Shown here piece after piece: positions 1-64,000 of a DNA stretch of 64,000 bases. The DNA is from Thioalkalivibrio thiocyanodenitrificans ARhD 1 (lineage in GTDB: Bacteria; Pseudomonadota; Gammaproteobacteria; Ectothiorhodospirales; Ectothiorhodospiraceae), in the NCBI RefSeq assembly GCF_000378965.1, contig NZ_KB900536.1:693583-757582 (forward strand), in the 5' to 3' direction. Position 1 is the first letter of the stretch. Each line of letters opens with the position of its first letter. The notes beneath the pieces were generated by a model. It was not told the origin of the DNA, did not search any database, and was given only the letters and a program-made list of their open reading frames with translations. A program made the translations under genes and the position numbers.

Positions 1-195
1 GGGTCTGACCGCCTATTTTACCAGTCCGGGCACGGGACGTCTCGCGGGCACCGGGATCCCCTGCGAACGTCCGGGAATGGTCGGGATGCATTACTGTCAG
101 GGGAACGGGTCGATACCCGCACCGGGGCAGGGGATACCGGCCATGGATGCCCGGCGTGCCCCACCGAAGGCCCCCGCTGCGCCCGCGTGATGCGG

Positions 196-1782
196 CTACG
201 CCTTGTCCGGCCGGCCGGCGTCCATGCAGCGGGCAATGTCCTCCAGGGGCAGATCATCCCGCCGGGTGTCGATGGTCACCACGGGCTCGTCCGCCTCCAG
301 CGGGTCCGCGTTTGTCAACTGATGCGTCAGGACCTCGAGGCCCGCATCCGATGCATCCCGGTCGGCGGACTGCCGCTCCCGGATGCGCGCGCGGAGCACG
401 GGTTCCGGCGCGATATAGTCGAGGATGCGGAACGGGATCTCCAGTTCCCGGGCCAGCGCGGCAAACCGGTCGCGCCGGGCGCGCTCCAGGAAGGTGGCGT
501 CCACCACCACCGGAAGACCCGACTCGAGCACGTTCCGGGCGACTGAGGCGAGACGTTCATAGGTGCGCACGCCCATGTCCTCGGAATAGATACCGCTGCC
601 CACGCCGCCCGAATCACGCTCAAGGCTGTCCATGCCGGACAGGCGCTTGCGTTCCACGTCGGAGCGAATCCGGATCAGGCCCAGCCGTTCCACCAGCGGC
701 TGGCTGCGGGTGGTCTTGCCCGAACCGGAGAAGCCGTGATTGATGAACAGCGCGCGCGGGACGGGGCGCGTGAGGGATTCCGCCAGGTCCAGATAGCCGT
801 GACAGCGGGATTCCGCCGCGCGGCGCTCCGCGTCCGGGACGCCTTCCTGGCCGAGGCGGATACCGGACACCTTGGCGCGCACCATGGCGCGGTAGACCTG
901 ATAGAAGCGCAGCAGGCGCAGGCCTTCGTAATCGCCGCTTCGTTCCAGCCAGGCATTGAGGAAATGATGGGCATGGGCGGGGGCCTCACGGTCCATGAGA
1001 TCCATGGTGACGAATGCGATTTCGCTCATGATGTCGATCCAGCGCAGCCGTTCGCTGAACTCGATGCCGTCGAACACCAGCACCCGGCCGTCCACGTGGG
1101 CCATGTTGCCCAGGTGCATGTCGCCGTGGCATTCGCGCACGAAGCCCCGGGCCTGGCGTTCGGCGAGTATGTCGGCCAACCGTTCGAAGGCCTGCCCGGT
1201 CCACCGGGCGATGCGATCCAGCTGCTCGAGGCGGCGGGGGTCGGAAAGCGCTGGCCGCAGTTGCTCGAAATTCTGTTCCATGGGTTGGTAAACCGCGGCG
1301 GGCGTGCCCGTATCGCTGTCCGGCGCCGCACGGGGTATGCGCTCGTGGAACGCCGCCACGCACCCGGCCAGTTCGTCCATCCACTCGATGGGCAGGGCGC
1401 CGCGCTCCAGCAGCTTGTCCATTTCACGCTCGCGGTCGAAGCGTGCCATGCGCACGGCATACTCGAAGGGCTCCCCGGCGCCGTCGAACCGCGGGGCGTC
1501 CGGCGTGCCGCTGAAGGTCACCACGGCCTGGTAGAGATCCGGCGCCAGGCGGCGGTTGATGCGCAGTTCCTCCTCGCAGAAGAAACGGCGCCGTTCCAGG
1601 GTGGAGAAGTCCAGGAAGCCCAGATCCAGGGGCTTCTTGAACTTGTAGGCGTACGCACCCGCCAGCAGCACCCATGAGATGTGGGTCTCGATACACTCCA
1701 CATCGTCCACCGGATGGGGGTAGGCGTCGGGGCGTTTCAGGGCCTCGATGAGCCGGTGCTGGATGTCTTGCTGGTCGGTCAT
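196..1782 (-). CDS. Fused aminoglycoside-phosphotransferase-like / P-loop kinase protein
   Basis: Two-domain protein of 528 residues. The N-terminal two thirds resemble the aminoglycoside phosphotransferase (APH) fold, with the catalytic-loop motif HGDMHLGN at residues 219-226 and a following DGIEF that stands where the metal-binding DFG-type motif is expected. The C-terminal third is a separate small-molecule kinase domain with a Walker A motif GFSGSGKTT (Lys356). This two-kinase architecture is widespread in Proteobacteria as a conserved protein of unknown substrate; the APH resemblance does not imply antibiotic resistance. It stands alone on the minus strand, divergent from mrcB, with no obvious pathway partner. 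The first 195 bases of the window hold no gene I can support. The family call is firm, the substrate unknown. Confidence 0.85.
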   Translation of the reverse strand: MTDQQDIQHRLIEALKRPDAYPHPVDDVECIETHISWVLLAGAYAYKFKKPLDLGFLDFSTLERRRFFCEEELRINRRLAPDLYQAVVTFSGTPDAPRFDGAGEPFEYAVRMARFDREREMDKLLERGALPIEWMDELAGCVAAFHERIPRAAPDSDTGTPAAVYQPMEQNFEQLRPALSDPRRLEQLDRIARWTGQAFERLADILAERQARGFVRECHGDMHLGNMAHVDGRVLVFDGIEFSERLRWIDIMSEIAFVTMDLMDREAPAHAHHFLNAWLERSGDYEGLRLLRFYQVYRAMVRAKVSGIRLGQEGVPDAERRAAESRCHGYLDLAESLTRPVPRALFINHGFSGSGKTTRSQPLVERLGLIRIRSDVERKRLSGMDSLERDSGGVGSGIYSEDMGVRTYERLASVARNVLESGLPVVVDATFLERARRDRFAALARELEIPFRILDYIAPEPVLRARIRERQSADRDASDAGLEVLTHQLTNADPLEADEPVVTIDTRRDDLPLEDIARCMDAGRPDKA

Positions 1783-2037
1783 GGTCTCCGTGCGGGGCGG
1801 TTGTGAGCAGGCGTCATGTCCACTTCCCTGAAATCGGGATCAGGCGATCGAACGCAAGGGAGATGATCGGGTCAACAACCCTCTCGGCCCCGGCGCATGG
1901 CTTCTCGTTTCCTGCCGTTCGCTTTCAGGCCTCCCGTAACGAATGCCTGAAGGGCCGGCAGCGCCCCCATGGTACAGCATCCACCGGCGCACCCCTTCCC
2001 GGGACCGGGTGCACGGATAGGACCGGCCCAAAAGCTG

Positions 2038-2043
2038 TAGAAT
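2038..2043 (+). promoter_or_regulatory. Possible -10 element upstream of mrcB
   Basis: TAGAAT lies 9 bases before the mrcB ATG, which would give a very short leader. I see no good -35 hexamer at 16-18 bases upstream, so this is only a weak sigma-70 candidate. Confidence 0.25.
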
Positions 2044-2052
2044 GCCCGCCCC

Positions 2053-4407
2053 ATGGCACGCCGCAAACCCGCGAAGAAGACCACCTCCCGCCGCAACGGC
2101 AGGACCCGCCGCCGCGCTGCGCGCGGGCCGCGCCGATTGTGGCGCGCCATCCTCGGCGCCCTGCTGATCGGCATCCTGGGCCTGGGCGGCTATGTCGCCT
2201 ACCTGGACTACGAGATTCGCACCCAGTTCGAGGGCAAGCGCTGGTCCCTGCCCGCGCGGGTCTTTGCCCGGCCCCTGGAGCTGTACCCGGGACGCGGCCT
2301 GGACAGGGAGCAGTTCGTGCGGGAGCTGGAGCTGCTCCATTACCGCCGCGGTGATGCCATTCGCGGCGGCGAATTCAGGGAGCAGGGCGGGCGCATCTTT
2401 CTCAGCACCCGGGGCTTTCCCTTCGCCGACGGCCCGGAACCACCGCGCCGCCTGATCGTGGAGATCCGCGGCGGGCAGGTGACCGGACTGACGGATATCG
2501 AGACCGGGCAACCCGCCGCCCTGGCCAGGCTGGAGCCGGCGCTGATCGCCAATATCTATCCGGCGCACGGCGAGGACCGGGTGCTGGTGCGGCTGGACGA
2601 AGTGCCCGATACGCTGGTGGATGCCCTGATCACCGTGGAGGACCGCCGCTTCCACGAACACCGGGGCGTGGACTTTGCCGCCATCGCCCGTGCCGCGCTG
2701 GCCAACCTGCGTGCCGGGCGCACCGTGCAGGGCGGCAGCACCCTTACCCAGCAACTGGTGAAGAACTACTTCCTCACTCAGGACCGGACCCTGCGGCGCA
2801 AGATCAACGAGGCCATCATGGCCCTGCTGCTGGAGCGGCGCTATTCCAAGCCGGAGATCCTGGAGGCCTACCTGAACGAGGTCTACCTGGGCCAGGACGG
2901 GCAACGCTCCATCCATGGATTCGGACTGGCCAGCCAGTTCTACTTCCAGCGGCGGCTGGACGAGCTGGGGACGGACCAACTGGCCCTGCTGGTGGCCATG
3001 GTGCGCGGGCCGTCCTACTACGATCCGCGCCGGCGCCCGGAACGCGCGCTGGCCCGGCGCAACCTGGTGCTGGATCTGCTGGAGGCCCAGGATCGCCTGT
3101 CCGCGGATCGCGCCCGGCAGGCCCGGGCGCGGCCCCTGGGCGTCAGCGCCCGTCCGCCGTCGGGCGTGACTCCGTTTCCCGCCTTTCTGGATCTGGTACG
3201 CCAGCAGTTGCGCCGGGATTACCGGGAACGGGACCTGCAGACCGAGGGACTGCTCATCTTCACGACGCTGGACCCCGGGATCCAGATGGCCGCCGAATCC
3301 GCCGTGGCCGGACGTCTGGCCCGGATCGAACGCGCCCGGGGCCTCGACGTGGGCAGCCTGCAGGCCGGCGCGGTGGTCAGCGCCGTGGACAGCGGCGAGG
3401 TGCTGGCGGTGGTGGGGGACCGCAACCCGCGGTATGCCGGCTTCAATCGAGCCGTCAACGCACGGCGTCCCGTGGGCTCGCTGCTGAAGCCAGCGGTGTA
3501 CCTGGCGGCCCTGTCCCGGCCCGCCGAGTACACGCTGGCGACGATGCTCGATGACGGTCCGCTGACCGTCCGCCTGGAGGACGGCTCCGACTGGAGCCCG
3601 CGCAACTACGACCGGGAGCATCATGGCCAGGTGCCGGCACTGGAGGCCCTGGTGCACTCCTACAACATCTCCACGGCACGGCTCGGCCTGTCCGTGGGCC
3701 TGAACCGGATCATCGACCAGATCCACCGGCTGGGCGTGGCGCGCGATCTGCGCCCCTATCCCTCGCTGCTGCTGGGGGCCGTGGAGCTCTCGCCCCTGGA
3801 GATGACCCACATGTACCAGTCCCTGGCGGACGGGGGGTTCGAGACGCCGCCCCGGGCGATTCGCGAAGTGATGAACCAGGAGGGTGCCCTGCTGCAACGC
3901 TACGGCCTGGATCTGCGCCAGGCCGCTGACCCCGCGGCCGTCTACCTGGTGACCGCCGCGCTTCACGAGGTCACCCGGCGGGGGACCGGCGCGACACTGC
4001 GCGGTCTGCTGCCCGAAGACCTGCCGGTGGCCGGCAAGACGGGCACCACCGGCGACAATCGCGATGCCTGGTTCGCGGGATACGCGGGGGATTATCTCTC
4101 GGTCATCTGGGTGGGCCGCGACGACAACGCCCCCATGGGACTGACCGGCAGCTCCGGTGCACTGCCCGTCTGGGCGGAGCTCATGGGCGGGATCTCCCGC
4201 CGAGGCTTGGAGCCCGTGCGTCCCGATGGCGTAGAATGGCTGCTCATCGACCCCGCCAACGGCCTGCGCGCCGTGGAAGGTTGCGAGGGCGCGCTGTGGA
4301 TGCCGTTCATCGATGGATCGGCGCCCGGCGGCATGTCTCCCTGCGCGGACGGGGTCCCCGCCGCGGTGCGGCGTTCCTTTCGCTGGTTCAGAGGACTGTT
4401 TGAGTAA
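2053..4407 (+). CDS. mrcB: Penicillin-binding protein 1B, bifunctional murein polymerase/transpeptidase
   Basis: Class A PBP of 784 residues that polymerises lipid II and crosslinks the peptides in the periplasm. A short Arg/Lys-rich cytoplasmic tail (residues 1-28) precedes one membrane anchor (about 29-51). A UB2H-like segment follows, then a GT51 glycosyltransferase domain with the catalytic-Glu motif EDRRF (Glu196) and GGSTLTQQLVKN. The transpeptidase domain has SxxK as SLLK (Ser476, Lys479), the SxN motif SYN, and KTGT (Lys662). UB2H is the docking domain for the activator LpoB in E. coli; the lipoprotein encoded immediately downstream is a TPR protein, not an obvious LpoB. The stop overlaps the next start by one base. 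Length and motifs fit PBP1b rather than PBP1a. Confidence 0.95.
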   Translation: MARRKPAKKTTSRRNGRTRRRAARGPRRLWRAILGALLIGILGLGGYVAYLDYEIRTQFEGKRWSLPARVFARPLELYPGRGLDREQFVRELELLHYRRGDAIRGGEFREQGGRIFLSTRGFPFADGPEPPRRLIVEIRGGQVTGLTDIETGQPAALARLEPALIANIYPAHGEDRVLVRLDEVPDTLVDALITVEDRRFHEHRGVDFAAIARAALANLRAGRTVQGGSTLTQQLVKNYFLTQDRTLRRKINEAIMALLLERRYSKPEILEAYLNEVYLGQDGQRSIHGFGLASQFYFQRRLDELGTDQLALLVAMVRGPSYYDPRRRPERALARRNLVLDLLEAQDRLSADRARQARARPLGVSARPPSGVTPFPAFLDLVRQQLRRDYRERDLQTEGLLIFTTLDPGIQMAAESAVAGRLARIERARGLDVGSLQAGAVVSAVDSGEVLAVVGDRNPRYAGFNRAVNARRPVGSLLKPAVYLAALSRPAEYTLATMLDDGPLTVRLEDGSDWSPRNYDREHHGQVPALEALVHSYNISTARLGLSVGLNRIIDQIHRLGVARDLRPYPSLLLGAVELSPLEMTHMYQSLADGGFETPPRAIREVMNQEGALLQRYGLDLRQAADPAAVYLVTAALHEVTRRGTGATLRGLLPEDLPVAGKTGTTGDNRDAWFAGYAGDYLSVIWVGRDDNAPMGLTGSSGALPVWAELMGGISRRGLEPVRPDGVEWLLIDPANGLRAVEGCEGALWMPFIDGSAPGGMSPCADGVPAAVRRSFRWFRGLFE

Positions 4408-4922
4408 TGCACAGATCCATTCGCCTCGTGGCCGTGATCCTTGCGGCCGCGGTCCTGTCCGCCTGCGCCGCGCCCCAGGCCACGCGGGTTCCCGACGACG
4501 AGACCGCCCGGCCGGCACCCCTGCCTGATCCGGACCCCCGCCCGGCCCTGGCCCGGGAACCCGCCCCGGACGCAGCCCCGTCCGGCGGCACCGGCGCGGT
4601 GGCCGAGCTCATGGCCGAGGCGGACCGGCAGCTTGTCTCCGGCGATGCGGACGGCGCCGCGGCCAGCCTGGAACGCGCCCTTCGCATCAATGCCCGGGAT
4701 GCACGGCTATGGCAGCGCCTCGCGGTGGTTCGCCTGGAGCAGGGGCACCCGGCGCAGGCGGAGGCCATGGCCGCGCGATCCAACGGGCTGATCCGGGGTG
4801 ACCGGGCGATGATGGCGCGCAACTGGCGCATCATCGCCGCGGCCCGGCGCATGGCCGGCAACGAGGCGGGCGCGCGCGACGCGGATGCCAGGGCCAACGC
4901 CCTCTCCGGCGAACGCGGATGA
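4407..4922 (+). CDS. TPR-containing outer-membrane lipoprotein
   Basis: 171 residues. A type II signal peptide ends in the lipobox LSAC (lipidated Cys20), followed by a Pro/Asp-rich linker to about residue 60 and then one to two tetratricopeptide-like helical hairpins (about 65-165). Residue +2 after the Cys is Ala, which favours outer-membrane sorting by the Lol rule. The start codon shares one base with the mrcB stop, and the gene's own stop overlaps the helicase start as ATGA, so it is translationally coupled in an mrcB-lipoprotein-yoaA-tsaB run. Position next to PBP1b suggests a cell-wall synthesis accessory role; this is inference from context only. Confidence 0.8.
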   Translation: MHRSIRLVAVILAAAVLSACAAPQATRVPDDETARPAPLPDPDPRPALAREPAPDAAPSGGTGAVAELMAEADRQLVSGDADGAAASLERALRINARDARLWQRLAVVRLEQGHPAQAEAMAARSNGLIRGDRAMMARNWRIIAAARRMAGNEAGARDADARANALSGERG

Positions 4923-6874
4923 ACCCGTCCGCAGCCGAGGTGCTGGGGCCCGACGGTCCGCTTGCGCACAGCCTGGACAACTTCAAGGCGCGGACCGCGC
5001 AGCAGCGCATGGCCGAGGCGGTGGAGCGGACGCTCGAGGCCTCCGGACGCCTGGTGGCGGAGGCCGGTACGGGCGTGGGCAAGACCTTCGGTTATCTGGT
5101 GCCCGTGCTCATGGACGGGCGCCGCGTGATCCTGTCCACCGGCACCCGCAATCTTCAGGACCAGCTTTTTCACAAGGACCTGCCGTTCGTGCGCGACGCG
5201 CTGGTGGCTGCCGGACTCGGGAGGGTGCCCCGGGTGTCCCTGCTCAAGGGTCGGTCCAACTACCTGTGCCTGCACCGCCTGGCGCTCACCCGCGCCGAGG
5301 GACGCCTGGACGACCGCCGCCAGGTGGATCAGTTGCTGCGCGTGGAGCGCTGGTCCTCGCGCACCATGCGCGGCGACATCTCGGAACTGCCGGACATCCC
5401 CGAAGACTCGCCCCTGTGGCCCCAGGTCACATCCACCACCGACAACTGCCTGGGCCAGGATTGCCCGGAGTATGACGGCTGTTTCGTGGCCCGCGCCCGC
5501 CGCGACGCCCAGGAAGCCGACGTGGTGGTCATCAATCACCACCTGCTCATGGCGGACCTGAGCCTCAAGGAGGAGGGCTTCGGAGAAATCCTGCCCTCCG
5601 CCGACGCCTTCATCCTGGACGAGGCCCACCAGCTGCCGGATGTGGCGTCCGTCTTCTTCGGCCGGACCGTGGGCAGCCGCCAGCTCCTTGATCTGGCCCG
5701 GGACGCGGTCGCCGAACAGTTGCGCGAGGCCTCCGACATGGCCGGCCTGCGTGATGCAGCGGACGCGCTGGCCCGGGCGGTGACCCGGGTACGCGCCTCG
5801 CTGGGCACGGGCATCGGGCGCGGCCCCTGGGGCCGCTGGGACGGCAACGCGCAGGTGAACGAGGCCATGGATGAACTGGTGACGGGCATGGACACACTGG
5901 TGACCTGGCTCGACACCGCCGCCGAGCGGGGCAAAGGGCTGGAGCAGTGCGCCCGGCGCGCCAATACCCTTCAGGGACGGCTCGCCGCCTTCCTGGCCCC
6001 GGAGGATGAGACGGTGCGCTGGTACGAGACCTATACCCGGGCCTTCGCGTTGCACGCCACGCCGCTCAACGTGGCCGAGCGTTTCGGCGAGCGCATGGCG
6101 GCCTTCCCGAGCGCGTGGATCTTCACCTCCGCCACGCTGTCCGTGGGCGGGCGCTTTGAGCACTTCACGGGCAGGCTTGGCCTGGAGGGCGCGGAAACGC
6201 TCCTGCTGGACAGCCCCTTCGACTACAGCCGCAACGCGCGGCTCTACCTGCCACCCAACATGCCCCAGCCCAATGCACCCAACTACACGCGCGCGGTGGT
6301 GGATGCGGCGGTGCCTGTCCTGGAGGCCAACCCCGGCGGCACCTTCCTGCTGTTCACCAGCCACCGGGCGCTGCGCGAGGCCGCTGACCTGCTGGACGGG
6401 CGGATTCAGCGGCTCCTGCTGGTGCAGGGCACCGCGCCCCGGGATGAACTGCTGGCCCGTTTCCGCGCGGCGGGGGACGCGGTGCTGCTGGGTGCACAGA
6501 GCTTTTGGGAGGGCGTGGACGTGCGCGGCCGCGCGCTATCCTGCGTGATCATCGACAAGCTGCCCTTCGCGGCCCCGGACGACCCGCTGCTGGAGGCGCG
6601 CCTGCAGGCGATCCGCGAGCAGGGCGGCAACCCGTTCATGGATTACCAGTTGCCCCAGGCGGTCCTCAGTCTCAAGCAGGGGGTGGGGCGTCTGATCCGC
6701 GACGTGACCGATCGGGGTGTGCTCATGATCTGCGACCCGCGTGTGCGCACCAAGGCGTATGGCCGCCTGTTCATCAGCAGCCTGCCGCCTGTCCCGAGGC
6801 TGGACAACCTGGCCGAGGTGGCCGGTTTTCTCATGAGCGACGATGAGGCATTCCATGAAGCTGCTGGCCATTGA
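4919..6874 (+). CDS. yoaA: DinG-family iron-sulfur ATP-dependent DNA helicase (YoaA type)
   Basis: 651 residues, superfamily 2 XPD/DinG helicase, expected to unwind DNA 5' to 3' during repair. Walker A is GTGVGKT (Lys55) and the Walker B box is DEAH (234-237). Four cysteines that can hold a 4Fe-4S cluster are visible at 117, 177, 182 and 188. The C-terminal helicase half contains the QSFWEGVDVRG-type motif. Length is near E. coli YoaA (about 636) and shorter than DinG (about 716), and tsaB follows directly as in E. coli, so YoaA is the better name. Start overlaps the upstream stop (ATGA). Confidence 0.92.
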   Translation: MNPSAAEVLGPDGPLAHSLDNFKARTAQQRMAEAVERTLEASGRLVAEAGTGVGKTFGYLVPVLMDGRRVILSTGTRNLQDQLFHKDLPFVRDALVAAGLGRVPRVSLLKGRSNYLCLHRLALTRAEGRLDDRRQVDQLLRVERWSSRTMRGDISELPDIPEDSPLWPQVTSTTDNCLGQDCPEYDGCFVARARRDAQEADVVVINHHLLMADLSLKEEGFGEILPSADAFILDEAHQLPDVASVFFGRTVGSRQLLDLARDAVAEQLREASDMAGLRDAADALARAVTRVRASLGTGIGRGPWGRWDGNAQVNEAMDELVTGMDTLVTWLDTAAERGKGLEQCARRANTLQGRLAAFLAPEDETVRWYETYTRAFALHATPLNVAERFGERMAAFPSAWIFTSATLSVGGRFEHFTGRLGLEGAETLLLDSPFDYSRNARLYLPPNMPQPNAPNYTRAVVDAAVPVLEANPGGTFLLFTSHRALREAADLLDGRIQRLLLVQGTAPRDELLARFRAAGDAVLLGAQSFWEGVDVRGRALSCVIIDKLPFAAPDDPLLEARLQAIREQGGNPFMDYQLPQAVLSLKQGVGRLIRDVTDRGVLMICDPRVRTKAYGRLFISSLPPVPRLDNLAEVAGFLMSDDEAFHEAAGH

Positions 6875-7547
6875 AACAGCCACCGATGCCTGTTCAGCCG
6901 CCCTATGGCTGGACGGCACGCTGACCCGCCGCCATGAGGTGGCGCCCCGGGAACACACCCGCCTGATCCTGCCCATGATGGATGAACTGCTGGCCCGCGC
7001 CGGCGTGCGTCTCGCGGACCTGGACGCGCTCGCCTTCGGCCGCGGTCCGGGCGCCTTCACCGGGGTGCGCATTGCCGCCGCCGTCATCCAGGGCGCCGCC
7101 TTCGGCGCGAATCTTCCCGTGGTGCCCGTCTCCACGCTCGCCGCCCTCGCCCAGCAGGGCCTGGACGCAGGGGCCTCCCGCGTGCTCGCCGCCCTCGATG
7201 CCCGCATGGGCGAGGTCTACTGGGGCGCATTCGAGGCGGATGCCGGGGGTCTGGCTGTTGCCGCCGGTCCTGAACGGGTCGTCGCGCCGGATGCGGTACC
7301 AGTCCCCGAGGGGACGGGGTGGCATGGCGCGGGTTCCGGGTGGGCGGCCTATGAGGACGTTCTGCGCGGGCGCCTGGGTCCATGCATCGGCAGTATCGAT
7401 CCCGCTTCGTGTCCGTCCGCCGCCGAAGTCGCCCGCCTCGCCGTGCGCGACTTCGCCGCGGGGCTCGCCGTCCCCGCCGAGCAGGCGCTGCCCGTGTATC
7501 TCCGGGACAAGGTGGCCGACAAGCCCAGGCCTGTGGCCGGGGTCTGA
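6855..7547 (+). CDS. tsaB: tRNA threonylcarbamoyladenosine biosynthesis protein TsaB
   Basis: 230 residues from the chosen start. TsaB partners TsaD and TsaE to transfer the threonylcarbamoyl group onto A37 of ANN-decoding tRNAs. The N-terminus MKLLAIETATDACSAAL and the GPGAFTGVRI motif are characteristic of the family, which keeps the ASKHA fold but lacks the metal site of TsaD. An upstream in-frame ATG at 6843 exists, but 6855 gives the family-typical N-terminus and has GAGG about 6 bases before it. The gene begins inside the helicase reading frame, overlapping it by 20 bases. Confidence 0.92.
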   Translation: MKLLAIETATDACSAALWLDGTLTRRHEVAPREHTRLILPMMDELLARAGVRLADLDALAFGRGPGAFTGVRIAAAVIQGAAFGANLPVVPVSTLAALAQQGLDAGASRVLAALDARMGEVYWGAFEADAGGLAVAAGPERVVAPDAVPVPEGTGWHGAGSGWAAYEDVLRGRLGPCIGSIDPASCPSAAEVARLAVRDFAAGLAVPAEQALPVYLRDKVADKPRPVAGV

Positions 7548-7570
7548 CGCGAAGTCCAATGCATAAGGCA

Positions 7571-7704
7571 TTTGGCCACAGAGGTCACAGAGAACTGAAA
7601 GCGGGGAAGCGACTCTCCGGCTGCTATCCGTGCATCCACCTGGGAAGCCTGCACCCACCATACCTTCTCCTCTCTGTGACCTCTGTGCCCTCTGTGACTC
7701 CAAA
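7571..7704. repeat. Intergenic inverted repeat built on a CACAGAG word
   Basis: A 17-base arm at 7577-7593 (CACAGAGGTCACAGAGA) is repeated exactly as its reverse complement at 7671-7687, and the outer flanks TTTGG and CCAAA also pair. Each arm is made of a tandemly repeated 7-8 base word. It lies right after the tsaB stop with about 77 bases between arms. It can form a hairpin but has no T-run. The remaining 7705-7880 shows no gene I can support. Confidence 0.8.
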
Positions 7705-7880
7705 CAGGTTTTCAGTACAACCGCACTCCCTGGTGGCCGCGCCGCGCTTGCCTGCCCTGCGGATCTGTTCCGTGGCTCGGATAATGCGCAGCCGCATCCG
7801 GCGGGCCGGACTCGATGAACAGATCGATGCACCCGTCGAGACGTGAAACCGCGAAGAACCTCGCGTAAGGACCCTGCCCG

Positions 7881-8966
7881 ATGACCGATCTCCATAGCGC
7901 TTCCGTGTCTTCGCCACTTCGCGTTGAGGCCTGCACCGTAGCTACCGCACCCCCGCTGTTTGAAGCCCGCATCCGCGCCCGCCCGGAGGACTTTATCGTC
8001 GAGGAACTCTCCGCCGCCGAGCCGGACGGGCAGGGGGAACACGTGTGGGTACTGCTGGAGAAGACCGGCTGCAACACGGAACACGCGGCCCGCTGCCTCG
8101 CCCGCGCCGCTGGTGTGCCGCGCAGCGCCGTCGGCTACGCCGGGCGCAAGGACCGCCACGCCGTCACCACCCAGTGGTTCAGCGTCCAGCTTCCCGGCAG
8201 GGACGCCCCCGACTGGTCCGCGCACCTCGGCCCGGAGTTCCGCGTCCTGCGGGCCGAACGCCACGGCCGCAAGCTCAAGACCGGTTACCTCCTGGGCAAC
8301 CGCTTCCGACTCACGCTGCGCGATTGCCGCGGCGATCTCGACGGTCTCGGAGAGCGGCTCGACCGCATTCGAGCCCGGGGCGTCCCCAACTACTTCGGTC
8401 CCCAGCGATTCGGCCGGGACGGCGCCAACCTGGACAAGGCACTCGCCATGTTCGAGGGCCGACTCCGCGTGCGCGACCGAAAGCTGCGCGGCCTCTATCT
8501 CTCCGCCGCCCGATCCGAACTGTTCAATCGGGTGCTCGCCAGGAGGGTGGAGCAGGGCACCTGGTGCCGGGCCCTGCCCGGCGATGTGATGATCCTGGAC
8601 GGCAGCCGCAGCCACTTCCTGGCCGAGACAGTGGACGCCACGCTGGAGGCACGGGTGCGCGCCGGGGATGTGCACCCGAGCGGGCCCATGTGGGGCAGGG
8701 GGGCGCTGGATACGCGCGGCGCGCCGGCAGCACTGGAGCAGGCGGTGGGGGACGGGGAGCCGGTGCTGGCGCGGGGGCTGGAAGATGCCGGATTGAAGCA
8801 GGAGCGGCGGGCCCTGCGCATGCGGGTCGCCGGGCTGAGGCATGAGTGGGCGGAGGGGGAGACCCTGGTGCTGGAATTCGAACTGCCTGCCGGGGGATAC
8901 GCGACGATGGTGCTGGCGGAGATCGCCGGGGTCGAGGATGCCGGGGTCGGGGATATGGAAGCGTAG
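7881..8966 (+). CDS. truD: tRNA pseudouridine(13) synthase TruD
   Basis: 361 residues. Converts uridine-13 of tRNA-Glu to pseudouridine. The catalytic aspartate sits in GRKDRHA (Asp91), and the family motifs NYFGPQRFG and the inserted TRUD domain (about 150-300) are present. The N-terminus is about ten residues longer than E. coli TruD. In E. coli truD sits with ispF/surE; here it stands alone between a repeat-containing gap and a minus-strand permease. The C-terminal stretch is strongly G-biased at third positions but the frame is intact. Confidence 0.95.
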   Translation: MTDLHSASVSSPLRVEACTVATAPPLFEARIRARPEDFIVEELSAAEPDGQGEHVWVLLEKTGCNTEHAARCLARAAGVPRSAVGYAGRKDRHAVTTQWFSVQLPGRDAPDWSAHLGPEFRVLRAERHGRKLKTGYLLGNRFRLTLRDCRGDLDGLGERLDRIRARGVPNYFGPQRFGRDGANLDKALAMFEGRLRVRDRKLRGLYLSAARSELFNRVLARRVEQGTWCRALPGDVMILDGSRSHFLAETVDATLEARVRAGDVHPSGPMWGRGALDTRGAPAALEQAVGDGEPVLARGLEDAGLKQERRALRMRVAGLRHEWAEGETLVLEFELPAGGYATMVLAEIAGVEDAGVGDMEA

Positions 8967-8987
8967 GCGGGTGCTTCCGGCCGGCGC

Positions 8988-9737
8988 CTACCCCATCAGG
9001 GCGCGCACGATCCCCGCCACCGACAACACCATCAGCGTGATCAGCACAAACCGCCGATAGGTCGCCTGGGCGCTTGCCACGAAGGTGCGGTGCCCGACGG
9101 CGATCCCGGCGAACATGGGGATGGTCAGAACCGCCGCCGCGATCAGCGTCTGCAGACTGATCAGGCCATAGACACCGGCCACCCCGGCCATGTAGGTGCT
9201 CTGAAACATCACGTAAGCCACCAGGGTCGCCCGGACGATGGCCATCTCGGCGCTGATGGACAGGAACATCACGGCCACGATCAGCCCGCCCGAACCGGCG
9301 GCCCCTGTCATCATGCCAGACGCCAGCCCGGTACCAAGGGCGAGGCGCTTGCGTCCTTTCAGGGGAAAGCGGTAGCCCCGCCACAACAGAATCGTGGTGG
9401 CCAGCACCATGGCGGAGATCACCAGACGAAGCTGGGCGTCGGGAAGATTGGCCAGCAGGTAGGCCCCCGCGGGCACGCTGACCAGTGAACCGCCCATCAG
9501 CAGGGCCAGCGTGGTCCGGTCCACATTGCGCCATACGGTGGGCATCATGTGGATGCTGGCGATGATCTCCATGAGCATGAGCATGGGCACCACCATGGAG
9601 GGCGGCAGGAACAGGGACAGGCTCAGGGTCACCAGTGCGCTGAAACCGAACCCCGAGTAGCCCCGCACGATGCCCGCCAGGAACACGACAACGAGGGTGT
9701 AAACGATCAGGCCGGTACCGAGATCGAAGATGTTCAT
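8988..9737 (-). CDS. TauE/SafE-family permease (putative sulfite/sulfur-compound exporter)
   Basis: 249 residues with about eight hydrophobic segments in the two-repeat TauE/SafE (DUF81) arrangement. The first repeat starts FLAGIVRGYSGFGFSAL and the second begins near GLASGMMTGAAGSGGL; the paired Gly-rich signatures are the family hallmark. Members move sulfite, sulfoacetate or other small anions across the inner membrane, but the substrate cannot be read from sequence. It converges with truD (21 bases between the stops). Confidence 0.88.
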   Translation of the reverse strand: MNIFDLGTGLIVYTLVVVFLAGIVRGYSGFGFSALVTLSLSLFLPPSMVVPMLMLMEIIASIHMMPTVWRNVDRTTLALLMGGSLVSVPAGAYLLANLPDAQLRLVISAMVLATTILLWRGYRFPLKGRKRLALGTGLASGMMTGAAGSGGLIVAVMFLSISAEMAIVRATLVAYVMFQSTYMAGVAGVYGLISLQTLIAAAVLTIPMFAGIAVGHRTFVASAQATYRRFVLITLMVLSVAGIVRALMG

Positions 9738-10155
9738 CGGCCTGTCCCGGCCCCACGCATCACGAGCAGGTGCGAGGCCCCGGTTCCGGCAAAAGCCCGG
9801 TTGGCCGCACTGGCGGATGGTTCCGATTTGGAATGGAAGGCCCTGAGCATGTCGGTCCAGCGGGTTCCTGCCTGACGATCACCTGCTTGGTCACGGAGCA
9901 TCCGGCCTTGCAGCATGGCTACGCGCGTGACAACAGGAAGCCGTGGCACGGTACGGATCGTGCCGGGGGATTTCTGGTCACAGGTTCACGAACGGCGGTC
10001 AGTGTACCAGACGGACCACCGGCGCCGTTCATCCGGGCCGTCGCGGCCGGCTTGCGGAACCAGTCCGGCACCGGGCAGTCCACTGGTACAGACCAGAAAC
10101 CCACAGAGCCGCGGGATGCAGAATCATCCGGCCCCGAACAACTGAGGAGAGTCCG
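9738..10155. other. 418-base gap without a supportable gene
   Basis: Between the permease start and the dehydrogenase start. Short open frames here have no recognisable domain, no good ribosome binding site and no consistent codon pattern. The last 14 bases carry the GAGGAGAG ribosome binding site of the dehydrogenase. Confidence 0.6.
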
Positions 10156-10908
10156 ATGCGATTGAAAGACAAGGTGGCCATCATCACGGGCGGCGCCAGC
10201 GGGATCGGCGAGGCCAGCGCTCTCGATATGGTGGCGGAAGGCGCCCGGGTGGTGATCGCCGACATGGACAGTGACCGCGGCGAGGCCCTGGCACGGCGGC
10301 TGAACGACATGCATGAAGCGTCGGCCGTCTTCCAGGCCGTGGACGTGGCGGACGAAGGGCAGGTGGAGGCCCTGTTCCAGGCGACCCTGTCGCACTTCGG
10401 GCGCGTCGATGTAGTGTTCAACAACGCGGGCATCGGTCACATGGCAGAGGCGGACAGCTATCCGACCGAGGACTGGCAGCGCGTGATCGACATCAATCTG
10501 ACGGGGGTCTTCCTGGTGGCCAAGCATGCGCTGGGAATCATGAAGGCACAGGGTTCGGGCAGTATCGTCAACTGCGCCTCCATCCTGGGCAACGTGGGCC
10601 AGTCCATGACCTCGGCCTATTCGGCTGCCAAGGGCGGGGTGGTGAACCTCACCCGGACACTGGCCCTGGAATATGCGGCACACGGCATCCGGATCAACAC
10701 CGTGTCACCCGCCTACATCGACACGCCGCTGCTCAGGGATCTGGACCGGGAGATGCTGGACCGGTTGATCGCGCTCCATCCGGTGGGGCGCCTTGGCCGT
10801 CCGGAAGAGGTGGCCAGGGCGGTGACGTTCCTGGCATCGGACGATGCCAGTTTCATCACCGGCGCCAACCTGCTGGTGGACGGCGGATTTACCGCGGGAA
10901 AGAGCTGA
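10156..10908 (+). CDS. Short-chain dehydrogenase/reductase (classical SDR)
   Basis: 250 residues, NAD(P)-dependent oxidoreductase with a Rossmann fold. Cofactor motif TGGASGIG near residue 11, structural NNAG near 87, and the catalytic set Ser142, Tyr155, Lys159 (YSAAK). An acidic residue (Asp36 region, IADMD) at the end of strand beta-2 favours NAD over NADP. The start was chosen at 10156 because GAGGAGAG lies 6 bases upstream and the protein then begins MRLKDKVAIITGG, typical of the family; the frame stays open further upstream without homology. The substrate is not determinable. Confidence 0.9.
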   Translation: MRLKDKVAIITGGASGIGEASALDMVAEGARVVIADMDSDRGEALARRLNDMHEASAVFQAVDVADEGQVEALFQATLSHFGRVDVVFNNAGIGHMAEADSYPTEDWQRVIDINLTGVFLVAKHALGIMKAQGSGSIVNCASILGNVGQSMTSAYSAAKGGVVNLTRTLALEYAAHGIRINTVSPAYIDTPLLRDLDREMLDRLIALHPVGRLGRPEEVARAVTFLASDDASFITGANLLVDGGFTAGKS

Positions 10909-10935
10909 AACCGGCTGTCCCGTGAACGATACGGA

Positions 10936-11295
10936 TCATTGCGCCCTTTGCGCGACGAGCATGGCCTCCGGCACCCGGGTCTTGAGCGCGGCGGGAAGCT
11001 CCAGGCAGATACCGGGGATAGGTCTCACGGTGACCCAGAGGACGTTGATTCGCAGGTTCATGTCCGCGAACACCACCGCGTGGCGGTACTGGGTCAGCAC
11101 GGCGTTGATTTCGTGCAGTGTGCGCCGCAACTGGTCAGCGGGACGTCTGCCGAGTCTGGGGATCAGCATCATGAAATCGGACAGCGGCCGGCCTTCGTGG
11201 TCACGGGTCGGCACCCGCTTCCACAGGGGTTCGGCCGGATCCAGTGGTGATGTCGCCCGGAGAAGACCCCCTGCGGATGGTTTCGGGAGCTGCAT
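10936..11295 (-). CDS. Conserved hypothetical protein
   Basis: 119 residues, no signal peptide or membrane segment, no motif that I recognise. The C-terminal half (VVFADMNLRINVLWVTVRP, then PGICLELPAAL) looks like alternating beta strands of a folded soluble domain, and codon use matches the neighbours, so I consider it a real gene. It faces the upstream dehydrogenase convergently with a 27-base gap. Function unknown. Confidence 0.6.
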   Translation of the reverse strand: MQLPKPSAGGLLRATSPLDPAEPLWKRVPTRDHEGRPLSDFMMLIPRLGRRPADQLRRTLHEINAVLTQYRHAVVFADMNLRINVLWVTVRPIPGICLELPAALKTRVPEAMLVAQRAQ

Positions 11296-11489
11296 ACCGG
11301 TTCATTTAGGACAGATTGGACGGAATTGCGAATTGCACGGGATCGGGACCATTAATCCGGGCTCCATGGCTTTTCCGGGAGGGCGTTCTGTAACACAATT
11401 GCGCCCCGAGTCGGCCCGCCCCCCGTCAGGCCTTCTCTTGAGCCCGGACCCGAACACCTGCCAGGACCCACCTCGAGGAGCAGACCCCG

Positions 11490-12119
11490 ATGATTTCAGC
11501 TCTTGAAGCCCTTGAAAGCCTTCGCGAAGGCAACAAACGCTTTGCCTCCGACACGCGTGATCGCGATTCGCTCCGGAGCACGATCAGGCGCGCCGAGCTG
11601 ACCACGGGGCAGAAACCCTTTGCCATCATTCTGGGATGTTCGGACTCACGGGTACCGGCGGAGATCGTCTTCGACCAGGGGCTCGGCGATCTGTTTGTCA
11701 TCCGCGTGGCGGGCAATATCGTGGCGCCATCCCAGGTGGGCAGCGTGGAGTTCGCCGTCGACCAGTTCGGCACCCCGCTGGTGGTGGTGCTGGGACACTC
11801 TCACTGCGGAGCCGTGACTGCCACCCTGGATGATCTCAGGCAGCCCACCGAGAACCAGTCCCAGAATATCCGTTCGATCGTGCACCGTATCCGCCCGTCC
11901 GTGGAGGCGCTGGTAAGGGCCGACGTGATCAAGGATCGGGACGAACTCATTGAACACGCCGTGAGAGCCAATGTACGGGCGTCGGTGAACCAGCTGCGCC
12001 ATGGGTCCGAGATCCTGGAGCAAATGGTGATCAGCGGGAAGCTGCTGATCGTGGGCGCCGAGTATTCTCTGGAGACGGGCGTCGTGGACTTCTTCGAAGG
12101 CATGCCCGACGCGCGATAG
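11490..12119 (+). CDS. Beta-class carbonic anhydrase
   Basis: 209 residues, zinc enzyme interconverting CO2 and bicarbonate. The zinc ligands are visible as Cys50 in GCSDSR, with Asp52, and His103/Cys106 in GHSHCGA. The Asp-Arg dyad (DSR) needed for catalysis is intact. Followed 93 bases later by a DUF302 gene on the same strand. No carboxysome or bicarbonate transporter gene is adjacent, so a housekeeping or pH/CO2 role is as likely as carbon concentration. Confidence 0.92.
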   Translation: MISALEALESLREGNKRFASDTRDRDSLRSTIRRAELTTGQKPFAIILGCSDSRVPAEIVFDQGLGDLFVIRVAGNIVAPSQVGSVEFAVDQFGTPLVVVLGHSHCGAVTATLDDLRQPTENQSQNIRSIVHRIRPSVEALVRADVIKDRDELIEHAVRANVRASVNQLRHGSEILEQMVISGKLLIVGAEYSLETGVVDFFEGMPDAR

Positions 12120-12212
12120 CGGCGGAAACGGTTTACCGGGCGGGGTCGATTTCACGCAAGCGTGCGTTTAATCTTCCCGTCCCGACAATTCAAGACGCAT
12201 GGAGATGATTCA

Positions 12213-12599
12213 ATGTACGGATTCAGCAAGAAGGTGAACGCAGGTTTCGACGAAGCCGTGGAGCAGGTGACCGAGGCCCTCAAGGGAGAGGGGTTTGGGG
12301 TACTGACCGAGATCGACGTCAAGGCCGTGATGAAGAAGAAGCTCGACCTGGACAAGCGGCCCTACAAGATTCTCGGCGCCTGCAACCCCCAACTGGCCAA
12401 CCAGGCGCTGTCCGCGGAACCGGATATCGGCCTGCTGCTGCCCTGCAACGTGGTGGTACGCGAAGACGACGATGGGTCCGTCACGGTCGCATTCATGGAC
12501 CCGTCGGCGGTGCTCGATCTGGTGCAGCGCCCGGAGATCCATGACCTCGCGGCGGATGTGAAGGCCCGCTTGGAACGGGTGCGCGACGCGCTGGCCTGA
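12213..12599 (+). CDS. DUF302 domain protein
   Basis: 128 residues, nearly all one DUF302 domain (about 5-125), with the family pattern GFDEAVEQVTEALKGEGFGV and the ACNPQLANQAL segment. No signal peptide is visible. The frame extends upstream, but ATG 12213 has GGAG 8 bases before it and starts exactly at the domain. Family members are small proteins of unknown function, often in sulfur- or metal-metabolising bacteria. Confidence 0.85.
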   Translation: MYGFSKKVNAGFDEAVEQVTEALKGEGFGVLTEIDVKAVMKKKLDLDKRPYKILGACNPQLANQALSAEPDIGLLLPCNVVVREDDDGSVTVAFMDPSAVLDLVQRPEIHDLAADVKARLERVRDALA

Positions 12600-12686
12600 A
12601 GCACGGGTCGGGCGACCCGCCGATATGCCGAGGCATCGGATCCCCGGCGGGCAGTCCGGCCGGGGCAGCGTTGTGCGCGGGCGGCT

Positions 12687-13892
12687 TCACCCGGGTACCG
12701 GCAGCAGGACGCCCGCCCGGCACAGATCCAGCAACAGCGTCTCCGCGCCTTTCTCCCCGTGGGTCAGGCGGCGAAGCGATTCCGTCTCGTAGCTCATGTC
12801 GCCGCACAACATGCGGACCAGGGGTTCCGCTCCGGGCGCCAGTGTGTGTTGCCGGCCGTTTGCAAAGAAATGCACGCCTTCCTCCGCCCGAATCCACGCC
12901 AGGCGCGCGGCGCCGTGGCGCTCCAGCGTGCTGGCCCGGGCCAGCACGTGCCGCGCCTCGTGCGCGGAACAGGGTTCCGGCGGCATCAGCCGTTCCAGGA
13001 GTTCCGCCTTGGGCTCCGTGAGTTGGCAGCCCAGCCAGTGGGCCATCTCACGGTCGCCGCCATTCATGGCTTCACGCAATCCGACGATGAGCCGGTCCAG
13101 GGCCTCGCCGGTGATCTCGCCCGGATTGTCCTGAACGGGTATCCCGGCATCCCCGTAGCGGCTCTCGGGGGGCAGTGACTCGTAGCGTGCATCCAGCCAG
13201 GCGGCCATCAGGTCCCGCCATGCGGGGGCACGAAAGCCCACGGACCATGTCATGCACGGGCCCTCGGCAATGCCGTGATGGGCGATGCGCGGGGGCAGAT
13301 AGAGCATGTCCCCCGGCTCCAGCACCCACTCCTGCCCCGGAGTGAAGTCCCGGATGATGCACAGTTCCAGATCCGGCAGAAAGTTGTCCTCGTCGACAGG
13401 CCCGGTGTCGATCTGCCAGCGGCGCCGGCCCTGTGCCTGCAGCAGGAAGACGTCGTACTGGTCCACGTGGGGCCCCACCGATCCCGCGGGGGCGGCATAG
13501 CTCACCATGAGATCGTCCATGCGCCAGTCGGGAACGAAGCGAAACGGCTCCAGCCAGGCGCGCAGTTCGGGGAGATGCTTTTCCACATCCGATACCAGCA
13601 GGGTCCAGTGGGTCTCGGGCAGGGCGAGGAAATCCTCTTCCTCGAAGGGTCCGTGGCGCACCGCCCAGGCCCCTTCACCGCCGCGTTCCTGTACCACCCG
13701 GCTGATCACCGCCTCCTCGCAGGCCAGCCCCGCCAGTTCCTCCGGCGAGAGCGGGGACTCGAATCCCGGCACCGCCTGACGCACCAGCAGCGGTTTTCTC
13801 TGCCAGTACTCACGCAGGAATGCCTCGGCGGACAGGCCGCCCAGCAGCGCGAGAGGTTCGTCGGGACTGGGGATCATGGGCGTTGTTTCCAT
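12687..13892 (-). CDS. roxA: Ribosomal protein uL16 arginine hydroxylase (JmjC/cupin oxygenase)
   Basis: 401 residues, Fe(II)/2-oxoglutarate-dependent oxygenase of the YcfD/RoxA type, which hydroxylates an arginine of ribosomal protein uL16 in E. coli. The iron facial triad starts with His142-x-Asp144 in PHVDQYD; the distal His is in the PPRIAHHGIAEG motif near residue 209. A winged-helix C-terminal domain fits the remaining length. About 30 residues longer than the E. coli protein. It lies downstream of an unusual AT-rich gap at 13893-14180 that should contain its promoter. Confidence 0.88.
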   Translation of the reverse strand: METTPMIPSPDEPLALLGGLSAEAFLREYWQRKPLLVRQAVPGFESPLSPEELAGLACEEAVISRVVQERGGEGAWAVRHGPFEEEDFLALPETHWTLLVSDVEKHLPELRAWLEPFRFVPDWRMDDLMVSYAAPAGSVGPHVDQYDVFLLQAQGRRRWQIDTGPVDEDNFLPDLELCIIRDFTPGQEWVLEPGDMLYLPPRIAHHGIAEGPCMTWSVGFRAPAWRDLMAAWLDARYESLPPESRYGDAGIPVQDNPGEITGEALDRLIVGLREAMNGGDREMAHWLGCQLTEPKAELLERLMPPEPCSAHEARHVLARASTLERHGAARLAWIRAEEGVHFFANGRQHTLAPGAEPLVRMLCGDMSYETESLRRLTHGEKGAETLLLDLCRAGVLLPVPG

Positions 13893-13974
13893 GGTGCGGG
13901 GCCGGGCGGGATACCCCGGTGATGCGGCATTTCACACAGTCCGGTGGTCGGCCGATGGCGGCGCCGTCTCCGAG

Positions 13975-14138
13975 AGACCCATGAAAATAATTTCAAAATC
14001 AGCGTGATATTAATAAATTTTTATAAAAAACATTACATGGCACGGACTTCGCATTCATTTGAATCAAGCCCCCCGGCGGGGTCGGTCATCCGATCGTGCA
14101 CCGTGTCGTGACGTCACCTCCGCGATCGGATCACCGAC
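13975..14138. promoter_or_regulatory. AT-rich island and long nested hairpin between purB and roxA
   Basis: Bases 13984-14040 are strikingly AT-rich for this genome (ATATTAATAAATTTTTATAA), the obvious place for the roxA promoter. At 14081-14096 and 14123-14138 there are 16-base arms (GTCGGTCATCCGATCG and its reverse complement, one mismatch) that can form a stem, with the perfect palindrome GTGACGTCAC at 14108-14117 in the loop. The hairpin lies 43 bases past the purB stop, so it may stop purB transcription, though no T-run follows. Confidence 0.5.
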
Positions 14139-14180
14139 CGCTTGCGGCGCCGGGGTCGGCTCACTTCTTCTCCACCGGTG

Positions 14181-17058
<2,878 letters not shown>

Positions 17059-17059
17059 G

Positions 17060-17120
17060 AAAGTGGGAAGTGGGAATTGGGAAGTACGATTCCCACTTCC
17101 AGATTCCCACTTCCCACTTA
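17060..17120. repeat. Intergenic inverted repeat built on an AAGTGGGA word
   Basis: Tandem GTGGGAA words on one side and TTCCCAC words on the other form a long imperfect hairpin filling the whole gap between the convergent stops of fumC and the GGDEF-EAL gene; its last three bases overlap the latter's stop codon. It could end transcription from both sides, but its composition differs from ordinary terminators. Confidence 0.8.
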
Positions 17121-19076
17121 TGCCGTGGCTGTCCATCCATTCAGCAATGTGCGGAACTGCTCGAAGGGCAGGGGTTCGCTGTAGAAGTAACCCTGCACGA
17201 TCTCGCAGCCGAGGCGGCGCAGGAATTCCAGCTGCTCGCGGGTTTCCACGCCCTCGGCCACCACTTCAAGGTGCAGGCTCTTCGCCATGGCGACGATGGC
17301 GGTGACGATGGCGGAATCGTCCTTGTCGTCCGGTATGTCACACACGAACGAGCGGTCCACCTTGAGCGTATCGATGGGGAAGTGCTTCAGGTTGTTCAGG
17401 GAGGAATAGCCGGTGCCGAAATCATCGATGGCGAGCCGGACGCCCAGGGAGTGAAGCTGCTGGAACATGCCCACCGCGATATCGATGTCCTTCATGATGG
17501 TGCTTTCCGTCAGCTCCAGCTCGAGACGTCCGGGATCGGTGCCCGTCTCCTGGATCACCGCGCGATACTGCTCCACCAGATTGCTCTGGCGGAACTGGCG
17601 TGCTGACAGATTGATGGAGATGCGGGGGGTCTCCGCACCATCCCGGCCCAGCCGACTAAGGTCCTCGCAGACCTCCTGCAGCACCCACAGGCCCAGTCCT
17701 TCGATCAGCCCCGTCTCCTCCGCGATGGCAATGAAATTGGCGGGCGGTTGAATGCCCTTTTCAGGATGACGCCAGCGCAACAGTGCTTCGGCCCCGATCA
17801 CGCGGCCGGTGTCGAGTTCCACCTGGGGCTGGTAGTAGACCTCGAACTCTTTCCGGGCGAGGGCCTTGACGAGGTCGTTCTCGAGAATAAGCTGGCGATA
17901 GGTCTGGGAATTGATCTCCCTGGTGTAGAACCGGAAGCTGTTGCGGCCGCGCTGCTTGGCGTCATACATGGCCGCGTCCGCGTTCTTGATCAGCGTGTCC
18001 GCATTCTCGCCGTCATAGGGAAAGACGCTGATGCCCACGCTGCAGGTGAGAAAGACCTGATGCCCCTCGACGTCGTGCTCCCGGCTGATGATGCCGATCA
18101 GGTGCTGGACCGCGCGTACCACCAGGTCCAGGGATTCCACGCCATCCAGGATGAGCCCGAACTCGTCGCCGCCCAGGCGCGAGAGGGTGATGCTGGCAGG
18201 CTCAAGGTCGAAGCGCCTGGAGATCTCGTCGGTCAGAAAGGTCCTGTGCAGCTCGGTGCCGAGCAGCTTGATGAGCAGGTCCCCGGCCCTGTGGCCCAGA
18301 GAGTCGTTGACCCGCTTGAAGTTGTCCAGGTCCAGCAGAATCACGGCCAGGTTGGTGTCCCTGGCGGAACGCCGCGCGATCAACTGTTCCAGCCGGTCCA
18401 CGAACAACACCCGGTTGGGGAGGTTGGTCAGCAGATCGTGGCTGTACTGGTGCACCAGTTCCTCGGACTGGCGTTCGGTGATCTTCTTGAGTGTGCGCTG
18501 CTGCTGGTCCATGAGGCTGTACAGCGCGGCGCTCTCCAGGGCATACGCGGTGTTGAACAGGACGATGGACAGGAGTTTCAGGGCCGCCTCGGTAGTGCCC
18601 GCCTGTTCCTCGGACAACCTGCCCGCGAACATGCCGCGAATACGGCTTCGGGTGGAGATCACGTGCAGGATGATGGTGGACTGGCGGTCCCTGGATGGCA
18701 GGCAGACCGGATGGTTCTGATTGATGGCCCAGGCAAACATGCCGTTTCGGATAAAGACTTCCACCTCTGCATCGATGCCGGCCTCCGAACCGTCCGGCTG
18801 CGCATAGGAGAGATCGAAGCTGGACTCATCATCAACCGTGTAAAAACCGGCCTCGTCGAAGCTGATGATGCGGCTGAGACATTCGTGGGCGTTTCTGAGG
18901 ATCGACTGGGTGTCGCGATTGCGCTGGTTGTCGCCAAAGATGGCGGTCATGGAACCCAGCACATCCATGGCGTAGCTGTGCCACTGGTTGGTCTTCTCCA
19001 GATGTTCGACGCGGCGTTTCATGACTTCCATATCGGGAAGTGCATGATGCCAGGTCTTGGCCACTTCTGATGGCAT
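17118..19076 (-). CDS. GAF-like sensor GGDEF-EAL cyclic di-GMP protein
   Basis: 652 residues. An N-terminal region (about 40-190) looks like a GAF-type sensor, followed by a coiled stretch, a GGDEF domain with intact active site GGDEF (302-306), and an EAL domain with EALLRW (Glu430), DDFGTGYSS, KVDRSF and VVAEGVET. Both catalytic signatures look competent, so it could make or degrade c-di-GMP; no RxxD inhibitory site precedes GGDEF. No membrane segment is seen. Start 19076 lies 4 bases after the HDOD stop, with GGGGTAAG upstream; an upstream-extended frame through the HDOD gene is not credible. Confidence 0.88.
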   Translation of the reverse strand: MPSEVAKTWHHALPDMEVMKRRVEHLEKTNQWHSYAMDVLGSMTAIFGDNQRNRDTQSILRNAHECLSRIISFDEAGFYTVDDESSFDLSYAQPDGSEAGIDAEVEVFIRNGMFAWAINQNHPVCLPSRDRQSTIILHVISTRSRIRGMFAGRLSEEQAGTTEAALKLLSIVLFNTAYALESAALYSLMDQQQRTLKKITERQSEELVHQYSHDLLTNLPNRVLFVDRLEQLIARRSARDTNLAVILLDLDNFKRVNDSLGHRAGDLLIKLLGTELHRTFLTDEISRRFDLEPASITLSRLGGDEFGLILDGVESLDLVVRAVQHLIGIISREHDVEGHQVFLTCSVGISVFPYDGENADTLIKNADAAMYDAKQRGRNSFRFYTREINSQTYRQLILENDLVKALARKEFEVYYQPQVELDTGRVIGAEALLRWRHPEKGIQPPANFIAIAEETGLIEGLGLWVLQEVCEDLSRLGRDGAETPRISINLSARQFRQSNLVEQYRAVIQETGTDPGRLELELTESTIMKDIDIAVGMFQQLHSLGVRLAIDDFGTGYSSLNNLKHFPIDTLKVDRSFVCDIPDDKDDSAIVTAIVAMAKSLHLEVVAEGVETREQLEFLRRLGCEIVQGYFYSEPLPFEQFRTLLNGWTATA

Positions 19077-19080
19077 GGAC

Positions 19081-19929
19081 TTACCCCAGGAAGACCTCGA
19101 CGGCTTGCCGATAGTGCTGCTCAGTATACCGGATGATCTGCTCCAGTGAAGATTCCGGCAGAGCCAGGCGGCTCCATGCGGCCGAGTCGATGGGTGGAAC
19201 GTAGCGTTCGCCGCTGGTGCCGAATCGCAGGGCGTTGGCGATACTGTCGGCAACATGCACCACGGCGGCTTCAATGGGATAGCTGACGGCCTGATCAGGC
19301 GCGTGATGGCAGCGCACGGCTTCCTCGAACACGGGCGGCAACTGCCAGGCCGCCATCAGCGATCCGCCGAGCCCCGCGTGGTCGAATCCGAGCACCTGAT
19401 GTTCCACCTTGTAAAGCAGTTCGGTGTGCTCGTCCCGGCGCTTGAGCAGCTGTGTGATCCTGTCTTCGGGCTGCATGAAGATCACCAGCCGACCGACGTC
19501 GTGCAGCAGGCCGGCGACGTAGAATCGTTCCACGTTGGGTTCGCGACGAATCGTGGCAATCGCGCGGCAGACGATCGCGCAGGCCACACCGTGGCGCCAG
19601 AAACTGTCCATGTTCACACCGTCCAGCGGCGCATGGTTGAAAAACCGGATCACCGTCGCGGCCAGAACCAGGTCTCTCAACTGCTCGGTCCCGATGATAC
19701 TGATGGCCCGGGAGACGGACTGGATCTTGTAGGGAAAATCGTAGAGGCTGCTGTTGGCAACCTTGAGCATCTGCACGGTGAGCGCGGCATCCTGTTCAAT
19801 GATGTGCGCCATGGCGTCGAAGGAGGTCGCCGGGTCGTATACCGTTTCCTCCATCCGGTGGTAGGTATCCGGGAGGTTCGTCAGCCTCAGGTTGTTCTTG
19901 ATCAGATCTCGGGTAATCTGAACCGTCAT
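19081..19929 (-). CDS. HDOD domain signalling protein
   Basis: 282 residues, almost entirely one HDOD domain (about 10-210), a degenerate HD phosphohydrolase-like fold used in signalling. The residues GLLHDVGRLV and CHHAP are retained, but the HD-GYP hallmark GYP is absent, so phosphodiesterase activity is not expected. Middle gene of a tightly packed minus-strand operon: its start overlaps the preceding gene's stop as ATGA, and the GGDEF-EAL gene begins 4 bases after its stop. Confidence 0.9.
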   Translation of the reverse strand: MTVQITRDLIKNNLRLTNLPDTYHRMEETVYDPATSFDAMAHIIEQDAALTVQMLKVANSSLYDFPYKIQSVSRAISIIGTEQLRDLVLAATVIRFFNHAPLDGVNMDSFWRHGVACAIVCRAIATIRREPNVERFYVAGLLHDVGRLVIFMQPEDRITQLLKRRDEHTELLYKVEHQVLGFDHAGLGGSLMAAWQLPPVFEEAVRCHHAPDQAVSYPIEAAVVHVADSIANALRFGTSGERYVPPIDSAAWSRLALPESSLEQIIRYTEQHYRQAVEVFLG

Positions 19930-20303
19930 GAGGGACCTTTCTGAGAGATCTCGAGAACCAGACGCCTGACCGAGGCTTCATAAAGCGCCCGCATCACCGG
20001 CATGTCAAGATCACAGTGGCGGAAGGCGTCTCCGGCGAGCGCTTCGGCCTGCGCCAGCAGTTGCGGATCCGGCCCTTCGCCCTGGTCTTCGGACTGTCCT
20101 TCGTCCTCCCCGGATCGGACGTCGCCTGTCTCGCACCATGCCACCACTTCGGTGACGCCCCAGGTCATGAGGATGCGCAAGTGCCGTTCCTTCAAGGGCA
20201 TTCCGGCCGGTAGAAGCAACCGGCCCGAGCGATCATGGACGTCGTCGGCCAGAACCGAGCCCGGTACGAGGTATATCGTACGCAGCTTCTGTTTATTCTT
20301 CAT
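19926..20303 (-). CDS. Small protein, first gene of the HDOD / c-di-GMP operon
   Basis: 125 residues from the ATG at 20303; the frame is open further upstream but MKNKQKLRTIYLVPGSVLADDV is a coherent N-terminus. The first 60 residues (LVPGSVLADDVHDRSGRLLLPAGMPLKERHL, given here as separate strand-like pieces LVPGSVLADDV and GRLLLPAGMPL) resemble the small beta-rich module that often precedes HD-GYP domains. A Glu/Asp/Gln-rich linker (about 75-90) joins it to a helical C-terminus. It may be a split-off partner of the HDOD protein. Function unknown. Confidence 0.7.
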   Translation of the reverse strand: MKNKQKLRTIYLVPGSVLADDVHDRSGRLLLPAGMPLKERHLRILMTWGVTEVVAWCETGDVRSGEDEGQSEDQGEGPDPQLLAQAEALAGDAFRHCDLDMPVMRALYEASVRRLVLEISQKGPS

Positions 20304-20434
20304 AAGCCCTTGAATCCCAAGGCCTCGCGTCCACGCTACAGGTTGTCCGGGAACACCGCAAGCGAGTCCCGGCTCCTCCATGGACCGCCGCCCGGTTACC
20401 CAAGCGCCGCGATACCGAGGCGGGTCCCGACGGC

Positions 20435-23182
<2,748 letters not shown>

Positions 23183-23236
23183 GGAAAGATCCCCGTGGTC
23201 CGATGTGCGGTGATAAGTAAGTATCCAAGGAAGTGT

Positions 23237-23860
23237 TCAGTGCGCCATGATGGCCCGTGCCTCGCGCAGCAACCCGCTTCGGGAGAACAACAGGCGCCAG
23301 CGCGAACCGCCCGCCTGGCGCCAGAGTACCGCGGCACGGATGCCCGCAAGCAGCAGCGTGCGTATGCGCGCGGCGTTGTCCTCGTTGGAGAGGTGGGCCT
23401 GCTCCCCCTGAACGAGGATTCGCGGGCCAAGCTCGCTGATGGTGTCCTGATAGGTCTGAGCCAGCGCCGAGACGACACTTGGATGGGTCGGGTCGTCAAA
23501 GTAATCGCGCTGTCGTTCAGCGGACTGGATACCCTCGCGCAGGCGGTTCACCATCTCCGGCTGTTTCATGAGCTTGCGCTCGAGAAAAAGCAGGCCGACC
23601 GCGTACCGTGTCAGTTCCATTTCGCCGCCGCGCCCACCCGCCTGCAACTGACTGGCCACCAACTCCATACCCCGCCGAAGGCGGTGCACGTTGCCGTAGA
23701 TGCCGTCGATCCCGGTCGCCTCGAAACTGAACAGGCTGCCCACCATGGTGCGGAACTCGTCGGCATCGCATCGGCCATGCCAGGCCAGGTCCTTGACCAG
23801 AGAAACCGCCTGAAAAAGTGCCGCGAGGGCGATGACACGATTGCGCTGGGTGGATTCCAC
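23237..23860 (-). CDS. hflD: HflD family protein (lysogenization regulator homologue)
   Basis: 207 residues, all-helical HflD protein. In E. coli it sits between mnmA and purB and binds lambda CII; its wider role is unknown. The N-terminus [22 protein letters not shown] and the C-terminal [21 protein letters not shown] are family hallmarks. It follows mnmA by 125 bases in the same orientation, keeping the nudJ-mnmA-hflD order. Confidence 0.92.
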
Positions 23861-23985
23861 GAACGGGTGGGCCTTGTGACTGAGTCGGGTTGCGGGTCAG
23901 GTCCGGGAGGCCTCGGCGTCCTCGCGGCATCGGCCTAATATACCGTGAATCGGGCGCCGGTATGAATGGCGGACCGGCCTTTGCG

Positions 23986-25098
23986 TCAACCGGAGCCGGC
24001 CCGGGGATTTGAACGGGACACGATGGTGCCGCCCCCAAGGCATTCCTCCGCCCGGTAGAACACCACCGACTGGCCCGGGGTGATGGCCCGCTGGGGCGCG
24101 CGGAATGCCACTTCCGCGCGCCCGTCGGGCAGCAGCGCCAGCCGGCAGGACTGCCGGGGCTGGCGGTGGCGGATGCGGGCCTGGCAGTCCAGGGGCGATG
24201 CCGGCGCTGCGCCCGAGACCCAGTGGAGCGCGTCCGCGTGCAGGGTGCGATGAAAGAGCAGCGGATGGTCATGCCCCTGGGCGACGATCAGCCGGTTGCC
24301 CCGCATGTCCTTGTCGACCACGTACCAGGGCTGTTCGGTGCCCGCGCGCACGCCGCCGATCCCCAGCCCCTGGCGCTGCCCGAAGGTGTAATACATGAGT
24401 CCCTGGTGCTCGCCCAGCACCGTGCCCTCCAGATCCACGATCGGACCCGGTCGGGCGGGCAGGTAGCGCATGAGAAAATCCCGGAAACGGCGCTCGCCGA
24501 TGAAACAGATACCCGTGCTGTCCTTCTTGGCATGGACGGGAAGGCCGCGTTCCAGGGCGATCGCCCGGACCCGGCCCTTCTCCAGTTCACCGACCGGGAA
24601 GAGACTCCGTGCAAGCTGCGTCTGGTCCAGGGTATAGAGAAAGTAGGACTGGTCCTTGTCGGCATCGCGGCCGGCAAGCAGGGTATAGCGGGCCCCGTCG
24701 CGGCCGATCCGGGCATAGTGGCCCGTGGCGATGCGCGCCGCACCGAGCGCCCGCGCATGATCCAGAAACGCGCGAAACTTGATCTCCTTGTTGCACAGGA
24801 TGTCCGGATTCGGTGTGCGCCCCGCCTCGTATTCATGGAGAAAATGTCTGAACACCCGGTCCCAGTAATGGTGGGCGAAGTTCACCTTGTGCAGCGGGAT
24901 CTCCAGCAGGTCGCACACCGCCTGGGCATCGGCCAGATCCTCCGCGGCAGCGCAATAGCCCGGTTCGTCATCCTCCTCCCAGTTCTTCATGAACAGGCCT
25001 TCCACCCGGTAACCGTCCTCCAGCAGACGCATGGCCGCCACGGAGGAGTCCACGCCGCCGGACATGCCCACGATGATTCGTTCGGCCCGGCGGCTCAT
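23986..25098 (-). CDS. mnmA: tRNA 2-thiouridylase MnmA
   Basis: 370 residues, ATP-dependent enzyme that puts sulfur on U34 of Lys, Glu and Gln tRNAs using sulfur relayed from IscS through Tus proteins. The PP-loop motif SGGVDSS is at 13-19. The two catalytic cysteines lie in [12 protein letters not shown] (near 100) and [12 protein letters not shown] (near 198). The start overlaps the nudJ stop by 4 bases, so the two are coupled. Confidence 0.96.
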
Positions 25099-25580
25099 GA
25101 TCCCGTCTCATCGTGGAGCAGATCCAGGGCGTGGCGCCGACCCGCCAGATAATCATCCACGCAGCGCAGCACCAGCGGGCTCCTCAATTGTGCCCGCCGC
25201 TCGAGCAGTGCCGTGCGATCCATCCACAGCACGCGGCGGATCCCGCGATCCAGGGCGCGGTTGTCGTCGTGGTCGCGCACGGTGCCGCAGAAGGCGAAGC
25301 GCAGGTAGGTGTCGCCGCTGCCGGGGTGGCGCCAGCGGTATACGCCCACGATGGCCTCGGGCACGAAGTGCCAGGCGGTCTCCTCCAGGGTTTCACGCAC
25401 CACCGCCGCCAGAATGGATTCGCCGTCTTCCAGGTGACCGGCCGGCTGGTTCAGACGCAATCCGCCGGCCACGGATTCCTCCACCAGCAGAAAACGCCCG
25501 GCTTCCTCCACCACGGCGGCCACGGTCACGCGTGGCGTCCAGGGCATGGGCTCGTGCGGGTCTTGATGCAGTACGGACAT
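25095..25580 (-). CDS. nudJ: Nudix hydrolase NudJ (thiamine pyrophosphate/nucleotide phosphatase)
   Basis: 161 residues. The Nudix box [21 protein letters not shown] fits the GX5EX7REUXEEXGU pattern except that the last Gly-U pair reads AW. The preceding LNQPAGHLE and the position directly upstream of mnmA both match E. coli NudJ (YmfB). About ten extra residues precede the usual [18 protein letters not shown] start; an internal ATG ([13 protein letters not shown]) is an alternative start. Confidence 0.88.
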
Positions 25581-25666
25581 GGCGGCTGACCGGATAAGGA
25601 CGCGGAACAGGGCGGTTGGGTGACGGGACGATCAAACCTTCCATAGGAGCAGGTGGGACCGGAGTG

Positions 25667-25672
25667 TATAAT
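25667..25672 (+). promoter_or_regulatory. -10 element of the icd promoter
   Basis: A perfect TATAAT sits 37 bases before the icd ATG. No convincing -35 hexamer is visible 16-18 bases upstream. The following GTGAC...GTCAC arms (around 25676-25697) form a small inverted repeat that could be a regulator site. Confidence 0.5.
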
Positions 25673-25709
25673 TGCGTGACATCACAGAAAGTCACACCAG
25701 GGAGTCCCC

Positions 25710-26969
25710 ATGGCCTACCAGCATATCAAGATCCCGGACAATGGCGCCAAGATCACCGCCAATGACGATAATTCGCTGAACGTCCCTGACAATCCCATCA
25801 TCCCCTACATCGAAGGGGACGGTATCGGCGTGGACATCTCCCCGGTCATGAAGACCGTGGTGGATGCCGCCGTGGAGAAGGCCTACGGCGGCAAACGTGC
25901 CATCTCGTGGATGGAAATCTATGCCGGAGAGAAGGCCACCCGGGTCTACGACAAGGATACCTGGATGCCGGCCGAGACACTGGACGCCGTGCGCGACTAC
26001 CTGATCTCCATCAAGGGGCCGCTGACCACGCCGGTCGGCGGCGGCATCCGTTCATTGAACGTGGCGCTTCGCCAGGAACTGGACCTTTACGTCTGCCTGC
26101 GCCCGGTGCGCTATTTCGCCGGCACGCCCAGCCCCCTGCGTGAGCCGGAGAAGACCGACATGGTGATCTTCCGGGAGAACTCCGAGGACATCTACGCGGG
26201 CATCGAATGGGAGTCCGGCAGCGCCGAGGCCCGCAAGGTGATCGATTTCCTGGTCAAGGACATGGGCGTGAGAAAGATCCGTTTCCCGGAGACCAGCGGC
26301 ATCGGCGTCAAGCCGGTTTCCCGGGACGGCACCCGGCGCCTTGTGCGCAAGGCCATCCAGTATGCCATCGACAACGACCGTGACTCCGTGACCCTGGTAC
26401 ACAAGGGCAACATCATGAAATTCACGGAAGGGGCCTTCAAGAGCTGGGGCTACGAACTGGCCAAAGAGGAGTTCGGCGCCACGGAGATCGACGGCGGCCC
26501 CTGGTGCAGTTTCAGAAACCCGGTCACGGGCACGGAGATCGTGGTCAAGGACGTGATCGCCGACGCGTTCCTGCAGCAGATTCTGCTCCGTCCGGCGGAA
26601 TACAGCGTAATCGCCACGTTGAACCTGAACGGTGACTATATCTCGGACGCCCTCGCCGCGCAGGTGGGCGGCATAGGCATCGCCCCTGGGGCCAACCTGT
26701 CGGACACCGTGGCCATGTTCGAGGCCACCCACGGCACGGCACCCAAATATGCCGGGCAGGACAAGGTCAATCCCGGCTCCCTGATCCTCTCTGCGGAGAT
26801 GATGCTCCGGCACATGGGCTGGAGCGAAGCGGCGGATCTGGTCATCAAGGGGCTGGAGGGGGCCATCACCTCCGGGCGGGTCACCTACGACTTCGCTCGC
26901 CTGAAGGAGGGCGCCACGGAACTGTCCTGCTCCGAATTCGGCCAGAACATGATCGATCACATGGCCTGA
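25710..26969 (+). CDS. icd: NADP-dependent isocitrate dehydrogenase
   Basis: 419 residues, oxidative decarboxylation of isocitrate in the TCA cycle. The E. coli-type phosphorylation/substrate serine is Ser115 in [12 protein letters not shown], so AceK control is possible in principle; aceK is not in the window. Other conserved boxes: [33 protein letters not shown], and [19 protein letters not shown]. Length equals the E. coli enzyme (416) within three residues. Monocistronic, led by a TATAAT promoter. Confidence 0.97.
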
Positions 26970-27049
26970 GAGGCCGATCATCCGGCCGCATCCCCGCGCC
27001 GCCTTCAAAGCCCCCGCGCACCCAGGGGTTTCAGCGTCGGTGTCTGGGC

Positions 27050-27055
27050 TATAAT
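27050..27055 (+). promoter_or_regulatory. -10 element of the clpS-clpA promoter
   Basis: A perfect TATAAT (GGGCTATAATCGGGG context) lies 91 bases before the clpS start; the -35 region (around TTTCAG at 27029) is weak. Confidence 0.5.
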
Positions 27056-27146
27056 CGGGGCGTCTGGCCGGTGATCATTCCGCGACCTGCCTGTTTTTTT
27101 CGGCACGAACCGTTGAACCACTGTCAAAAGACACCACTGTCAAGCC

Positions 27147-27464
27147 ATGGGAGATGAAAGGAAACAACCCGACCAGGAGCTGGCCCTCGAGGAGGCCCGC
27201 CCCAAGATCAAGCCACCGCCGCAGTTTCAGGTCGTGCTTCTCAACGACGACTACACGCCCATGGAGTTCGTCGTGGAAGTCCTGGAAGGATTCTTCGGGA
27301 TGGACAGGGAGAAGGCCACGCGGATCATGTTGCACGTGCACACCCGGGGCAAGGGCGTATGCGGCATCTATCCGCGGGATATCGCCGAGACCAAGGTAGC
27401 GCAGGTCAACGACTACTCTCGCCAGCACAACCACCCGCTCCTGTGCGCAATGGAACAGGCGTAA
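27147..27464 (+). CDS. clpS: ATP-dependent Clp protease adaptor ClpS
   Basis: 105 residues. Delivers N-degron substrates to ClpAP. The binding-pocket residues are present in [22 protein letters not shown], and the C-terminal [19 protein letters not shown] motif is standard. The N-terminal about 25 residues are the flexible charged tail used to modulate ClpA. clpA starts 21 bases downstream, as in most proteobacteria. Confidence 0.95.
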
Positions 27465-27485
27465 CGACCCTGACGGGGTGACACC

Positions 27486-29747
27486 ATGTTGAACAAAGAG
27501 CTTGAATTCTCCCTGAACACGGCCTTCAAGGCCGCCCGCGACAAGCGCCACGAGTTCATGACCGTGGAGCACCTGTTGCTTGCCCTGACGGAGAATCCCA
27601 CGGCTGCCGGGGTGATGCGCGCCTGCGGCGTCGATCTGGACAAGCTGCGCAGCGAGCTGGCCCAGTTCGTGGATACCAACACCCCGCGCCTGCCGCCCAA
27701 GGACCTGCGCGATACCCAACCCACCCTTGGTTTTCAACGCGTGCTTCAGCGTGCGGTCTTCCATGTGCAGTCATCCGGGCGCAAGGAGGTCACGGGCGCG
27801 AACGTGCTGGTCGCCATCTTCGGTGAGCAGGAGTCCCAGGCCGTCTATCTGCTGTCCCAGCACGATGTGGCGCGTCTGGACGTGGTCAACTACATCTCTC
27901 ACGGTATCTCCAAGGTGCCGGAGGAGCATCCGGACGAGGACGCGGCCGCGCGGCAGGAATCCGCCACGGAAGGCGAGGAAGGTCAGCGGACCAATCCGCT
28001 TGAGGCCTATGCCACCAATCTCAACGAGCAGGCCCGCCTGGGCAAGATTGACCCGCTCATCGGCCGGGCTCACGAGGTGGAGCGCACCGTGCAGATCCTG
28101 TGCCGCCGGCGCAAGAACAACCCCCTGTACGTGGGCGAGGCCGGCGTGGGCAAGACCGCCATTGCCGAGGGGCTCGCCAAGAAGATCGTGGACGAGGAGG
28201 TGCCCGAGATCCTCAAGGATGCGGTCATCTATTCCCTGGATCTGGGCGCCCTGGTGGCCGGCACCAAGTACCGGGGCGACTTCGAGAAACGCCTGAAGGG
28301 TGTGCTCTCCCAGCTCAAGCGCCGCCCGGGTTCAGTGCTGTTCATCGACGAGATCCACACGGTCATCGGGGCGGGCGCCGCCTCCGGCGGTGTCATGGAT
28401 GCCTCCAACCTGATCAAGCCCATGCTGGCATCCGGTGAACTGAAGTGTGTCGGCTCCACCACCTACCAGGAGTACCGCGGCATCTTCGAGAAGGACCGGG
28501 CGCTGGCCCGCCGGTTCCAGAAGATCGACGTGAACGAACCCACGGTGGATGAGACGGTGGAGATACTCAAGGGGCTCAAGTCGCGTTTCGAATCCCACCA
28601 TGACGTGCGCTACACCCAGAAGGCGCTCAAAGCGGCGGCGGAGCTGTCCAGCCGGTATATCACCGATCGGCACCTGCCGGATAAGGCCATCGACGTGATC
28701 GACGAGGCCGGCGCCAACCGCCGTCTGCAACCGCCGGGCAGCCGCAAGAAGACCATCTCGGTGCAGGACGTGGAGAGCATTGTCGCCAAGATTGCACGCA
28801 TTCCGCCCAAGAGCGTGTCGGCATCCGACATGGAGACCCTCAAGCACCTGGAGCGCAACCTGAACATGGTGGTGTTCGGCCAGGAGGAGGCCATCTCCAC
28901 GCTGGCGTCAGCCATCAAGATGGCCCGCTCCGGCCTGGGCGACGGCCACAAGCCCATCGGCTCGTTCCTGTTCTCGGGGCCCACGGGTGTGGGCAAGACG
29001 GAAGTCACGCGTCAACTCGCCGATCTGCTGGGCATCGAACTGGTGCGCTTCGACATGTCCGAGTACATGGAGCGCCACACGGTGTCGCGCCTGATCGGCG
29101 CACCGCCAGGCTACGTCGGTTACGACGAGGGCGGACTGCTCACCGACGCCATCCTCAAGCACCCCCACGCGGTGCTCCTGCTAGACGAGATCGAGAAGGC
29201 CCATCCGGACGTGTTCAACCTGCTGCTTCAGGTCATGGACCACGGCACGCTCACCGACACCAACGGGCGCAAGGTGGATTTCCGGAACGTGATCATGGTG
29301 ATGACCAGCAACGTGGGGGCGGAACTCTCCGCCCGGGCGACCATGGGATTCACCCAGCAGGATCATTCCACCGACGCCATGGAAGTGCTCAAGCGCACCT
29401 TCAGTCCGGAGTTCCGCAACCGTCTCGACGGCATCATCCAGTTCCGCGCCCTGGCGCCGGAGACCATTGCCAGCGTGGTGGACAAGTTTCTCACACAGCT
29501 CCAGGCCCAACTGGACGAGAAGAAGGTGGTGCTGGACGTGGACGAGGAGGCGCGCCTGTGGCTCGCCCAGCACGGTTACGATCCGCGCATGGGCGCCCGC
29601 CCCATGGCCCGTGTCATCCAGGAGCACATCAAGAAGCCGCTGGCCGAGGAGATCCTGTTCGGCCGCCTGACCGGCGGCGGCGAGGTGCACGTCACCGTGC
29701 GCGACGGCTCACTGGTGCTCGACTACCAGGAAGAGGCGGTGCATTGA
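27486..29747 (+). CDS. clpA: ATP-dependent Clp protease ATP-binding subunit ClpA
   Basis: 753 residues, AAA+ unfoldase that partners ClpP and receives substrates from ClpS. The N-terminal Clp-N repeat (1-145) is followed by two AAA+ modules with Walker A lysines at 223 (GEAGVGKT) and 504 (GPTGVGKT). The acidic linker around residues 140-160 is typical. The ClpP-docking loop, IGL in E. coli and IGF in many relatives, reads MGF here ([15 protein letters not shown]). A word-type inverted repeat follows the stop. Confidence 0.96.
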
Positions 29748-29756
29748 GATTGATAA

Positions 29757-29832
29757 AGCCGCCGCAGAGGCGCGGACGCGCAGAGAATTGAACAATCAAT
29801 CCGATCGTTCTCTGCGCCTCTGCGGCAAGTTT
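29757..29832. repeat. Intergenic inverted repeat built on a GCAGAGGCGC word, terminator-like
   Basis: An arm from 29761 (GCCGCAGAGGCGC ... GCGCAGAGA) pairs with TCTCTGCGCCTCTGCGGC ending at 29826. AAGTTTTTG follows on the plus strand, so unlike the other repeats this one can act as an intrinsic terminator for clpA. It lies 10 bases after the clpA stop and between convergent clpA and infA. Confidence 0.8.
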
Positions 29833-29864
29833 TTGTTCTTTGGAAGGGAGATCCCCAGGGGATA

Positions 29865-30083
29865 TCACTTATTGCGGTAGGTGATGCGGCCCTTGGTGAG
29901 GTCGTAGGGGGTCATCTGCACCGTGACGCGGTCACCCGTAAGGATGCGGATGTAGTGTTTGCGCATGCGCCCGGAGATGTGGGCCGTCACGATGTGGCCA
30001 TTGTCAAGCTGCACCCGGAACATGGTGTTGGGCAGGGTGTCGAGCACCGTGCCTTCCATTTCGATATGGTCTTCTTTGGCCAT
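29865..30083 (-). CDS. infA: Translation initiation factor IF-1
   Basis: 72 residues, a single S1/OB-fold domain that occupies the ribosomal A site during initiation. [19 protein letters not shown] and the basic C-terminus GRITYRNK are essentially invariant in gammaproteobacteria. Placement next to clpA matches E. coli. Single gene, transcribed against clpA. Confidence 0.97.
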
Positions 30084-30218
30084 AAGAACCTAATTTGTCA
30101 GGTCGAACCAAGCCGCCCATTATCAACAACCGGCTCCATAAAACAAGGGCGGATTCACGTTATTTGCCCGGACATCCACAGTTTAACTACACTACGCGGC
30201 CTGCGGGCGTGTCGCATG

Positions 30219-30241
30219 CCGGACGGGCTCCTTCCGTCCGG
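30219..30241. other. Perfect small hairpin in the infA-fabD gap
   Basis: CCGGACGG and CCGTCCGG arms of 8 bases with a 7-base loop. No T-run on either side. The 275-base divergent gap holds no gene; a weak promoter pair toward fabD (TTGCCC near 30163 and TACACT near 30187) can be proposed. Confidence 0.4.
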
Positions 30242-30358
30242 GGCGCCAGCCTCCGATGAGGTTGCAGGGCGCCCGGGGTTGCGCACGCCCCGCACACTGT
30301 CGAGGCCGATCCGTCGGACCGACATGTTCCTTCACCGCCACAGAGGCCATCCATTGAT

Positions 30359-31294
30359 ATGACGTTTGCCTGTGTATTCCCCGGCCAGGGGTCCCAGTCC
30401 CTGGGCATGCTGAGTGCGCTTTCCGACGCACACCCGCAAGTGCGCGAGGCCTTTGAGGAGGCGTCCGACGCCCTGGGCTCTGACCTGTGGAATCTGGCGC
30501 AGAACGGCCCGGAGGAAGATCTGAACCGCACCGAGATGACCCAGCCTGCCATGCTGGCCGCGGGCGTGGCCGCATGGCGCGTCTGGCAGGCTTCAGGGGG
30601 CAGGACACCGGCCATCCTGGCGGGCCACAGTCTGGGTGAATACACGGCGCTGGTGTGCGCCGGTGCACTGGCCTTCGGCAATACCGTGCAACTGGTCGCC
30701 GAACGCGGCCGCCTGATGCAGGGGGCGGTGGCGCCGGGTGAGGGTGCCATGGCGGCGATCCTGGGTCTGGATGACGGACAGGTCATGGACATCTGCGCCC
30801 GGGCCGCCCAGGGCGGTGTCGTGGAAGCCGTGAATTTCAACTCCCCCGGCCAGGTGGTGATCGCGGGGGACACCGCCGCCGTGGACCGTGCCGTGGCCCT
30901 GGCCGCGGAGGTGGGGGCCAGGCGCAGCGTGAAACTGCCGGTCAGTGTGCCGTCCCATTGCCGGCTCATGGAGGATGCGGCGGCCCGTCTGGCCGATCGC
31001 CTGGCGGACACGGCGGTCACCGCTCCGGGCATCCCGGTGATCCATAACGTGGATGCCTCCGCCCATGATGCGCCCGATGATATCCGCGCTGCCCTGGCGG
31101 CACAGCTTCACCGCCCCGTGCGCTGGGTGGACAGCGTGCGGCACATGGCCGCGCAGGGTGTATCCGCCATCGTGGAGCTGGGTCCGGGCAGGGTGCTCAC
31201 CGGCCTCAACAAACGAATCGACAAGGGCCTGGGCGTGATCTGCGTCCAGGACCCGGAAAGCCTGCGCCAGGCCCTGGACCTGGTTGGCGCCTGA
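30359..31294 (+). CDS. fabD: Malonyl-CoA:ACP transacylase
   Basis: 311 residues, loads malonate onto acyl carrier protein for fatty acid synthesis. Nucleophile Ser91 lies in GHSLGEY, the catalytic His in SVPSHCRLM (near 200), and the N-terminal oxyanion motif FPGQGSQ is intact. fabH and plsX, usually just upstream, are not here; the upstream gene is infA in the opposite direction, so the fab cluster begins at fabD in this genome. Confidence 0.96.
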   Translation: MTFACVFPGQGSQSLGMLSALSDAHPQVREAFEEASDALGSDLWNLAQNGPEEDLNRTEMTQPAMLAAGVAAWRVWQASGGRTPAILAGHSLGEYTALVCAGALAFGNTVQLVAERGRLMQGAVAPGEGAMAAILGLDDGQVMDICARAAQGGVVEAVNFNSPGQVVIAGDTAAVDRAVALAAEVGARRSVKLPVSVPSHCRLMEDAAARLADRLADTAVTAPGIPVIHNVDASAHDAPDDIRAALAAQLHRPVRWVDSVRHMAAQGVSAIVELGPGRVLTGLNKRIDKGLGVICVQDPESLRQALDLVGA

Positions 31295-31475
31295 CATCCC
31301 CGCAGGCAGCGAAGACACTAATTGCCACAGAAGTTCTCAGCGATCACAGCGTAAAGGACAGGCACGGTGCGCTGATCCAGGATCCTGCCCGAATCCCTGT
31401 GAACCCGGTGGCCGGAAAATGAACCGTTGCGTGATACCACGCGGCGATGAGCAGTCACGCGAGGAGAGTGGACCC

Positions 31476-32219
31476 ATGACCCTTGAAAACGAGATCGCAC
31501 TGGTCTCCGGCGCCAGCCGGGGCATCGGCAAGGCCATTGCCCTGGCGCTGGCCAGGCAGGGCGCCACCGTGGTGGGCACCGCCACCAGCGAATCCGGCGC
31601 CGAATCCATCACGGCTTACCTGCGCGAGGGCGGCTTCAAGGGCCGCGGCATGGCACTGGATGTCACCGACGCGGATGCCGTCGATTCGGTCATCCGGCAG
31701 ATCACCGAGGATGTGGGCGGCATCACCATCCTGGTGAACAATGCCGGCATTACCCGGGACAACCTCATGATGCGCATGAAGGACGAGGAGTGGGACGCCA
31801 TCATACAGACGAACCTCACCGCCGTCTGGCGTGTGACCCGGGGGGTGCTGCGCGGCATGATGAAGGCGCGCAAGGGACGCATCATCAACGTGGGCTCCGT
31901 GGTGGGCTCCACGGGGAATGCCGGACAGACCAACTACGCGGCGGCCAAGGCGGGCCTGCTGGGCCTGGGCAAATCACTGGCCCGGGAGGTCGGTTCCCGG
32001 GGCATCACCGTCAACACGGTGGCGCCGGGTTTCATCGATACGGACATGACCCGGGCCCTGCCCGATGCCCAGCGCGATGCGCTGCTGGGGCAGATACCGC
32101 TGGGCCGGCTGGGACGCCCCGAGGAGATCGCCTCGGTGGTGGCCTTCCTCGCTTCACCGGCGGCCGCCTATGTCACCGGGGAGACCCTGCACGTGAACGG
32201 CGGCATGTACATGGCTTGA
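31476..32219 (+). CDS. fabG: 3-oxoacyl-ACP reductase
   Basis: 247 residues, NADPH-dependent SDR that reduces 3-ketoacyl-ACP. SGASRGIG, NNAGITRDNLMMRM, the catalytic Tyr/Lys in NYAAAKAG, and the C-terminal VTGETLHVNGGMYM are FabG hallmarks. Start 31476 was chosen for GAGGAGAG 7 bases upstream and the standard N-terminus; the frame extends upstream without homology. The 181-base gap after fabD holds a degenerate copy of the word-type repeat (CCACAGAAGTTCTCAGCGAT near 31324) and no gene. Confidence 0.96.
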   Translation: MTLENEIALVSGASRGIGKAIALALARQGATVVGTATSESGAESITAYLREGGFKGRGMALDVTDADAVDSVIRQITEDVGGITILVNNAGITRDNLMMRMKDEEWDAIIQTNLTAVWRVTRGVLRGMMKARKGRIINVGSVVGSTGNAGQTNYAAAKAGLLGLGKSLAREVGSRGITVNTVAPGFIDTDMTRALPDAQRDALLGQIPLGRLGRPEEIASVVAFLASPAAAYVTGETLHVNGGMYMA

Positions 32220-32381
32220 GAAACGGGCCATAACAGACTCTTTATGAAGGGATTAGTGGTGCGGCTCGCTGGCCGGGACAGGGCCACGAAACGACGCCCG
32301 AAAGGTTTACAGGAGACAGGACACGCGCCATACTCGCGCCCCTTGAAAAGTCCTGAGGCACCAGGCCGGCGTGATCCATAT

Positions 32382-32419
32382 CACTTCAAGTGGAAGGGCC
32401 TGGGGGTTTTCACTAAAAT
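32382..32419 (+). promoter_or_regulatory. Putative acpP promoter with an overlapping palindrome
   Basis: TAAAAT at 32414-32419 is a good -10; the hexamer 17 bases upstream is TGGAAG (32391-32396), a poor -35. An 11-base palindrome CACTTCAAGTG (32382-32392) overlaps the -35 and could be an operator. acpP begins 48 bases downstream of the -10. The 248-base fabG-acpP gap fits a separately expressed acpP. Confidence 0.4.
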
Positions 32420-32467
32420 GGCTGCCCAGCAGCGGCTGCTTATCCAATCAATGGGGATACTCTGACC

Positions 32468-32707
32468 ATGAGCAACATCGAAGAACGCGTCAAGAAGATC
32501 GTTGTGGAACAACTGGGCGTGAAGGAAGAGGAAGTGAAGACGACCTCCTCCTTCGTGGATGATCTGGGCGCGGACTCCCTGGACACCGTTGAACTCGTCA
32601 TGGCGCTGGAAGAGGAATTCGAGACCGAGATTCCGGACGAGGAAGCGGAGAAGATCACCACCGTGCAGCAGGCGATTGATTACATCAACGCTCACCTGCA
32701 GGGTTGA
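32468..32707 (+). CDS. acpP: Acyl carrier protein
   Basis: 79 residues, strongly acidic, carries growing acyl chains on phosphopantetheine attached to Ser37 in [12 protein letters not shown]. Essentially identical in layout to E. coli AcpP. Followed by a strong hairpin, then fabF. Confidence 0.98.
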
Positions 32708-32743
32708 TCGGGGCGGGATTACGGCCCACGATCCAAGGTCTTA

Positions 32744-32790
32744 ACCCGTGGCCGCGAGCGGAACCCCCTGTTCGCGGCCACGGGTGTTTT
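32744..32790 (+). terminator. Strong intrinsic terminator/attenuator between acpP and fabF
   Basis: Perfect 14-base arms ACCCGTGGCCGCGA (32744-32757) and its reverse complement (32772-32785), a 14-base loop, then GTTTTG. It lies 37 bases after the acpP stop and 38 bases before the fabF start, so it likely lowers fabF expression relative to acpP. Confidence 0.75.
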
Positions 32791-32827
32791 GATCCGGCAG
32801 GAAATCCAATTTTCCGAGGACAAGAGC

Positions 32828-34066
32828 TTGTCTAAACGGCGCGTCGTCATCACCGGACTGGGGATCGTCTCCCCGGTCGGATCAACCATCCCCACAGCAT
32901 GGGACAATATCACCGCGGGCCGTAGCGGGATCTCGCCCATCGAGGTCTTCGACGCCTCCGAGATGCCCGTGCGGATTTCCGGCGAGGTGCGGGATTTCAA
33001 TGCGGACGATTACATCTCGCCCAAGGAACAGCGGAAGATGGACACCTTCGTCCATTACGGCATCGCCGCGGGCCTCCAGGCCATACAGGACTCCGGGCTG
33101 GAGGTGACCGAGGCCAACGCCGAGCGTATCGGCGTGGCCATAGGCTCGGGTATCGGAGGCCTGCCCTACATCGAGAAGAGCTACGGCGCCTACCTCAAGG
33201 GGGGTGCGCGCAAGATCTCGCCGTTCTTCGTGCCCAGCGCCATCATCAACATGGTGGCCGGCAACCTGTCCATCATGTGCGGCCTTCAGGGGCCGAACAT
33301 CTCCATTGTCTCCGCCTGTGCCACCGGCACCCACAACATCGGCGACGCCGCGCGCATGATCATGTACGGCGACGTGGACGTGATGGTCGCCGGCGGTGCC
33401 GAGATGGCGACCACGCCGCTGGGCATCGGCGGGTTTGCCGCCGCCCGCGCCCTGTCCACCCGCAACGATGATCCCGAAAGGGCCAGCCGCCCCTGGGACC
33501 GGGACCGGGACGGCTTCGTGCTCGGCGACGGTGCCGGCGTGCTGGTGGTGGAGGAGTACGAACACGCCCGCGCCCGCGGCGCACCGATCTACTGCGAACT
33601 CGCCGGGTTCGGGTGGAACAGCGACGCCTTCCACATGACCCAGCCCTCCGAGGGCGGGGAAGGGGCCGCCAAGTGCATGCTCATGGCGCTGCGTGATGCC
33701 GGGCTCAACGCGGATGAGGTGGACTACATCAATGCCCACGGCACCTCGACACCCGCCGGCGACAAGGCGGAAACCATGGCGGCCAAGCGCGCCCTGGGCG
33801 ATCACGCCTACAAGACGGCCATCAGCTCCACCAAGTCCATGACCGGACATCTGCTGGGTGCCGCAGGGGGGGTCGAGGCGGTGTTTCTGGCCCTGGCCAT
33901 CAAGCATGGCATTGCCCCGCCCACCATCAACCTCGACAACCCCGACCCGGAGTGCGATCTGGACTACGTGCCCAACACCGCCCGTGAGATGAACATCCGG
34001 GTGGGCCTGTCCAATTCCTTCGGATTCGGTGGCACCAACGGCACCCTCATCTTCCGGGCCCTCTGA
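32828..34066 (+). CDS. fabF: 3-oxoacyl-ACP synthase II
   Basis: 412 residues, elongating condensing enzyme of fatty acid synthesis. The catalytic triad is Cys164 (SACATGTHN), His304 ([11 protein letters not shown]) and His341 ([12 protein letters not shown]). The start is a TTG at 32828: it gives (M)[11 protein letters not shown] as in E. coli, and GAGGA lies 7 bases upstream, while the only upstream alternative overlaps the terminator stem. A weak TTG start plus the upstream terminator suggest low expression relative to acpP. Confidence 0.95.
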
Positions 34067-35417
34067 CGCCATCCAGGCATGGGGCGGCGATGCCCCCTGC
34101 CTGGAGTCGGTTGCGGATTTGCTGGCGCTTCACCGGCGCTGGCCCGGGCGATATCCCCACCTCCTGGAAAGCGCCCTGCGGGGCACGCCCCAGGCGCGCT
34201 ACAGCATCCTGTTCGCATTCCCGGGGGACCGACTGGTCCTCGAATCCATGGATCGATCCCCGGACTTTCTGCACCGGCTCGATGCCTGCTGGCACAGGGA
34301 ACGCATCGAGCGCCCGCCCGGTGATCCCGAACGCCTGCCGTTTCGGGGCGGCTGGTTTCTCTTTCTGGGCTACGAGCTGGCCGGCCAGGTGGAGCCGGTG
34401 CTGAATCTCCCGTCGGATCCCTGCGGATTGCCGGTGGCCTTCGCGCAGCGCTTTCCGTGCGCCATGGTGGTGGACCATGCCCTGGCGCGAACGTACCTGG
34501 TGGCTGAACCGGGACACGAGGATGCCCTTGCGCAGATGCGCGCCGACCTCGCCTCCCTGGACGCCGTGCGTCCGCCGCCCCCGGTCCCGTGGCCGGAATC
34601 CCTGGACGAGGATCCGCCACAGCGCTATCTGGACGGAGTGGCGCAGGTCATCCGTTATATTCGCGACGGCGATGTCTTCCAGGTGAACCTGTCCCGCGCC
34701 TGGCAGGCCCGGCTGGGAGAGGACATGCCGGCGGCCGACCTGTACGACAGACTGCGGGACTGCAATCCGGCGCCGTTCGCGGCCCTGGCCACCCTTCCGG
34801 GCGGGCAGATCGTCAGTTCCTCCCCGGAGCGGCTGGTGCGCGTGCGCGGCGACCGTGTCGATACACGTCCCATCGCCGGCACTCGCCCCCGGGGAGCCCG
34901 GCTGGAGGCGGACCGCGCATTGGCGACACAGCTCCTGGGCAATGCCAAGGAACGGGCCGAGCACATCATGCTCCTGGACCTGGAGCGCAACGACCTGGGA
35001 CGTCTGTGCCGGCCCGGCAGCATCCGGGTGGACGAGCTGATGACCCTGGAAACCTATCCCCATGTCCATCACATCGTCTCCAACGTCACCGGCAGGCTGC
35101 GCGCGGAGGTCACCCCCGGTGAGGTCATCCGCGCGGTCTTTCCCGGCGGCACCATCACCGGCTGCCCCAAGGTGCGCTGCATGGAGATCATCGCGGAACT
35201 GGAAGGGCAGGGACGGGGCGCCTACACCGGTTCCCTGGGCTACCTGAACCGGGACGGGGACATGGACCTGAACATTCTCATCAGGACCCTGGTGCATCAG
35301 GGCCGGGAAATCCGCTTTCGCACCGGGGCCGGCATCGTCGCCGACTCCGACCCCCGGCGGGAACTGGAGGAGACCCGCCACAAGGCCGAAGGCCTGCGCC
35401 GGATGCTGGTGTCATGA
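34029..35417 (+). CDS. pabB: Aminodeoxychorismate synthase component I
   Basis: Up to 462 residues; converts chorismate plus glutamine-derived ammonia to 4-amino-4-deoxychorismate for folate, with a PabA subunit not in this window. The chorismate-binding C-terminal domain has [27 protein letters not shown] and [20 protein letters not shown]. The active-site motif is PIAGT (281-285, Ala283), not the PIKGT of E. coli PabB; a PIAGT subclass of PabB is known. The adjacent pabC supports PabB over TrpE. The GTG start at 34029 overlaps fabF by 38 bases with no clear ribosome site, so the start is uncertain. The stop overlaps pabC as ATGA. Confidence 0.88.
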
Positions 35418-36223
35418 TCCTGGTGAACGGTGAAGCCCGGGAGGACGTGCCGGTGACCGATCGCGGCCTCGCCTATGGCGACGGCCTGTTCGAGACACTG
35501 GCCGTGCAGCGCCGTGAACCCGGGCACTGGCAACGGCACATGACACGCATGGCCGCGGGCTGTGCGCGCCTGGACCTGCCCATGCCGGACCCCGCCCTGT
35601 GGCTGACCGAGGCGCGCACGGTACTCGCGTCCGGCACACACGGCGCCCTCAAGCTGATGCTCACCCGGGGTAGCGGGCCCCGGGGCTACCGGCCACCCCC
35701 GTCACCCGAGCCGACACGCATCCTGATGGCCCTGGACATCCCCGCGTACCCGGCGGCCTGGCGCGAGGAGGGTGTCCCTGTCCGCGTCTGCCGGACGCGC
35801 CTGGCACGCCACCCCTTGCTGGCGGGCATCAAGCATCTCAATCGCCTGGAGCAGGTGCTGGCGCGCAACGAATGGCAGGACGGGTTTCAGGAAGGCATCA
35901 TGCTGGACACGGAGGACCACGTGGTGGAAGGGACCATGAGCAACCTGTTCCTGATCCGGGACGGCGCCCTGCACACGCCCCTGCTGGATCAATGCGGCGT
36001 GGCGGGTGTCACCCGGGCCCGGGTCATGGCGTGTGCACGGGGGCTGGGGATTCCCGTCCATGAGGGGCGCTACGGCCTGGACGACCTGTTCGGGGCCGAC
36101 GGGCTTCTGCTCACCAACACGCTGATCGGCCTGTGGCCGGTGCAGGCGCTGGACGGGCATCCGCTGCCGGTGCCCCCCCTGGTCGGCCTGCTGCAACGTG
36201 CCCTGGACGGAGACGGGCCGTGA
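35414..36223 (+). CDS. pabC: Aminodeoxychorismate lyase
   Basis: 269 residues, PLP-dependent class IV enzyme releasing pyruvate from aminodeoxychorismate to give p-aminobenzoate. The PLP lysine is Lys140 in AGIKHLNRLEQ; the family motifs DRGLAYGDGLFET and EGTMSNLFLI are present. Overlaps pabB by 4 bases and mltG by 4 bases. Confidence 0.95.
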   Translation: MILVNGEAREDVPVTDRGLAYGDGLFETLAVQRREPGHWQRHMTRMAAGCARLDLPMPDPALWLTEARTVLASGTHGALKLMLTRGSGPRGYRPPPSPEPTRILMALDIPAYPAAWREEGVPVRVCRTRLARHPLLAGIKHLNRLEQVLARNEWQDGFQEGIMLDTEDHVVEGTMSNLFLIRDGALHTPLLDQCGVAGVTRARVMACARGLGIPVHEGRYGLDDLFGADGLLLTNTLIGLWPVQALDGHPLPVPPLVGLLQRALDGDGP

Positions 36224-37257
36224 GGTGGCTGGTGGCGAGCCTGGTGTTGCTTGCGGTGGCGGCTGCGGCGGGCCTGACCGTGGATTACCTGCGTTTCATG
36301 GACCGGCCCCTGGCCCTGGACGAGCCCCGGGTCTATGACCTGCCGGCCGGCGCCTCGGTACGCCGCGTAGCCCGCGAACTCCATGAAGCGGGCTGGCTCG
36401 AACGTCCCCTCTACTGGGAGTTCCATGCCCGGGTTGAAGCGGGTTCCACCAATGTCCGGACCGGGGAGTACCGCCTGGAACCGGGGCTGACGCCGCGCGG
36501 CCTGCTGGCACTGTTTCTCGGCGGGCGCACGATCCAGTACAGCCTGACCATCCCGGAGGGATGGACCTTCGCACAACTCATGCATGCCGTTCGCGCGCAT
36601 CCCCATCTGAAGCAGACCCTGATGCCGGAGGAGGATATGGAGATCATGGCGCGGCTCGGCCGCCCCGGCGAACATCCCGAGGGCTGGTTCTATCCGGACA
36701 CCTATCTGTTTCCACGCGGGACCACGGATCTGGAGTTTCTGGATCGGGCGCATAGGCGCATGGTGAGTGTCCTGGAATCAGCCTGGGCGGAGCGTCAGCA
36801 GGACCTGCCGCTGGAAACGCCCTACGAGGCCCTGATCCTGGCATCCATCGTGGAAAGGGAGACCGGTGTACCCGATGAGCGGGAACTGGTCGCGGCGGTG
36901 TTCACCACGCGCCTGCGCCGGGGCATGCGACTGCAGACCGATCCCACGGTCATCTACGGGACACAGGTGTATGGAGGGCAGGTCAGTGATGGCAGGCTGC
37001 GCCGGCGCGACCTGCGGACCGACACCCCGTACAACACCTATACGCGGGCGGGCCTGCCGCCCACGCCCATTGCACTGCCGGGGGGTGATGCCATTCGCGC
37101 CGCCCTCAATCCCGCCGACTCCGAGGTGCTGTTCTTTGTCTCCCGGGGCGACGGCAGTCATCATTTCTCCACCACCTACCGGGAACACCGGGAGGCGGTG
37201 ATCCGGTATCAGCTGGGAGGCGATGCCGGTCGCTATCCGGGGAGCGCACGACCATGA
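36220..37257 (+). CDS. mltG: Endolytic murein transglycosylase MltG
   Basis: 345 residues from a GTG start. Inner-membrane anchored by one segment (about 3-22), with a LysM-like region and a YceG catalytic domain that cuts nascent glycan strands and sets their length. The catalytic glutamate is Glu212 in ASIVERETGV. The GTG at 36220 overlaps the pabC stop (GTGA) and has GGAGA 6 bases before it; the upstream extension, Ala/Gly/Arg-rich, is an out-of-frame reading of pabC. Overlaps tmk by 4 bases. Confidence 0.94.
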   Translation: MRWLVASLVLLAVAAAAGLTVDYLRFMDRPLALDEPRVYDLPAGASVRRVARELHEAGWLERPLYWEFHARVEAGSTNVRTGEYRLEPGLTPRGLLALFLGGRTIQYSLTIPEGWTFAQLMHAVRAHPHLKQTLMPEEDMEIMARLGRPGEHPEGWFYPDTYLFPRGTTDLEFLDRAHRRMVSVLESAWAERQQDLPLETPYEALILASIVERETGVPDERELVAAVFTTRLRRGMRLQTDPTVIYGTQVYGGQVSDGRLRRRDLRTDTPYNTYTRAGLPPTPIALPGGDAIRAALNPADSEVLFFVSRGDGSHHFSTTYREHREAVIRYQLGGDAGRYPGSARP

Positions 37258-37910
37258 ACCAGCCGTCACCGAAACGACGGGGCCGCTTCATCACGCTGGA
37301 AGGGGGCGAGGGCGCGGGCAAGTCCACCCAGGTGGAGGGGCTCAAGCGGTTTCTGGAGGATCAGGGCATCGCGCTGGTCACCACGCGTGAGCCGGGGGGC
37401 ACGCCCGTGGCCGAGGCGATTCGCGGCCTGCTGCTGTCCAGGGATCACCCGGCCATGCATCCGGATACCGAACTGCTGCTCATGTTCGCGGCCCGGGCGG
37501 AGCATCTGCGCACACTGATCCTGCCGGCCCTGGAGGCGGGCAGGTGGGTGCTGTGCGACCGGTTCACCGATGCCACCTATGCCTACCAGGGTGGCGGGCG
37601 CGGTGTCGACCCCGCCCGCATCGCCGCCCTGGAGGTCTGGGTGCAGGGCCCCGTACGGCCGGATCTCACGCTGCTGCTGGACATGGACGTGAAAACAGGC
37701 CTTGCCCGTGCCCGAGGCCGAAGCGAGGCGGACCGCTTCGAACAGGAGGCCGTGGAGTTTTTCGAGCGGGTGCGCGAGGCCTACCTGGAACGCGCCCGCA
37801 GCGAACCGGCCCGCTATCGCATCATCGACGCCTCCCGTTCCGTGGAAGCAGTGGCCGGTGACCTGCAACAGGCAGTCTCATCCCTGATGGGAACAGGGCA
37901 GGGGACATGA
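37254..37910 (+). CDS. tmk: Thymidylate kinase
   Basis: 218 residues, phosphorylates dTMP to dTDP. The P-loop GGEGAGKST is at 17-25, the DR(F/Y) motif in CDRFTDATYAYQGGGRG, and the lid carries Arg residues (RARGRSEADRFE) as in type II (E. coli-like) enzymes. Overlaps mltG and holB by 4 bases each. Confidence 0.97.
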   Translation: MNQPSPKRRGRFITLEGGEGAGKSTQVEGLKRFLEDQGIALVTTREPGGTPVAEAIRGLLLSRDHPAMHPDTELLLMFAARAEHLRTLILPALEAGRWVLCDRFTDATYAYQGGGRGVDPARIAALEVWVQGPVRPDLTLLLDMDVKTGLARARGRSEADRFEQEAVEFFERVREAYLERARSEPARYRIIDASRSVEAVAGDLQQAVSSLMGTGQGT

Positions 37911-38881
37911 GCCCGCCGGCCCCCTATCCATGGCTGGAATCCACATGGCGTCAACTGCTGGGGCGCCTGGCGGCCGATCGCATGCCCCATGCACTGCTGC
38001 TCACGGGCCCCGGGGGCATCGGCAAGCTGGCCCTGGCGGAGGCCCTGGCCGGCGCCGCCCTGTGCACTGAACCCGGTCCGCAGGGAGATCCGTGCGGCCG
38101 CTGTCCGAGTTGCCGCCTGCACGATGCGGGCACCCATCCGGACCAGGTGCGCCTGACCGTCCCCGAGGACAAGACGCAGATCCTCGTGGATCAGATCCGC
38201 GAACTGGCAGAAACCATGGGCCTGAGCCGCTCCATGGGTGCCCACCGGGTGGCTGTCCTGTGGCCGGCGGACGCCATGAACATCAGTGCCGCAAACAGCC
38301 TGCTCAAGACCCTGGAAGAACCGCCCGAGCACACGCTCCTGATCCTGGTCACGGCGGACCCCTCCCGCCTGCCCGCCACCATTCGCAGCCGCTGCCAGAT
38401 CATCTCCGTGCCCCTGCCCGGCGAGACGGATACACGTGCCTGGCTGACGGCTCAGGGTTTGCCGGAGGCGGATATGGACGTGCTGCTGTGCATGGCGCGG
38501 GGCGCCCCATTGACGGCCCGGACGCTGGCAGAGGAGGGGGCCGCGGAACACTGGCGGGCCCTGGTGCGTGATCTGGCCGAATTGTCCGCCGGCAGGCGCG
38601 GCATCGTGGAACTGGCGGAACACTGGAAGGGCCAGGAGACCGAGCGTCTCATTCGCTGGATACAGATCGCCCTGTGGGAATGCGCGCGTCAGGCATGGGC
38701 CGGGCAGACCGCCGATACGCGGATCAAGGATTTGCAGCCACTGGCAAAGGCGTTAGACTTGGGTCGAACCTTTCCATTGCAGGATCGCCTCGCCGAATGG
38801 CGGCGACTGGCCCGCACCACCGTCAATCCGCAGCTTCTGCTGGAAGACGTGTTTGCGGATCTCGCCCCCGGCAGGCCGTGA
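37907..38881 (+). CDS. holB: DNA polymerase III delta' subunit
   Basis: 324 residues, clamp-loader subunit. The N-terminal AAA+ fold has a degenerate P-loop (GPGGIGKLALAEALA), and a four-cysteine zinc module is visible around residues 52-68 (CTE...DPCGRCPSC). SANSLLKTLEEPP (the SRC-type signature region, with SRCQII) is conserved. Member of the tmk-holB-pilZ-tatD group. Confidence 0.95.
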   Translation: MSPPAPYPWLESTWRQLLGRLAADRMPHALLLTGPGGIGKLALAEALAGAALCTEPGPQGDPCGRCPSCRLHDAGTHPDQVRLTVPEDKTQILVDQIRELAETMGLSRSMGAHRVAVLWPADAMNISAANSLLKTLEEPPEHTLLILVTADPSRLPATIRSRCQIISVPLPGETDTRAWLTAQGLPEADMDVLLCMARGAPLTARTLAEEGAAEHWRALVRDLAELSAGRRGIVELAEHWKGQETERLIRWIQIALWECARQAWAGQTADTRIKDLQPLAKALDLGRTFPLQDRLAEWRRLARTTVNPQLLLEDVFADLAPGRP

Positions 38882-38894
38882 CGGAGCCACCGCC

Positions 38895-39236
38895 ATGTCG
38901 TCAGGACAGGGTATTCTCTCGCTATCCATCAAGGACAAGAACTCCTTGTATGCCGCATACATGCCGTTCGTGAAGAACGGCGGGCTGTTCATCCCCACCC
39001 AGAAGCCCTACAAGCTGGGAGACGAGGTGTTCATGCTGCTCACGCTCATGGAGGAACGGGAGCGCATGCCGGTGGCCGGCCGAATCATCTGGCTGACGCC
39101 GCCCCGCGCCCAGGGCAACCGCACCCCCGGCATCGGTGTGCAGTTCAACCCCCAGGACAACGGCGCCACCCGCAACAAGATCGAAGGCCTGCTCGCCGGC
39201 GCCCTGCAGGCCGATCGCCCGACACATACCATGTGA
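38895..39236 (+). CDS. pilZ: PilZ domain protein of type IV pilus biogenesis
   Basis: 113 residues, a single PilZ-fold domain. As in Pseudomonas PilZ it lacks the RxxxR and [D/N]xSxxG c-di-GMP-binding motifs, so it should not bind c-di-GMP but act through the pilus assembly machinery. The holB-pilZ-tatD order is the same as in Pseudomonas. ATG 38895 chosen as it gives MSSGQGILSLSIKDKNSLY; the ribosome site (GGAG at 38884) is acceptable. Confidence 0.92.
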   Translation: MSSGQGILSLSIKDKNSLYAAYMPFVKNGGLFIPTQKPYKLGDEVFMLLTLMEERERMPVAGRIIWLTPPRAQGNRTPGIGVQFNPQDNGATRNKIEGLLAGALQADRPTHTM

Positions 39237-39240
39237 ACTG

Positions 39241-39357
39241 AGGTTCAAGGTTCAAAGTTCAAGATTCAATGAAGGGCACGTTGGCTCTGGATGACCGCCA
39301 ACTGATACGGTCCGGCCTTGAGCCTTGAACCTTGAACATTAAACCTTGAACTTTGAA
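39241..39357. repeat. Intergenic inverted repeat built on a TTCAAGGTTCAAAG word
   Basis: Tandem TTCAA-type words (39241-39270) face tandem TTGAA words (39317-39357) as an imperfect hairpin, with about 46 bases between. It fills the pilZ-tatD gap and runs right up to the tatD start region. Confidence 0.8.
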
Positions 39358-39365
39358 TGTCCTTC

Positions 39366-40139
39366 ATGCTCATCGACTCCCACTGCCATCTGGATCGCAT
39401 CGATCTGGAGAAATTCGACGGTTCCCTGGACAACCTGCTCGCGGCGGCCCGCGACGCGGGTGTGGTGCACATGCTGTGCGTGAACATCTCGCTGGAAGGG
39501 TATCCGACGGTGCGCGGCATCGCGGAACGTTACCCGCAGGTGTCGTGCTCCGTGGGGGTGCATCCTGGAGAGTCCGGGGGTGCCGAGCCCACCGTGGAAG
39601 ACCTGGTCACCCGGGGTCGCGACCCCCTGGTGGCAGCAGTGGGGGAGACCGGGCTCGACTACCACTACCACCCGGACGATAATGAATGGCAGCGCGAGCG
39701 CTTCCGGGTGCATGTGCGCGCCGCCCGGGAACTGGGCAAGCCGCTGATCATCCACACCCGCGATGCCCGTGACGACACCATCAGCATCCTGCGCGAGGAA
39801 GGTGCCGACGGCCCGCGCGGTGTGATGCACTGCTTCACCGAGACCTGGGAGATGGCACGGGCCGCCCTGGACCTGGGCTTTTATATCTCGTTTTCCGGAA
39901 TCGTCACGTTTCGCAATGCCGAGGCACTGCGGGACGTAGCCCGGCGCGTGCCGGACGACCGTCTGCTGGTGGAGACCGATGCGCCCTACCTGGCTCCCGT
40001 GCCCCACCGCGGCAAGACCAACCATCCCGCCTGGGTGCGCGACGTGGCCGCCAGGGTGGCCGAGGTGCGCGGCAGCGATCTCGAAACCATCGCCGAACTG
40101 ACGACGCGCAATTACCACGCCCTGTTCGGGCGCGGCTGA
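39366..40139 (+). CDS. tatD: TatD family metal-dependent deoxyribonuclease
   Basis: 257 residues from the chosen start. TIM-barrel amidohydrolase-superfamily nuclease; metal ligands are in DSHCHLD, VGETGLDYH, IIHTRDA, MHCFTE and VETDAPYL. An ATG at 39357 is also in frame but lies inside the repeat; 39366 gives MLIDSHCHLDRID, the family N-terminus. Neither has a clear ribosome site, likely because the repeat has replaced the native leader. Ends the 30-40 kb operon. This belongs to the holB-linked paralogue (YcfH-like) rather than the tat-operon TatD. Confidence 0.92.
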   Translation: MLIDSHCHLDRIDLEKFDGSLDNLLAAARDAGVVHMLCVNISLEGYPTVRGIAERYPQVSCSVGVHPGESGGAEPTVEDLVTRGRDPLVAAVGETGLDYHYHPDDNEWQRERFRVHVRAARELGKPLIIHTRDARDDTISILREEGADGPRGVMHCFTETWEMARAALDLGFYISFSGIVTFRNAEALRDVARRVPDDRLLVETDAPYLAPVPHRGKTNHPAWVRDVAARVAEVRGSDLETIAELTTRNYHALFGRG

Positions 40140-40196
40140 CGCTTCGGTTCATCACGAAACGCACGAAGGCAAGGGATATCTCTCACCAGGAAGCGC

Positions 40197-40946
40197 TCAC
40201 GGTGCCGGGCGGGGCAGCGCGCCGTTCACCAGGAAGCGTTCCAGCGGGAGGGTGCGCAGTTGCCCGCCTGCATCGCGCAGGAAGGACACCCGCTCACCCG
40301 CCGTTTCGCAAGTCCATTGTTCCTGGTTGCGCGGGCGACGGCTGGCAAGCGCACCGGGAGTGAACAGGGCCGCGTCGAGCCCCGGGTCACGCGCCGAACG
40401 ATACTCGAACGCTTCGATCCCGGCTGCACGCATGGCGGAGCCCAGGCGCTGCGTCGCGCCATAGGCGGATGGATGGGTCAGCACATCCCGGAAGCGGTCG
40501 AAAGGGGGCTCCTGAAGCTGCAGACCGCGGTCGCTTCGATAGCTGGCCTCGAAGATCGTGTGCCGCGTGATGAACGGCCGCGTGGGCGGCGTTTCCATGG
40601 CGTACCAGAAGTGGAACCGGTAGAAGGCCGCTTCGGCCAGCAGCGTGGGCAGGGACAGCGAACCGTAGAAGATGCTCGGCTCGAATCGTGCGCCGAATCT
40701 CGAGCCATGGCGCAGCGGCGGATAACGGAACGGGGTGCTGAGCAGATAGTGGCGTGGCGCTCCGGCCGGGATCGCCGGCTTGGTCCCTTCCAGCAGGGCC
40801 TCCAGGACGGCCTGTTCCTCAAGGGAATCCACGAGACTCGCCGTGGCTACCTGTTCCTGGCTCTCAACGATGCGAAGGAGGGTACCACGCAGGCTGCCCG
40901 GCCGGGCGTCCCTCGCACAGGCATCCCAGATGTCCGGTTCGGTCAT
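40197..40946 (-). CDS. RES-domain toxin of a type II toxin-antitoxin system
   Basis: 249 residues. RES-domain proteins of this family (MbcT/ParT/Res) degrade or ADP-ribosylate using NAD+. The conserved Arg (HGSRFGARFE, 80-89), Glu (LPTLLAEAAFYRFHFW, near 105) and a later Ser that give the family its name are visible. The start at 40946 gives MTEPDIWDACARD; the open frame extends into the antitoxin gap without support. It follows the antitoxin gene by 17 bases, the usual antitoxin-first order. The C-terminus is Arg/Pro-rich. Confidence 0.87.
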   Translation of the reverse strand: MTEPDIWDACARDARPGSLRGTLLRIVESQEQVATASLVDSLEEQAVLEALLEGTKPAIPAGAPRHYLLSTPFRYPPLRHGSRFGARFEPSIFYGSLSLPTLLAEAAFYRFHFWYAMETPPTRPFITRHTIFEASYRSDRGLQLQEPPFDRFRDVLTHPSAYGATQRLGSAMRAAGIEAFEYRSARDPGLDAALFTPGALASRRPRNQEQWTCETAGERVSFLRDAGGQLRTLPLERFLVNGALPRPAP

Positions 40947-40963
40947 GGTGGGGTGCCGCCCGC

Positions 40964-41326
40964 TCAGACCTTTCCGCGCATGGCGTCCAGGTACTCGGTG
41001 ACGCGAATCAGACCCTGCACGGTACACACCTGCGCGGCCGGGACACCGCCGATGTCCCTGTTCGGCGTGTGCATCCAGTGGCGCATCTGCTCCGGCTCAC
41101 CGCCCACCAGCACGAACAGGGCCCGGTAGCAGCGCACCAGCAGCAAAGCCAGCTCGCCCGCCTTGCTGGCCGGGTCAATCCGGCCCCGGACCAGGGTGCT
41201 GCGATCCTTTCCGATCACCTGGCCAAGTACGGTACGGCTCAACCCCAGGGCCTTTCCGGCCTTGAGAAAGGCCGTGGTCAGTGTTTGTGCCGGATCGATG
41301 CGAACCGGGCTGGCTGCCTGGGACAT
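40964..41326 (-). CDS. Xre/MbcA/ParS-family antitoxin
   Basis: 120 residues. An N-terminal helix-turn-helix region (about 20-50, LSRTVLGQVIGKDRSTLVRG) and the DUF2384 domain (about 55-120, ALLLVRCYRALFVLVGGEPEQMRHWM) with the C-terminal G-x-P motif (NRDIGGVPAAQVCTVQGL) that inserts into the toxin active site. Should neutralise the adjacent RES toxin and repress the operon. Confidence 0.9.
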   Translation of the reverse strand: MSQAASPVRIDPAQTLTTAFLKAGKALGLSRTVLGQVIGKDRSTLVRGRIDPASKAGELALLLVRCYRALFVLVGGEPEQMRHWMHTPNRDIGGVPAAQVCTVQGLIRVTEYLDAMRGKV

Positions 41327-41391
41327 GGGACACCCCCGAAATGTTGCATAAACTGATTATCCGACTCCAATGACGCATATGCAACATTCCG

Positions 41392-42513
41392 TCAGCATGC
41401 GGTTTCGAGTCGCTCCACGGCCTCTGCCAGGTCCGCCTCCCCGTTATGGAAATGCGGGCTGAACCGTATCCCGCCGCCCCGATGGGCACACAGCACGTTG
41501 GCGTCCATCAATTGCCGATACCGCTTCTCCATGTCTTCGCCGGCGCGGCGGAAGGTCACGATCCCCGCACGCCTTTCCGGGGCCTTTGGCGACAGGATCT
41601 CGAAGGATCTCGCTTCCAGCAGGTCGATCAGACAGGACACATTGCCGGAGACACGCTCAGCGATGCTTTCCAGCCCTGTCTCCAGCAACAGGTCCAGGCT
41701 CGCCGCCAGGGCATGCACGCCCAGCATGTTGGGGCTGCCGCACTCGAAGCGGCGTGCGCTCGCCGCCGGCTGCCAGTCCGGCCGTTCGTGGTCGCCCGGG
41801 TACTCCAGCATGTGCCAGCCGAACTGGTTGAGGCTGAGGCGCTCGCGCACCTCCGGGCGCACGTAGAAGACCGCCAGACCCTCGGGCCCCAGCATCCACT
41901 TGTGTCCGTCCGCAGCCACGAAATCGGCTTGGCATGCCCGGGCATCGAAGGGCAGGGCGCCGAGCTGCTGAATGGCATCCACGCAGAACAGAACGCCGCG
42001 TCTGCGACAGGCCTCGCCCAGCCGTTCGAGATCCAGGCGAAGCCCCCGGGCGTACTGAACGGCGCTCACCGAAAGCAGACGGGTCCGGCCATCCATGGCC
42101 TCGATCAGTGCGGCCTCGGGGTCCGGGGCCGTTTCCAGATCCACCAGCCGGGTCCGGACACCGAATCGGGGCAACAGGGACTGCCAGACGACCCGGTTGG
42201 AAGGAAACTCCTGGGCCGCACTGACGATAGTGTCCCCGGAGGCCCAGTCCAGGCCGTACGCGACCACGGACAGTGCCTCGGAGGTGTTCTTCAGCAGGGC
42301 GATGTCATCGGGGGACGGGGCATTGATAAGGCGGGCCAGGAGTCCGCGCAGACGGGTCTCTTCTCCGATCCACCGGGCATAGGAGCGGGAACCTTCCCGC
42401 ATGTTGGCCTCGGCGAATCGCTCGACCGCCGCCACGGTCCGGCGGGGCCAGGGCGCCACGGCGGCATGATTCAGGTGGATCAGACCGGGTTCCAGGGGGA
42501 ATTCCGGGTGCAT
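41392..42513 (-). CDS. Class V aminotransferase / cysteine desulfurase-like PLP enzyme
   Basis: 373 residues. PLP-dependent fold type I enzyme; the Schiff-base lysine is Lys205 in ADGHKWMLGPEG. The catalytic cysteine loop of true cysteine desulfurases is not obvious, so selenocysteine lyase-like, isopenicillin-epimerase-like or another function is possible. Start 42513 has GGAGG 8-12 bases upstream; a longer frame to 42609 has no homology. Single gene divergent from the KamA-like gene. Confidence 0.82.
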   Translation of the reverse strand: MHPEFPLEPGLIHLNHAAVAPWPRRTVAAVERFAEANMREGSRSYARWIGEETRLRGLLARLINAPSPDDIALLKNTSEALSVVAYGLDWASGDTIVSAAQEFPSNRVVWQSLLPRFGVRTRLVDLETAPDPEAALIEAMDGRTRLLSVSAVQYARGLRLDLERLGEACRRRGVLFCVDAIQQLGALPFDARACQADFVAADGHKWMLGPEGLAVFYVRPEVRERLSLNQFGWHMLEYPGDHERPDWQPAASARRFECGSPNMLGVHALAASLDLLLETGLESIAERVSGNVSCLIDLLEARSFEILSPKAPERRAGIVTFRRAGEDMEKRYRQLMDANVLCAHRGGGIRFSPHFHNGEADLAEAVERLETAC

Positions 42514-42940
42514 CGTCACGGCCTCCGGCCTTGAACACATCGGTGAGTCGTTGGCCCGGGGTGATCGGGCCGGCTGTGTGAGCGCAGGTTGGTATTCACA
42601 ATGTTCCACATGAGATATACGTCATATACTATTCATTTAATGAAGAAAAATATGGGTAAACAGATCGGCAAAGGGGCCCGGCTCCGGGCCACGCAGCCTA
42701 CTGAGGACACTGTGCCCCCGGGCGGCGGTCGCGGCAAGGGCCGGTTTGCATCCTGCAACGCCCATGGGGTAAGTTAACCGGCCTTTACCCATCCACTGAC
42801 CGGCGGCGCGCGGAGTCCGCTCCAGGTACGCGTGCCGGTCATTCCATGACTCGGCTTGCACGCCTGCGGGGCCCTGTCATCACCCCGGAGCCGAAGGGGA
42901 CCCGAGTTCCCCGGGATCCGGAAGCAATCGGAGGCGCGAC
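42514..42940. promoter_or_regulatory. 427-base divergent intergenic region with AT-rich island
   Basis: No credible gene. Bases 42598-42660 are AT-rich (TATACGTCATATACTATTCA and ATGAAGAAAAATATGG) against a GC-rich background and probably hold the promoters of the aminotransferase and KamA-like genes. A GGCCCGG-CT-CCGGGCC hairpin follows at 42675-42690. The remaining about 250 bases before the KamA-like start form a long leader with several GC-rich stems; I could not match it to a known riboswitch. Confidence 0.45.
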
Positions 42941-44308
42941 ATGAGCTCAGTCCTCAAGTTCTATAACGACAAAGCCCTGGGTGAGATCGAGGCCCGCAAC
43001 TTCAAGGTCTTCAACGACCGCAGCCTGGAGAAGATTCCGCAATTGGCCCGCCTGTCCGACGCCCGGCGGTTCGAGATGAAGGTGGTGTCCAGCGTACTGC
43101 CGTTCCGCGTCAACGAATACGTGATCAACGAACTGATCGACTGGGACCGGGTGCCGGACGATCCCATGTTTCAGTTGACCTTTCCCCAGCGGGGCATGCT
43201 GGCCCCCGATAGCTTCGAGCGTATGGCGGAGCTGCACCGCAGGGGTGCCGACAAAACGGAGATTGCCGCGCTCGCCCGGGAATTGCGCGAGGAATTGAAT
43301 CCCCATCCCGCGGGCCAGCTGGACATGAATCTGCCCAGGATGGACGGGGAGGTGGTCGAGGGCCTCCAGCACAAGTACCGGGAAACGGTGCTGTTTTTTC
43401 CCAGTCAGGGTCAGACCTGCCACTCCTACTGCACCTTCTGCTTCCGGTGGGCCCAGTTCGTGGGCGACAAGGAGCTGCGCATCGCATCCAGCCAGTGTGA
43501 CCAGGTGCTGGGATACCTGCGCCGCCATCCGCGCGTGACCGACCTGCTGGTCACGGGGGGCGACCCCATGGTCATGAAGACCCGAAACCTCGCCCAGTAC
43601 CTGGAGCCGTTGCTGGAGGACGCCGGACTCTCTCACGTGCAGACCATCCGCATCGGCACCAAGGCGCTCACCTTCTGGCCGCATCGATTCGTCACCGACA
43701 ATGACGCCGACGAGCTGCTGGACCTCTTCGAGCGCCTGGTGAAGGCGGGCCGGCACGTGGCCATCATGGCGCACTACAACCACTGGCGTGAACTCGAGAC
43801 GCCCATCGCCCGGGAGGCCATCCGCCGGCTGCGGGAGACGGGTGTGGAGATCCGCAGCCAGGGACCGCTGCTGGCACACATCAATGATGACCCCGATGTC
43901 TGGGTGCGCCTGTGGAAGACCCAGGTGCAACTCGGCATCATCCCGTACTACATGTTCGTGGAGCGCGACACCGGTGCGCGGCGCTACTTCGAAGTGCCGC
44001 TGGCCAGGGCGGCCCGGATCTACCGGGAGGCCATGCAGCATGTTTCCGGCCTCGGCCGCACCGCCCGGGGCCCGTCCATGAGCGCCGGGCCCGGCAAGGT
44101 GGAAGTCCAGGGCGTGGCCGAGATCCAGGGTGAGAAGGTGTTCGTACTGCGCTTCATCCAGGCTCGCAATCCGGAATGGGTCCAGCGCCCCTTCTTCGCC
44201 AGGTACGACGAAGAGGCCACATGGCTCAACCACCTCAAGCCGGCATTCGGCGAGGAGAAGTTCTTCTTCGAGGACGAGTACGAAGCCATGCGGGCGGGCA
44301 ACGGTTGA
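42941..44308 (+). CDS. KamA-family radical SAM protein (lysine 2,3-aminomutase-like)
   Basis: 455 residues. Radical SAM cluster cysteines are Cys160, Cys164 and Cys167 in CHSYCTFCFRW, spaced CX3CX2C, as in lysine 2,3-aminomutase. The PLP-site region is less clear. It is longer than EpmB (about 340 residues), so it is not the EF-P modifying enzyme. No acetyltransferase (ablB) follows, so the beta-lysine osmolyte pathway cannot be claimed from context. GGAGG lies 7 bases before the ATG. The exact substrate is unknown. Confidence 0.85.
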   Translation: MSSVLKFYNDKALGEIEARNFKVFNDRSLEKIPQLARLSDARRFEMKVVSSVLPFRVNEYVINELIDWDRVPDDPMFQLTFPQRGMLAPDSFERMAELHRRGADKTEIAALARELREELNPHPAGQLDMNLPRMDGEVVEGLQHKYRETVLFFPSQGQTCHSYCTFCFRWAQFVGDKELRIASSQCDQVLGYLRRHPRVTDLLVTGGDPMVMKTRNLAQYLEPLLEDAGLSHVQTIRIGTKALTFWPHRFVTDNDADELLDLFERLVKAGRHVAIMAHYNHWRELETPIAREAIRRLRETGVEIRSQGPLLAHINDDPDVWVRLWKTQVQLGIIPYYMFVERDTGARRYFEVPLARAARIYREAMQHVSGLGRTARGPSMSAGPGKVEVQGVAEIQGEKVFVLRFIQARNPEWVQRPFFARYDEEATWLNHLKPAFGEEKFFFEDEYEAMRAGNG

Positions 44309-44325
44309 GGCCTGGGGCAGAACCG

Positions 44326-44493
44326 CGACGCAAAGACGCAATGACGCGAAGATCCGCAAAGGTTTTTTGAACGCAGTCGACAGGGCATCCCGAGCGACGG
44401 AGTCGTCTCCTCAGTCTTGGGACAGCCTGTCAGCCTTCTCAAGAATCAGTTTTGCGATCCTTTGCGTCATTGCGTCATTGCGTCTTTGCGTCG
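44326..44493. repeat. Intergenic inverted repeat built on a GACGCAAAGACGCAATGAC word
   Basis: First arm 44326-44362 (words GACGCAAA, GACGCAAT, GACGCGAA), second arm 44451-44493 (words TTTGCGTC, ATTGCGTC) in reverse complement, about 88 bases apart. It begins 18 bases after the KamA-like stop and ends 15 bases before the bioA start, leaving bioA without a clear ribosome site. Confidence 0.8.
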
Positions 44494-44507
44494 AAAATGC
44501 CTTTCCC

Positions 44508-45890
44508 ATGAACAACGACAACCTCACCCGCCGCGACCTGTCGGTCGTCTGGCATCCCTGCACCCAGATGAAGGACCACGAGCACCTGCCCATGACGCCG
44601 ATCCGGCGGGGGGAGGGCGTGTGGCTGGAAGATTTCGACGGCAATCGGTACATCGATGCCGTCAGTTCCTGGTGGGTGAACCTGTTCGGCCATGCGAATC
44701 CCCGCATCAACCAGGCCATCCGCGACCAGCTGGATCGACTGGAGCACGTGATCCTGGCCGGGTTTACCCATGAACCGGTAATCCGGCTGTCCGAGAAGCT
44801 CGTGGCAATCACCCCGCCAGGCCTGAGCCGTTGCTTCTTCGCGGACAGCGGCTCGGCCGCCGTGGAGGTGGCGCTCAAGATGAGCTACCACTACTGGCGC
44901 AACCGGGGGCAGGGTGGGAAGACCCGCTTCATCTGCCTCACCAACAGCTACCACGGCGAAACCCTGGGTGCATTATCCGTCGGAGATGTTCCTTTATACA
45001 AAGAGACTTACAAATCTCTTTTAATGCAATCTATCACTGTTCAGGCACCCGACTGCTACCTGCGGGAAGCAGGCGAGGACTGTGCACAGTTGGCCGAACG
45101 GATGTTCGTGCACATGGAACAGGCCCTGGCGCGGCACGCCCACGAGACCTGTGCCGTGATCGTGGAACCCCTGGTGCAGTGCGCCGGGGGCATGCGCATG
45201 TACGACCCCCGATACCTCTCCTTGCTGCGAGAGGCCTGTGACCGCCATGGCATGCACCTGATTGCCGACGAGATCGCCGTGGGTTTCGGCCGCACCGGGA
45301 CGATGTTCGCCTGCGAGCAGGCCGGGATCACGCCGGATTTCCTGTGTCTCTCCAAGGGGCTCACCGGCGGCTACCTGCCGCTGTCGGCGGTGGTGACCAC
45401 GGAGGGCGTCTATCAGGCTTTCTACGACGAATACGAAAAGCTCAATGCCTTCCTGCATTCTCATTCGTATACCGGCAACCCGTTGGCCTGCGCGGCGGCC
45501 CTGGGCACCCTGGGCATCTTCGAGGGCGAAGACGTCATCGGCAACAACCGGCATCTGGCCAAAGTCATGGCCGAGGCGCTCGCGCCGCTCCAGGACCATC
45601 CGAACGTCGCCGAGGTACGCCAGACCGGCATGATCGCCGCTGTGGAGATGGTCCGTGACAAGGCCACGCGGGAACCCTATCCGTGGCAGGAGCGGCGCGG
45701 ACTGGCCATCTACCGCCATGCGCTGCAGCGCGGCGCATTGCTGCGGCCCCTGGGCAATGTCAGTTACCTCATGCCGCCCTACGTGATCAACGAAGAGCAG
45801 ATCCGGTTTCTCGCCGAGGTGATGCGCGAGGGCATCGATGTCGCCACGCAGGATCAACCCCCGCGGGCAAATCGGACCCGTCGCGGTTGA
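44508..45890 (+). CDS. bioA: Adenosylmethionine-8-amino-7-oxononanoate aminotransferase
   Basis: 460 residues, PLP enzyme of biotin synthesis that uses S-adenosylmethionine as amino donor. The N-terminal VWHPCTQMKDHE, the Trp-rich SSWWVNLFGHANPRIN, and PLP Lys283 in CLSKGLTGGYLPLS are BioA hallmarks. Start 44508 gives MNNDNLTRRDLSVVWHPC; the frame extends upstream through the repeat and is not coding. Other biotin genes are not in the window. A 70-base AT-rich patch lies inside the gene at 44970-45042 (see findings) without changing the expected protein. Confidence 0.95.
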   Translation: MNNDNLTRRDLSVVWHPCTQMKDHEHLPMTPIRRGEGVWLEDFDGNRYIDAVSSWWVNLFGHANPRINQAIRDQLDRLEHVILAGFTHEPVIRLSEKLVAITPPGLSRCFFADSGSAAVEVALKMSYHYWRNRGQGGKTRFICLTNSYHGETLGALSVGDVPLYKETYKSLLMQSITVQAPDCYLREAGEDCAQLAERMFVHMEQALARHAHETCAVIVEPLVQCAGGMRMYDPRYLSLLREACDRHGMHLIADEIAVGFGRTGTMFACEQAGITPDFLCLSKGLTGGYLPLSAVVTTEGVYQAFYDEYEKLNAFLHSHSYTGNPLACAAALGTLGIFEGEDVIGNNRHLAKVMAEALAPLQDHPNVAEVRQTGMIAAVEMVRDKATREPYPWQERRGLAIYRHALQRGALLRPLGNVSYLMPPYVINEEQIRFLAEVMREGIDVATQDQPPRANRTRRG

Positions 45891-45923
45891 CAGATCCGCG
45901 GACCGACTTCCGGGAGGTGTGAA

Positions 45924-46208
45924 GTGAGATTCAAGGCGCTCGTGACGATCCTGCTGATGTCCCTGTCCCTGGCGGCACCGGCGTGGGCGGACACCCGGGA
46001 AGTGACACTCGACGTCATGGGCATGGTATGCCCGGCATGCCCGCCCAACGTGAAGTACGCACTGGAATCGGTGGATGGGGTCACTCATGCCGAAATGAAT
46101 CCCCGTGAGCGCCAGGCCATCGTCCGTTTTGATCCGGCCCGAACGAACGTGGAAGCCTTGCTGCAGGCCACCGACGATGCCGGCTACCCCTCGACCCTGA
46201 AGCACTAA
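45924..46208 (+). CDS. Periplasmic MerP-like heavy-metal-binding protein
   Basis: 94 residues. Sec signal peptide (1-22, cleavage after AWA) and one heavy-metal-associated ferredoxin-like domain with the metal-binding motif GMVCPAC (Cys36, Cys39). No merT, merR or copper ATPase is adjacent, so the metal (Cu, Hg, Zn) is unknown. It follows bioA by 33 bases, with GGGAGGTG upstream of the start. Confidence 0.87.
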   Translation: MRFKALVTILLMSLSLAAPAWADTREVTLDVMGMVCPACPPNVKYALESVDGVTHAEMNPRERQAIVRFDPARTNVEALLQATDDAGYPSTLKH

Positions 46209-46304
46209 CCGGCCGGAACGGTTCACGTACGGGGACTAACGAAAGCAATCCCCATGGTCTGTGTGGGCACGTGAGTTGCCGATAAAACAGGCTAGACTCC
46301 CCCC

Positions 46305-47966
46305 ATGCAGCCCGAGCTTGTCTCCAGCGAACACCCTGAAAGCGCCTTGCAGGAATCACGATGGTTCCGGGCAATCTTCGAGAATGCCACCGACGGCATC
46401 ATTATCGCCGAAGTGGAAAGCCGAAGGATGCTGTTCGGCAATACCGCAATATGCTGGATGCTGGGCCGGCGCCCGGAGGAGATCAGGGGACTGACCCTCC
46501 GGGACATTCACCCGGAGAGTTTCCTGGCGCATGCGGAACGTGACTTCGCGCGTCTCGCCGAGAATCAGGGTGGTCTGTCGGAGAATATCCCGATGAAGCG
46601 CAAGGACGGCAGTATCTTCTACGCCGACATCACCGTGGCACCCATCAAGATCGGGGCGAAGCGTTACCTGGCCGGCTTCTTCAGGGACATCACGGAGCGC
46701 AAGCTGGCAGAGCAGCTGGTCAGGGACAGGGAGGCCGACTTCACGGCCATCGTCGAACATTCGCCCATCGCGATGCTCGTGAGCGTGGGAAGTGGTGCCG
46801 ATGACAGAATCATGGTGATGAATCAGGCTGCTTCCGCGATGATGGGATACACGCTGGATGACATTCCTGATCTGCGACAATGGTGGATACGCGCCTATCC
46901 GGACGAGAAATACCGCGAAGAAGTCCGCACCGAATGGACGAGGCGGACAGCAAGCGCCATTGAACGCGTCGGCAGCATCGAACCCATGGAGACCACGGTC
47001 ACCTGCAAGGACGGGACGACACGCTGCGTGAGATTCTCCTTCGCATCCATCGGGGACAGGAACATCATCACGGGTGAAGATCTGACCGCGCGCAGGCAGG
47101 CCGAAATAGCCTTGCGCGAGAGCGAGGCGCGCTACCGGAACATATTCAATGCCGCCTACGACGTTATCTATACGATCGAACCGGATGGCACACTGTCATC
47201 CATCAGTCCATCCGCCGAGCGGATGACCGGGTGGCGGCCGGAGGAGTGGATAGGGAAGCATTTCGCGCCCGCGGTCCACCCCGAAGACCAGCCCAGGGCT
47301 CAGGAGGTCCTAGAACGCTTGTTTGCAGGTGAGGCTGACCCCGGCGCCGAGATTCGCATCCTGACGAAATCCGGCGCGTACCTGGATACCGAATTCACGG
47401 TCGGCGTGCTCCGCGATATCTCCGCCCGCAAGCGGGCGGAAGAGGAAGTTCAGCGCCTTGCGACAACGGATGAACTCACGGGCATTGCAAATCGCCGGGA
47501 GTTCACCCGGATACTGAACAGAGAACTGGATCGTGCAAGGCGATATGGCACGCCCCTGTCCCTGATCATGTATGACCTTGACCATTTCAAACGGGTGAAC
47601 GATTCGTTCGGTCATGACGTGGGCGACCACGTGTTGCAGAAGGTCGCCCGCCTGGTGAACGACAACATCCGCAGCGTGGATACGGCGGGTCGGTGGGGCG
47701 GCGAGGAGTTCATGATCCTGATGCCGCAGTCGGTCGCGGCCGCGGCGCGGATCGCGGCGGAAAAGCTGCGCCAGACCATTGCACAGTACCGCTTTGATGG
47801 GGTTGGCACCGTCATCACGGCGAGTTTCGGCGTCGCGCTGTTTACGCAGCAGGACGATCGCGACTCGCTGCTCAAGAAGGCGGATCAGGCGCTCTACCAG
47901 GCAAAGGCGCGCGGGCGGAACCGGGTCGAAACCGTGATTGACGGCGAAGACATGCACAGCGGGTAA
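46305..47966 (+). CDS. PAS-PAS-PAS-GGDEF diguanylate cyclase
   Basis: 553 residues, no membrane segments, so a cytoplasmic sensor. Three tandem PAS units (about 20-135, 145-270, 275-385) precede a GGDEF domain with active site GGEEF (465-469) and an RxxD inhibitory site RSVD (456-459) five residues upstream, so an active, feedback-inhibited diguanylate cyclase is likely. The third PAS seems short: its last strands run straight from TKSGAYLDTEFTV into GVLRDISARK, missing about 10-15 residues usual between them. Convergent with sqr; the 228-base gap after it holds no gene. Confidence 0.9.
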   Translation: MQPELVSSEHPESALQESRWFRAIFENATDGIIIAEVESRRMLFGNTAICWMLGRRPEEIRGLTLRDIHPESFLAHAERDFARLAENQGGLSENIPMKRKDGSIFYADITVAPIKIGAKRYLAGFFRDITERKLAEQLVRDREADFTAIVEHSPIAMLVSVGSGADDRIMVMNQAASAMMGYTLDDIPDLRQWWIRAYPDEKYREEVRTEWTRRTASAIERVGSIEPMETTVTCKDGTTRCVRFSFASIGDRNIITGEDLTARRQAEIALRESEARYRNIFNAAYDVIYTIEPDGTLSSISPSAERMTGWRPEEWIGKHFAPAVHPEDQPRAQEVLERLFAGEADPGAEIRILTKSGAYLDTEFTVGVLRDISARKRAEEEVQRLATTDELTGIANRREFTRILNRELDRARRYGTPLSLIMYDLDHFKRVNDSFGHDVGDHVLQKVARLVNDNIRSVDTAGRWGGEEFMILMPQSVAAAARIAAEKLRQTIAQYRFDGVGTVITASFGVALFTQQDDRDSLLKKADQALYQAKARGRNRVETVIDGEDMHSG

Positions 47967-48194
47967 GTACCCGCGCACACGAAGTGTCCCGGTCTCGCTC
48001 AGGACCTCCCGGGCAAGCCCGCAAACCCCGGGCTCGGTTGGACGGGGAGGTGCCCTTGGATCAACTCATCCCTGGGGTTTATCCATCATCTCTCTGGCCA
48101 AGAATAACCGCTCCTTGCCAATAGGATATGATCACACGGGACCTGACACTTAATCTTTACTTCAGAAGGTGACAACAACGTGGTGGGACGACAG

Positions 48195-49481
48195 TCAGAG
48201 TCTCTCGGTGTGCTTCTTCAGGCGTGAAAGCCCCATTTTCTTCAGCATCCACCGTTCATAGAATGGCTCGCTGACTCCCTTTCTGAGCTTGCGCAGAAAG
48301 TACTTCTCGAATGCAATCTTGGCCAGGTGTACCCACTTGCCCTGGCTCGACCAGGTGATGTTCCGGGGCGGGATCTGTGGATCGGCGAGAAACGCGATGC
48401 CCGTATCGCCCAGATCGGCAAGACACAGTGCCACCCAGGTCCCTTCGTTGTCAGGCTCGTGCCCGTCGAGTTCGGCGCGGATGTTGCGGGCGGTCGCCGC
48501 GACCATGGATTCGATCATGTACCCCGTCTTCGGAGCTCCCACGGGAAGCGGCGTCTTCTCCACCGGGGGGATGGCGATACAGGCACCCACCGAATAGATG
48601 TTCTTGAAGGTGGGATTGCGCTGATGGTTATCAACGATCACGAGCCCGCGCGGATTCACCAGACCTTTAATATCCCGAACCGCATCGATGCCGGTAAAGG
48701 CAGGAATCATCATGGAATACTTGAACGGAAGTTCGTGGTGATCTCTGTCGTTGCCTTCGTCATCCACCACGGTCACATACATCTTTCCGGGTTCGACGCG
48801 ATTCACCCTGGCGTTGGTAATCCATTTGATGTGCCGGTCTCGGAAAACGCTTTCGAACATGCCTTTGGTGTCACCCACGCCACCAAGTCCGAGATGACCA
48901 ACATAGGGCTCGGCAGTCACAAAGGTCATAGGCACCCGATCGCGAATCTTGCGTTTGCGCAACTCGGTTTCCACGATCAATGCAAATTCATAGGCAGGCC
49001 CGTAGCAGGAAGCGCCCTGAACAGCCCCCATGATGATGGGGCCGGGGTCGGCCACAAAGGCGTCCCACTTTGCCGCGGCGGCGTCGGCCTCGTCCACATG
49101 GACCACTGATTCGGTAAATCCGTCCGGACCCAGTCCCGGCACTTCATCGAATGCCGACCGGGGACCCGTGGCGATGACGAGATAATCGTAGTCGACAGAA
49201 CTGCCGTCTGCCAGGACTACCCGATTGGCCTCCGGCTCCACCCTGGCGGCAGCCTTCTGGATGAACTCGATCCCCTTTTTTCTGAAGATCGGTGCAAGCT
49301 CAACCTTGATGTCCTTCGGCCTTCGCCAGTTCACGGCCACCCAGGGGTTCGAAGGTACGAAGTGGAATGTAGGACTATCGGATACAACGATCACCTCATC
49401 TCCCTTACGGGCGAGTTCCTTCATTTCGAATGCCATCGGAACTCCGCCGATGCCTGCACCTAGAATGGCTATCCGGCTCAT
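48195..49481 (-). CDS. sqr: Sulfide:quinone oxidoreductase family flavoprotein
   Basis: 428 residues. FAD-dependent membrane-peripheral enzyme passing electrons from sulfide to quinone. FAD motif GAGIGGVPMAFE at the N-terminus; cysteines at 159 (GASCYGPAYEF), 301 (GACIAIPPVE) and 353 (VALCLADLG). Relative to Aquifex SQR the pair equivalent to Cys156/Cys347 is kept (159 and 353), but there is no counterpart to Cys124, which carries the FAD thioether there. An amphipathic basic C-terminus (FLRKLRKGVSEPFYERW) fits membrane attachment. Start at 49481 has GAGGTG 7 bases upstream; a GTG at 49490 is also in frame. Subtype is uncertain. Confidence 0.87.
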   Translation of the reverse strand: MSRIAILGAGIGGVPMAFEMKELARKGDEVIVVSDSPTFHFVPSNPWVAVNWRRPKDIKVELAPIFRKKGIEFIQKAAARVEPEANRVVLADGSSVDYDYLVIATGPRSAFDEVPGLGPDGFTESVVHVDEADAAAAKWDAFVADPGPIIMGAVQGASCYGPAYEFALIVETELRKRKIRDRVPMTFVTAEPYVGHLGLGGVGDTKGMFESVFRDRHIKWITNARVNRVEPGKMYVTVVDDEGNDRDHHELPFKYSMMIPAFTGIDAVRDIKGLVNPRGLVIVDNHQRNPTFKNIYSVGACIAIPPVEKTPLPVGAPKTGYMIESMVAATARNIRAELDGHEPDNEGTWVALCLADLGDTGIAFLADPQIPPRNITWSSQGKWVHLAKIAFEKYFLRKLRKGVSEPFYERWMLKKMGLSRLKKHTERL

Positions 49482-49621
49482 GTCGATCACCTCGCTGGTC
49501 TAATACACACCTGAATGAATGACGAACGTCACCTCGAACGTGACCACGGGGCAGCCATAGGTTGGCCGTTGTGAACAGCGTCCTATCCTTGTACCCCCGG
49601 CAAGTTCGGCCCGTGGTCGGC

Positions 49622-50914
49622 TCATAAGCTGTACCTGACCCGGAGGAAAATGCTGGAATCATCCCGGAACTGACCGTAGAAGGTCTGTCGCCCGGTTCCG
49701 CCAAAGAAATGGGCGCCGCCGCTCACACGCAGGCGATCGCTGTGGCGGTACTCGATGGTTGGGCGCAGAAAGTAGTCCTCGTCACTTGGTGAGTAGAAGT
49801 TCATCAGTGACAGCACGAGGTTGTCACGCAGCATGCGGTAGGTGAGCCGCAGCGTGACCAGATGCCGGTACTCGTCGGGGCGCAGCGCCGGATCGAATGG
49901 CCAGGCCGGCCGGAGACGGTCGTGGTTCTGGATCCACTCGAGGTAATACTGGCCGCCCAGAGTCAGGTTGGTCGCCATCTCACGCTCGTAGCCCGCCAAC
50001 AGACGCAGCTCCGAGTTGGGGATATCAGGATTGTCCCCGCGGCGATCGTCCACCGAGTCATACCAGGCGAGTTCCAGGTTGTAGAGCCCGCCGCCCAGTG
50101 GGCCGCGCAGGCTTGAGCCATAGGCATTGAGCCGGGCGAACGTCGGGCGGCCGCGCCCAGGATCGAAAGCGGTGGGCTGACCGAAGAACCCCCGGTAGCC
50201 GTACAGCGCCCATTCGGTGGCACCGACAAGGCCGTGCACGCGCAGCGCGAGTTCGCCATTACTGAAGGTGCGGGGTGGCTCGTAGGCGTGCAGCCGGGGA
50301 GGGGCGGCGACCATCTCGCCGCGTACCTTATCGAAGTAGGCGACACGCGTACCGTCCACGAAGCGATCCGGTTCGAAGACGGGCGTCCAGACAGCGTCCA
50401 GACTGGCGTGCTCGCTGAACCAAACGAGGCGCAGGGCGTCGCTGGGTACCTTCAGGTAATCATCGTCACGCCCGATCAGGAACGATGGCCAATCTTTCGG
50501 AAACAGGTCGTTCAGAAACAACAAGTCTCCGGTGCCCCAGGTCAATACCTGCCGGCCCAGGCGAAGGTCGAATTGCCCCCCCAAGGGCAGGCTGACGTTC
50601 GCCTCGCGCAGCTCGCCGTCGAGGGAGTCCTCCACACGGTCGGCGATTCCGTCGGCCTTGAAGCGCCAGGTGACGCGATCGCCCCGGTATATGGCCTCCA
50701 ATTGCAGGCGCAGCTCGCCCAGGGACGCATCACCGGAGATCAGGGGCTGATGCCGGGTACGCATGCCCGCCGCACCTTCCACAAAACCATGCAGCACCCA
50801 CGGAGAGTCGGTTGATTCTGCCCATGGGTCATCGTCCTGTGCCGCCGCCGGCACGGCAGCGGCTACGAACCAGGCCGCGAGCAAATGGTGAAGCATATGG
50901 CGCATGGAGATCAT
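49622..50914 (-). CDS. Predicted outer-membrane beta-barrel protein
   Basis: 430 residues. Sec signal peptide (to about residue 25, AAAQ) and alternating beta strands throughout, ending in LRVRYSL, which fits the outer-membrane C-terminal signal only loosely (final Leu, not Phe/Trp). The RLGRQVLTWGTGDLLFLNDLFPKDW stretch resembles the DUF1302/alginate-export-like porin superfamily. Same-strand, 112 bases after the LolA-like gene. It likely forms the outer-membrane part of the RND export unit; substrate unknown. Confidence 0.7.
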   Translation of the reverse strand: MISMRHMLHHLLAAWFVAAAVPAAAQDDDPWAESTDSPWVLHGFVEGAAGMRTRHQPLISGDASLGELRLQLEAIYRGDRVTWRFKADGIADRVEDSLDGELREANVSLPLGGQFDLRLGRQVLTWGTGDLLFLNDLFPKDWPSFLIGRDDDYLKVPSDALRLVWFSEHASLDAVWTPVFEPDRFVDGTRVAYFDKVRGEMVAAPPRLHAYEPPRTFSNGELALRVHGLVGATEWALYGYRGFFGQPTAFDPGRGRPTFARLNAYGSSLRGPLGGGLYNLELAWYDSVDDRRGDNPDIPNSELRLLAGYEREMATNLTLGGQYYLEWIQNHDRLRPAWPFDPALRPDEYRHLVTLRLTYRMLRDNLVLSLMNFYSPSDEDYFLRPTIEYRHSDRLRVSGGAHFFGGTGRQTFYGQFRDDSSIFLRVRYSL

Positions 50915-51026
50915 TGCTGCCTTCGCTCCTGTCCTGATGGAGCTGAAACCGCCACACGAAGAACACGCGCGGCACGCATGGAATCGATGCGTTTCATGGG
51001 ATCATTGTCCTCTCGGCGACCACCGT

Positions 51027-51818
51027 TCAAGGCCGTCGCAACCACTTCCGGGGCGGGTTGCGCAGCGAGCGCTCGCTGAAGACCCCCTCCGGAATCTCCA
51101 GGTCGTAGGCGGTGAAACGCATCTCGGCCAGCGTATGGCCGCCGCTGTCAAGATCGGACATGCGCATGCGTGTGGCGGTCGGATAACCCTGGATCTGTTC
51201 GATCTCCAGCACCTCCATGCGCCGATATATGTTGCCCTGCGCGTTCTCGTACTCGGCCCGCGCCGGCAACCATGTCTCCCGGTCGATCCAGGTGGTGTAG
51301 GCGGCGAACTCCACTGTGCCGGAATCCATCGGGGTACTGCGGATGACGTAGTGCTCGTCTGTGACATCAGCCAATGTGTGTTCGTCGTCTTCCAGGTGGC
51401 GCCCGGAGACGTCCTCGTAGAAGAAGTGTGAGCCGACAAAGCTGGTGCGCTTGTCGCCGGGGGCGATGCGCCGCACCAGGTCGAGCCCTGGAAGGTAGAG
51501 CCAGCGGTGGTCGTCGGCGCCGGGGCGCTTGTGCACCAGGAATGTGGTGCCACGCACGTCCGCCGGGTGGCTGAACACGACCAGATAATGCTGCTCGCCT
51601 TTCTCGCCATTGCGCCGCAGCATCGTGAACTGGCGGGTCTGCTCGCGCCCGCGCCCGTCGACGATCTGCATGCGTGCCTCGGTGCGCCCGTCGTGTCCGG
51701 CATAGTAGGCGGCCAGGTGCGCGCGGCTCACGATCTCACGGGCAGTTGGCAGTTCCGCGGAAAGAGGTCCCGAGAGGATCACAGCGAGGAGCAGGCTCGC
51801 AGTCATTTTGATTCGCAT
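51027..51818 (-). CDS. LolA-like outer-membrane lipoprotein-sorting domain protein
   Basis: 263 residues. Sec signal peptide (1-22) and a periplasmic lipoprotein-carrier fold typical of proteins paired with MMPL-type RND exporters (motifs FLVHKRPGADDHRWLYLPGLDLVRRI and DVTDEHYVIRSTP). The start at 51818 lies 5 bases after the exporter stop, so the two are coupled. The open frame continues upstream inside the exporter gene; the signal peptide fixes the start. Probably shuttles a lipid-like substrate. Confidence 0.85.
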   Translation of the reverse strand: MRIKMTASLLLAVILSGPLSAELPTAREIVSRAHLAAYYAGHDGRTEARMQIVDGRGREQTRQFTMLRRNGEKGEQHYLVVFSHPADVRGTTFLVHKRPGADDHRWLYLPGLDLVRRIAPGDKRTSFVGSHFFYEDVSGRHLEDDEHTLADVTDEHYVIRSTPMDSGTVEFAAYTTWIDRETWLPARAEYENAQGNIYRRMEVLEIEQIQGYPTATRMRMSDLDSGGHTLAEMRFTAYDLEIPEGVFSERSLRNPPRKWLRRP

Positions 51819-51823
51819 GTTCG

Positions 51824-54421
51824 TCACTCCTGTGTGCGGGCGGTCGGCACACCTTCGGCGTGCCCGAAGAACAACCGGGGCCACGTTTCGAAGAGGGTGG
51901 GAAGCATGACCAGCGTGATTACTGTCGATGCAATCATGATGCTGGCCATGAATACACCCACGGTGACGTAGGTCAGCAGCGGCGCGGTCAGCAGCGGCAG
52001 AAAGCCGGCGCCGATCACCACGGCGTTGCGGGTGATGGCGCGGGCGGGTTCGGTGAATACGTAGGCGAGTGCCGTGCGCCAGTCGCCCGAGTCGGCCAGC
52101 GACACGCGCAGGCGCTGGATGAAGTGAATGGCGAAGTCGACCGACAGCCCTAGGCTGAGAGATGACAGCACCGCCACCGGCATGTCGTAGTCCTTGCCGA
52201 TCAGACCCATGACGCCGTAGATCAGCGCGATGGAGAGTGTCAGCGGCAGCATCGCCAGCACACCGAAGGTCAGCGAGCGAAACAACAGGATCATCATGAA
52301 CAGCACCACGACGAAGGCGGAGAGCAACGCGAACAGCATGCCGACCACCATCTCTCCCTGCCAGACCAGGTTGATGTAGGTCATGCCGCCCCATTGCAGC
52401 CGTACGCCATCCGGAAGAGGGTGCGCAGCCGTGAACTCCGCCACCGCGTCAAGTACGCGCTGCATGTCCTGATTGTCGCCGCTTGGGAGCTGAAGCCAGA
52501 TGCTGGCGGCGCGGTAGTCCTGGGTGACGAAGTGCCACAGATCGTGCGGGCGGTGCGAGGACTGAAAGGTCAGCAGCGCCTGCGCGACGCCCGCCGGGCT
52601 GTCAGGGATGCGATAGTCCACGGGATCGCCGCTCACCAGTTCCCGGTAGACCGTGCGCACGAGATCGGCAAGCGAATTGCTTTTCCCCACGACGCCGCCT
52701 TCCTCGAGGTGCGTCTGGAGCCGGGCCATGTAGGCGAGCGCCCGGGGGCTCTGGAAGTAGAGCAACTCGGTGCGCAGCCCCTCGGTCGCCTCCAACAGCT
52801 GCTCCCACACGCTCGCCTGCAGGGCAGGCGATTCATAGACCTTGTCCTCGAGCGCGAAGAGCAGGTTGTCCAGCCAAGTGCCTAGATCGTCCTTGCGACT
52901 CTGCTCGAGCAGCGCGCGCCACTGCCCGCGCATGTCCGCCGATGGCGCATCCTCCAGAATTGGAGCGACCCGCTTGTCGAGCTGTGTCTCTGGATCGGCG
53001 CCGGCGTGCTGTTCGAGTACCAGATAGGCCTCGTAGGTGCCGGAGAAGTGCTCGTTGAGCACGGTATCGGCGACTCGGATATTGTGGCTTTGCTTGAACC
53101 ACCGTGTGGGATTGTCGTTGACCTGGATCTGGCTGATCCCGGCCACGGCAAGCACCAGCAGGCCGACGAATACCACGAGCAGGGTGCGGGCACGGGCCAT
53201 GGCGAAGCGCCCGAGTGCTTCCACGGTCACGCACAGGCGGCAGCCGGCGCTGTGGCCCTCGTCGTCCTGATGGCGACGAACGCGCGTGACCATGCGCGTG
53301 ACCACATGTCGCGGCAGTGCCGCGGTGTAGGCGGGGATGAAGGTGAACGTGAGCGCCATGGAGAGCACCACGCCAAAGGCGACGAACGCACCAAACACCT
53401 GCACCGGTGGAATCGGCGTCAGGGTCAGGGAGGCGAAGCCGACGGCGGTGGTAAGCGCGGTGAACAGCACGGGTTTGAAGAGCGTATCCATCACCTCCGC
53501 TATCACCGCCTGTGGGTTGTCATTCGGGCGGCAGCGGTCGGCAAAGGTGGAGAGCACGTGCACGGATGCGATCACCGCGATGGGCATCAGGAAGATCGGG
53601 ATCATGGAACTCATGATGTGCACAGTGAAGCCCGCGCCGATCAGCAGTCCCATGGTAATGATCACCGTGGCCATTGCCAGCAGCATGGGCGCCATCACCA
53701 GAGCGACGCTGCGGAAGAAATAGAACATCAGGAGGAATATCACCAGCCCGGCCAGTGGCGCGGAAATCGCCATCTGCTCAAACATTTGCACGCCGAAAGT
53801 GTCCTGGGCAACCGGTTGCCCGGTGATGTGAAAGGCGTCTCCGGTCTCCAATGTGTCGATCACCGCCTGGATCTCTTGCGAGATCCGGTAGCTCTCGTTC
53901 TTGTCGACGATGGGTACGTAGATGCCTGCTGCTCGCCCGTCCTCGGAGACCAGAGTGCCGTGGAACATCGGTAGGCGCTCGACGGCTGCCCGGATAGCCA
54001 GTGACGCCTCGCGGTCAGCGGGCGGGCGACTCATCATCCAGTCGAAGCTGATGGTGCCGGGGGTTACCTGCTCCACGTTGTCCACCGTGGTGAGCGAGAG
54101 CAGATCGCGTGCCACCACGCCGTCGATACGCTCGATGGCACGGGTCAGCGTGTACAGCGCCCCCAGGGAGGCCGGGTTGTAGATCCCATCCGGATGGCCG
54201 TCATTGACCACGCCCACCACGATCATGTCGTGCAGGTCGAAGCGCTCCTTGATCGCGTTGTGCAGCACCCGGTCGGCCTGGTCCGCAGCGAGCATGTTCT
54301 CGGGATCGGTGTCGATGTTGATCCGCGGCATCATCGCACCCATGACCAACACCAACGCGACGAGGGACCCGAAAACCCAGCGCCGGTTCCGCATCGAGAA
54401 TATCGCCAGTACTCTGCCCAT
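51824..54421 (-). CDS. RND-superfamily (MMPL) exporter
   Basis: 865 residues, inner-membrane transporter with the two-fold RND plan: one N-terminal membrane helix, a large periplasmic loop (about 40-200), a group of helices, then a repeat with a second loop (about 420-650) and final helices. The motifs MMILLFRSLTFGVLAMLPL and SSLSLGLSVDFAIHFIQRL are MMPL-type. This group (HAE3/hopanoid-type) moves lipids or hydrophobic compounds. Forms a conserved trio with the LolA-like and beta-barrel genes. Confidence 0.9.
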   Translation of the reverse strand: MGRVLAIFSMRNRRWVFGSLVALVLVMGAMMPRINIDTDPENMLAADQADRVLHNAIKERFDLHDMIVVGVVNDGHPDGIYNPASLGALYTLTRAIERIDGVVARDLLSLTTVDNVEQVTPGTISFDWMMSRPPADREASLAIRAAVERLPMFHGTLVSEDGRAAGIYVPIVDKNESYRISQEIQAVIDTLETGDAFHITGQPVAQDTFGVQMFEQMAISAPLAGLVIFLLMFYFFRSVALVMAPMLLAMATVIITMGLLIGAGFTVHIMSSMIPIFLMPIAVIASVHVLSTFADRCRPNDNPQAVIAEVMDTLFKPVLFTALTTAVGFASLTLTPIPPVQVFGAFVAFGVVLSMALTFTFIPAYTAALPRHVVTRMVTRVRRHQDDEGHSAGCRLCVTVEALGRFAMARARTLLVVFVGLLVLAVAGISQIQVNDNPTRWFKQSHNIRVADTVLNEHFSGTYEAYLVLEQHAGADPETQLDKRVAPILEDAPSADMRGQWRALLEQSRKDDLGTWLDNLLFALEDKVYESPALQASVWEQLLEATEGLRTELLYFQSPRALAYMARLQTHLEEGGVVGKSNSLADLVRTVYRELVSGDPVDYRIPDSPAGVAQALLTFQSSHRPHDLWHFVTQDYRAASIWLQLPSGDNQDMQRVLDAVAEFTAAHPLPDGVRLQWGGMTYINLVWQGEMVVGMLFALLSAFVVVLFMMILLFRSLTFGVLAMLPLTLSIALIYGVMGLIGKDYDMPVAVLSSLSLGLSVDFAIHFIQRLRVSLADSGDWRTALAYVFTEPARAITRNAVVIGAGFLPLLTAPLLTYVTVGVFMASIMIASTVITLVMLPTLFETWPRLFFGHAEGVPTARTQE

Positions 54422-54530
54422 ATCGTTGATCCCCCTTCGGGAAAAGGGCCGCTCGACGTGCGGCCTGCTGCCGACGCGCTGGCACTCCGAGCGGAAAACG
54501 GCTCGTCTCTTGGGGCCGACTCCAGTGCGG

Positions 54531-54881
54531 CTAGAACACGAGGACCTTGTCCGCGTCCACCGTCCACGCGGTCAGTCGATCTAGCGTCGAACGCTGTGCG
54601 CCGTCGGCGAGCTCCTCGTCGGCGATCCCGCGAGCATCCATGCAGGTTCCGCAGACGCCGACCTCTCCGCCACGGCGCGTGACGACAGAGAGCAGGTGCT
54701 CGACGCTGTAGTAACCTGGCGGCACCTTCTGTCCGGACTTGGCGCAGGCCGCTGCATCGCCCAGAAGAAATATGCGGGCCTCAACTCCTTCTTGCTTGAT
54801 CAGAGCGCCGCCAAGACGCAGGCCATTGTAGGAACGTTCGGTGCCGTATGGGGGGTCGTTCAGGATAAGAAGGACTTTCAT
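54531..54881 (-). CDS. DsrE/DsrF-like sulfur-trafficking protein
   Basis: 116 residues, a single DsrE-fold domain. Cysteines at 46, 77 and 80; the last pair in GVCGTCMDARG is the likely persulfide site. Small DsrE proteins relay sulfane sulfur in sulfur-oxidising bacteria; this is a stand-alone member, not part of a dsrEFH set. First gene of the minus-strand array that ends with sqr, 109 bases before the exporter gene. Confidence 0.85.
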   Translation of the reverse strand: MKVLLILNDPPYGTERSYNGLRLGGALIKQEGVEARIFLLGDAAACAKSGQKVPPGYYSVEHLLSVVTRRGGEVGVCGTCMDARGIADEELADGAQRSTLDRLTAWTVDADKVLVF

Positions 54882-55038
54882 ATCGCTCTCTCCGGCTGGG
54901 ATCCCGGCTGTATGTGCCGGGACGCTGGATGGGCCGAACCTCTGTGTTCCTGTCGTCGGTCGGACGACAATCGATCTGTGTGAGGCTCAGTCATTCTTGA
55001 GGGCACCACGCGGCGCGCCTCATCCGTAGCCTAATACT

Positions 55039-55076
55039 CAATTGTCCAATTGATCGTTAGAGTTTTCGATTAATTG
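55039..55076. promoter_or_regulatory. AT-rich inverted repeats, putative operator
   Basis: CAATTG occurs twice 2 bases apart (55039-55052) and forms a palindrome. CAATTGATCG (55047-55056) also faces CGATTAATTG (55067-55076) with one mismatch. This lies about 160 bases upstream of the dsrE-like start, in an AT-rich island, and is a good candidate for a transcription factor site controlling the dsrE-to-sqr array. Arms are seen; the role is inferred. Confidence 0.5.
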
Positions 55077-55266
55077 ATTTTAGTCAAGCATAGAGACTAT
55101 TTGATCCTGCTCTGGGGTTTTCCCGGCGTCCGCCGGCGACGTAGATCGTGCGCTTGAGTCCCGATCAATTCGTGCAAAGAGGGCTCTACGGGGTTGTGGC
55201 TTGCACCAGTGCGCATCATGGACATAAATATCCACTGCCAAGTTACTGTGATCTAGAGAAAAAGCT

Positions 55267-55548
55267 ATGTCTGCTCGGCGGATTGAGGCGCTCCGGAGCC
55301 GCGCGCATGTGCGGCATCTGAACGCAGCGGGCGCGCCTACGAGACCGGCGAGCGTGCCACGCCGTTGCCGGTCCGGGCATTGCTGTGCCTGCACGTGGAC
55401 GCGTGCCGCTTGCCAAGGAGTGGCGGGGCTGGAGGATTCATGGCAATGCCCTGATCTCGCCGGACGGGCTGGAGTTCGGCCCCAAAAGAGATCGCCGTTT
55501 GTGCGCCAGGTGCTGCGCGGGCAACGCAACTGCCGACCCTACGAATGA
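55267..55548 (+). pseudogene. Frame-disrupted phage-type gene (DUF3653-like) beside dif
   Basis: Pieces of one short protein appear in different frames. SERSGRAYETGERATPLPV is followed by RALLCLHVDA in one frame, then PLAKEWRGWRIHGNALISPDG (written here as PLAKEWRGWRIHGN and ALISPDGLEF) in the next, and the C-terminus FVRQVLRGQRN in a third. The order (helix-turn-helix-like start, then WRGWR-SPDG) resembles the DUF3653 phage/plasmid family from memory. At least two frameshifts, so no intact product. The 900-base gap 54882-55780 contains no other gene. Confidence 0.38.
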
Positions 55549-55552
55549 AACT

Positions 55553-55581
55553 AAGTGGCGGTGTTACCGGGACCGCCACTT
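55553..55581. other. Perfect 10-base hairpin beside dif
   Basis: AAGTGGCGGT at 55553-55562 and ACCGCCACTT at 55572-55581 with a 9-base loop. No T-run. It lies just after the broken phage-type gene and may be its former terminator. Confidence 0.5.
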
Positions 55582-55662
55582 GCAAGCGCCCGGGCACGAG
55601 CGCCGAGGGCTCCGCCAAGTCGACGGTGCCGGGAGGGCCGCATGATGAGTTCTGCCCTGTCT

Positions 55663-55690
55663 AGTTCGCATAATGTATATTATGGTAAAT
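55663..55690 (+). other. dif: dif: XerCD chromosome-dimer resolution site
   Basis: 28 bases laid out as the XerC arm AGTTCGCATAA, the 6-base spacer TGTATA, and the XerD arm TTATGGTAAAT. Compared with the E. coli dif as I remember it (GGTGCGCATAA, TGTATA, TTATGTTAAAT) 25 of 28 bases agree and the spacer is identical. FtsK-activated XerC/XerD recombine this site to resolve chromosome dimers, and it marks the replication terminus. Filamentous phages and other Xer-using elements also integrate at dif. Chromosomal dif is the simplest reading; a phage attachment copy is the alternative. Confidence 0.88.
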
Positions 55691-55718
55691 CCTGTACCGA
55701 AGACCGGGGTCCTGACAA

Positions 55719-55739
55719 GGCGCTGTCCCCGACAGCGCC
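55719..55739. other. Perfect 9-base hairpin between dif and the rhodanese stop
   Basis: GGCGCTGTC and GACAGCGCC with a 3-base loop, about 40 bases past the rhodanese stop (minus strand). Probably stops minus-strand transcription before dif, though no T-run is seen. Confidence 0.45.
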
Positions 55740-55780
55740 ATTATACGGCATGACCCGAAGGCACTGTGATTCCGCCGCCT

Positions 55781-56518
55781 CTACCAAGCACCCACCTCGC
55801 TGATGTCAGGGATGATCACGGTCAACCCGAGCATCTGCCAGTTCTGCATGCCACCGCGATAGTAGTGCAGCTTTTCGGGCGGATAACCCAGATCCACAAG
55901 CGCCCGGATCGCCCGGGGCGACTGGTCGCACCAAGGGCCGTTGCACCACAGCGCCAGCTCTTTGGCCTCGCTGAAGTCCCATATGCCCTGCCCCTGCTGC
56001 GAGGCTTCTGCCGTTTCGATCAGGCTACGGACCCTGGTCCAAAGGCTGCTCCACCAGGAGGTCGCCTTCGGCTGGGCCGGCTTTGCCCCCAAGCGCATGA
56101 GCAGGTTGCGCATGGCCTCCGATTCCGGGTCGTCCTCGAATCGGGTGAACGCGATGTTCACGGAGCCCGGGATAGTGCCGCGCTCGAAAAAGCTGGCGGT
56201 CCGGGCATCCACCAGCAGGCCCCTGCCAATGGCCACCCGGGTGCGGAGAAAATCGAAGATCTCCAGTTCCCCGATACCATGAACACCGGGGGCGGGTATC
56301 GCGGGCGTAACACAGAACGGCGGGCACTTGCGTGATGTCCTCGCGTAGCCACCCGACAGTTCATGCTCCTCGTCCTGTATCCTTTGCACGCGCACCAGCT
56401 GGTCGCCGTGATTGACGTAGATATAAGGTCTGTCCTCTGTGATCCTGACCTCGGCATGGGTCGTCAAGGCCAGCATGACCCCCAGCAGAATCGGCAAAAT
56501 GATTGATATGGTTTTCAT
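55781..56518 (-). CDS. Secreted rhodanese-domain protein
   Basis: 245 residues. Sec signal peptide (1-22). A Cys-Pro-rich segment (RKCPPFC, Cys65/Cys69) precedes a rhodanese domain (about 85-230) with the active-site loop WCNGPWCDQSPR (Cys192, Cys197, Arg202). Likely sulfane-sulfur transfer in the periplasm. Its stop is about 90 bases from dif, so together with the dsrE-like and sqr genes sulfur-handling genes flank the terminus. Followed upstream by the small secreted protein on the same strand. Confidence 0.88.
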   Translation of the reverse strand: MKTISIILPILLGVMLALTTHAEVRITEDRPYIYVNHGDQLVRVQRIQDEEHELSGGYARTSRKCPPFCVTPAIPAPGVHGIGELEIFDFLRTRVAIGRGLLVDARTASFFERGTIPGSVNIAFTRFEDDPESEAMRNLLMRLGAKPAQPKATSWWSSLWTRVRSLIETAEASQQGQGIWDFSEAKELALWCNGPWCDQSPRAIRALVDLGYPPEKLHYYRGGMQNWQMLGLTVIIPDISEVGAW

Positions 56519-56562
56519 CTATGTATCCCCCCTGTTTGCCCGCCACGGGCCCCGGCGTTCTG

Positions 56563-56958
56563 CTACATGGAGAACGCCGCTTTCCTTCGTATGACCGATA
56601 TGCGGTTATCGTTCTGATATTCGCGGTAGACCGCCTCCTTGGCCTTTTTCGACAAACTTTGAAAGATGATGTTGGTTCCGGCAAAACGCTGATTGAGTTC
56701 CTGCTCGAACTCTTCCCTGGTCAGCCCGGGAGTCACGTACCTGCGCTCCATCACGGCCTCGGACCTGGATCCGTCGGATCTGTCGAGGGGTGCCGCGTTG
56801 TCCAGATGCTTGATTGATCCGGCTTCTTGCTCGAGTGCCTCGAGATATGCGTCAGCGCCCCCATGGGCGAGCATGGGACCCATTAAGACCCACGGGATCA
56901 CAACCGCCATGACGTACCGGGACATCCTCCCGACAACAAACCCTTTGTGTATCTTCAT
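56563..56958 (-). CDS. Secreted hypothetical protein
   Basis: 131 residues. An N-terminal hydrophobic signal (about 14-32, MAVVIPWVLMGPMLAHG) is followed by an acidic helical body and a C-terminal helical domain (REEFEQELNQRFAGTNIIFQ then LSKKAKEAVYREYQ). Cleavage is likely after AHG. No known motif. Start 56958 has GGA 5 bases upstream; earlier ATGs lack support. It precedes the rhodanese gene on the same strand by 44 bases, so the two are probably co-transcribed. Function unknown. Confidence 0.65.
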   Translation of the reverse strand: MKIHKGFVVGRMSRYVMAVVIPWVLMGPMLAHGGADAYLEALEQEAGSIKHLDNAAPLDRSDGSRSEAVMERRYVTPGLTREEFEQELNQRFAGTNIIFQSLSKKAKEAVYREYQNDNRISVIRRKAAFSM

Positions 56959-57521
56959 TGTTTCCAGCATCCCCCGCCCGGACGACACCCCCCGCCAACG
57001 ACCGGCCACTGCCCTTACCGGCGCCATCGACTTGCGGAGAGTTTCCCGCCGCCTGTTCCATTGCCCTGTGCTCCGTGCCCCGCGTCCACCCGCCCAACCT
57101 GTCGTCGGGCTCCATGTCCAGGGTGTGTATCGCACATTCCTATAGAAACGAAGTGGTTATGATTGATCTGGGTCAATCGACCGAAACGGCCCGGGACAAG
57201 CGGTGTCGATTCAGGGGACAGGCGGTCGCCGAAATGCGACACCCCGTTCGCCGCCGCCACGATCCCCGGGGTGAAGATCCGGCCGGGCAACGGCACCACC
57301 TACGACTCAACCTGAACCCTCGGGCCACCCTGCCCCACTTCCTTTCCTGCTCCTTCCCTCACCCCCCCCGGACGCTCCCTGCAAGATAGTTCCACACTGC
57401 TGCAAGAAACTCCTAGCGAGGACGCGCAGCGCGACCGACAGTTATACAGGGGGCATTCCCCCCGTGAGGCTGACGGCACATGTCCGTCGGGAATCGGACG
57501 ATTCTTTTGGAGACGAGAGCC
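56959..57521. promoter_or_regulatory. 563-base divergent gap before the Tad locus
   Basis: No gene can be supported here. It should contain the promoters of the minus-strand secreted pair and of the Tad locus. It carries an FNR-type box (separate entry), a GGGGG-CATT-CCCCC stem near 57449, and the flp ribosome site GGAGACGAGAG just before 57522. The last about 100 bases before flp are the flp leader. Confidence 0.55.
57163..57176. promoter_or_regulatory. FNR/ANR-type binding site
   Basis: TTGAT-CTGG-GTCAA matches the FNR consensus TTGAT-N4-ATCAA at 9 of 10 defined positions, and the flanks extend the palindrome to GATTGA-N6-TCAATC. It lies 346 bases upstream of flp and about 205 bases upstream of the minus-strand secreted protein. 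Suggests oxygen-responsive control of one of them. Confidence 0.5.
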
Positions 57522-57725
57522 ATGAACAACAGGCTGAGTGTTGAAGTGAAACGATTCCTTCGCGAGGAGGAAGGCACGGAAGTCGTGGAGTGGGCCCTGG
57601 TTGCGGGGCTGGTCATCGCCGTGGGCGCTGCGATTTTCGCCACCATCGGCGGACATGTTCAGACGCACCTGACCAACCTCGCGAACATGCTCGGTGGCGG
57701 GGGTGGCGGCGGCGAAGGCGGCTGA
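57522..57725 (+). CDS. flp: Flp-family type IVb pilin
   Basis: 67 residues, the major subunit of the Tad pilus. The prepilin cleavage site is Gly18/Thr19 with the Flp hallmark Glu-Trp at +5/+6 (EGTEVVEWALVAG; usual Glu-Tyr). The hydrophobic stretch covers 24-44 and the C-terminus is a poly-Gly tail (LGGGGGGGEGG). Start 57522 is preceded by GGAG and GAGAG. First gene of the plus-strand Tad locus. Confidence 0.92.
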   Translation: MNNRLSVEVKRFLREEEGTEVVEWALVAGLVIAVGAAIFATIGGHVQTHLTNLANMLGGGGGGGEGG

Positions 57726-57815
57726 GCGGAAAGGATCACCACCCGGGCCAGGAAGGCCCCGCCCACCGCAACCGCCTTTCGTGGCGTTTTTCAGCAGGAA
57801 ACGGAGACCGGACTG

Positions 57816-58391
57816 ATGCCTGTCGGGGTCGATGCTGTCCATATCGTGCTGCCCGCGATGCTTCTTGGGGTGGTGTGGATCGCGCTTGTCATCGACCTGT
57901 GTCAGCACCGTGTTCCCAACGTCCTGACATTCGGTGCAGCGACGGCCGGGATCACCCTGCAATCGGCACTCGGAGGCACCGCCGGCCTGCTCACGGCCCT
58001 GGCGGGGCTGGGTGTCGGTCTGGTCATCCTGCTTCCGGGGTACCTGGCACGCACCACCGGTGCCGGTGACCTCAAGCTGATGGCGGCTGCCGGCACGCTT
58101 CTTGGCCCCTATTGGGTACTGGTGGCCGGGATCGTCAGCATCCTTGTCGGCGCCCTGATTGCGGCGGCATATGCCGCATCCACGCTGTTCTCGAGAACCG
58201 GCCCGGCCCCCTGGCCACGTTACGGCCTCATGCTCAAGACCCTGGTGACCACGGGGCGGGTGTCCTACGTGGCGCCCGCGGAGGGCGAGGTCATGGGCCG
58301 GAAACTTCCCTTTGCCGTGTCCATCGCGCTGGGCACGACGTTGACCCTGGTGCTGTGGTGGCCGGACCTGAACGCGCGCTGGGCGGGGTGA
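57816..58391 (+). CDS. cpaA: Prepilin peptidase of the Tad system (CpaA/TadV)
   Basis: 191 residues, inner-membrane aspartyl protease of the type IV prepilin peptidase family that cleaves Flp. About six membrane segments; catalytic aspartates are Asp27 (IDLCQHRVPN) and Asp85 in the GxGD motif GAGDLKLM. Lacks the methylase domain of PilD, as normal for Tad peptidases. It follows flp by 90 bases. Confidence 0.92.
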   Translation: MPVGVDAVHIVLPAMLLGVVWIALVIDLCQHRVPNVLTFGAATAGITLQSALGGTAGLLTALAGLGVGLVILLPGYLARTTGAGDLKLMAAAGTLLGPYWVLVAGIVSILVGALIAAAYAASTLFSRTGPAPWPRYGLMLKTLVTTGRVSYVAPAEGEVMGRKLPFAVSIALGTTLTLVLWWPDLNARWAG

Positions 58392-58395
58392 CGGC

Positions 58396-59769
58396 ATGGA
58401 CATGAACCTCAACGGCATGCACAGTTCTGGCAGTGATGCCCGCCCTCACCCGGTCAATGGATCGAGACCTGGCTCTGCGGCCGCGGCCCATGCACCCGGG
58501 CGGCCACGCACCGCCGCCGACACGGGGCTCACGGAAGCCTTCCTGGGGGACCTGGTATGCAAGCACCTGTTTGAAGGAGGCGTGCTGGATCTCCGTGAGC
58601 TGACACGCCGCACAGCGCTGTCGGGCGCCCTCCTCCAGGATGTTTGCGCATTCCTGCGCACCGACGGGCAGGTGGAAGCGCGCGGCACCCATCCCGATTC
58701 CGCCATGCTCCGCTTCGGGCTGACGGACCGGGGGCGTGCCAGCGCCTTGGAAGCACTGGGCCGGGACGGCTACGTCGGGCCGGCGCCGGTACCGCTGGCT
58801 CAGTATGCACGCACCGTGGAGAACCAGAGCCTGAGCGCGCGCACGGTCGATTTCGACACCCTGCGAACCGGTTTCGCCGACACGGTGATCCAACCGAAAC
58901 TGCTCGACCAGCTCGGCCCTGCGCTGCACTCGGGTCGGGCCATGTTCATCTACGGCCCCCCGGGCACCGGAAAGAGCTTCATCGCCCGTCGGCTGGCCCG
59001 ACTGTTGGCGGGCGAAGTACTGGTTCCTCACGCGATCACGGTCTCCGGAAAGACCATTCAGTGCTTCGACCCCGGGATGCACGAAGCGCTGCATCCGCCG
59101 CACGAGGGAGATCACGTCAAGTTCGATCAGGGCGACGATCCCCGCTATGTGAGATGCCGGCGTCCGCTGGCCATCACGGGCGGCGAACTGACCATGGATA
59201 TGCTCGAGGTGCAATACGATGAGACCACACGGTCATTCCGGGCGCCGGTGCAGCTTCTGGCCAACAACGGGATGCTGGTGATCGATGACCTGGGCCGGCA
59301 ACGTCTCGAACCACAGCAACTCCTTAACCGGTGGATCGTGCCGCTGGAAGAGCGCCACGACTACCTGATGCTGCGCAACGGGCAGCACTTCCGGGTTCCG
59401 TTCGACGTGGTCCTGGTGTTCTCCACCAACCGCAATCCACTGGAACTCGCCGACCAGGCGTTTCTGCGCCGGATTGGCTACAAGATCCGCTTCGAGCCTC
59501 TGGAAGAGGCCGACTATCTCACCATCTGGCAGCAGGAGTGCCGGCATCGCGGCATCGACTACGACCCGGCGCTGGCACGTTTCGTTCTGGACGAACTGCA
59601 CGCCCGTCACGGCGTACCTCTGCTGCCCTGTCATCCGCGGGATCTCATCGACCTGTCGGTGGACTATGGCCGCTACATGAATCAAGAACCGCTCTCAACC
59701 GAGGCCTTGTGCCGCGCATGGGAGACCTATTTTGTCGGGCTCGATGAGCCCGGGGGGATGGCGTCATGA
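58396..59769 (+). CDS. AAA+ ATPase of the Tad locus
   Basis: 457 residues. A Pro/Ala-rich N-terminus and a winged-helix-like region (about 45-130) precede an AAA+ module with Walker A GPPGTGKS (Lys193), Walker B MLVIDDLG (Asp297/Asp298), and the sensor-type motif FSTNRNPLELADQAFLRRI. Lid helices follow. Not the pilus motor (CpaF/TadA), which lies at the end of the window. Overlaps cpaB as ATGA and follows cpaA by 4 bases, so it belongs to the pilus operon. Its role, perhaps MoxR-like assembly or regulation, is unknown. Confidence 0.8.
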   Translation: MDMNLNGMHSSGSDARPHPVNGSRPGSAAAAHAPGRPRTAADTGLTEAFLGDLVCKHLFEGGVLDLRELTRRTALSGALLQDVCAFLRTDGQVEARGTHPDSAMLRFGLTDRGRASALEALGRDGYVGPAPVPLAQYARTVENQSLSARTVDFDTLRTGFADTVIQPKLLDQLGPALHSGRAMFIYGPPGTGKSFIARRLARLLAGEVLVPHAITVSGKTIQCFDPGMHEALHPPHEGDHVKFDQGDDPRYVRCRRPLAITGGELTMDMLEVQYDETTRSFRAPVQLLANNGMLVIDDLGRQRLEPQQLLNRWIVPLEERHDYLMLRNGQHFRVPFDVVLVFSTNRNPLELADQAFLRRIGYKIRFEPLEEADYLTIWQQECRHRGIDYDPALARFVLDELHARHGVPLLPCHPRDLIDLSVDYGRYMNQEPLSTEALCRAWETYFVGLDEPGGMAS

Positions 59770-60581
59770 AGAAACGTGGAATTGTGGTGATGCTGCTGAT
59801 TTCCCTGATGATGGCCATGGGCGCCTCCGCCCTTGCGATGACCTGGCTTCAGGAACGGATGACCGATCGGGACGCAGTCGACGAATCGTCCGTGGTGGTG
59901 GCAGCCATGCAGATCCCCTTCGGCCAGAAGGTCGAGGCCGCGGACCTGCGCATGATGGAACTGCCGCCCCACGCGATTCCCAGGGGCAGCTTCAAGCGTG
60001 TCGATGAGGTGGTCGGCCGGGTGGCATCGCAGACCATTTATGCCGGCGAGGTGATTCTCAAGGAACGGGTCGCAGAGCATCTGGGCGGCAGCGCACTGGC
60101 CGCGGTTCTGGATCACGGCATGCGTGCCATCACGGTGCGTGTCGACGACGTGGTGGGCGTGGCCGGTTTCCTGTTGCCGGGCAACCGGGTGGACGTAGTA
60201 TCCAGCCAGCGCACGGGCGGAAACCGCTTGGTGCAATCCGAGACCATCCTCACCGCTATCAAGGTACTGGCGGTCGACCAGATCGCCTCGCCGGAACGGG
60301 ACGGCCCGGTCATCGTGCGGGCGGTGACGCTGGAGGTTACGCCGTCCCAGGCAGAACGCCTGGTCAAGGCCACCCAGGAAGGAAGGGTCCAGCTGACGTT
60401 GCGCAACCCGCTGGACCAGGAGCCGGGGCCGATACAGGAAGTGGCCGTGGCTGAGCCACCGCCGGAACCTGAGGTCCGGCCCGCACCGGTGAGGTCGCGT
60501 CCGGCGCCGCAACGGCCTCGAAACCTGCAGATCACCGTGATCCGCGGCACCGACAGCAGTACCACCACCGTCAAAGAGTAA
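59766..60581 (+). CDS. cpaB: Flp pilus assembly protein CpaB/RcpC
   Basis: 271 residues. One N-terminal membrane segment (5-25), then a periplasmic SAF-type beta-clip domain (about 40-105: VVAAMQIPFGQKVEAADLRM) and the RcpC/CpaB domain (GMRAITVRVDDVVGVAGFLLPGN...). The C-terminus is Pro/Arg-rich. Works with the secretin CpaC at the outer membrane. The start overlaps the ATPase stop. Confidence 0.93.
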   Translation: MKKRGIVVMLLISLMMAMGASALAMTWLQERMTDRDAVDESSVVVAAMQIPFGQKVEAADLRMMELPPHAIPRGSFKRVDEVVGRVASQTIYAGEVILKERVAEHLGGSALAAVLDHGMRAITVRVDDVVGVAGFLLPGNRVDVVSSQRTGGNRLVQSETILTAIKVLAVDQIASPERDGPVIVRAVTLEVTPSQAERLVKATQEGRVQLTLRNPLDQEPGPIQEVAVAEPPPEPEVRPAPVRSRPAPQRPRNLQITVIRGTDSSTTTVKE

Positions 60582-60622
60582 CGCCACACCGGGAACGCAG
60601 AACAATCAGAGGGGTGGGTGCG

Positions 60623-62194
60623 ATGAACAAGCAAAGAACAGGATCATGGATGCATCTTCGGCTCGTGCTCGGCGTTGTGGCGCTGCTCACACTGGCATTA
60701 GCAATGGGCACCCAGGCCCGGACCGCGAACGCGGAAACCCGACCGGGCGCCGGTGCCATGGAGTCCATTGCCCAGGACCAGGCCACCCGCACGATTCGCG
60801 TCGCGGTGAACAAGTCCCAGGTACTGGAGTTCGGCTACCCGGTCAGCGTGGTATCCATCGGGAACCCGGACGTGGCGGACGTGGTTGTCATGCGGGCCCG
60901 GCAGATCTATGTACTGGGCAGGTCGCTCGGCACCACGAATGTGGTGCTATGGGATGACGACAACCGCGTTCAGGGGATGCTCAACGTCGAAGTGACCCAC
61001 GACCTGGACACCCTCAAGGCCAATCTGCATGAGATCCTTCCGGGAGAGTCCATAGAGGTACGCTCCGCCCAAGGCAGTCTCATCCTTGGCGGTGCTGTCT
61101 CAAGCACCGCACGGATGGATGCCGCACTGCGACTCGCCAACAGCTTTGCCGCGGCGTCCGGGGGCGGCAACCCCGTGCTCAACATGATGGAGGTGGGCGG
61201 ATCCCACCAGGTCATGCTGGATGTCAAGGTGGCGGAGGTGTCGCGCACCCTGGTGAAGCGTCTGGGCGTTCAGTTCAACGCGTTTGACTCCGGTTCCCCC
61301 TGGAAGATAGGGGCGGTTCAGGGAGGCGCCAGCTTTCCGGATGCCGTATTCACCGGCGGCGAGCGCATTCCGTTCTTCAGCCATGGCACACCCATAGGTC
61401 CGGTGATCGGCGAGTTCGCGCCGGTGACACCGTCGATCGAGAACACCGGTATCTTCGCGAGCTACCACAGCGGCGATTTTCTCTTCAACATGGTCATCGA
61501 CGCGGCCGAACGCGAAGGCGTCGCGAAGATCCTTGCGGAGCCCAACCTCACCACCCTGAGCGGCCAGGAAGCTCATTTCCTGGCCGGGGGCGAGTTCCCT
61601 ATCCCGGTGCCCCAGGATCTGGGGCGAGTCACCATCGAGCACAAGGAATTCGGTGTGGGTCTGAGGTTTCTGCCGCTTGTCCTGGACTCCGGGCAGATCA
61701 ACCTCAAGGTGGATGTCTCCGTGTCCGATCTGACGCGTGAAGGCAGTATTGTCATCGGGGTCGGCGACCAGGCCCAGCAGCAGTTCTTCGTGCCCGCGCT
61801 CGTCAAGCGCAGCGCCAGCTCCACCGTGGAGCTTGGGCACGGCCAGACCATCGCCATCGCCGGCATGATCAACGAGAACCTGCGGGACAACGTGGAAAAG
61901 TTTCCCGGCCTGGGGGATCTGCCGATCCTCGGGCTGCTTTTCCGCAGTCAGGACTTCGCCAAGGACCAGACCGAACTGGTGATCTTCGTGACCCCGCGGC
62001 TGGCCCGTCCGATCACACCGCAGCAGGCCCGATTGCCCACCGGCAGCTTCGTCGCGCCCACCAATCTCGAGTTCTACCTGCTTGGCAACGAACCGTGGCA
62101 TGACGCCGATGCCGGCGAAGACCGCCAGGACGGTGATGCCCTTTCGAATCGCCGCGATGGCGGCACCGCGGGACGTTTCGGTCACGACATGTGA
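60623..62194 (+). CDS. cpaC: Tad pilus secretin CpaC/RcpA
   Basis: 523 residues, outer-membrane secretin forming the pilus exit channel. Signal peptide (about 1-36), an N-terminal pilus-formation (BON-like) domain (VNKSQVLEFGYPVSVVSIGNPDVADVVV), then the secretin domain with ILAEPNLTTLSGQEAHFLAGGE and LPILGLLFRSQDF, ending in VTPRLARPI. ATG 60623 has AGAGGGG about 8 bases upstream; a GTG at 60614 is also in frame. Confidence 0.94.
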   Translation: MNKQRTGSWMHLRLVLGVVALLTLALAMGTQARTANAETRPGAGAMESIAQDQATRTIRVAVNKSQVLEFGYPVSVVSIGNPDVADVVVMRARQIYVLGRSLGTTNVVLWDDDNRVQGMLNVEVTHDLDTLKANLHEILPGESIEVRSAQGSLILGGAVSSTARMDAALRLANSFAAASGGGNPVLNMMEVGGSHQVMLDVKVAEVSRTLVKRLGVQFNAFDSGSPWKIGAVQGGASFPDAVFTGGERIPFFSHGTPIGPVIGEFAPVTPSIENTGIFASYHSGDFLFNMVIDAAEREGVAKILAEPNLTTLSGQEAHFLAGGEFPIPVPQDLGRVTIEHKEFGVGLRFLPLVLDSGQINLKVDVSVSDLTREGSIVIGVGDQAQQQFFVPALVKRSASSTVELGHGQTIAIAGMINENLRDNVEKFPGLGDLPILGLLFRSQDFAKDQTELVIFVTPRLARPITPQQARLPTGSFVAPTNLEFYLLGNEPWHDADAGEDRQDGDALSNRRDGGTAGRFGHDM

Positions 62195-62227
62195 GCGCGT
62201 TGCGTACCCATATACGAGGACAATCGC

Positions 62228-62479
62228 ATGCACACCGTTCGAGTCATGATGCTGATATCGCTATCCGTTGCACTCACGGCATGCGCCGCCCTGACACCCG
62301 GAGGCGAGCGCCCGGAGTTCGGCGAATCCGTACGCCACATGATACAGATGCAGACGTACGCGCCCGGCGATGAGGTGCCATCACTGCGGGGAGACACGGG
62401 GGCCGAGGCCATGGAGGCACACCGCCGGGATACGGGCACCCCGGAGCGCTTCGGAAAGGGACTGATGGGCCTGGATTAG
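62228..62479 (+). CDS. Small lipoprotein of the Tad locus (candidate pilotin)
   Basis: 83 residues. Lipobox LTAC with lipidated Cys19, then FGESVRHMIQMQTYAPGDE, a segment that resembles the conserved FG-x2-VRxM-x-QT motif of small lipoproteins in Tad loci (CpaD-like). The position right after the secretin gene fits a pilotin or secretin stabiliser. Small enough to be missed by annotation. Confidence 0.75.
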   Translation: MHTVRVMMLISLSVALTACAALTPGGERPEFGESVRHMIQMQTYAPGDEVPSLRGDTGAEAMEAHRRDTGTPERFGKGLMGLD

Positions 62480-62567
62480 CGCGAGGGGGGGACCCGCGCA
62501 ACCGCGCGCTGCGGGAATGCCGGGAAAGACACTGACGAGGATTGCCATTCAAGGCGGATGAAACATC

Positions 62568-63764
62568 ATGCGCTATCGACTAGAAATTCTGGTGGTTGGA
62601 CGTTCCAGGGAACAGCTGCTGATGCTGCAGGACCTTCTGGGGCGGCAGGGTGACGTCAACGTAAGGATCCGGCACGTCGGGAACGGCCATACCGATCCGC
62701 TGTACGAGGTGGACCCGTTGCCCGATGCGCTGGTGCTGGTGCTCAGCGAGAACTGGCATGCCGAACTGTCGGCGCTGATGGAGCGCCGCGCCACCGAACG
62801 CCCTCCGTTGCTGGTGGTTGGGCACGACGGCAACGTCGACCTGATCCGCGAGGCAATGCGTGCCGGTGCGAGGGACTTTTTCACCCCGCCCATCTCCGAG
62901 AGCGAGCTCACGCAGTCTCTCCAGAAACTCATGCGCGACCGGATGGCGGAGGCGTCCCGGCACACGGCTCACCTGACGGCCGTCATCAACGCCAAGGGAG
63001 GCTCCGGAGCCAGCATGATTGCCGCCAATATCGCGCACCTTCTGGCCGTTACCGCGTCCGATCGTCGCACGGCACTCATGGACATGGATCTGCAGTTCGG
63101 CGCCCTGCCCCTGTACTTCAACATGACCCCGCGCAACGGCATGGTCAGGGCGCTGGAGTCTGTTGACAGCCTGGACACGATGGCCCTGGAAGGCTACGTG
63201 CAGCCCCACCAGAGCGGCCTGGACCTGCTGGCGTCCGCCCCCGACGAGTTGGTGAGCGTGGCCGATGTTCCGGAGTCGCGCGTGGAACTGCTGTTGCAGG
63301 TCATGAGTGAGGCCTACGACGACATCGTGGTGGATCTGCCGCGTTGGATCGGCGGTTCAACGGCCATGGTGCTGGAGCGTGCGGACCGGGTTCTCGTGGT
63401 CCTTCAACAGGGTGTGGCGCACCTGCGCGATGCGAAGCGCCTGATCGGCATTCTCCGGCAGGAGATCCACATCAGCGGCCCCCGGATCATCATCGTCGTG
63501 AACCGGTACGACAAGCGCAATGCGGTGAGTCTCCGGGATATCCAGGATGCACTGCCGGACCAGGATATCGTGACCTTGCCCAATGATTTCCGTCAGGTCA
63601 CGCAAAGCATCAATATCGGCAGCCCGCTGCCGGAACACGCCGCCCGGGCTCCGGTGACGCGCGAGCTGGCAAAGCTGTCCCGCCGTCTGCATGAGGACCG
63701 GCCGGGTGATGACGGCAGGAAGAGCGGCGGCTGGAGCCTGTTCGGCCTGGGCCGGAGAAGCTGA
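62568..63764 (+). CDS. cpaE: Tad pilus localisation protein CpaE/TadZ
   Basis: 398 residues. An N-terminal receiver-like domain (about 1-120; the phospho-acceptor is not evident) followed by a MinD/ParA-like ATPase domain. The P-loop reads AKGGSGAS (Lys143 to Ser149): the signature lysine of KGGxGK is kept but the second lysine is Ala, as in other CpaE/TadZ proteins. Positions the pilus at the cell pole. Followed 17 bases later by cpaF. Confidence 0.92.
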   Translation: MRYRLEILVVGRSREQLLMLQDLLGRQGDVNVRIRHVGNGHTDPLYEVDPLPDALVLVLSENWHAELSALMERRATERPPLLVVGHDGNVDLIREAMRAGARDFFTPPISESELTQSLQKLMRDRMAEASRHTAHLTAVINAKGGSGASMIAANIAHLLAVTASDRRTALMDMDLQFGALPLYFNMTPRNGMVRALESVDSLDTMALEGYVQPHQSGLDLLASAPDELVSVADVPESRVELLLQVMSEAYDDIVVDLPRWIGGSTAMVLERADRVLVVLQQGVAHLRDAKRLIGILRQEIHISGPRIIIVVNRYDKRNAVSLRDIQDALPDQDIVTLPNDFRQVTQSINIGSPLPEHAARAPVTRELAKLSRRLHEDRPGDDGRKSGGWSLFGLGRRS

Positions 63765-63781
63765 TTGAGGAGTAGACCGTC

Positions 63782-64000
63782 ATGGGCCTGAAGGAACGGT
63801 TCGGAAATGGTGATGGCCGCAGTGCCGAGAACGGGCGAACGGCCTGGGCACAGCGCAGCCAGCGTTCCGGGATGCTGAGTCTCACGGCGCCGGAACAGGA
63901 ATGCAAACAGCAGCTCTTCAAGCAGCTTGTGAAGGTCCTGGACCTCTCCCTTCTCGGCGGTCTGGATGACAAGGACGCGCGCGCCGAGATACAGCAGGTC
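63782..64000 (+). CDS. cpaF: Tad pilus ATPase CpaF/TadA, partial (N-terminus only)
   Basis: 73 codons before the window ends; MGLKERFGNGDGRSAEN then a helical region (QECKQQLFKQLVKVLDLSLL) like the N-terminal domain of CpaF. GAGGAG lies 10 bases before the ATG. The ATPase core is outside the window. The neighbour order cpaB-cpaC-cpaE-cpaF supports the call. Confidence 0.8.
   Translation, partial: MGLKERFGNGDGRSAENGRTAWAQRSQRSGMLSLTAPEQECKQQLFKQLVKVLDLSLLGGLDDKDARAEIQQV

Follow-up and report, generated by a model that had tools for sequence, protein, structure and literature searches.

A gene block beside a dif-like site in Thioalkalivibrio thiocyanodenitrificans and a candidate route for the export of zero-valent sulfur

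What might a three-part envelope exporter do next to a gene for sulfide oxidation, at the edge of a dif-like site by the chromosome terminus? The question is raised by a stretch of 64,000 nucleotides from Thioalkalivibrio thiocyanodenitrificans ARhD 1 (the window). A preliminary description had placed sqr, a DsrE-like gene, an RND/LolA/porin trio, a secreted rhodanese and a secreted protein without assigned family on the minus strand around dif, and had read them as one compact set for sulfide oxidation and sulfane-sulfur handling. All of these genes were recovered there and on that strand by Pfam, structure and homology (Table 1). The genes for DsrE, the RND protein, the LolA-like protein, the barrel and SQR form a collinear minus-strand block (48.2–54.9 kb) on one side of dif, and the rhodanese gene and its partner sit across the site.

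Table 1. Features around the dif-like site, in window coordinates.
Feature	Position	Strand	Basis or remark
Stretch with no similar DNA in congener G001	47930..55660	.	ends at dif
sqr, sulfide:quinone oxidoreductase, A. ferrooxidans type	48195..49490	-	homology to solved SQR
Outer-membrane beta-barrel, distantly DUF1302-like	49622..50914	-	AlphaFold and Foldseek; PF06980 below cut-off
LolA-like periplasmic carrier, 263 aa	51027..51818	-	PF17131, LolA-like fold
RND/MMPL inner-membrane exporter, HAE3-like	51824..54421	-	PF03176 (MMPL), 116 bits
DsrE-family (YchN-like) cytoplasmic sulfur carrier	54531..54881	-	PF02635, 1jx7; first gene of the block
dif-like site	55663..55690	-	single 28-base match
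Putative secreted rhodanese	55781..56518	-	PF00581; outside the acquired block
Putative secreted protein, family not assigned, rhodanese partner	56563..57135	-	start uncertain, possibly 56958

The 28-base pattern, which was taken from the window itself and which we take to be dif from its likeness, matched once, with 0 matches expected by shuffling. A nearly identical site adjoins the rhodanese pair in the congeners G001 (2 mismatches) and G002 (1 mismatch). In G004, presumably Thioalkalivibrio sulfidiphilus, no dif-like site was found in the 18 kb surrounding the pair. G001 carries other DNA in place of exactly the 47.93–55.66 kb interval, the flanks being 88% identical on the left and 83–92% on the right. 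The rhodanese and its partner (92% identical) are nevertheless present at dif in this genome, although the rest of the set is replaced. Rhodanese orthologues occur in G001, G002 and G004, and the two genes are paired in G002 and G004 too. Hence the pair does not belong with the five genes, and a single set of all seven was rejected. The partner matched no family in Pfam or NCBIfam. By sequence comparison, it and the rhodanese appear as a separate, older pair outside the acquired block. The block itself appears as a lineage-specific insertion ending at dif, or as DNA that G001 has lost. A search of 47.5–57.5 kb that allowed as many as 10 mismatches found no second dif-like site bounding the insert, such as mobile elements that use Xer would have.

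The lower GC content ascribed to 48.0–55.1 kb was borne out weakly. It holds for sqr (57.4%) but not for the barrel, LolA, RND and DsrE genes (62.4–64.4%), the ten neighbouring genes spanning 59.5–67.2%; in 1-kb windows the mean over 48–55 kb is ~62%, against ~63% before and ~64% after. Low GC as a sign of acquisition was thus rejected except for sqr. Horizontal acquisition of the block is still supported by the synteny with G001 and by a patchy distribution, to which GC adds hardly anything. When up to nine candidates per genome were scored, two of the family's 47 genomes yielded an RND orthologue, and G004 was not among them; across 96 genomes, four, including that of the window, had a match of at least 50% identity. 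One plasmid record, from Ilyobacter, carries a related RND gene (43%).

Enzymes of the SQR family work at the inner membrane, where they convert sulfide to zero-valent sulfur and pass the electrons to quinone. The closest solved relatives of the window enzyme are the structures of Acidithiobacillus ferrooxidans SQR (3t31 and others), with which it aligns over residues 5–427 of 431 (E 7e-153). Besides this nearly full-length likeness it keeps both redox cysteines in the alignment, Cys160 and Cys356; it differs in that Val replaces the third active-site cysteine, Cys128, which 30 of the 35 aligned rows retain. We therefore regard the predicted protein as an A. ferrooxidans-type (type I) homologue with an altered active site. 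In PMC6335251, Cys128 is tied to product release. The DsrE protein belongs to PF02635 (76.2 bits, cut-off 22.7) and resembles E. coli YchN (1jx7, E 2e-23). Its CGTC motif is found in 7/7 aligned sequences, the window's own included, and its score lies below the TusD equivalog cut-off (24.9 versus 89.25 bits).

The RND protein misses the HAE3 RND family cut-off (TIGR00921, 166.5 versus 351.9 bits) and reaches 87.7 bits with the HpnN model, whose cut-off is 751.85; by these scores it is classed as HAE3-like MMPL/RND only. The LolA-like protein lies well above the gathering cut-off of PF17131 (182 versus 30 bits), and its AlphaFold model (pLDDT 90.0) led Foldseek to LolA3, DUF1329 and LolA structures (9tp6, 4z48, 3bk5). 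The barrel scores 18.4 bits with PF06980 (DUF1302), below the 23.2 cut-off; its model (pLDDT 91.4) retrieved outer-membrane barrels, porin and AlgE.

The neighbourhoods of RND orthologues were compared at 80 loci, the best 80 of at least 555, and at 20 loci from other genomes, four of them shorter than 17 kb, which hold RND paralogues and served as controls. The markers scored were a BigR/HlyU-like regulator, a YgaP-type membrane protein, persulfide dioxygenase, rhodanese and type-I sqr. Among the best 80, a LolA-like gene follows RND in every case and a barrel gene in 77, the other three loci ending at a contig edge. At least one marker was found at 70 of these best 80 of at least 555 trio loci and at 1 of 20 controls (Fisher 2.7e-12), with marker profiles that were built from the same 80 test loci, marker identity set by one representative per cluster, and related genomes that are not independent. 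The YgaP-type transmembrane protein, present near 41 of the best 80, counts as a supporting sign only; leaving it out gives 58/80. At least one enzyme occurs at 29 of the best 80 (30 counting the weak match L174) versus 1/20 controls (Fisher 0.0057). No marker was detected at 10 of the best 80 loci, or at 6 of the 55 with long flanks.

The most frequent neighbour is an ArsR regulator of the BigR/HlyU group (51 of the best 80), although the representative scores below the BigR cut-off (91.5 versus 155 bits). In 43 of these 51 proteins both sensing-cysteine columns hold Cys, and the matches lie within ~3.5 kb of RND, though the scan reached 10 kb. Persulfide dioxygenase (PDO), whose representative falls beneath the curated Blh cut-off, was found near 12 of the best 80, as was rhodanese, here including at least one protein resembling the tRNA hydroxylase TrhO (L159). 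Type-I sqr accompanies 14 of the best 80 by a strict count, plus one SQR-like gene and one FCSD; the profile at E 1e-5 gave 17/80, among them FCSD (L149), the SQR-like gene (L168) and the weak match L174. Seven sqr matches share the strand of RND and lie directly next to it, within ~130 bp of its start. On the RND tree (83 rows, L159 omitted as a duplicate of G056), sqr linkage in 16 of 69 rows requires at least eight changes. Type-I sqr occurs in 14 of 45 trio genomes searched (45 of the best 80 of at least 555, this SQR type only). In 5 of these 14 it lies inside the fetched flanks of the trio, a proximity with a chance probability of 6e-9 at 20 kb in 4 Mb, kinship ignored. In Kangiella L155, PDO, the trio, rhodanese, ArsR and sqr share one neighbourhood.

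The trio does occur in heterotrophs, which the preliminary description would have counted against a sulfur role, yet mostly beside persulfide-sensor-like regulators or sulfide-detoxifying genes. The trio and the block are very probably linked to sulfide metabolism, and for the trio this link is stronger than could be known from the window. DsrE, in contrast, is no usual partner (0 of the best 80): it joins the trio only in the window and in G031, where DsrE, SQR-like, RND, LolA and barrel genes are consecutive. The window has no ArsR sensor adjoining the block, the best match in its own genome lying elsewhere (33%), and the block does not qualify as a BigR/SqrR operon. Promoter-like sites numbered 0 and terminator-like sites 4, against 5.8 expected. 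A common operator ahead of the block was rejected, the best inverted repeats (before the DsrE gene; window and five other loci; sqr–RND gap in G054) being mutually unlike.

S8 and long polysulfanes are membrane-soluble. We favour, at a probability of about 0.42, an acquired sulfide-detoxification or sulfide-oxidation operon in which the trio clears the apolar zero-valent sulfur that SQR produces (S8, polysulfanes). SQR would release this sulfur from sulfide at the inner membrane while electrons pass to quinone, and DsrE may hold part of the sulfane sulfur as a protein persulfide for the cytoplasm. A proton-driven RND pump would draw the apolar surplus, S8 and long polysulfanes, from the inner membrane, the LolA-like protein would ferry it through the periplasm, and the barrel would let it out. 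The scheme implies that the genes would be co-transcribed, that the trio would form a complex and that transport would run outwards. The presence of the exporter near sulfide-detoxifying genes in many other bacteria suggests that excess sulfur is expelled. Taken alone, zero-valent sulfur is a tentative choice of cargo, somewhat short of an even chance; that the widespread RND-LolA-barrel is a dedicated exporter of it, under persulfide-sensor control in most carriers, is possible but more doubtful still. The trio would not be required for sulfur excretion in general, since no RND orthologue was detected among up to nine candidates scored in G004, presumably T. sulfidiphilus, a species that deposits sulfur outside its cells. 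Also speaking against the favoured reading, this sqr type is absent from all six genomes of the nearest RND relatives (L145–L150).

Rather unlikely, though the strongest competitor, is a role of the trio in envelope repair or lipid export, switched on by sulfide stress; its outward cargo would then be lipids, hopanoid-like molecules or membrane components damaged by sulfur, and not the sulfur. The sub-cut-off scores of RND with HAE3 and HpnN transporters fit it, as do the LolA fold, which is that of lipoprotein carriers, and the many trio genomes that lack this sqr type (31 of 45 searched); that sqr repeatedly abuts RND in the same orientation, however, exceeds what shared regulation needs. 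An improbable cargo is a small organic persulfide or polysulfide, or another sulfur metabolite such as alkyl polysulfides, instead of S8. PDO, rhodanese and BigR-like regulators, all linked to the trio, handle low-molecular-weight persulfides (BigR operon, PMC7315123), but the same paper attributes polar species to TauE/YeeE-type carriers, and the closest functional precedent moves apolar hydrocarbons and a lipophilic dye (PMC6394551). That unrelated genes were caught by chance at a dif-adjacent insertion site is very improbable: the dif interval is variable, with other DNA in G001, and the nearest RND relatives (L145–L150) have no sqr beside the trio, but the same gene types accompany the trio in many genomes and only 1/20 controls.

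Our literature search retrieved no description of this system and no transporter explaining the exit of zero-valent sulfur. If zero-valent sulfur is the cargo, export by the trio would be the first defined route for it out of Gram-negative cells. The trio gives a tangible candidate for deletion in heterotrophs already in culture (Neptuniibacter, Kangiella, Bowmanella, Halomonas) and is relevant to biodesulfurisation.

Among known systems, HpnN hopanoid transporters are RND/MMPL relatives of the window protein, which scores far below their cut-off; according to PMC6394551, HpnN acts without periplasmic and outer-membrane partners. With the bigR, ygaVP and fisR operons for sulfide detoxification (PMC5823870, PMC9774250, PMC7315123), the related loci share BigR/HlyU regulators, YgaP-type transmembrane proteins, rhodanese, PDO and SQR. 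The efflux part of these operons is described as TauE or YeeE/YedE rather than RND-LolA-barrel (PMC7315123), and the window itself is without an adjacent sensor. Closest is AmeABCD of Castellaniella defragrans, which combines an HAE3 RND, LolA/DUF1329, DUF1302 and COG4447 proteins and guards against apolar monoterpenes (PMC6394551). Both cassettes place an RND, a LolA-superfamily and an outer-membrane protein beside genes for a toxic substrate. The window block differs in that it has no ORF for AmeC (COG4447), its five ORFs matching other families, in that its barrel is DUF1302-like below cut-off, and in its sulfide instead of terpene neighbours. By analogy, the trio would work like an AmeABCD-type exporter without being a member of that tetrapartite group.

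Features of the window, positions 693583-757582 of contig C1 in a genome of 3.75 Mb (G000)
Feature	Position	Strand	Match
Block: DsrE, RND, LolA-like, barrel, sqr, in this order	54881 down to 48195	minus	
DsrE		minus	PF02635
RND		minus	MMPL (PF03176)
LolA-like		minus	LolA_like (PF17131)
barrel		minus	DUF1302, sub-threshold
sqr	48195-49490	minus	Pyr_redox_2
MerP-like heavy-metal protein	45924-46208		NCBIfam MerP
Interval without match in the congener	47930-55660		
Stretch without assigned gene	54882-55660		
dif-like site (28 bases)	55663-55690		
Secreted rhodanese	55781-56518	minus	
Protein of unknown family	56563-57135	minus	

The five genes of the block are separated by 109 bp (DsrE/RND), 5 bp (RND/LolA-like, with the LolA start taken at 51818), 112 bp (LolA-like/barrel) and 131 bp (barrel/sqr). 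The modeled barrel protein (pLDDT 91.4) matched porins and AlgE, and the model of the LolA-like protein (pLDDT 90.0) matched LolA3 of Porphyromonas gingivalis, a DUF1329 protein and LolA proteins. The nearest relative of the DsrE protein is E. coli YchN. The genome holds 12 DsrE-family matches in all, two of them strong and adjacent near 1.114 Mb, so the sulfur chemistry need not depend on the block locus alone. At position 128 the SQR of the window carries Val, where 30 of 35 aligned rows have Cys; Cys128 of the A. ferrooxidans enzyme is linked with product release (PMC6335251). The substitution might change the product handed to the proposed exporter. Approximately 780 bp without an assigned gene separate DsrE from dif, and no operator common to relatives was found in this stretch. 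The MerP-like gene, located between genes read as bioA and GGDEF, scored 103.9 bits, above the family cut-off of 92.55; no second mer gene was present among its searched neighbors.

Comparison with a congener (G001) delimited the block. The dif-like site is single in the window, and G001 has a nearly identical one roughly 220 bp from its copy of the rhodanese. Beyond this copy, the unknown protein recurs (92%), followed by genes that look like pilus genes (92-97%); on the other side of the site, the GGDEF gene (87%) stops about 1.5 kb away. The interval from GGDEF to dif had no match in G001 by nucleotide alignment; its counterpart there carries a different gene, which reads like a glutamate symporter. 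Thus, the rhodanese pair lies on the side common with G001 and the sulfide block within a variable interval ending at dif. The interval is wholly different in the two genomes (L129, ~1510-3010 in G001), marking a variable site at the terminus. The preliminary description had joined seven genes around dif into one sulfur set, which holds for the five block genes and not for the rhodanese pair; the acquisition at which it hinted is supported, though not by the GC-based reason given. The pair is also found beside dif in G002, and more distant versions of the pair occur in G061 and G094, both of other families; in G004, no dif-like site occurred within the 18 kb taken around it. Further, diverged copies of the unknown partner stand close to the pair in G002 and G004; with a match in G003 and two distant matches outside the genus, they form a small, otherwise nameless family (L124, L130, L131, L112). 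In G080, a homologue of the secreted rhodanese and a type-I sqr are 1.5 kb apart (L128:7965-11418), with a gene reading like a PAS-type sigma-54 activator in between.

An RND orthologue was detected in two of the 47 family genomes and four of the 96 overall (at most nine candidates scored per genome). Type-I sqr (E < 1e-100; a G019 fragment at 4e-76 was left out) was present in 17 of the 96, namely in three of the four genomes with the orthologue versus 14 of the 92 others (Fisher 0.017), and stood beside the trio of RND, LolA-like and barrel genes in the window's genome and G054 only. Among the sqr matches, that of G054 (64%) is second only to the window's own; it is divergent from the trio, and directly behind it come another MMPL gene and one that is YCF48-like, as in AmeC/AmeD (L120:3519-7140). 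G031 carries DsrE, an SQR-like flavoprotein, RND, LolA and barrel on one strand, its block genes, flavoprotein excepted, being 72-81% identical to those of the window, and its type-I sqr is located away from the trio. Near this trio are also a DsrE-family protein that probably carries a signal peptide and two rhodanese fusions, one with ArsR and one with VTT (extra genes at L118:5663-6298, L118:14057-14734 and L118:16577-17521). In G056 (L159), the trio has nothing nearby but a TrhO-like gene with a rhodanese domain. DsrE directly precedes an SQR-like gene in G086 and G068, with no trio in the 18 kb taken around this pair.

A profile search of genome contigs with the RND alignment returned at least 555 relatives, and the best 80 were kept. 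In these best 80 of at least 555, LolA-like adjoined RND in every locus and the barrel in 77, contig ends cutting the remaining three (L145, L193, L205). Near the trio, the same best 80 contained an ArsR of the BigR/HlyU group (51), a YgaP-type transmembrane protein (41; PF11127 in one representative), type-I sqr (14), persulfide dioxygenase (12), rhodanese (12), flavocytochrome c sulfide dehydrogenase (FCSD, 1; identified from the neighbor in Halorhodospira) and an SQR-like protein (1). Twenty control loci, each surrounding an RND paralogue in a relative, yielded a single persulfide dioxygenase and no ArsR, YgaP-type protein, rhodanese or sqr. Any marker was found in 70 of the best 80 loci versus 1/20 controls (Fisher 2.7e-12), any enzyme in 29 versus 1/20 (Fisher 0.0057), and ArsR or an enzyme in 58. 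An ArsR representative aligned with HlyU, YgaV, BigR (biofilm growth-associated repressor) and a further ArsR-family chain, which we take to be SqrR; both Cys columns of this chain are Cys in 43 of the 51 trio-adjacent proteins.

The linkage of sqr and trio (16 of 69 rows) required at least eight changes on the RND tree, gains and losses being counted together. The sqr gene precedes RND in Woeseiaceae-like loci and follows the barrel in Kangiella, Alteromonadaceae and the window; together with the divergent arrangement in G054, these different orders in different clades argue for a joint function. Type-I sqr was found in 14 of 45 trio genomes searched, and in five of these 14 it fell within the fetched flank, where chance predicts ~0.5% each (P 6e-9, kinship uncorrected). 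Its absence from the genomes of the six nearest RND relatives (L145-L150) counts against the linkage. In the tree, the window and G031 are sisters (99); two Wenzhouxiangella rows join them next (95), inside an eight-member clade (100) that also includes two Halomonas, Halorhodospira and Marinospirillum. Transfer among neighbors would be in keeping with the halophilic or alkaliphilic habit of several of these organisms. Overall, the tie of the trio to sulfide metabolism is well supported. Searching by title or abstract start, with thin coverage of subscription journals and preprints, we found no paper tying an RND-LolA-barrel system to sulfide oxidation, which is weak evidence that the link is new.

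Zero-valent sulfur is produced by SQR at the inner membrane, and S8 is an apolar molecule. The fold of the LolA-like protein shields hydrophobic cargo in its relatives, as established for LolA. The commonest trio neighbor in the best 80 of at least 555 loci is a regulator of the persulfide-sensing group; BigR is such a regulator (PMC7315123), and HlyU was found to react with sulfane sulfur donors (PMC10509353). A system of similar build is the AmeABCD cassette of Castellaniella defragrans, which expels apolar compounds; cells without it tolerate unfunctionalised monoterpenes less well and, when treated with CCCP, accumulate more Nile Red (PMC6394551). The simplest reading is that the trio would export apolar sulfur and that sulfane sulfur would induce it. 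The main rival is that the trio would serve lipid repair under sulfide stress, and the cargo is put forward as a hypothesis.
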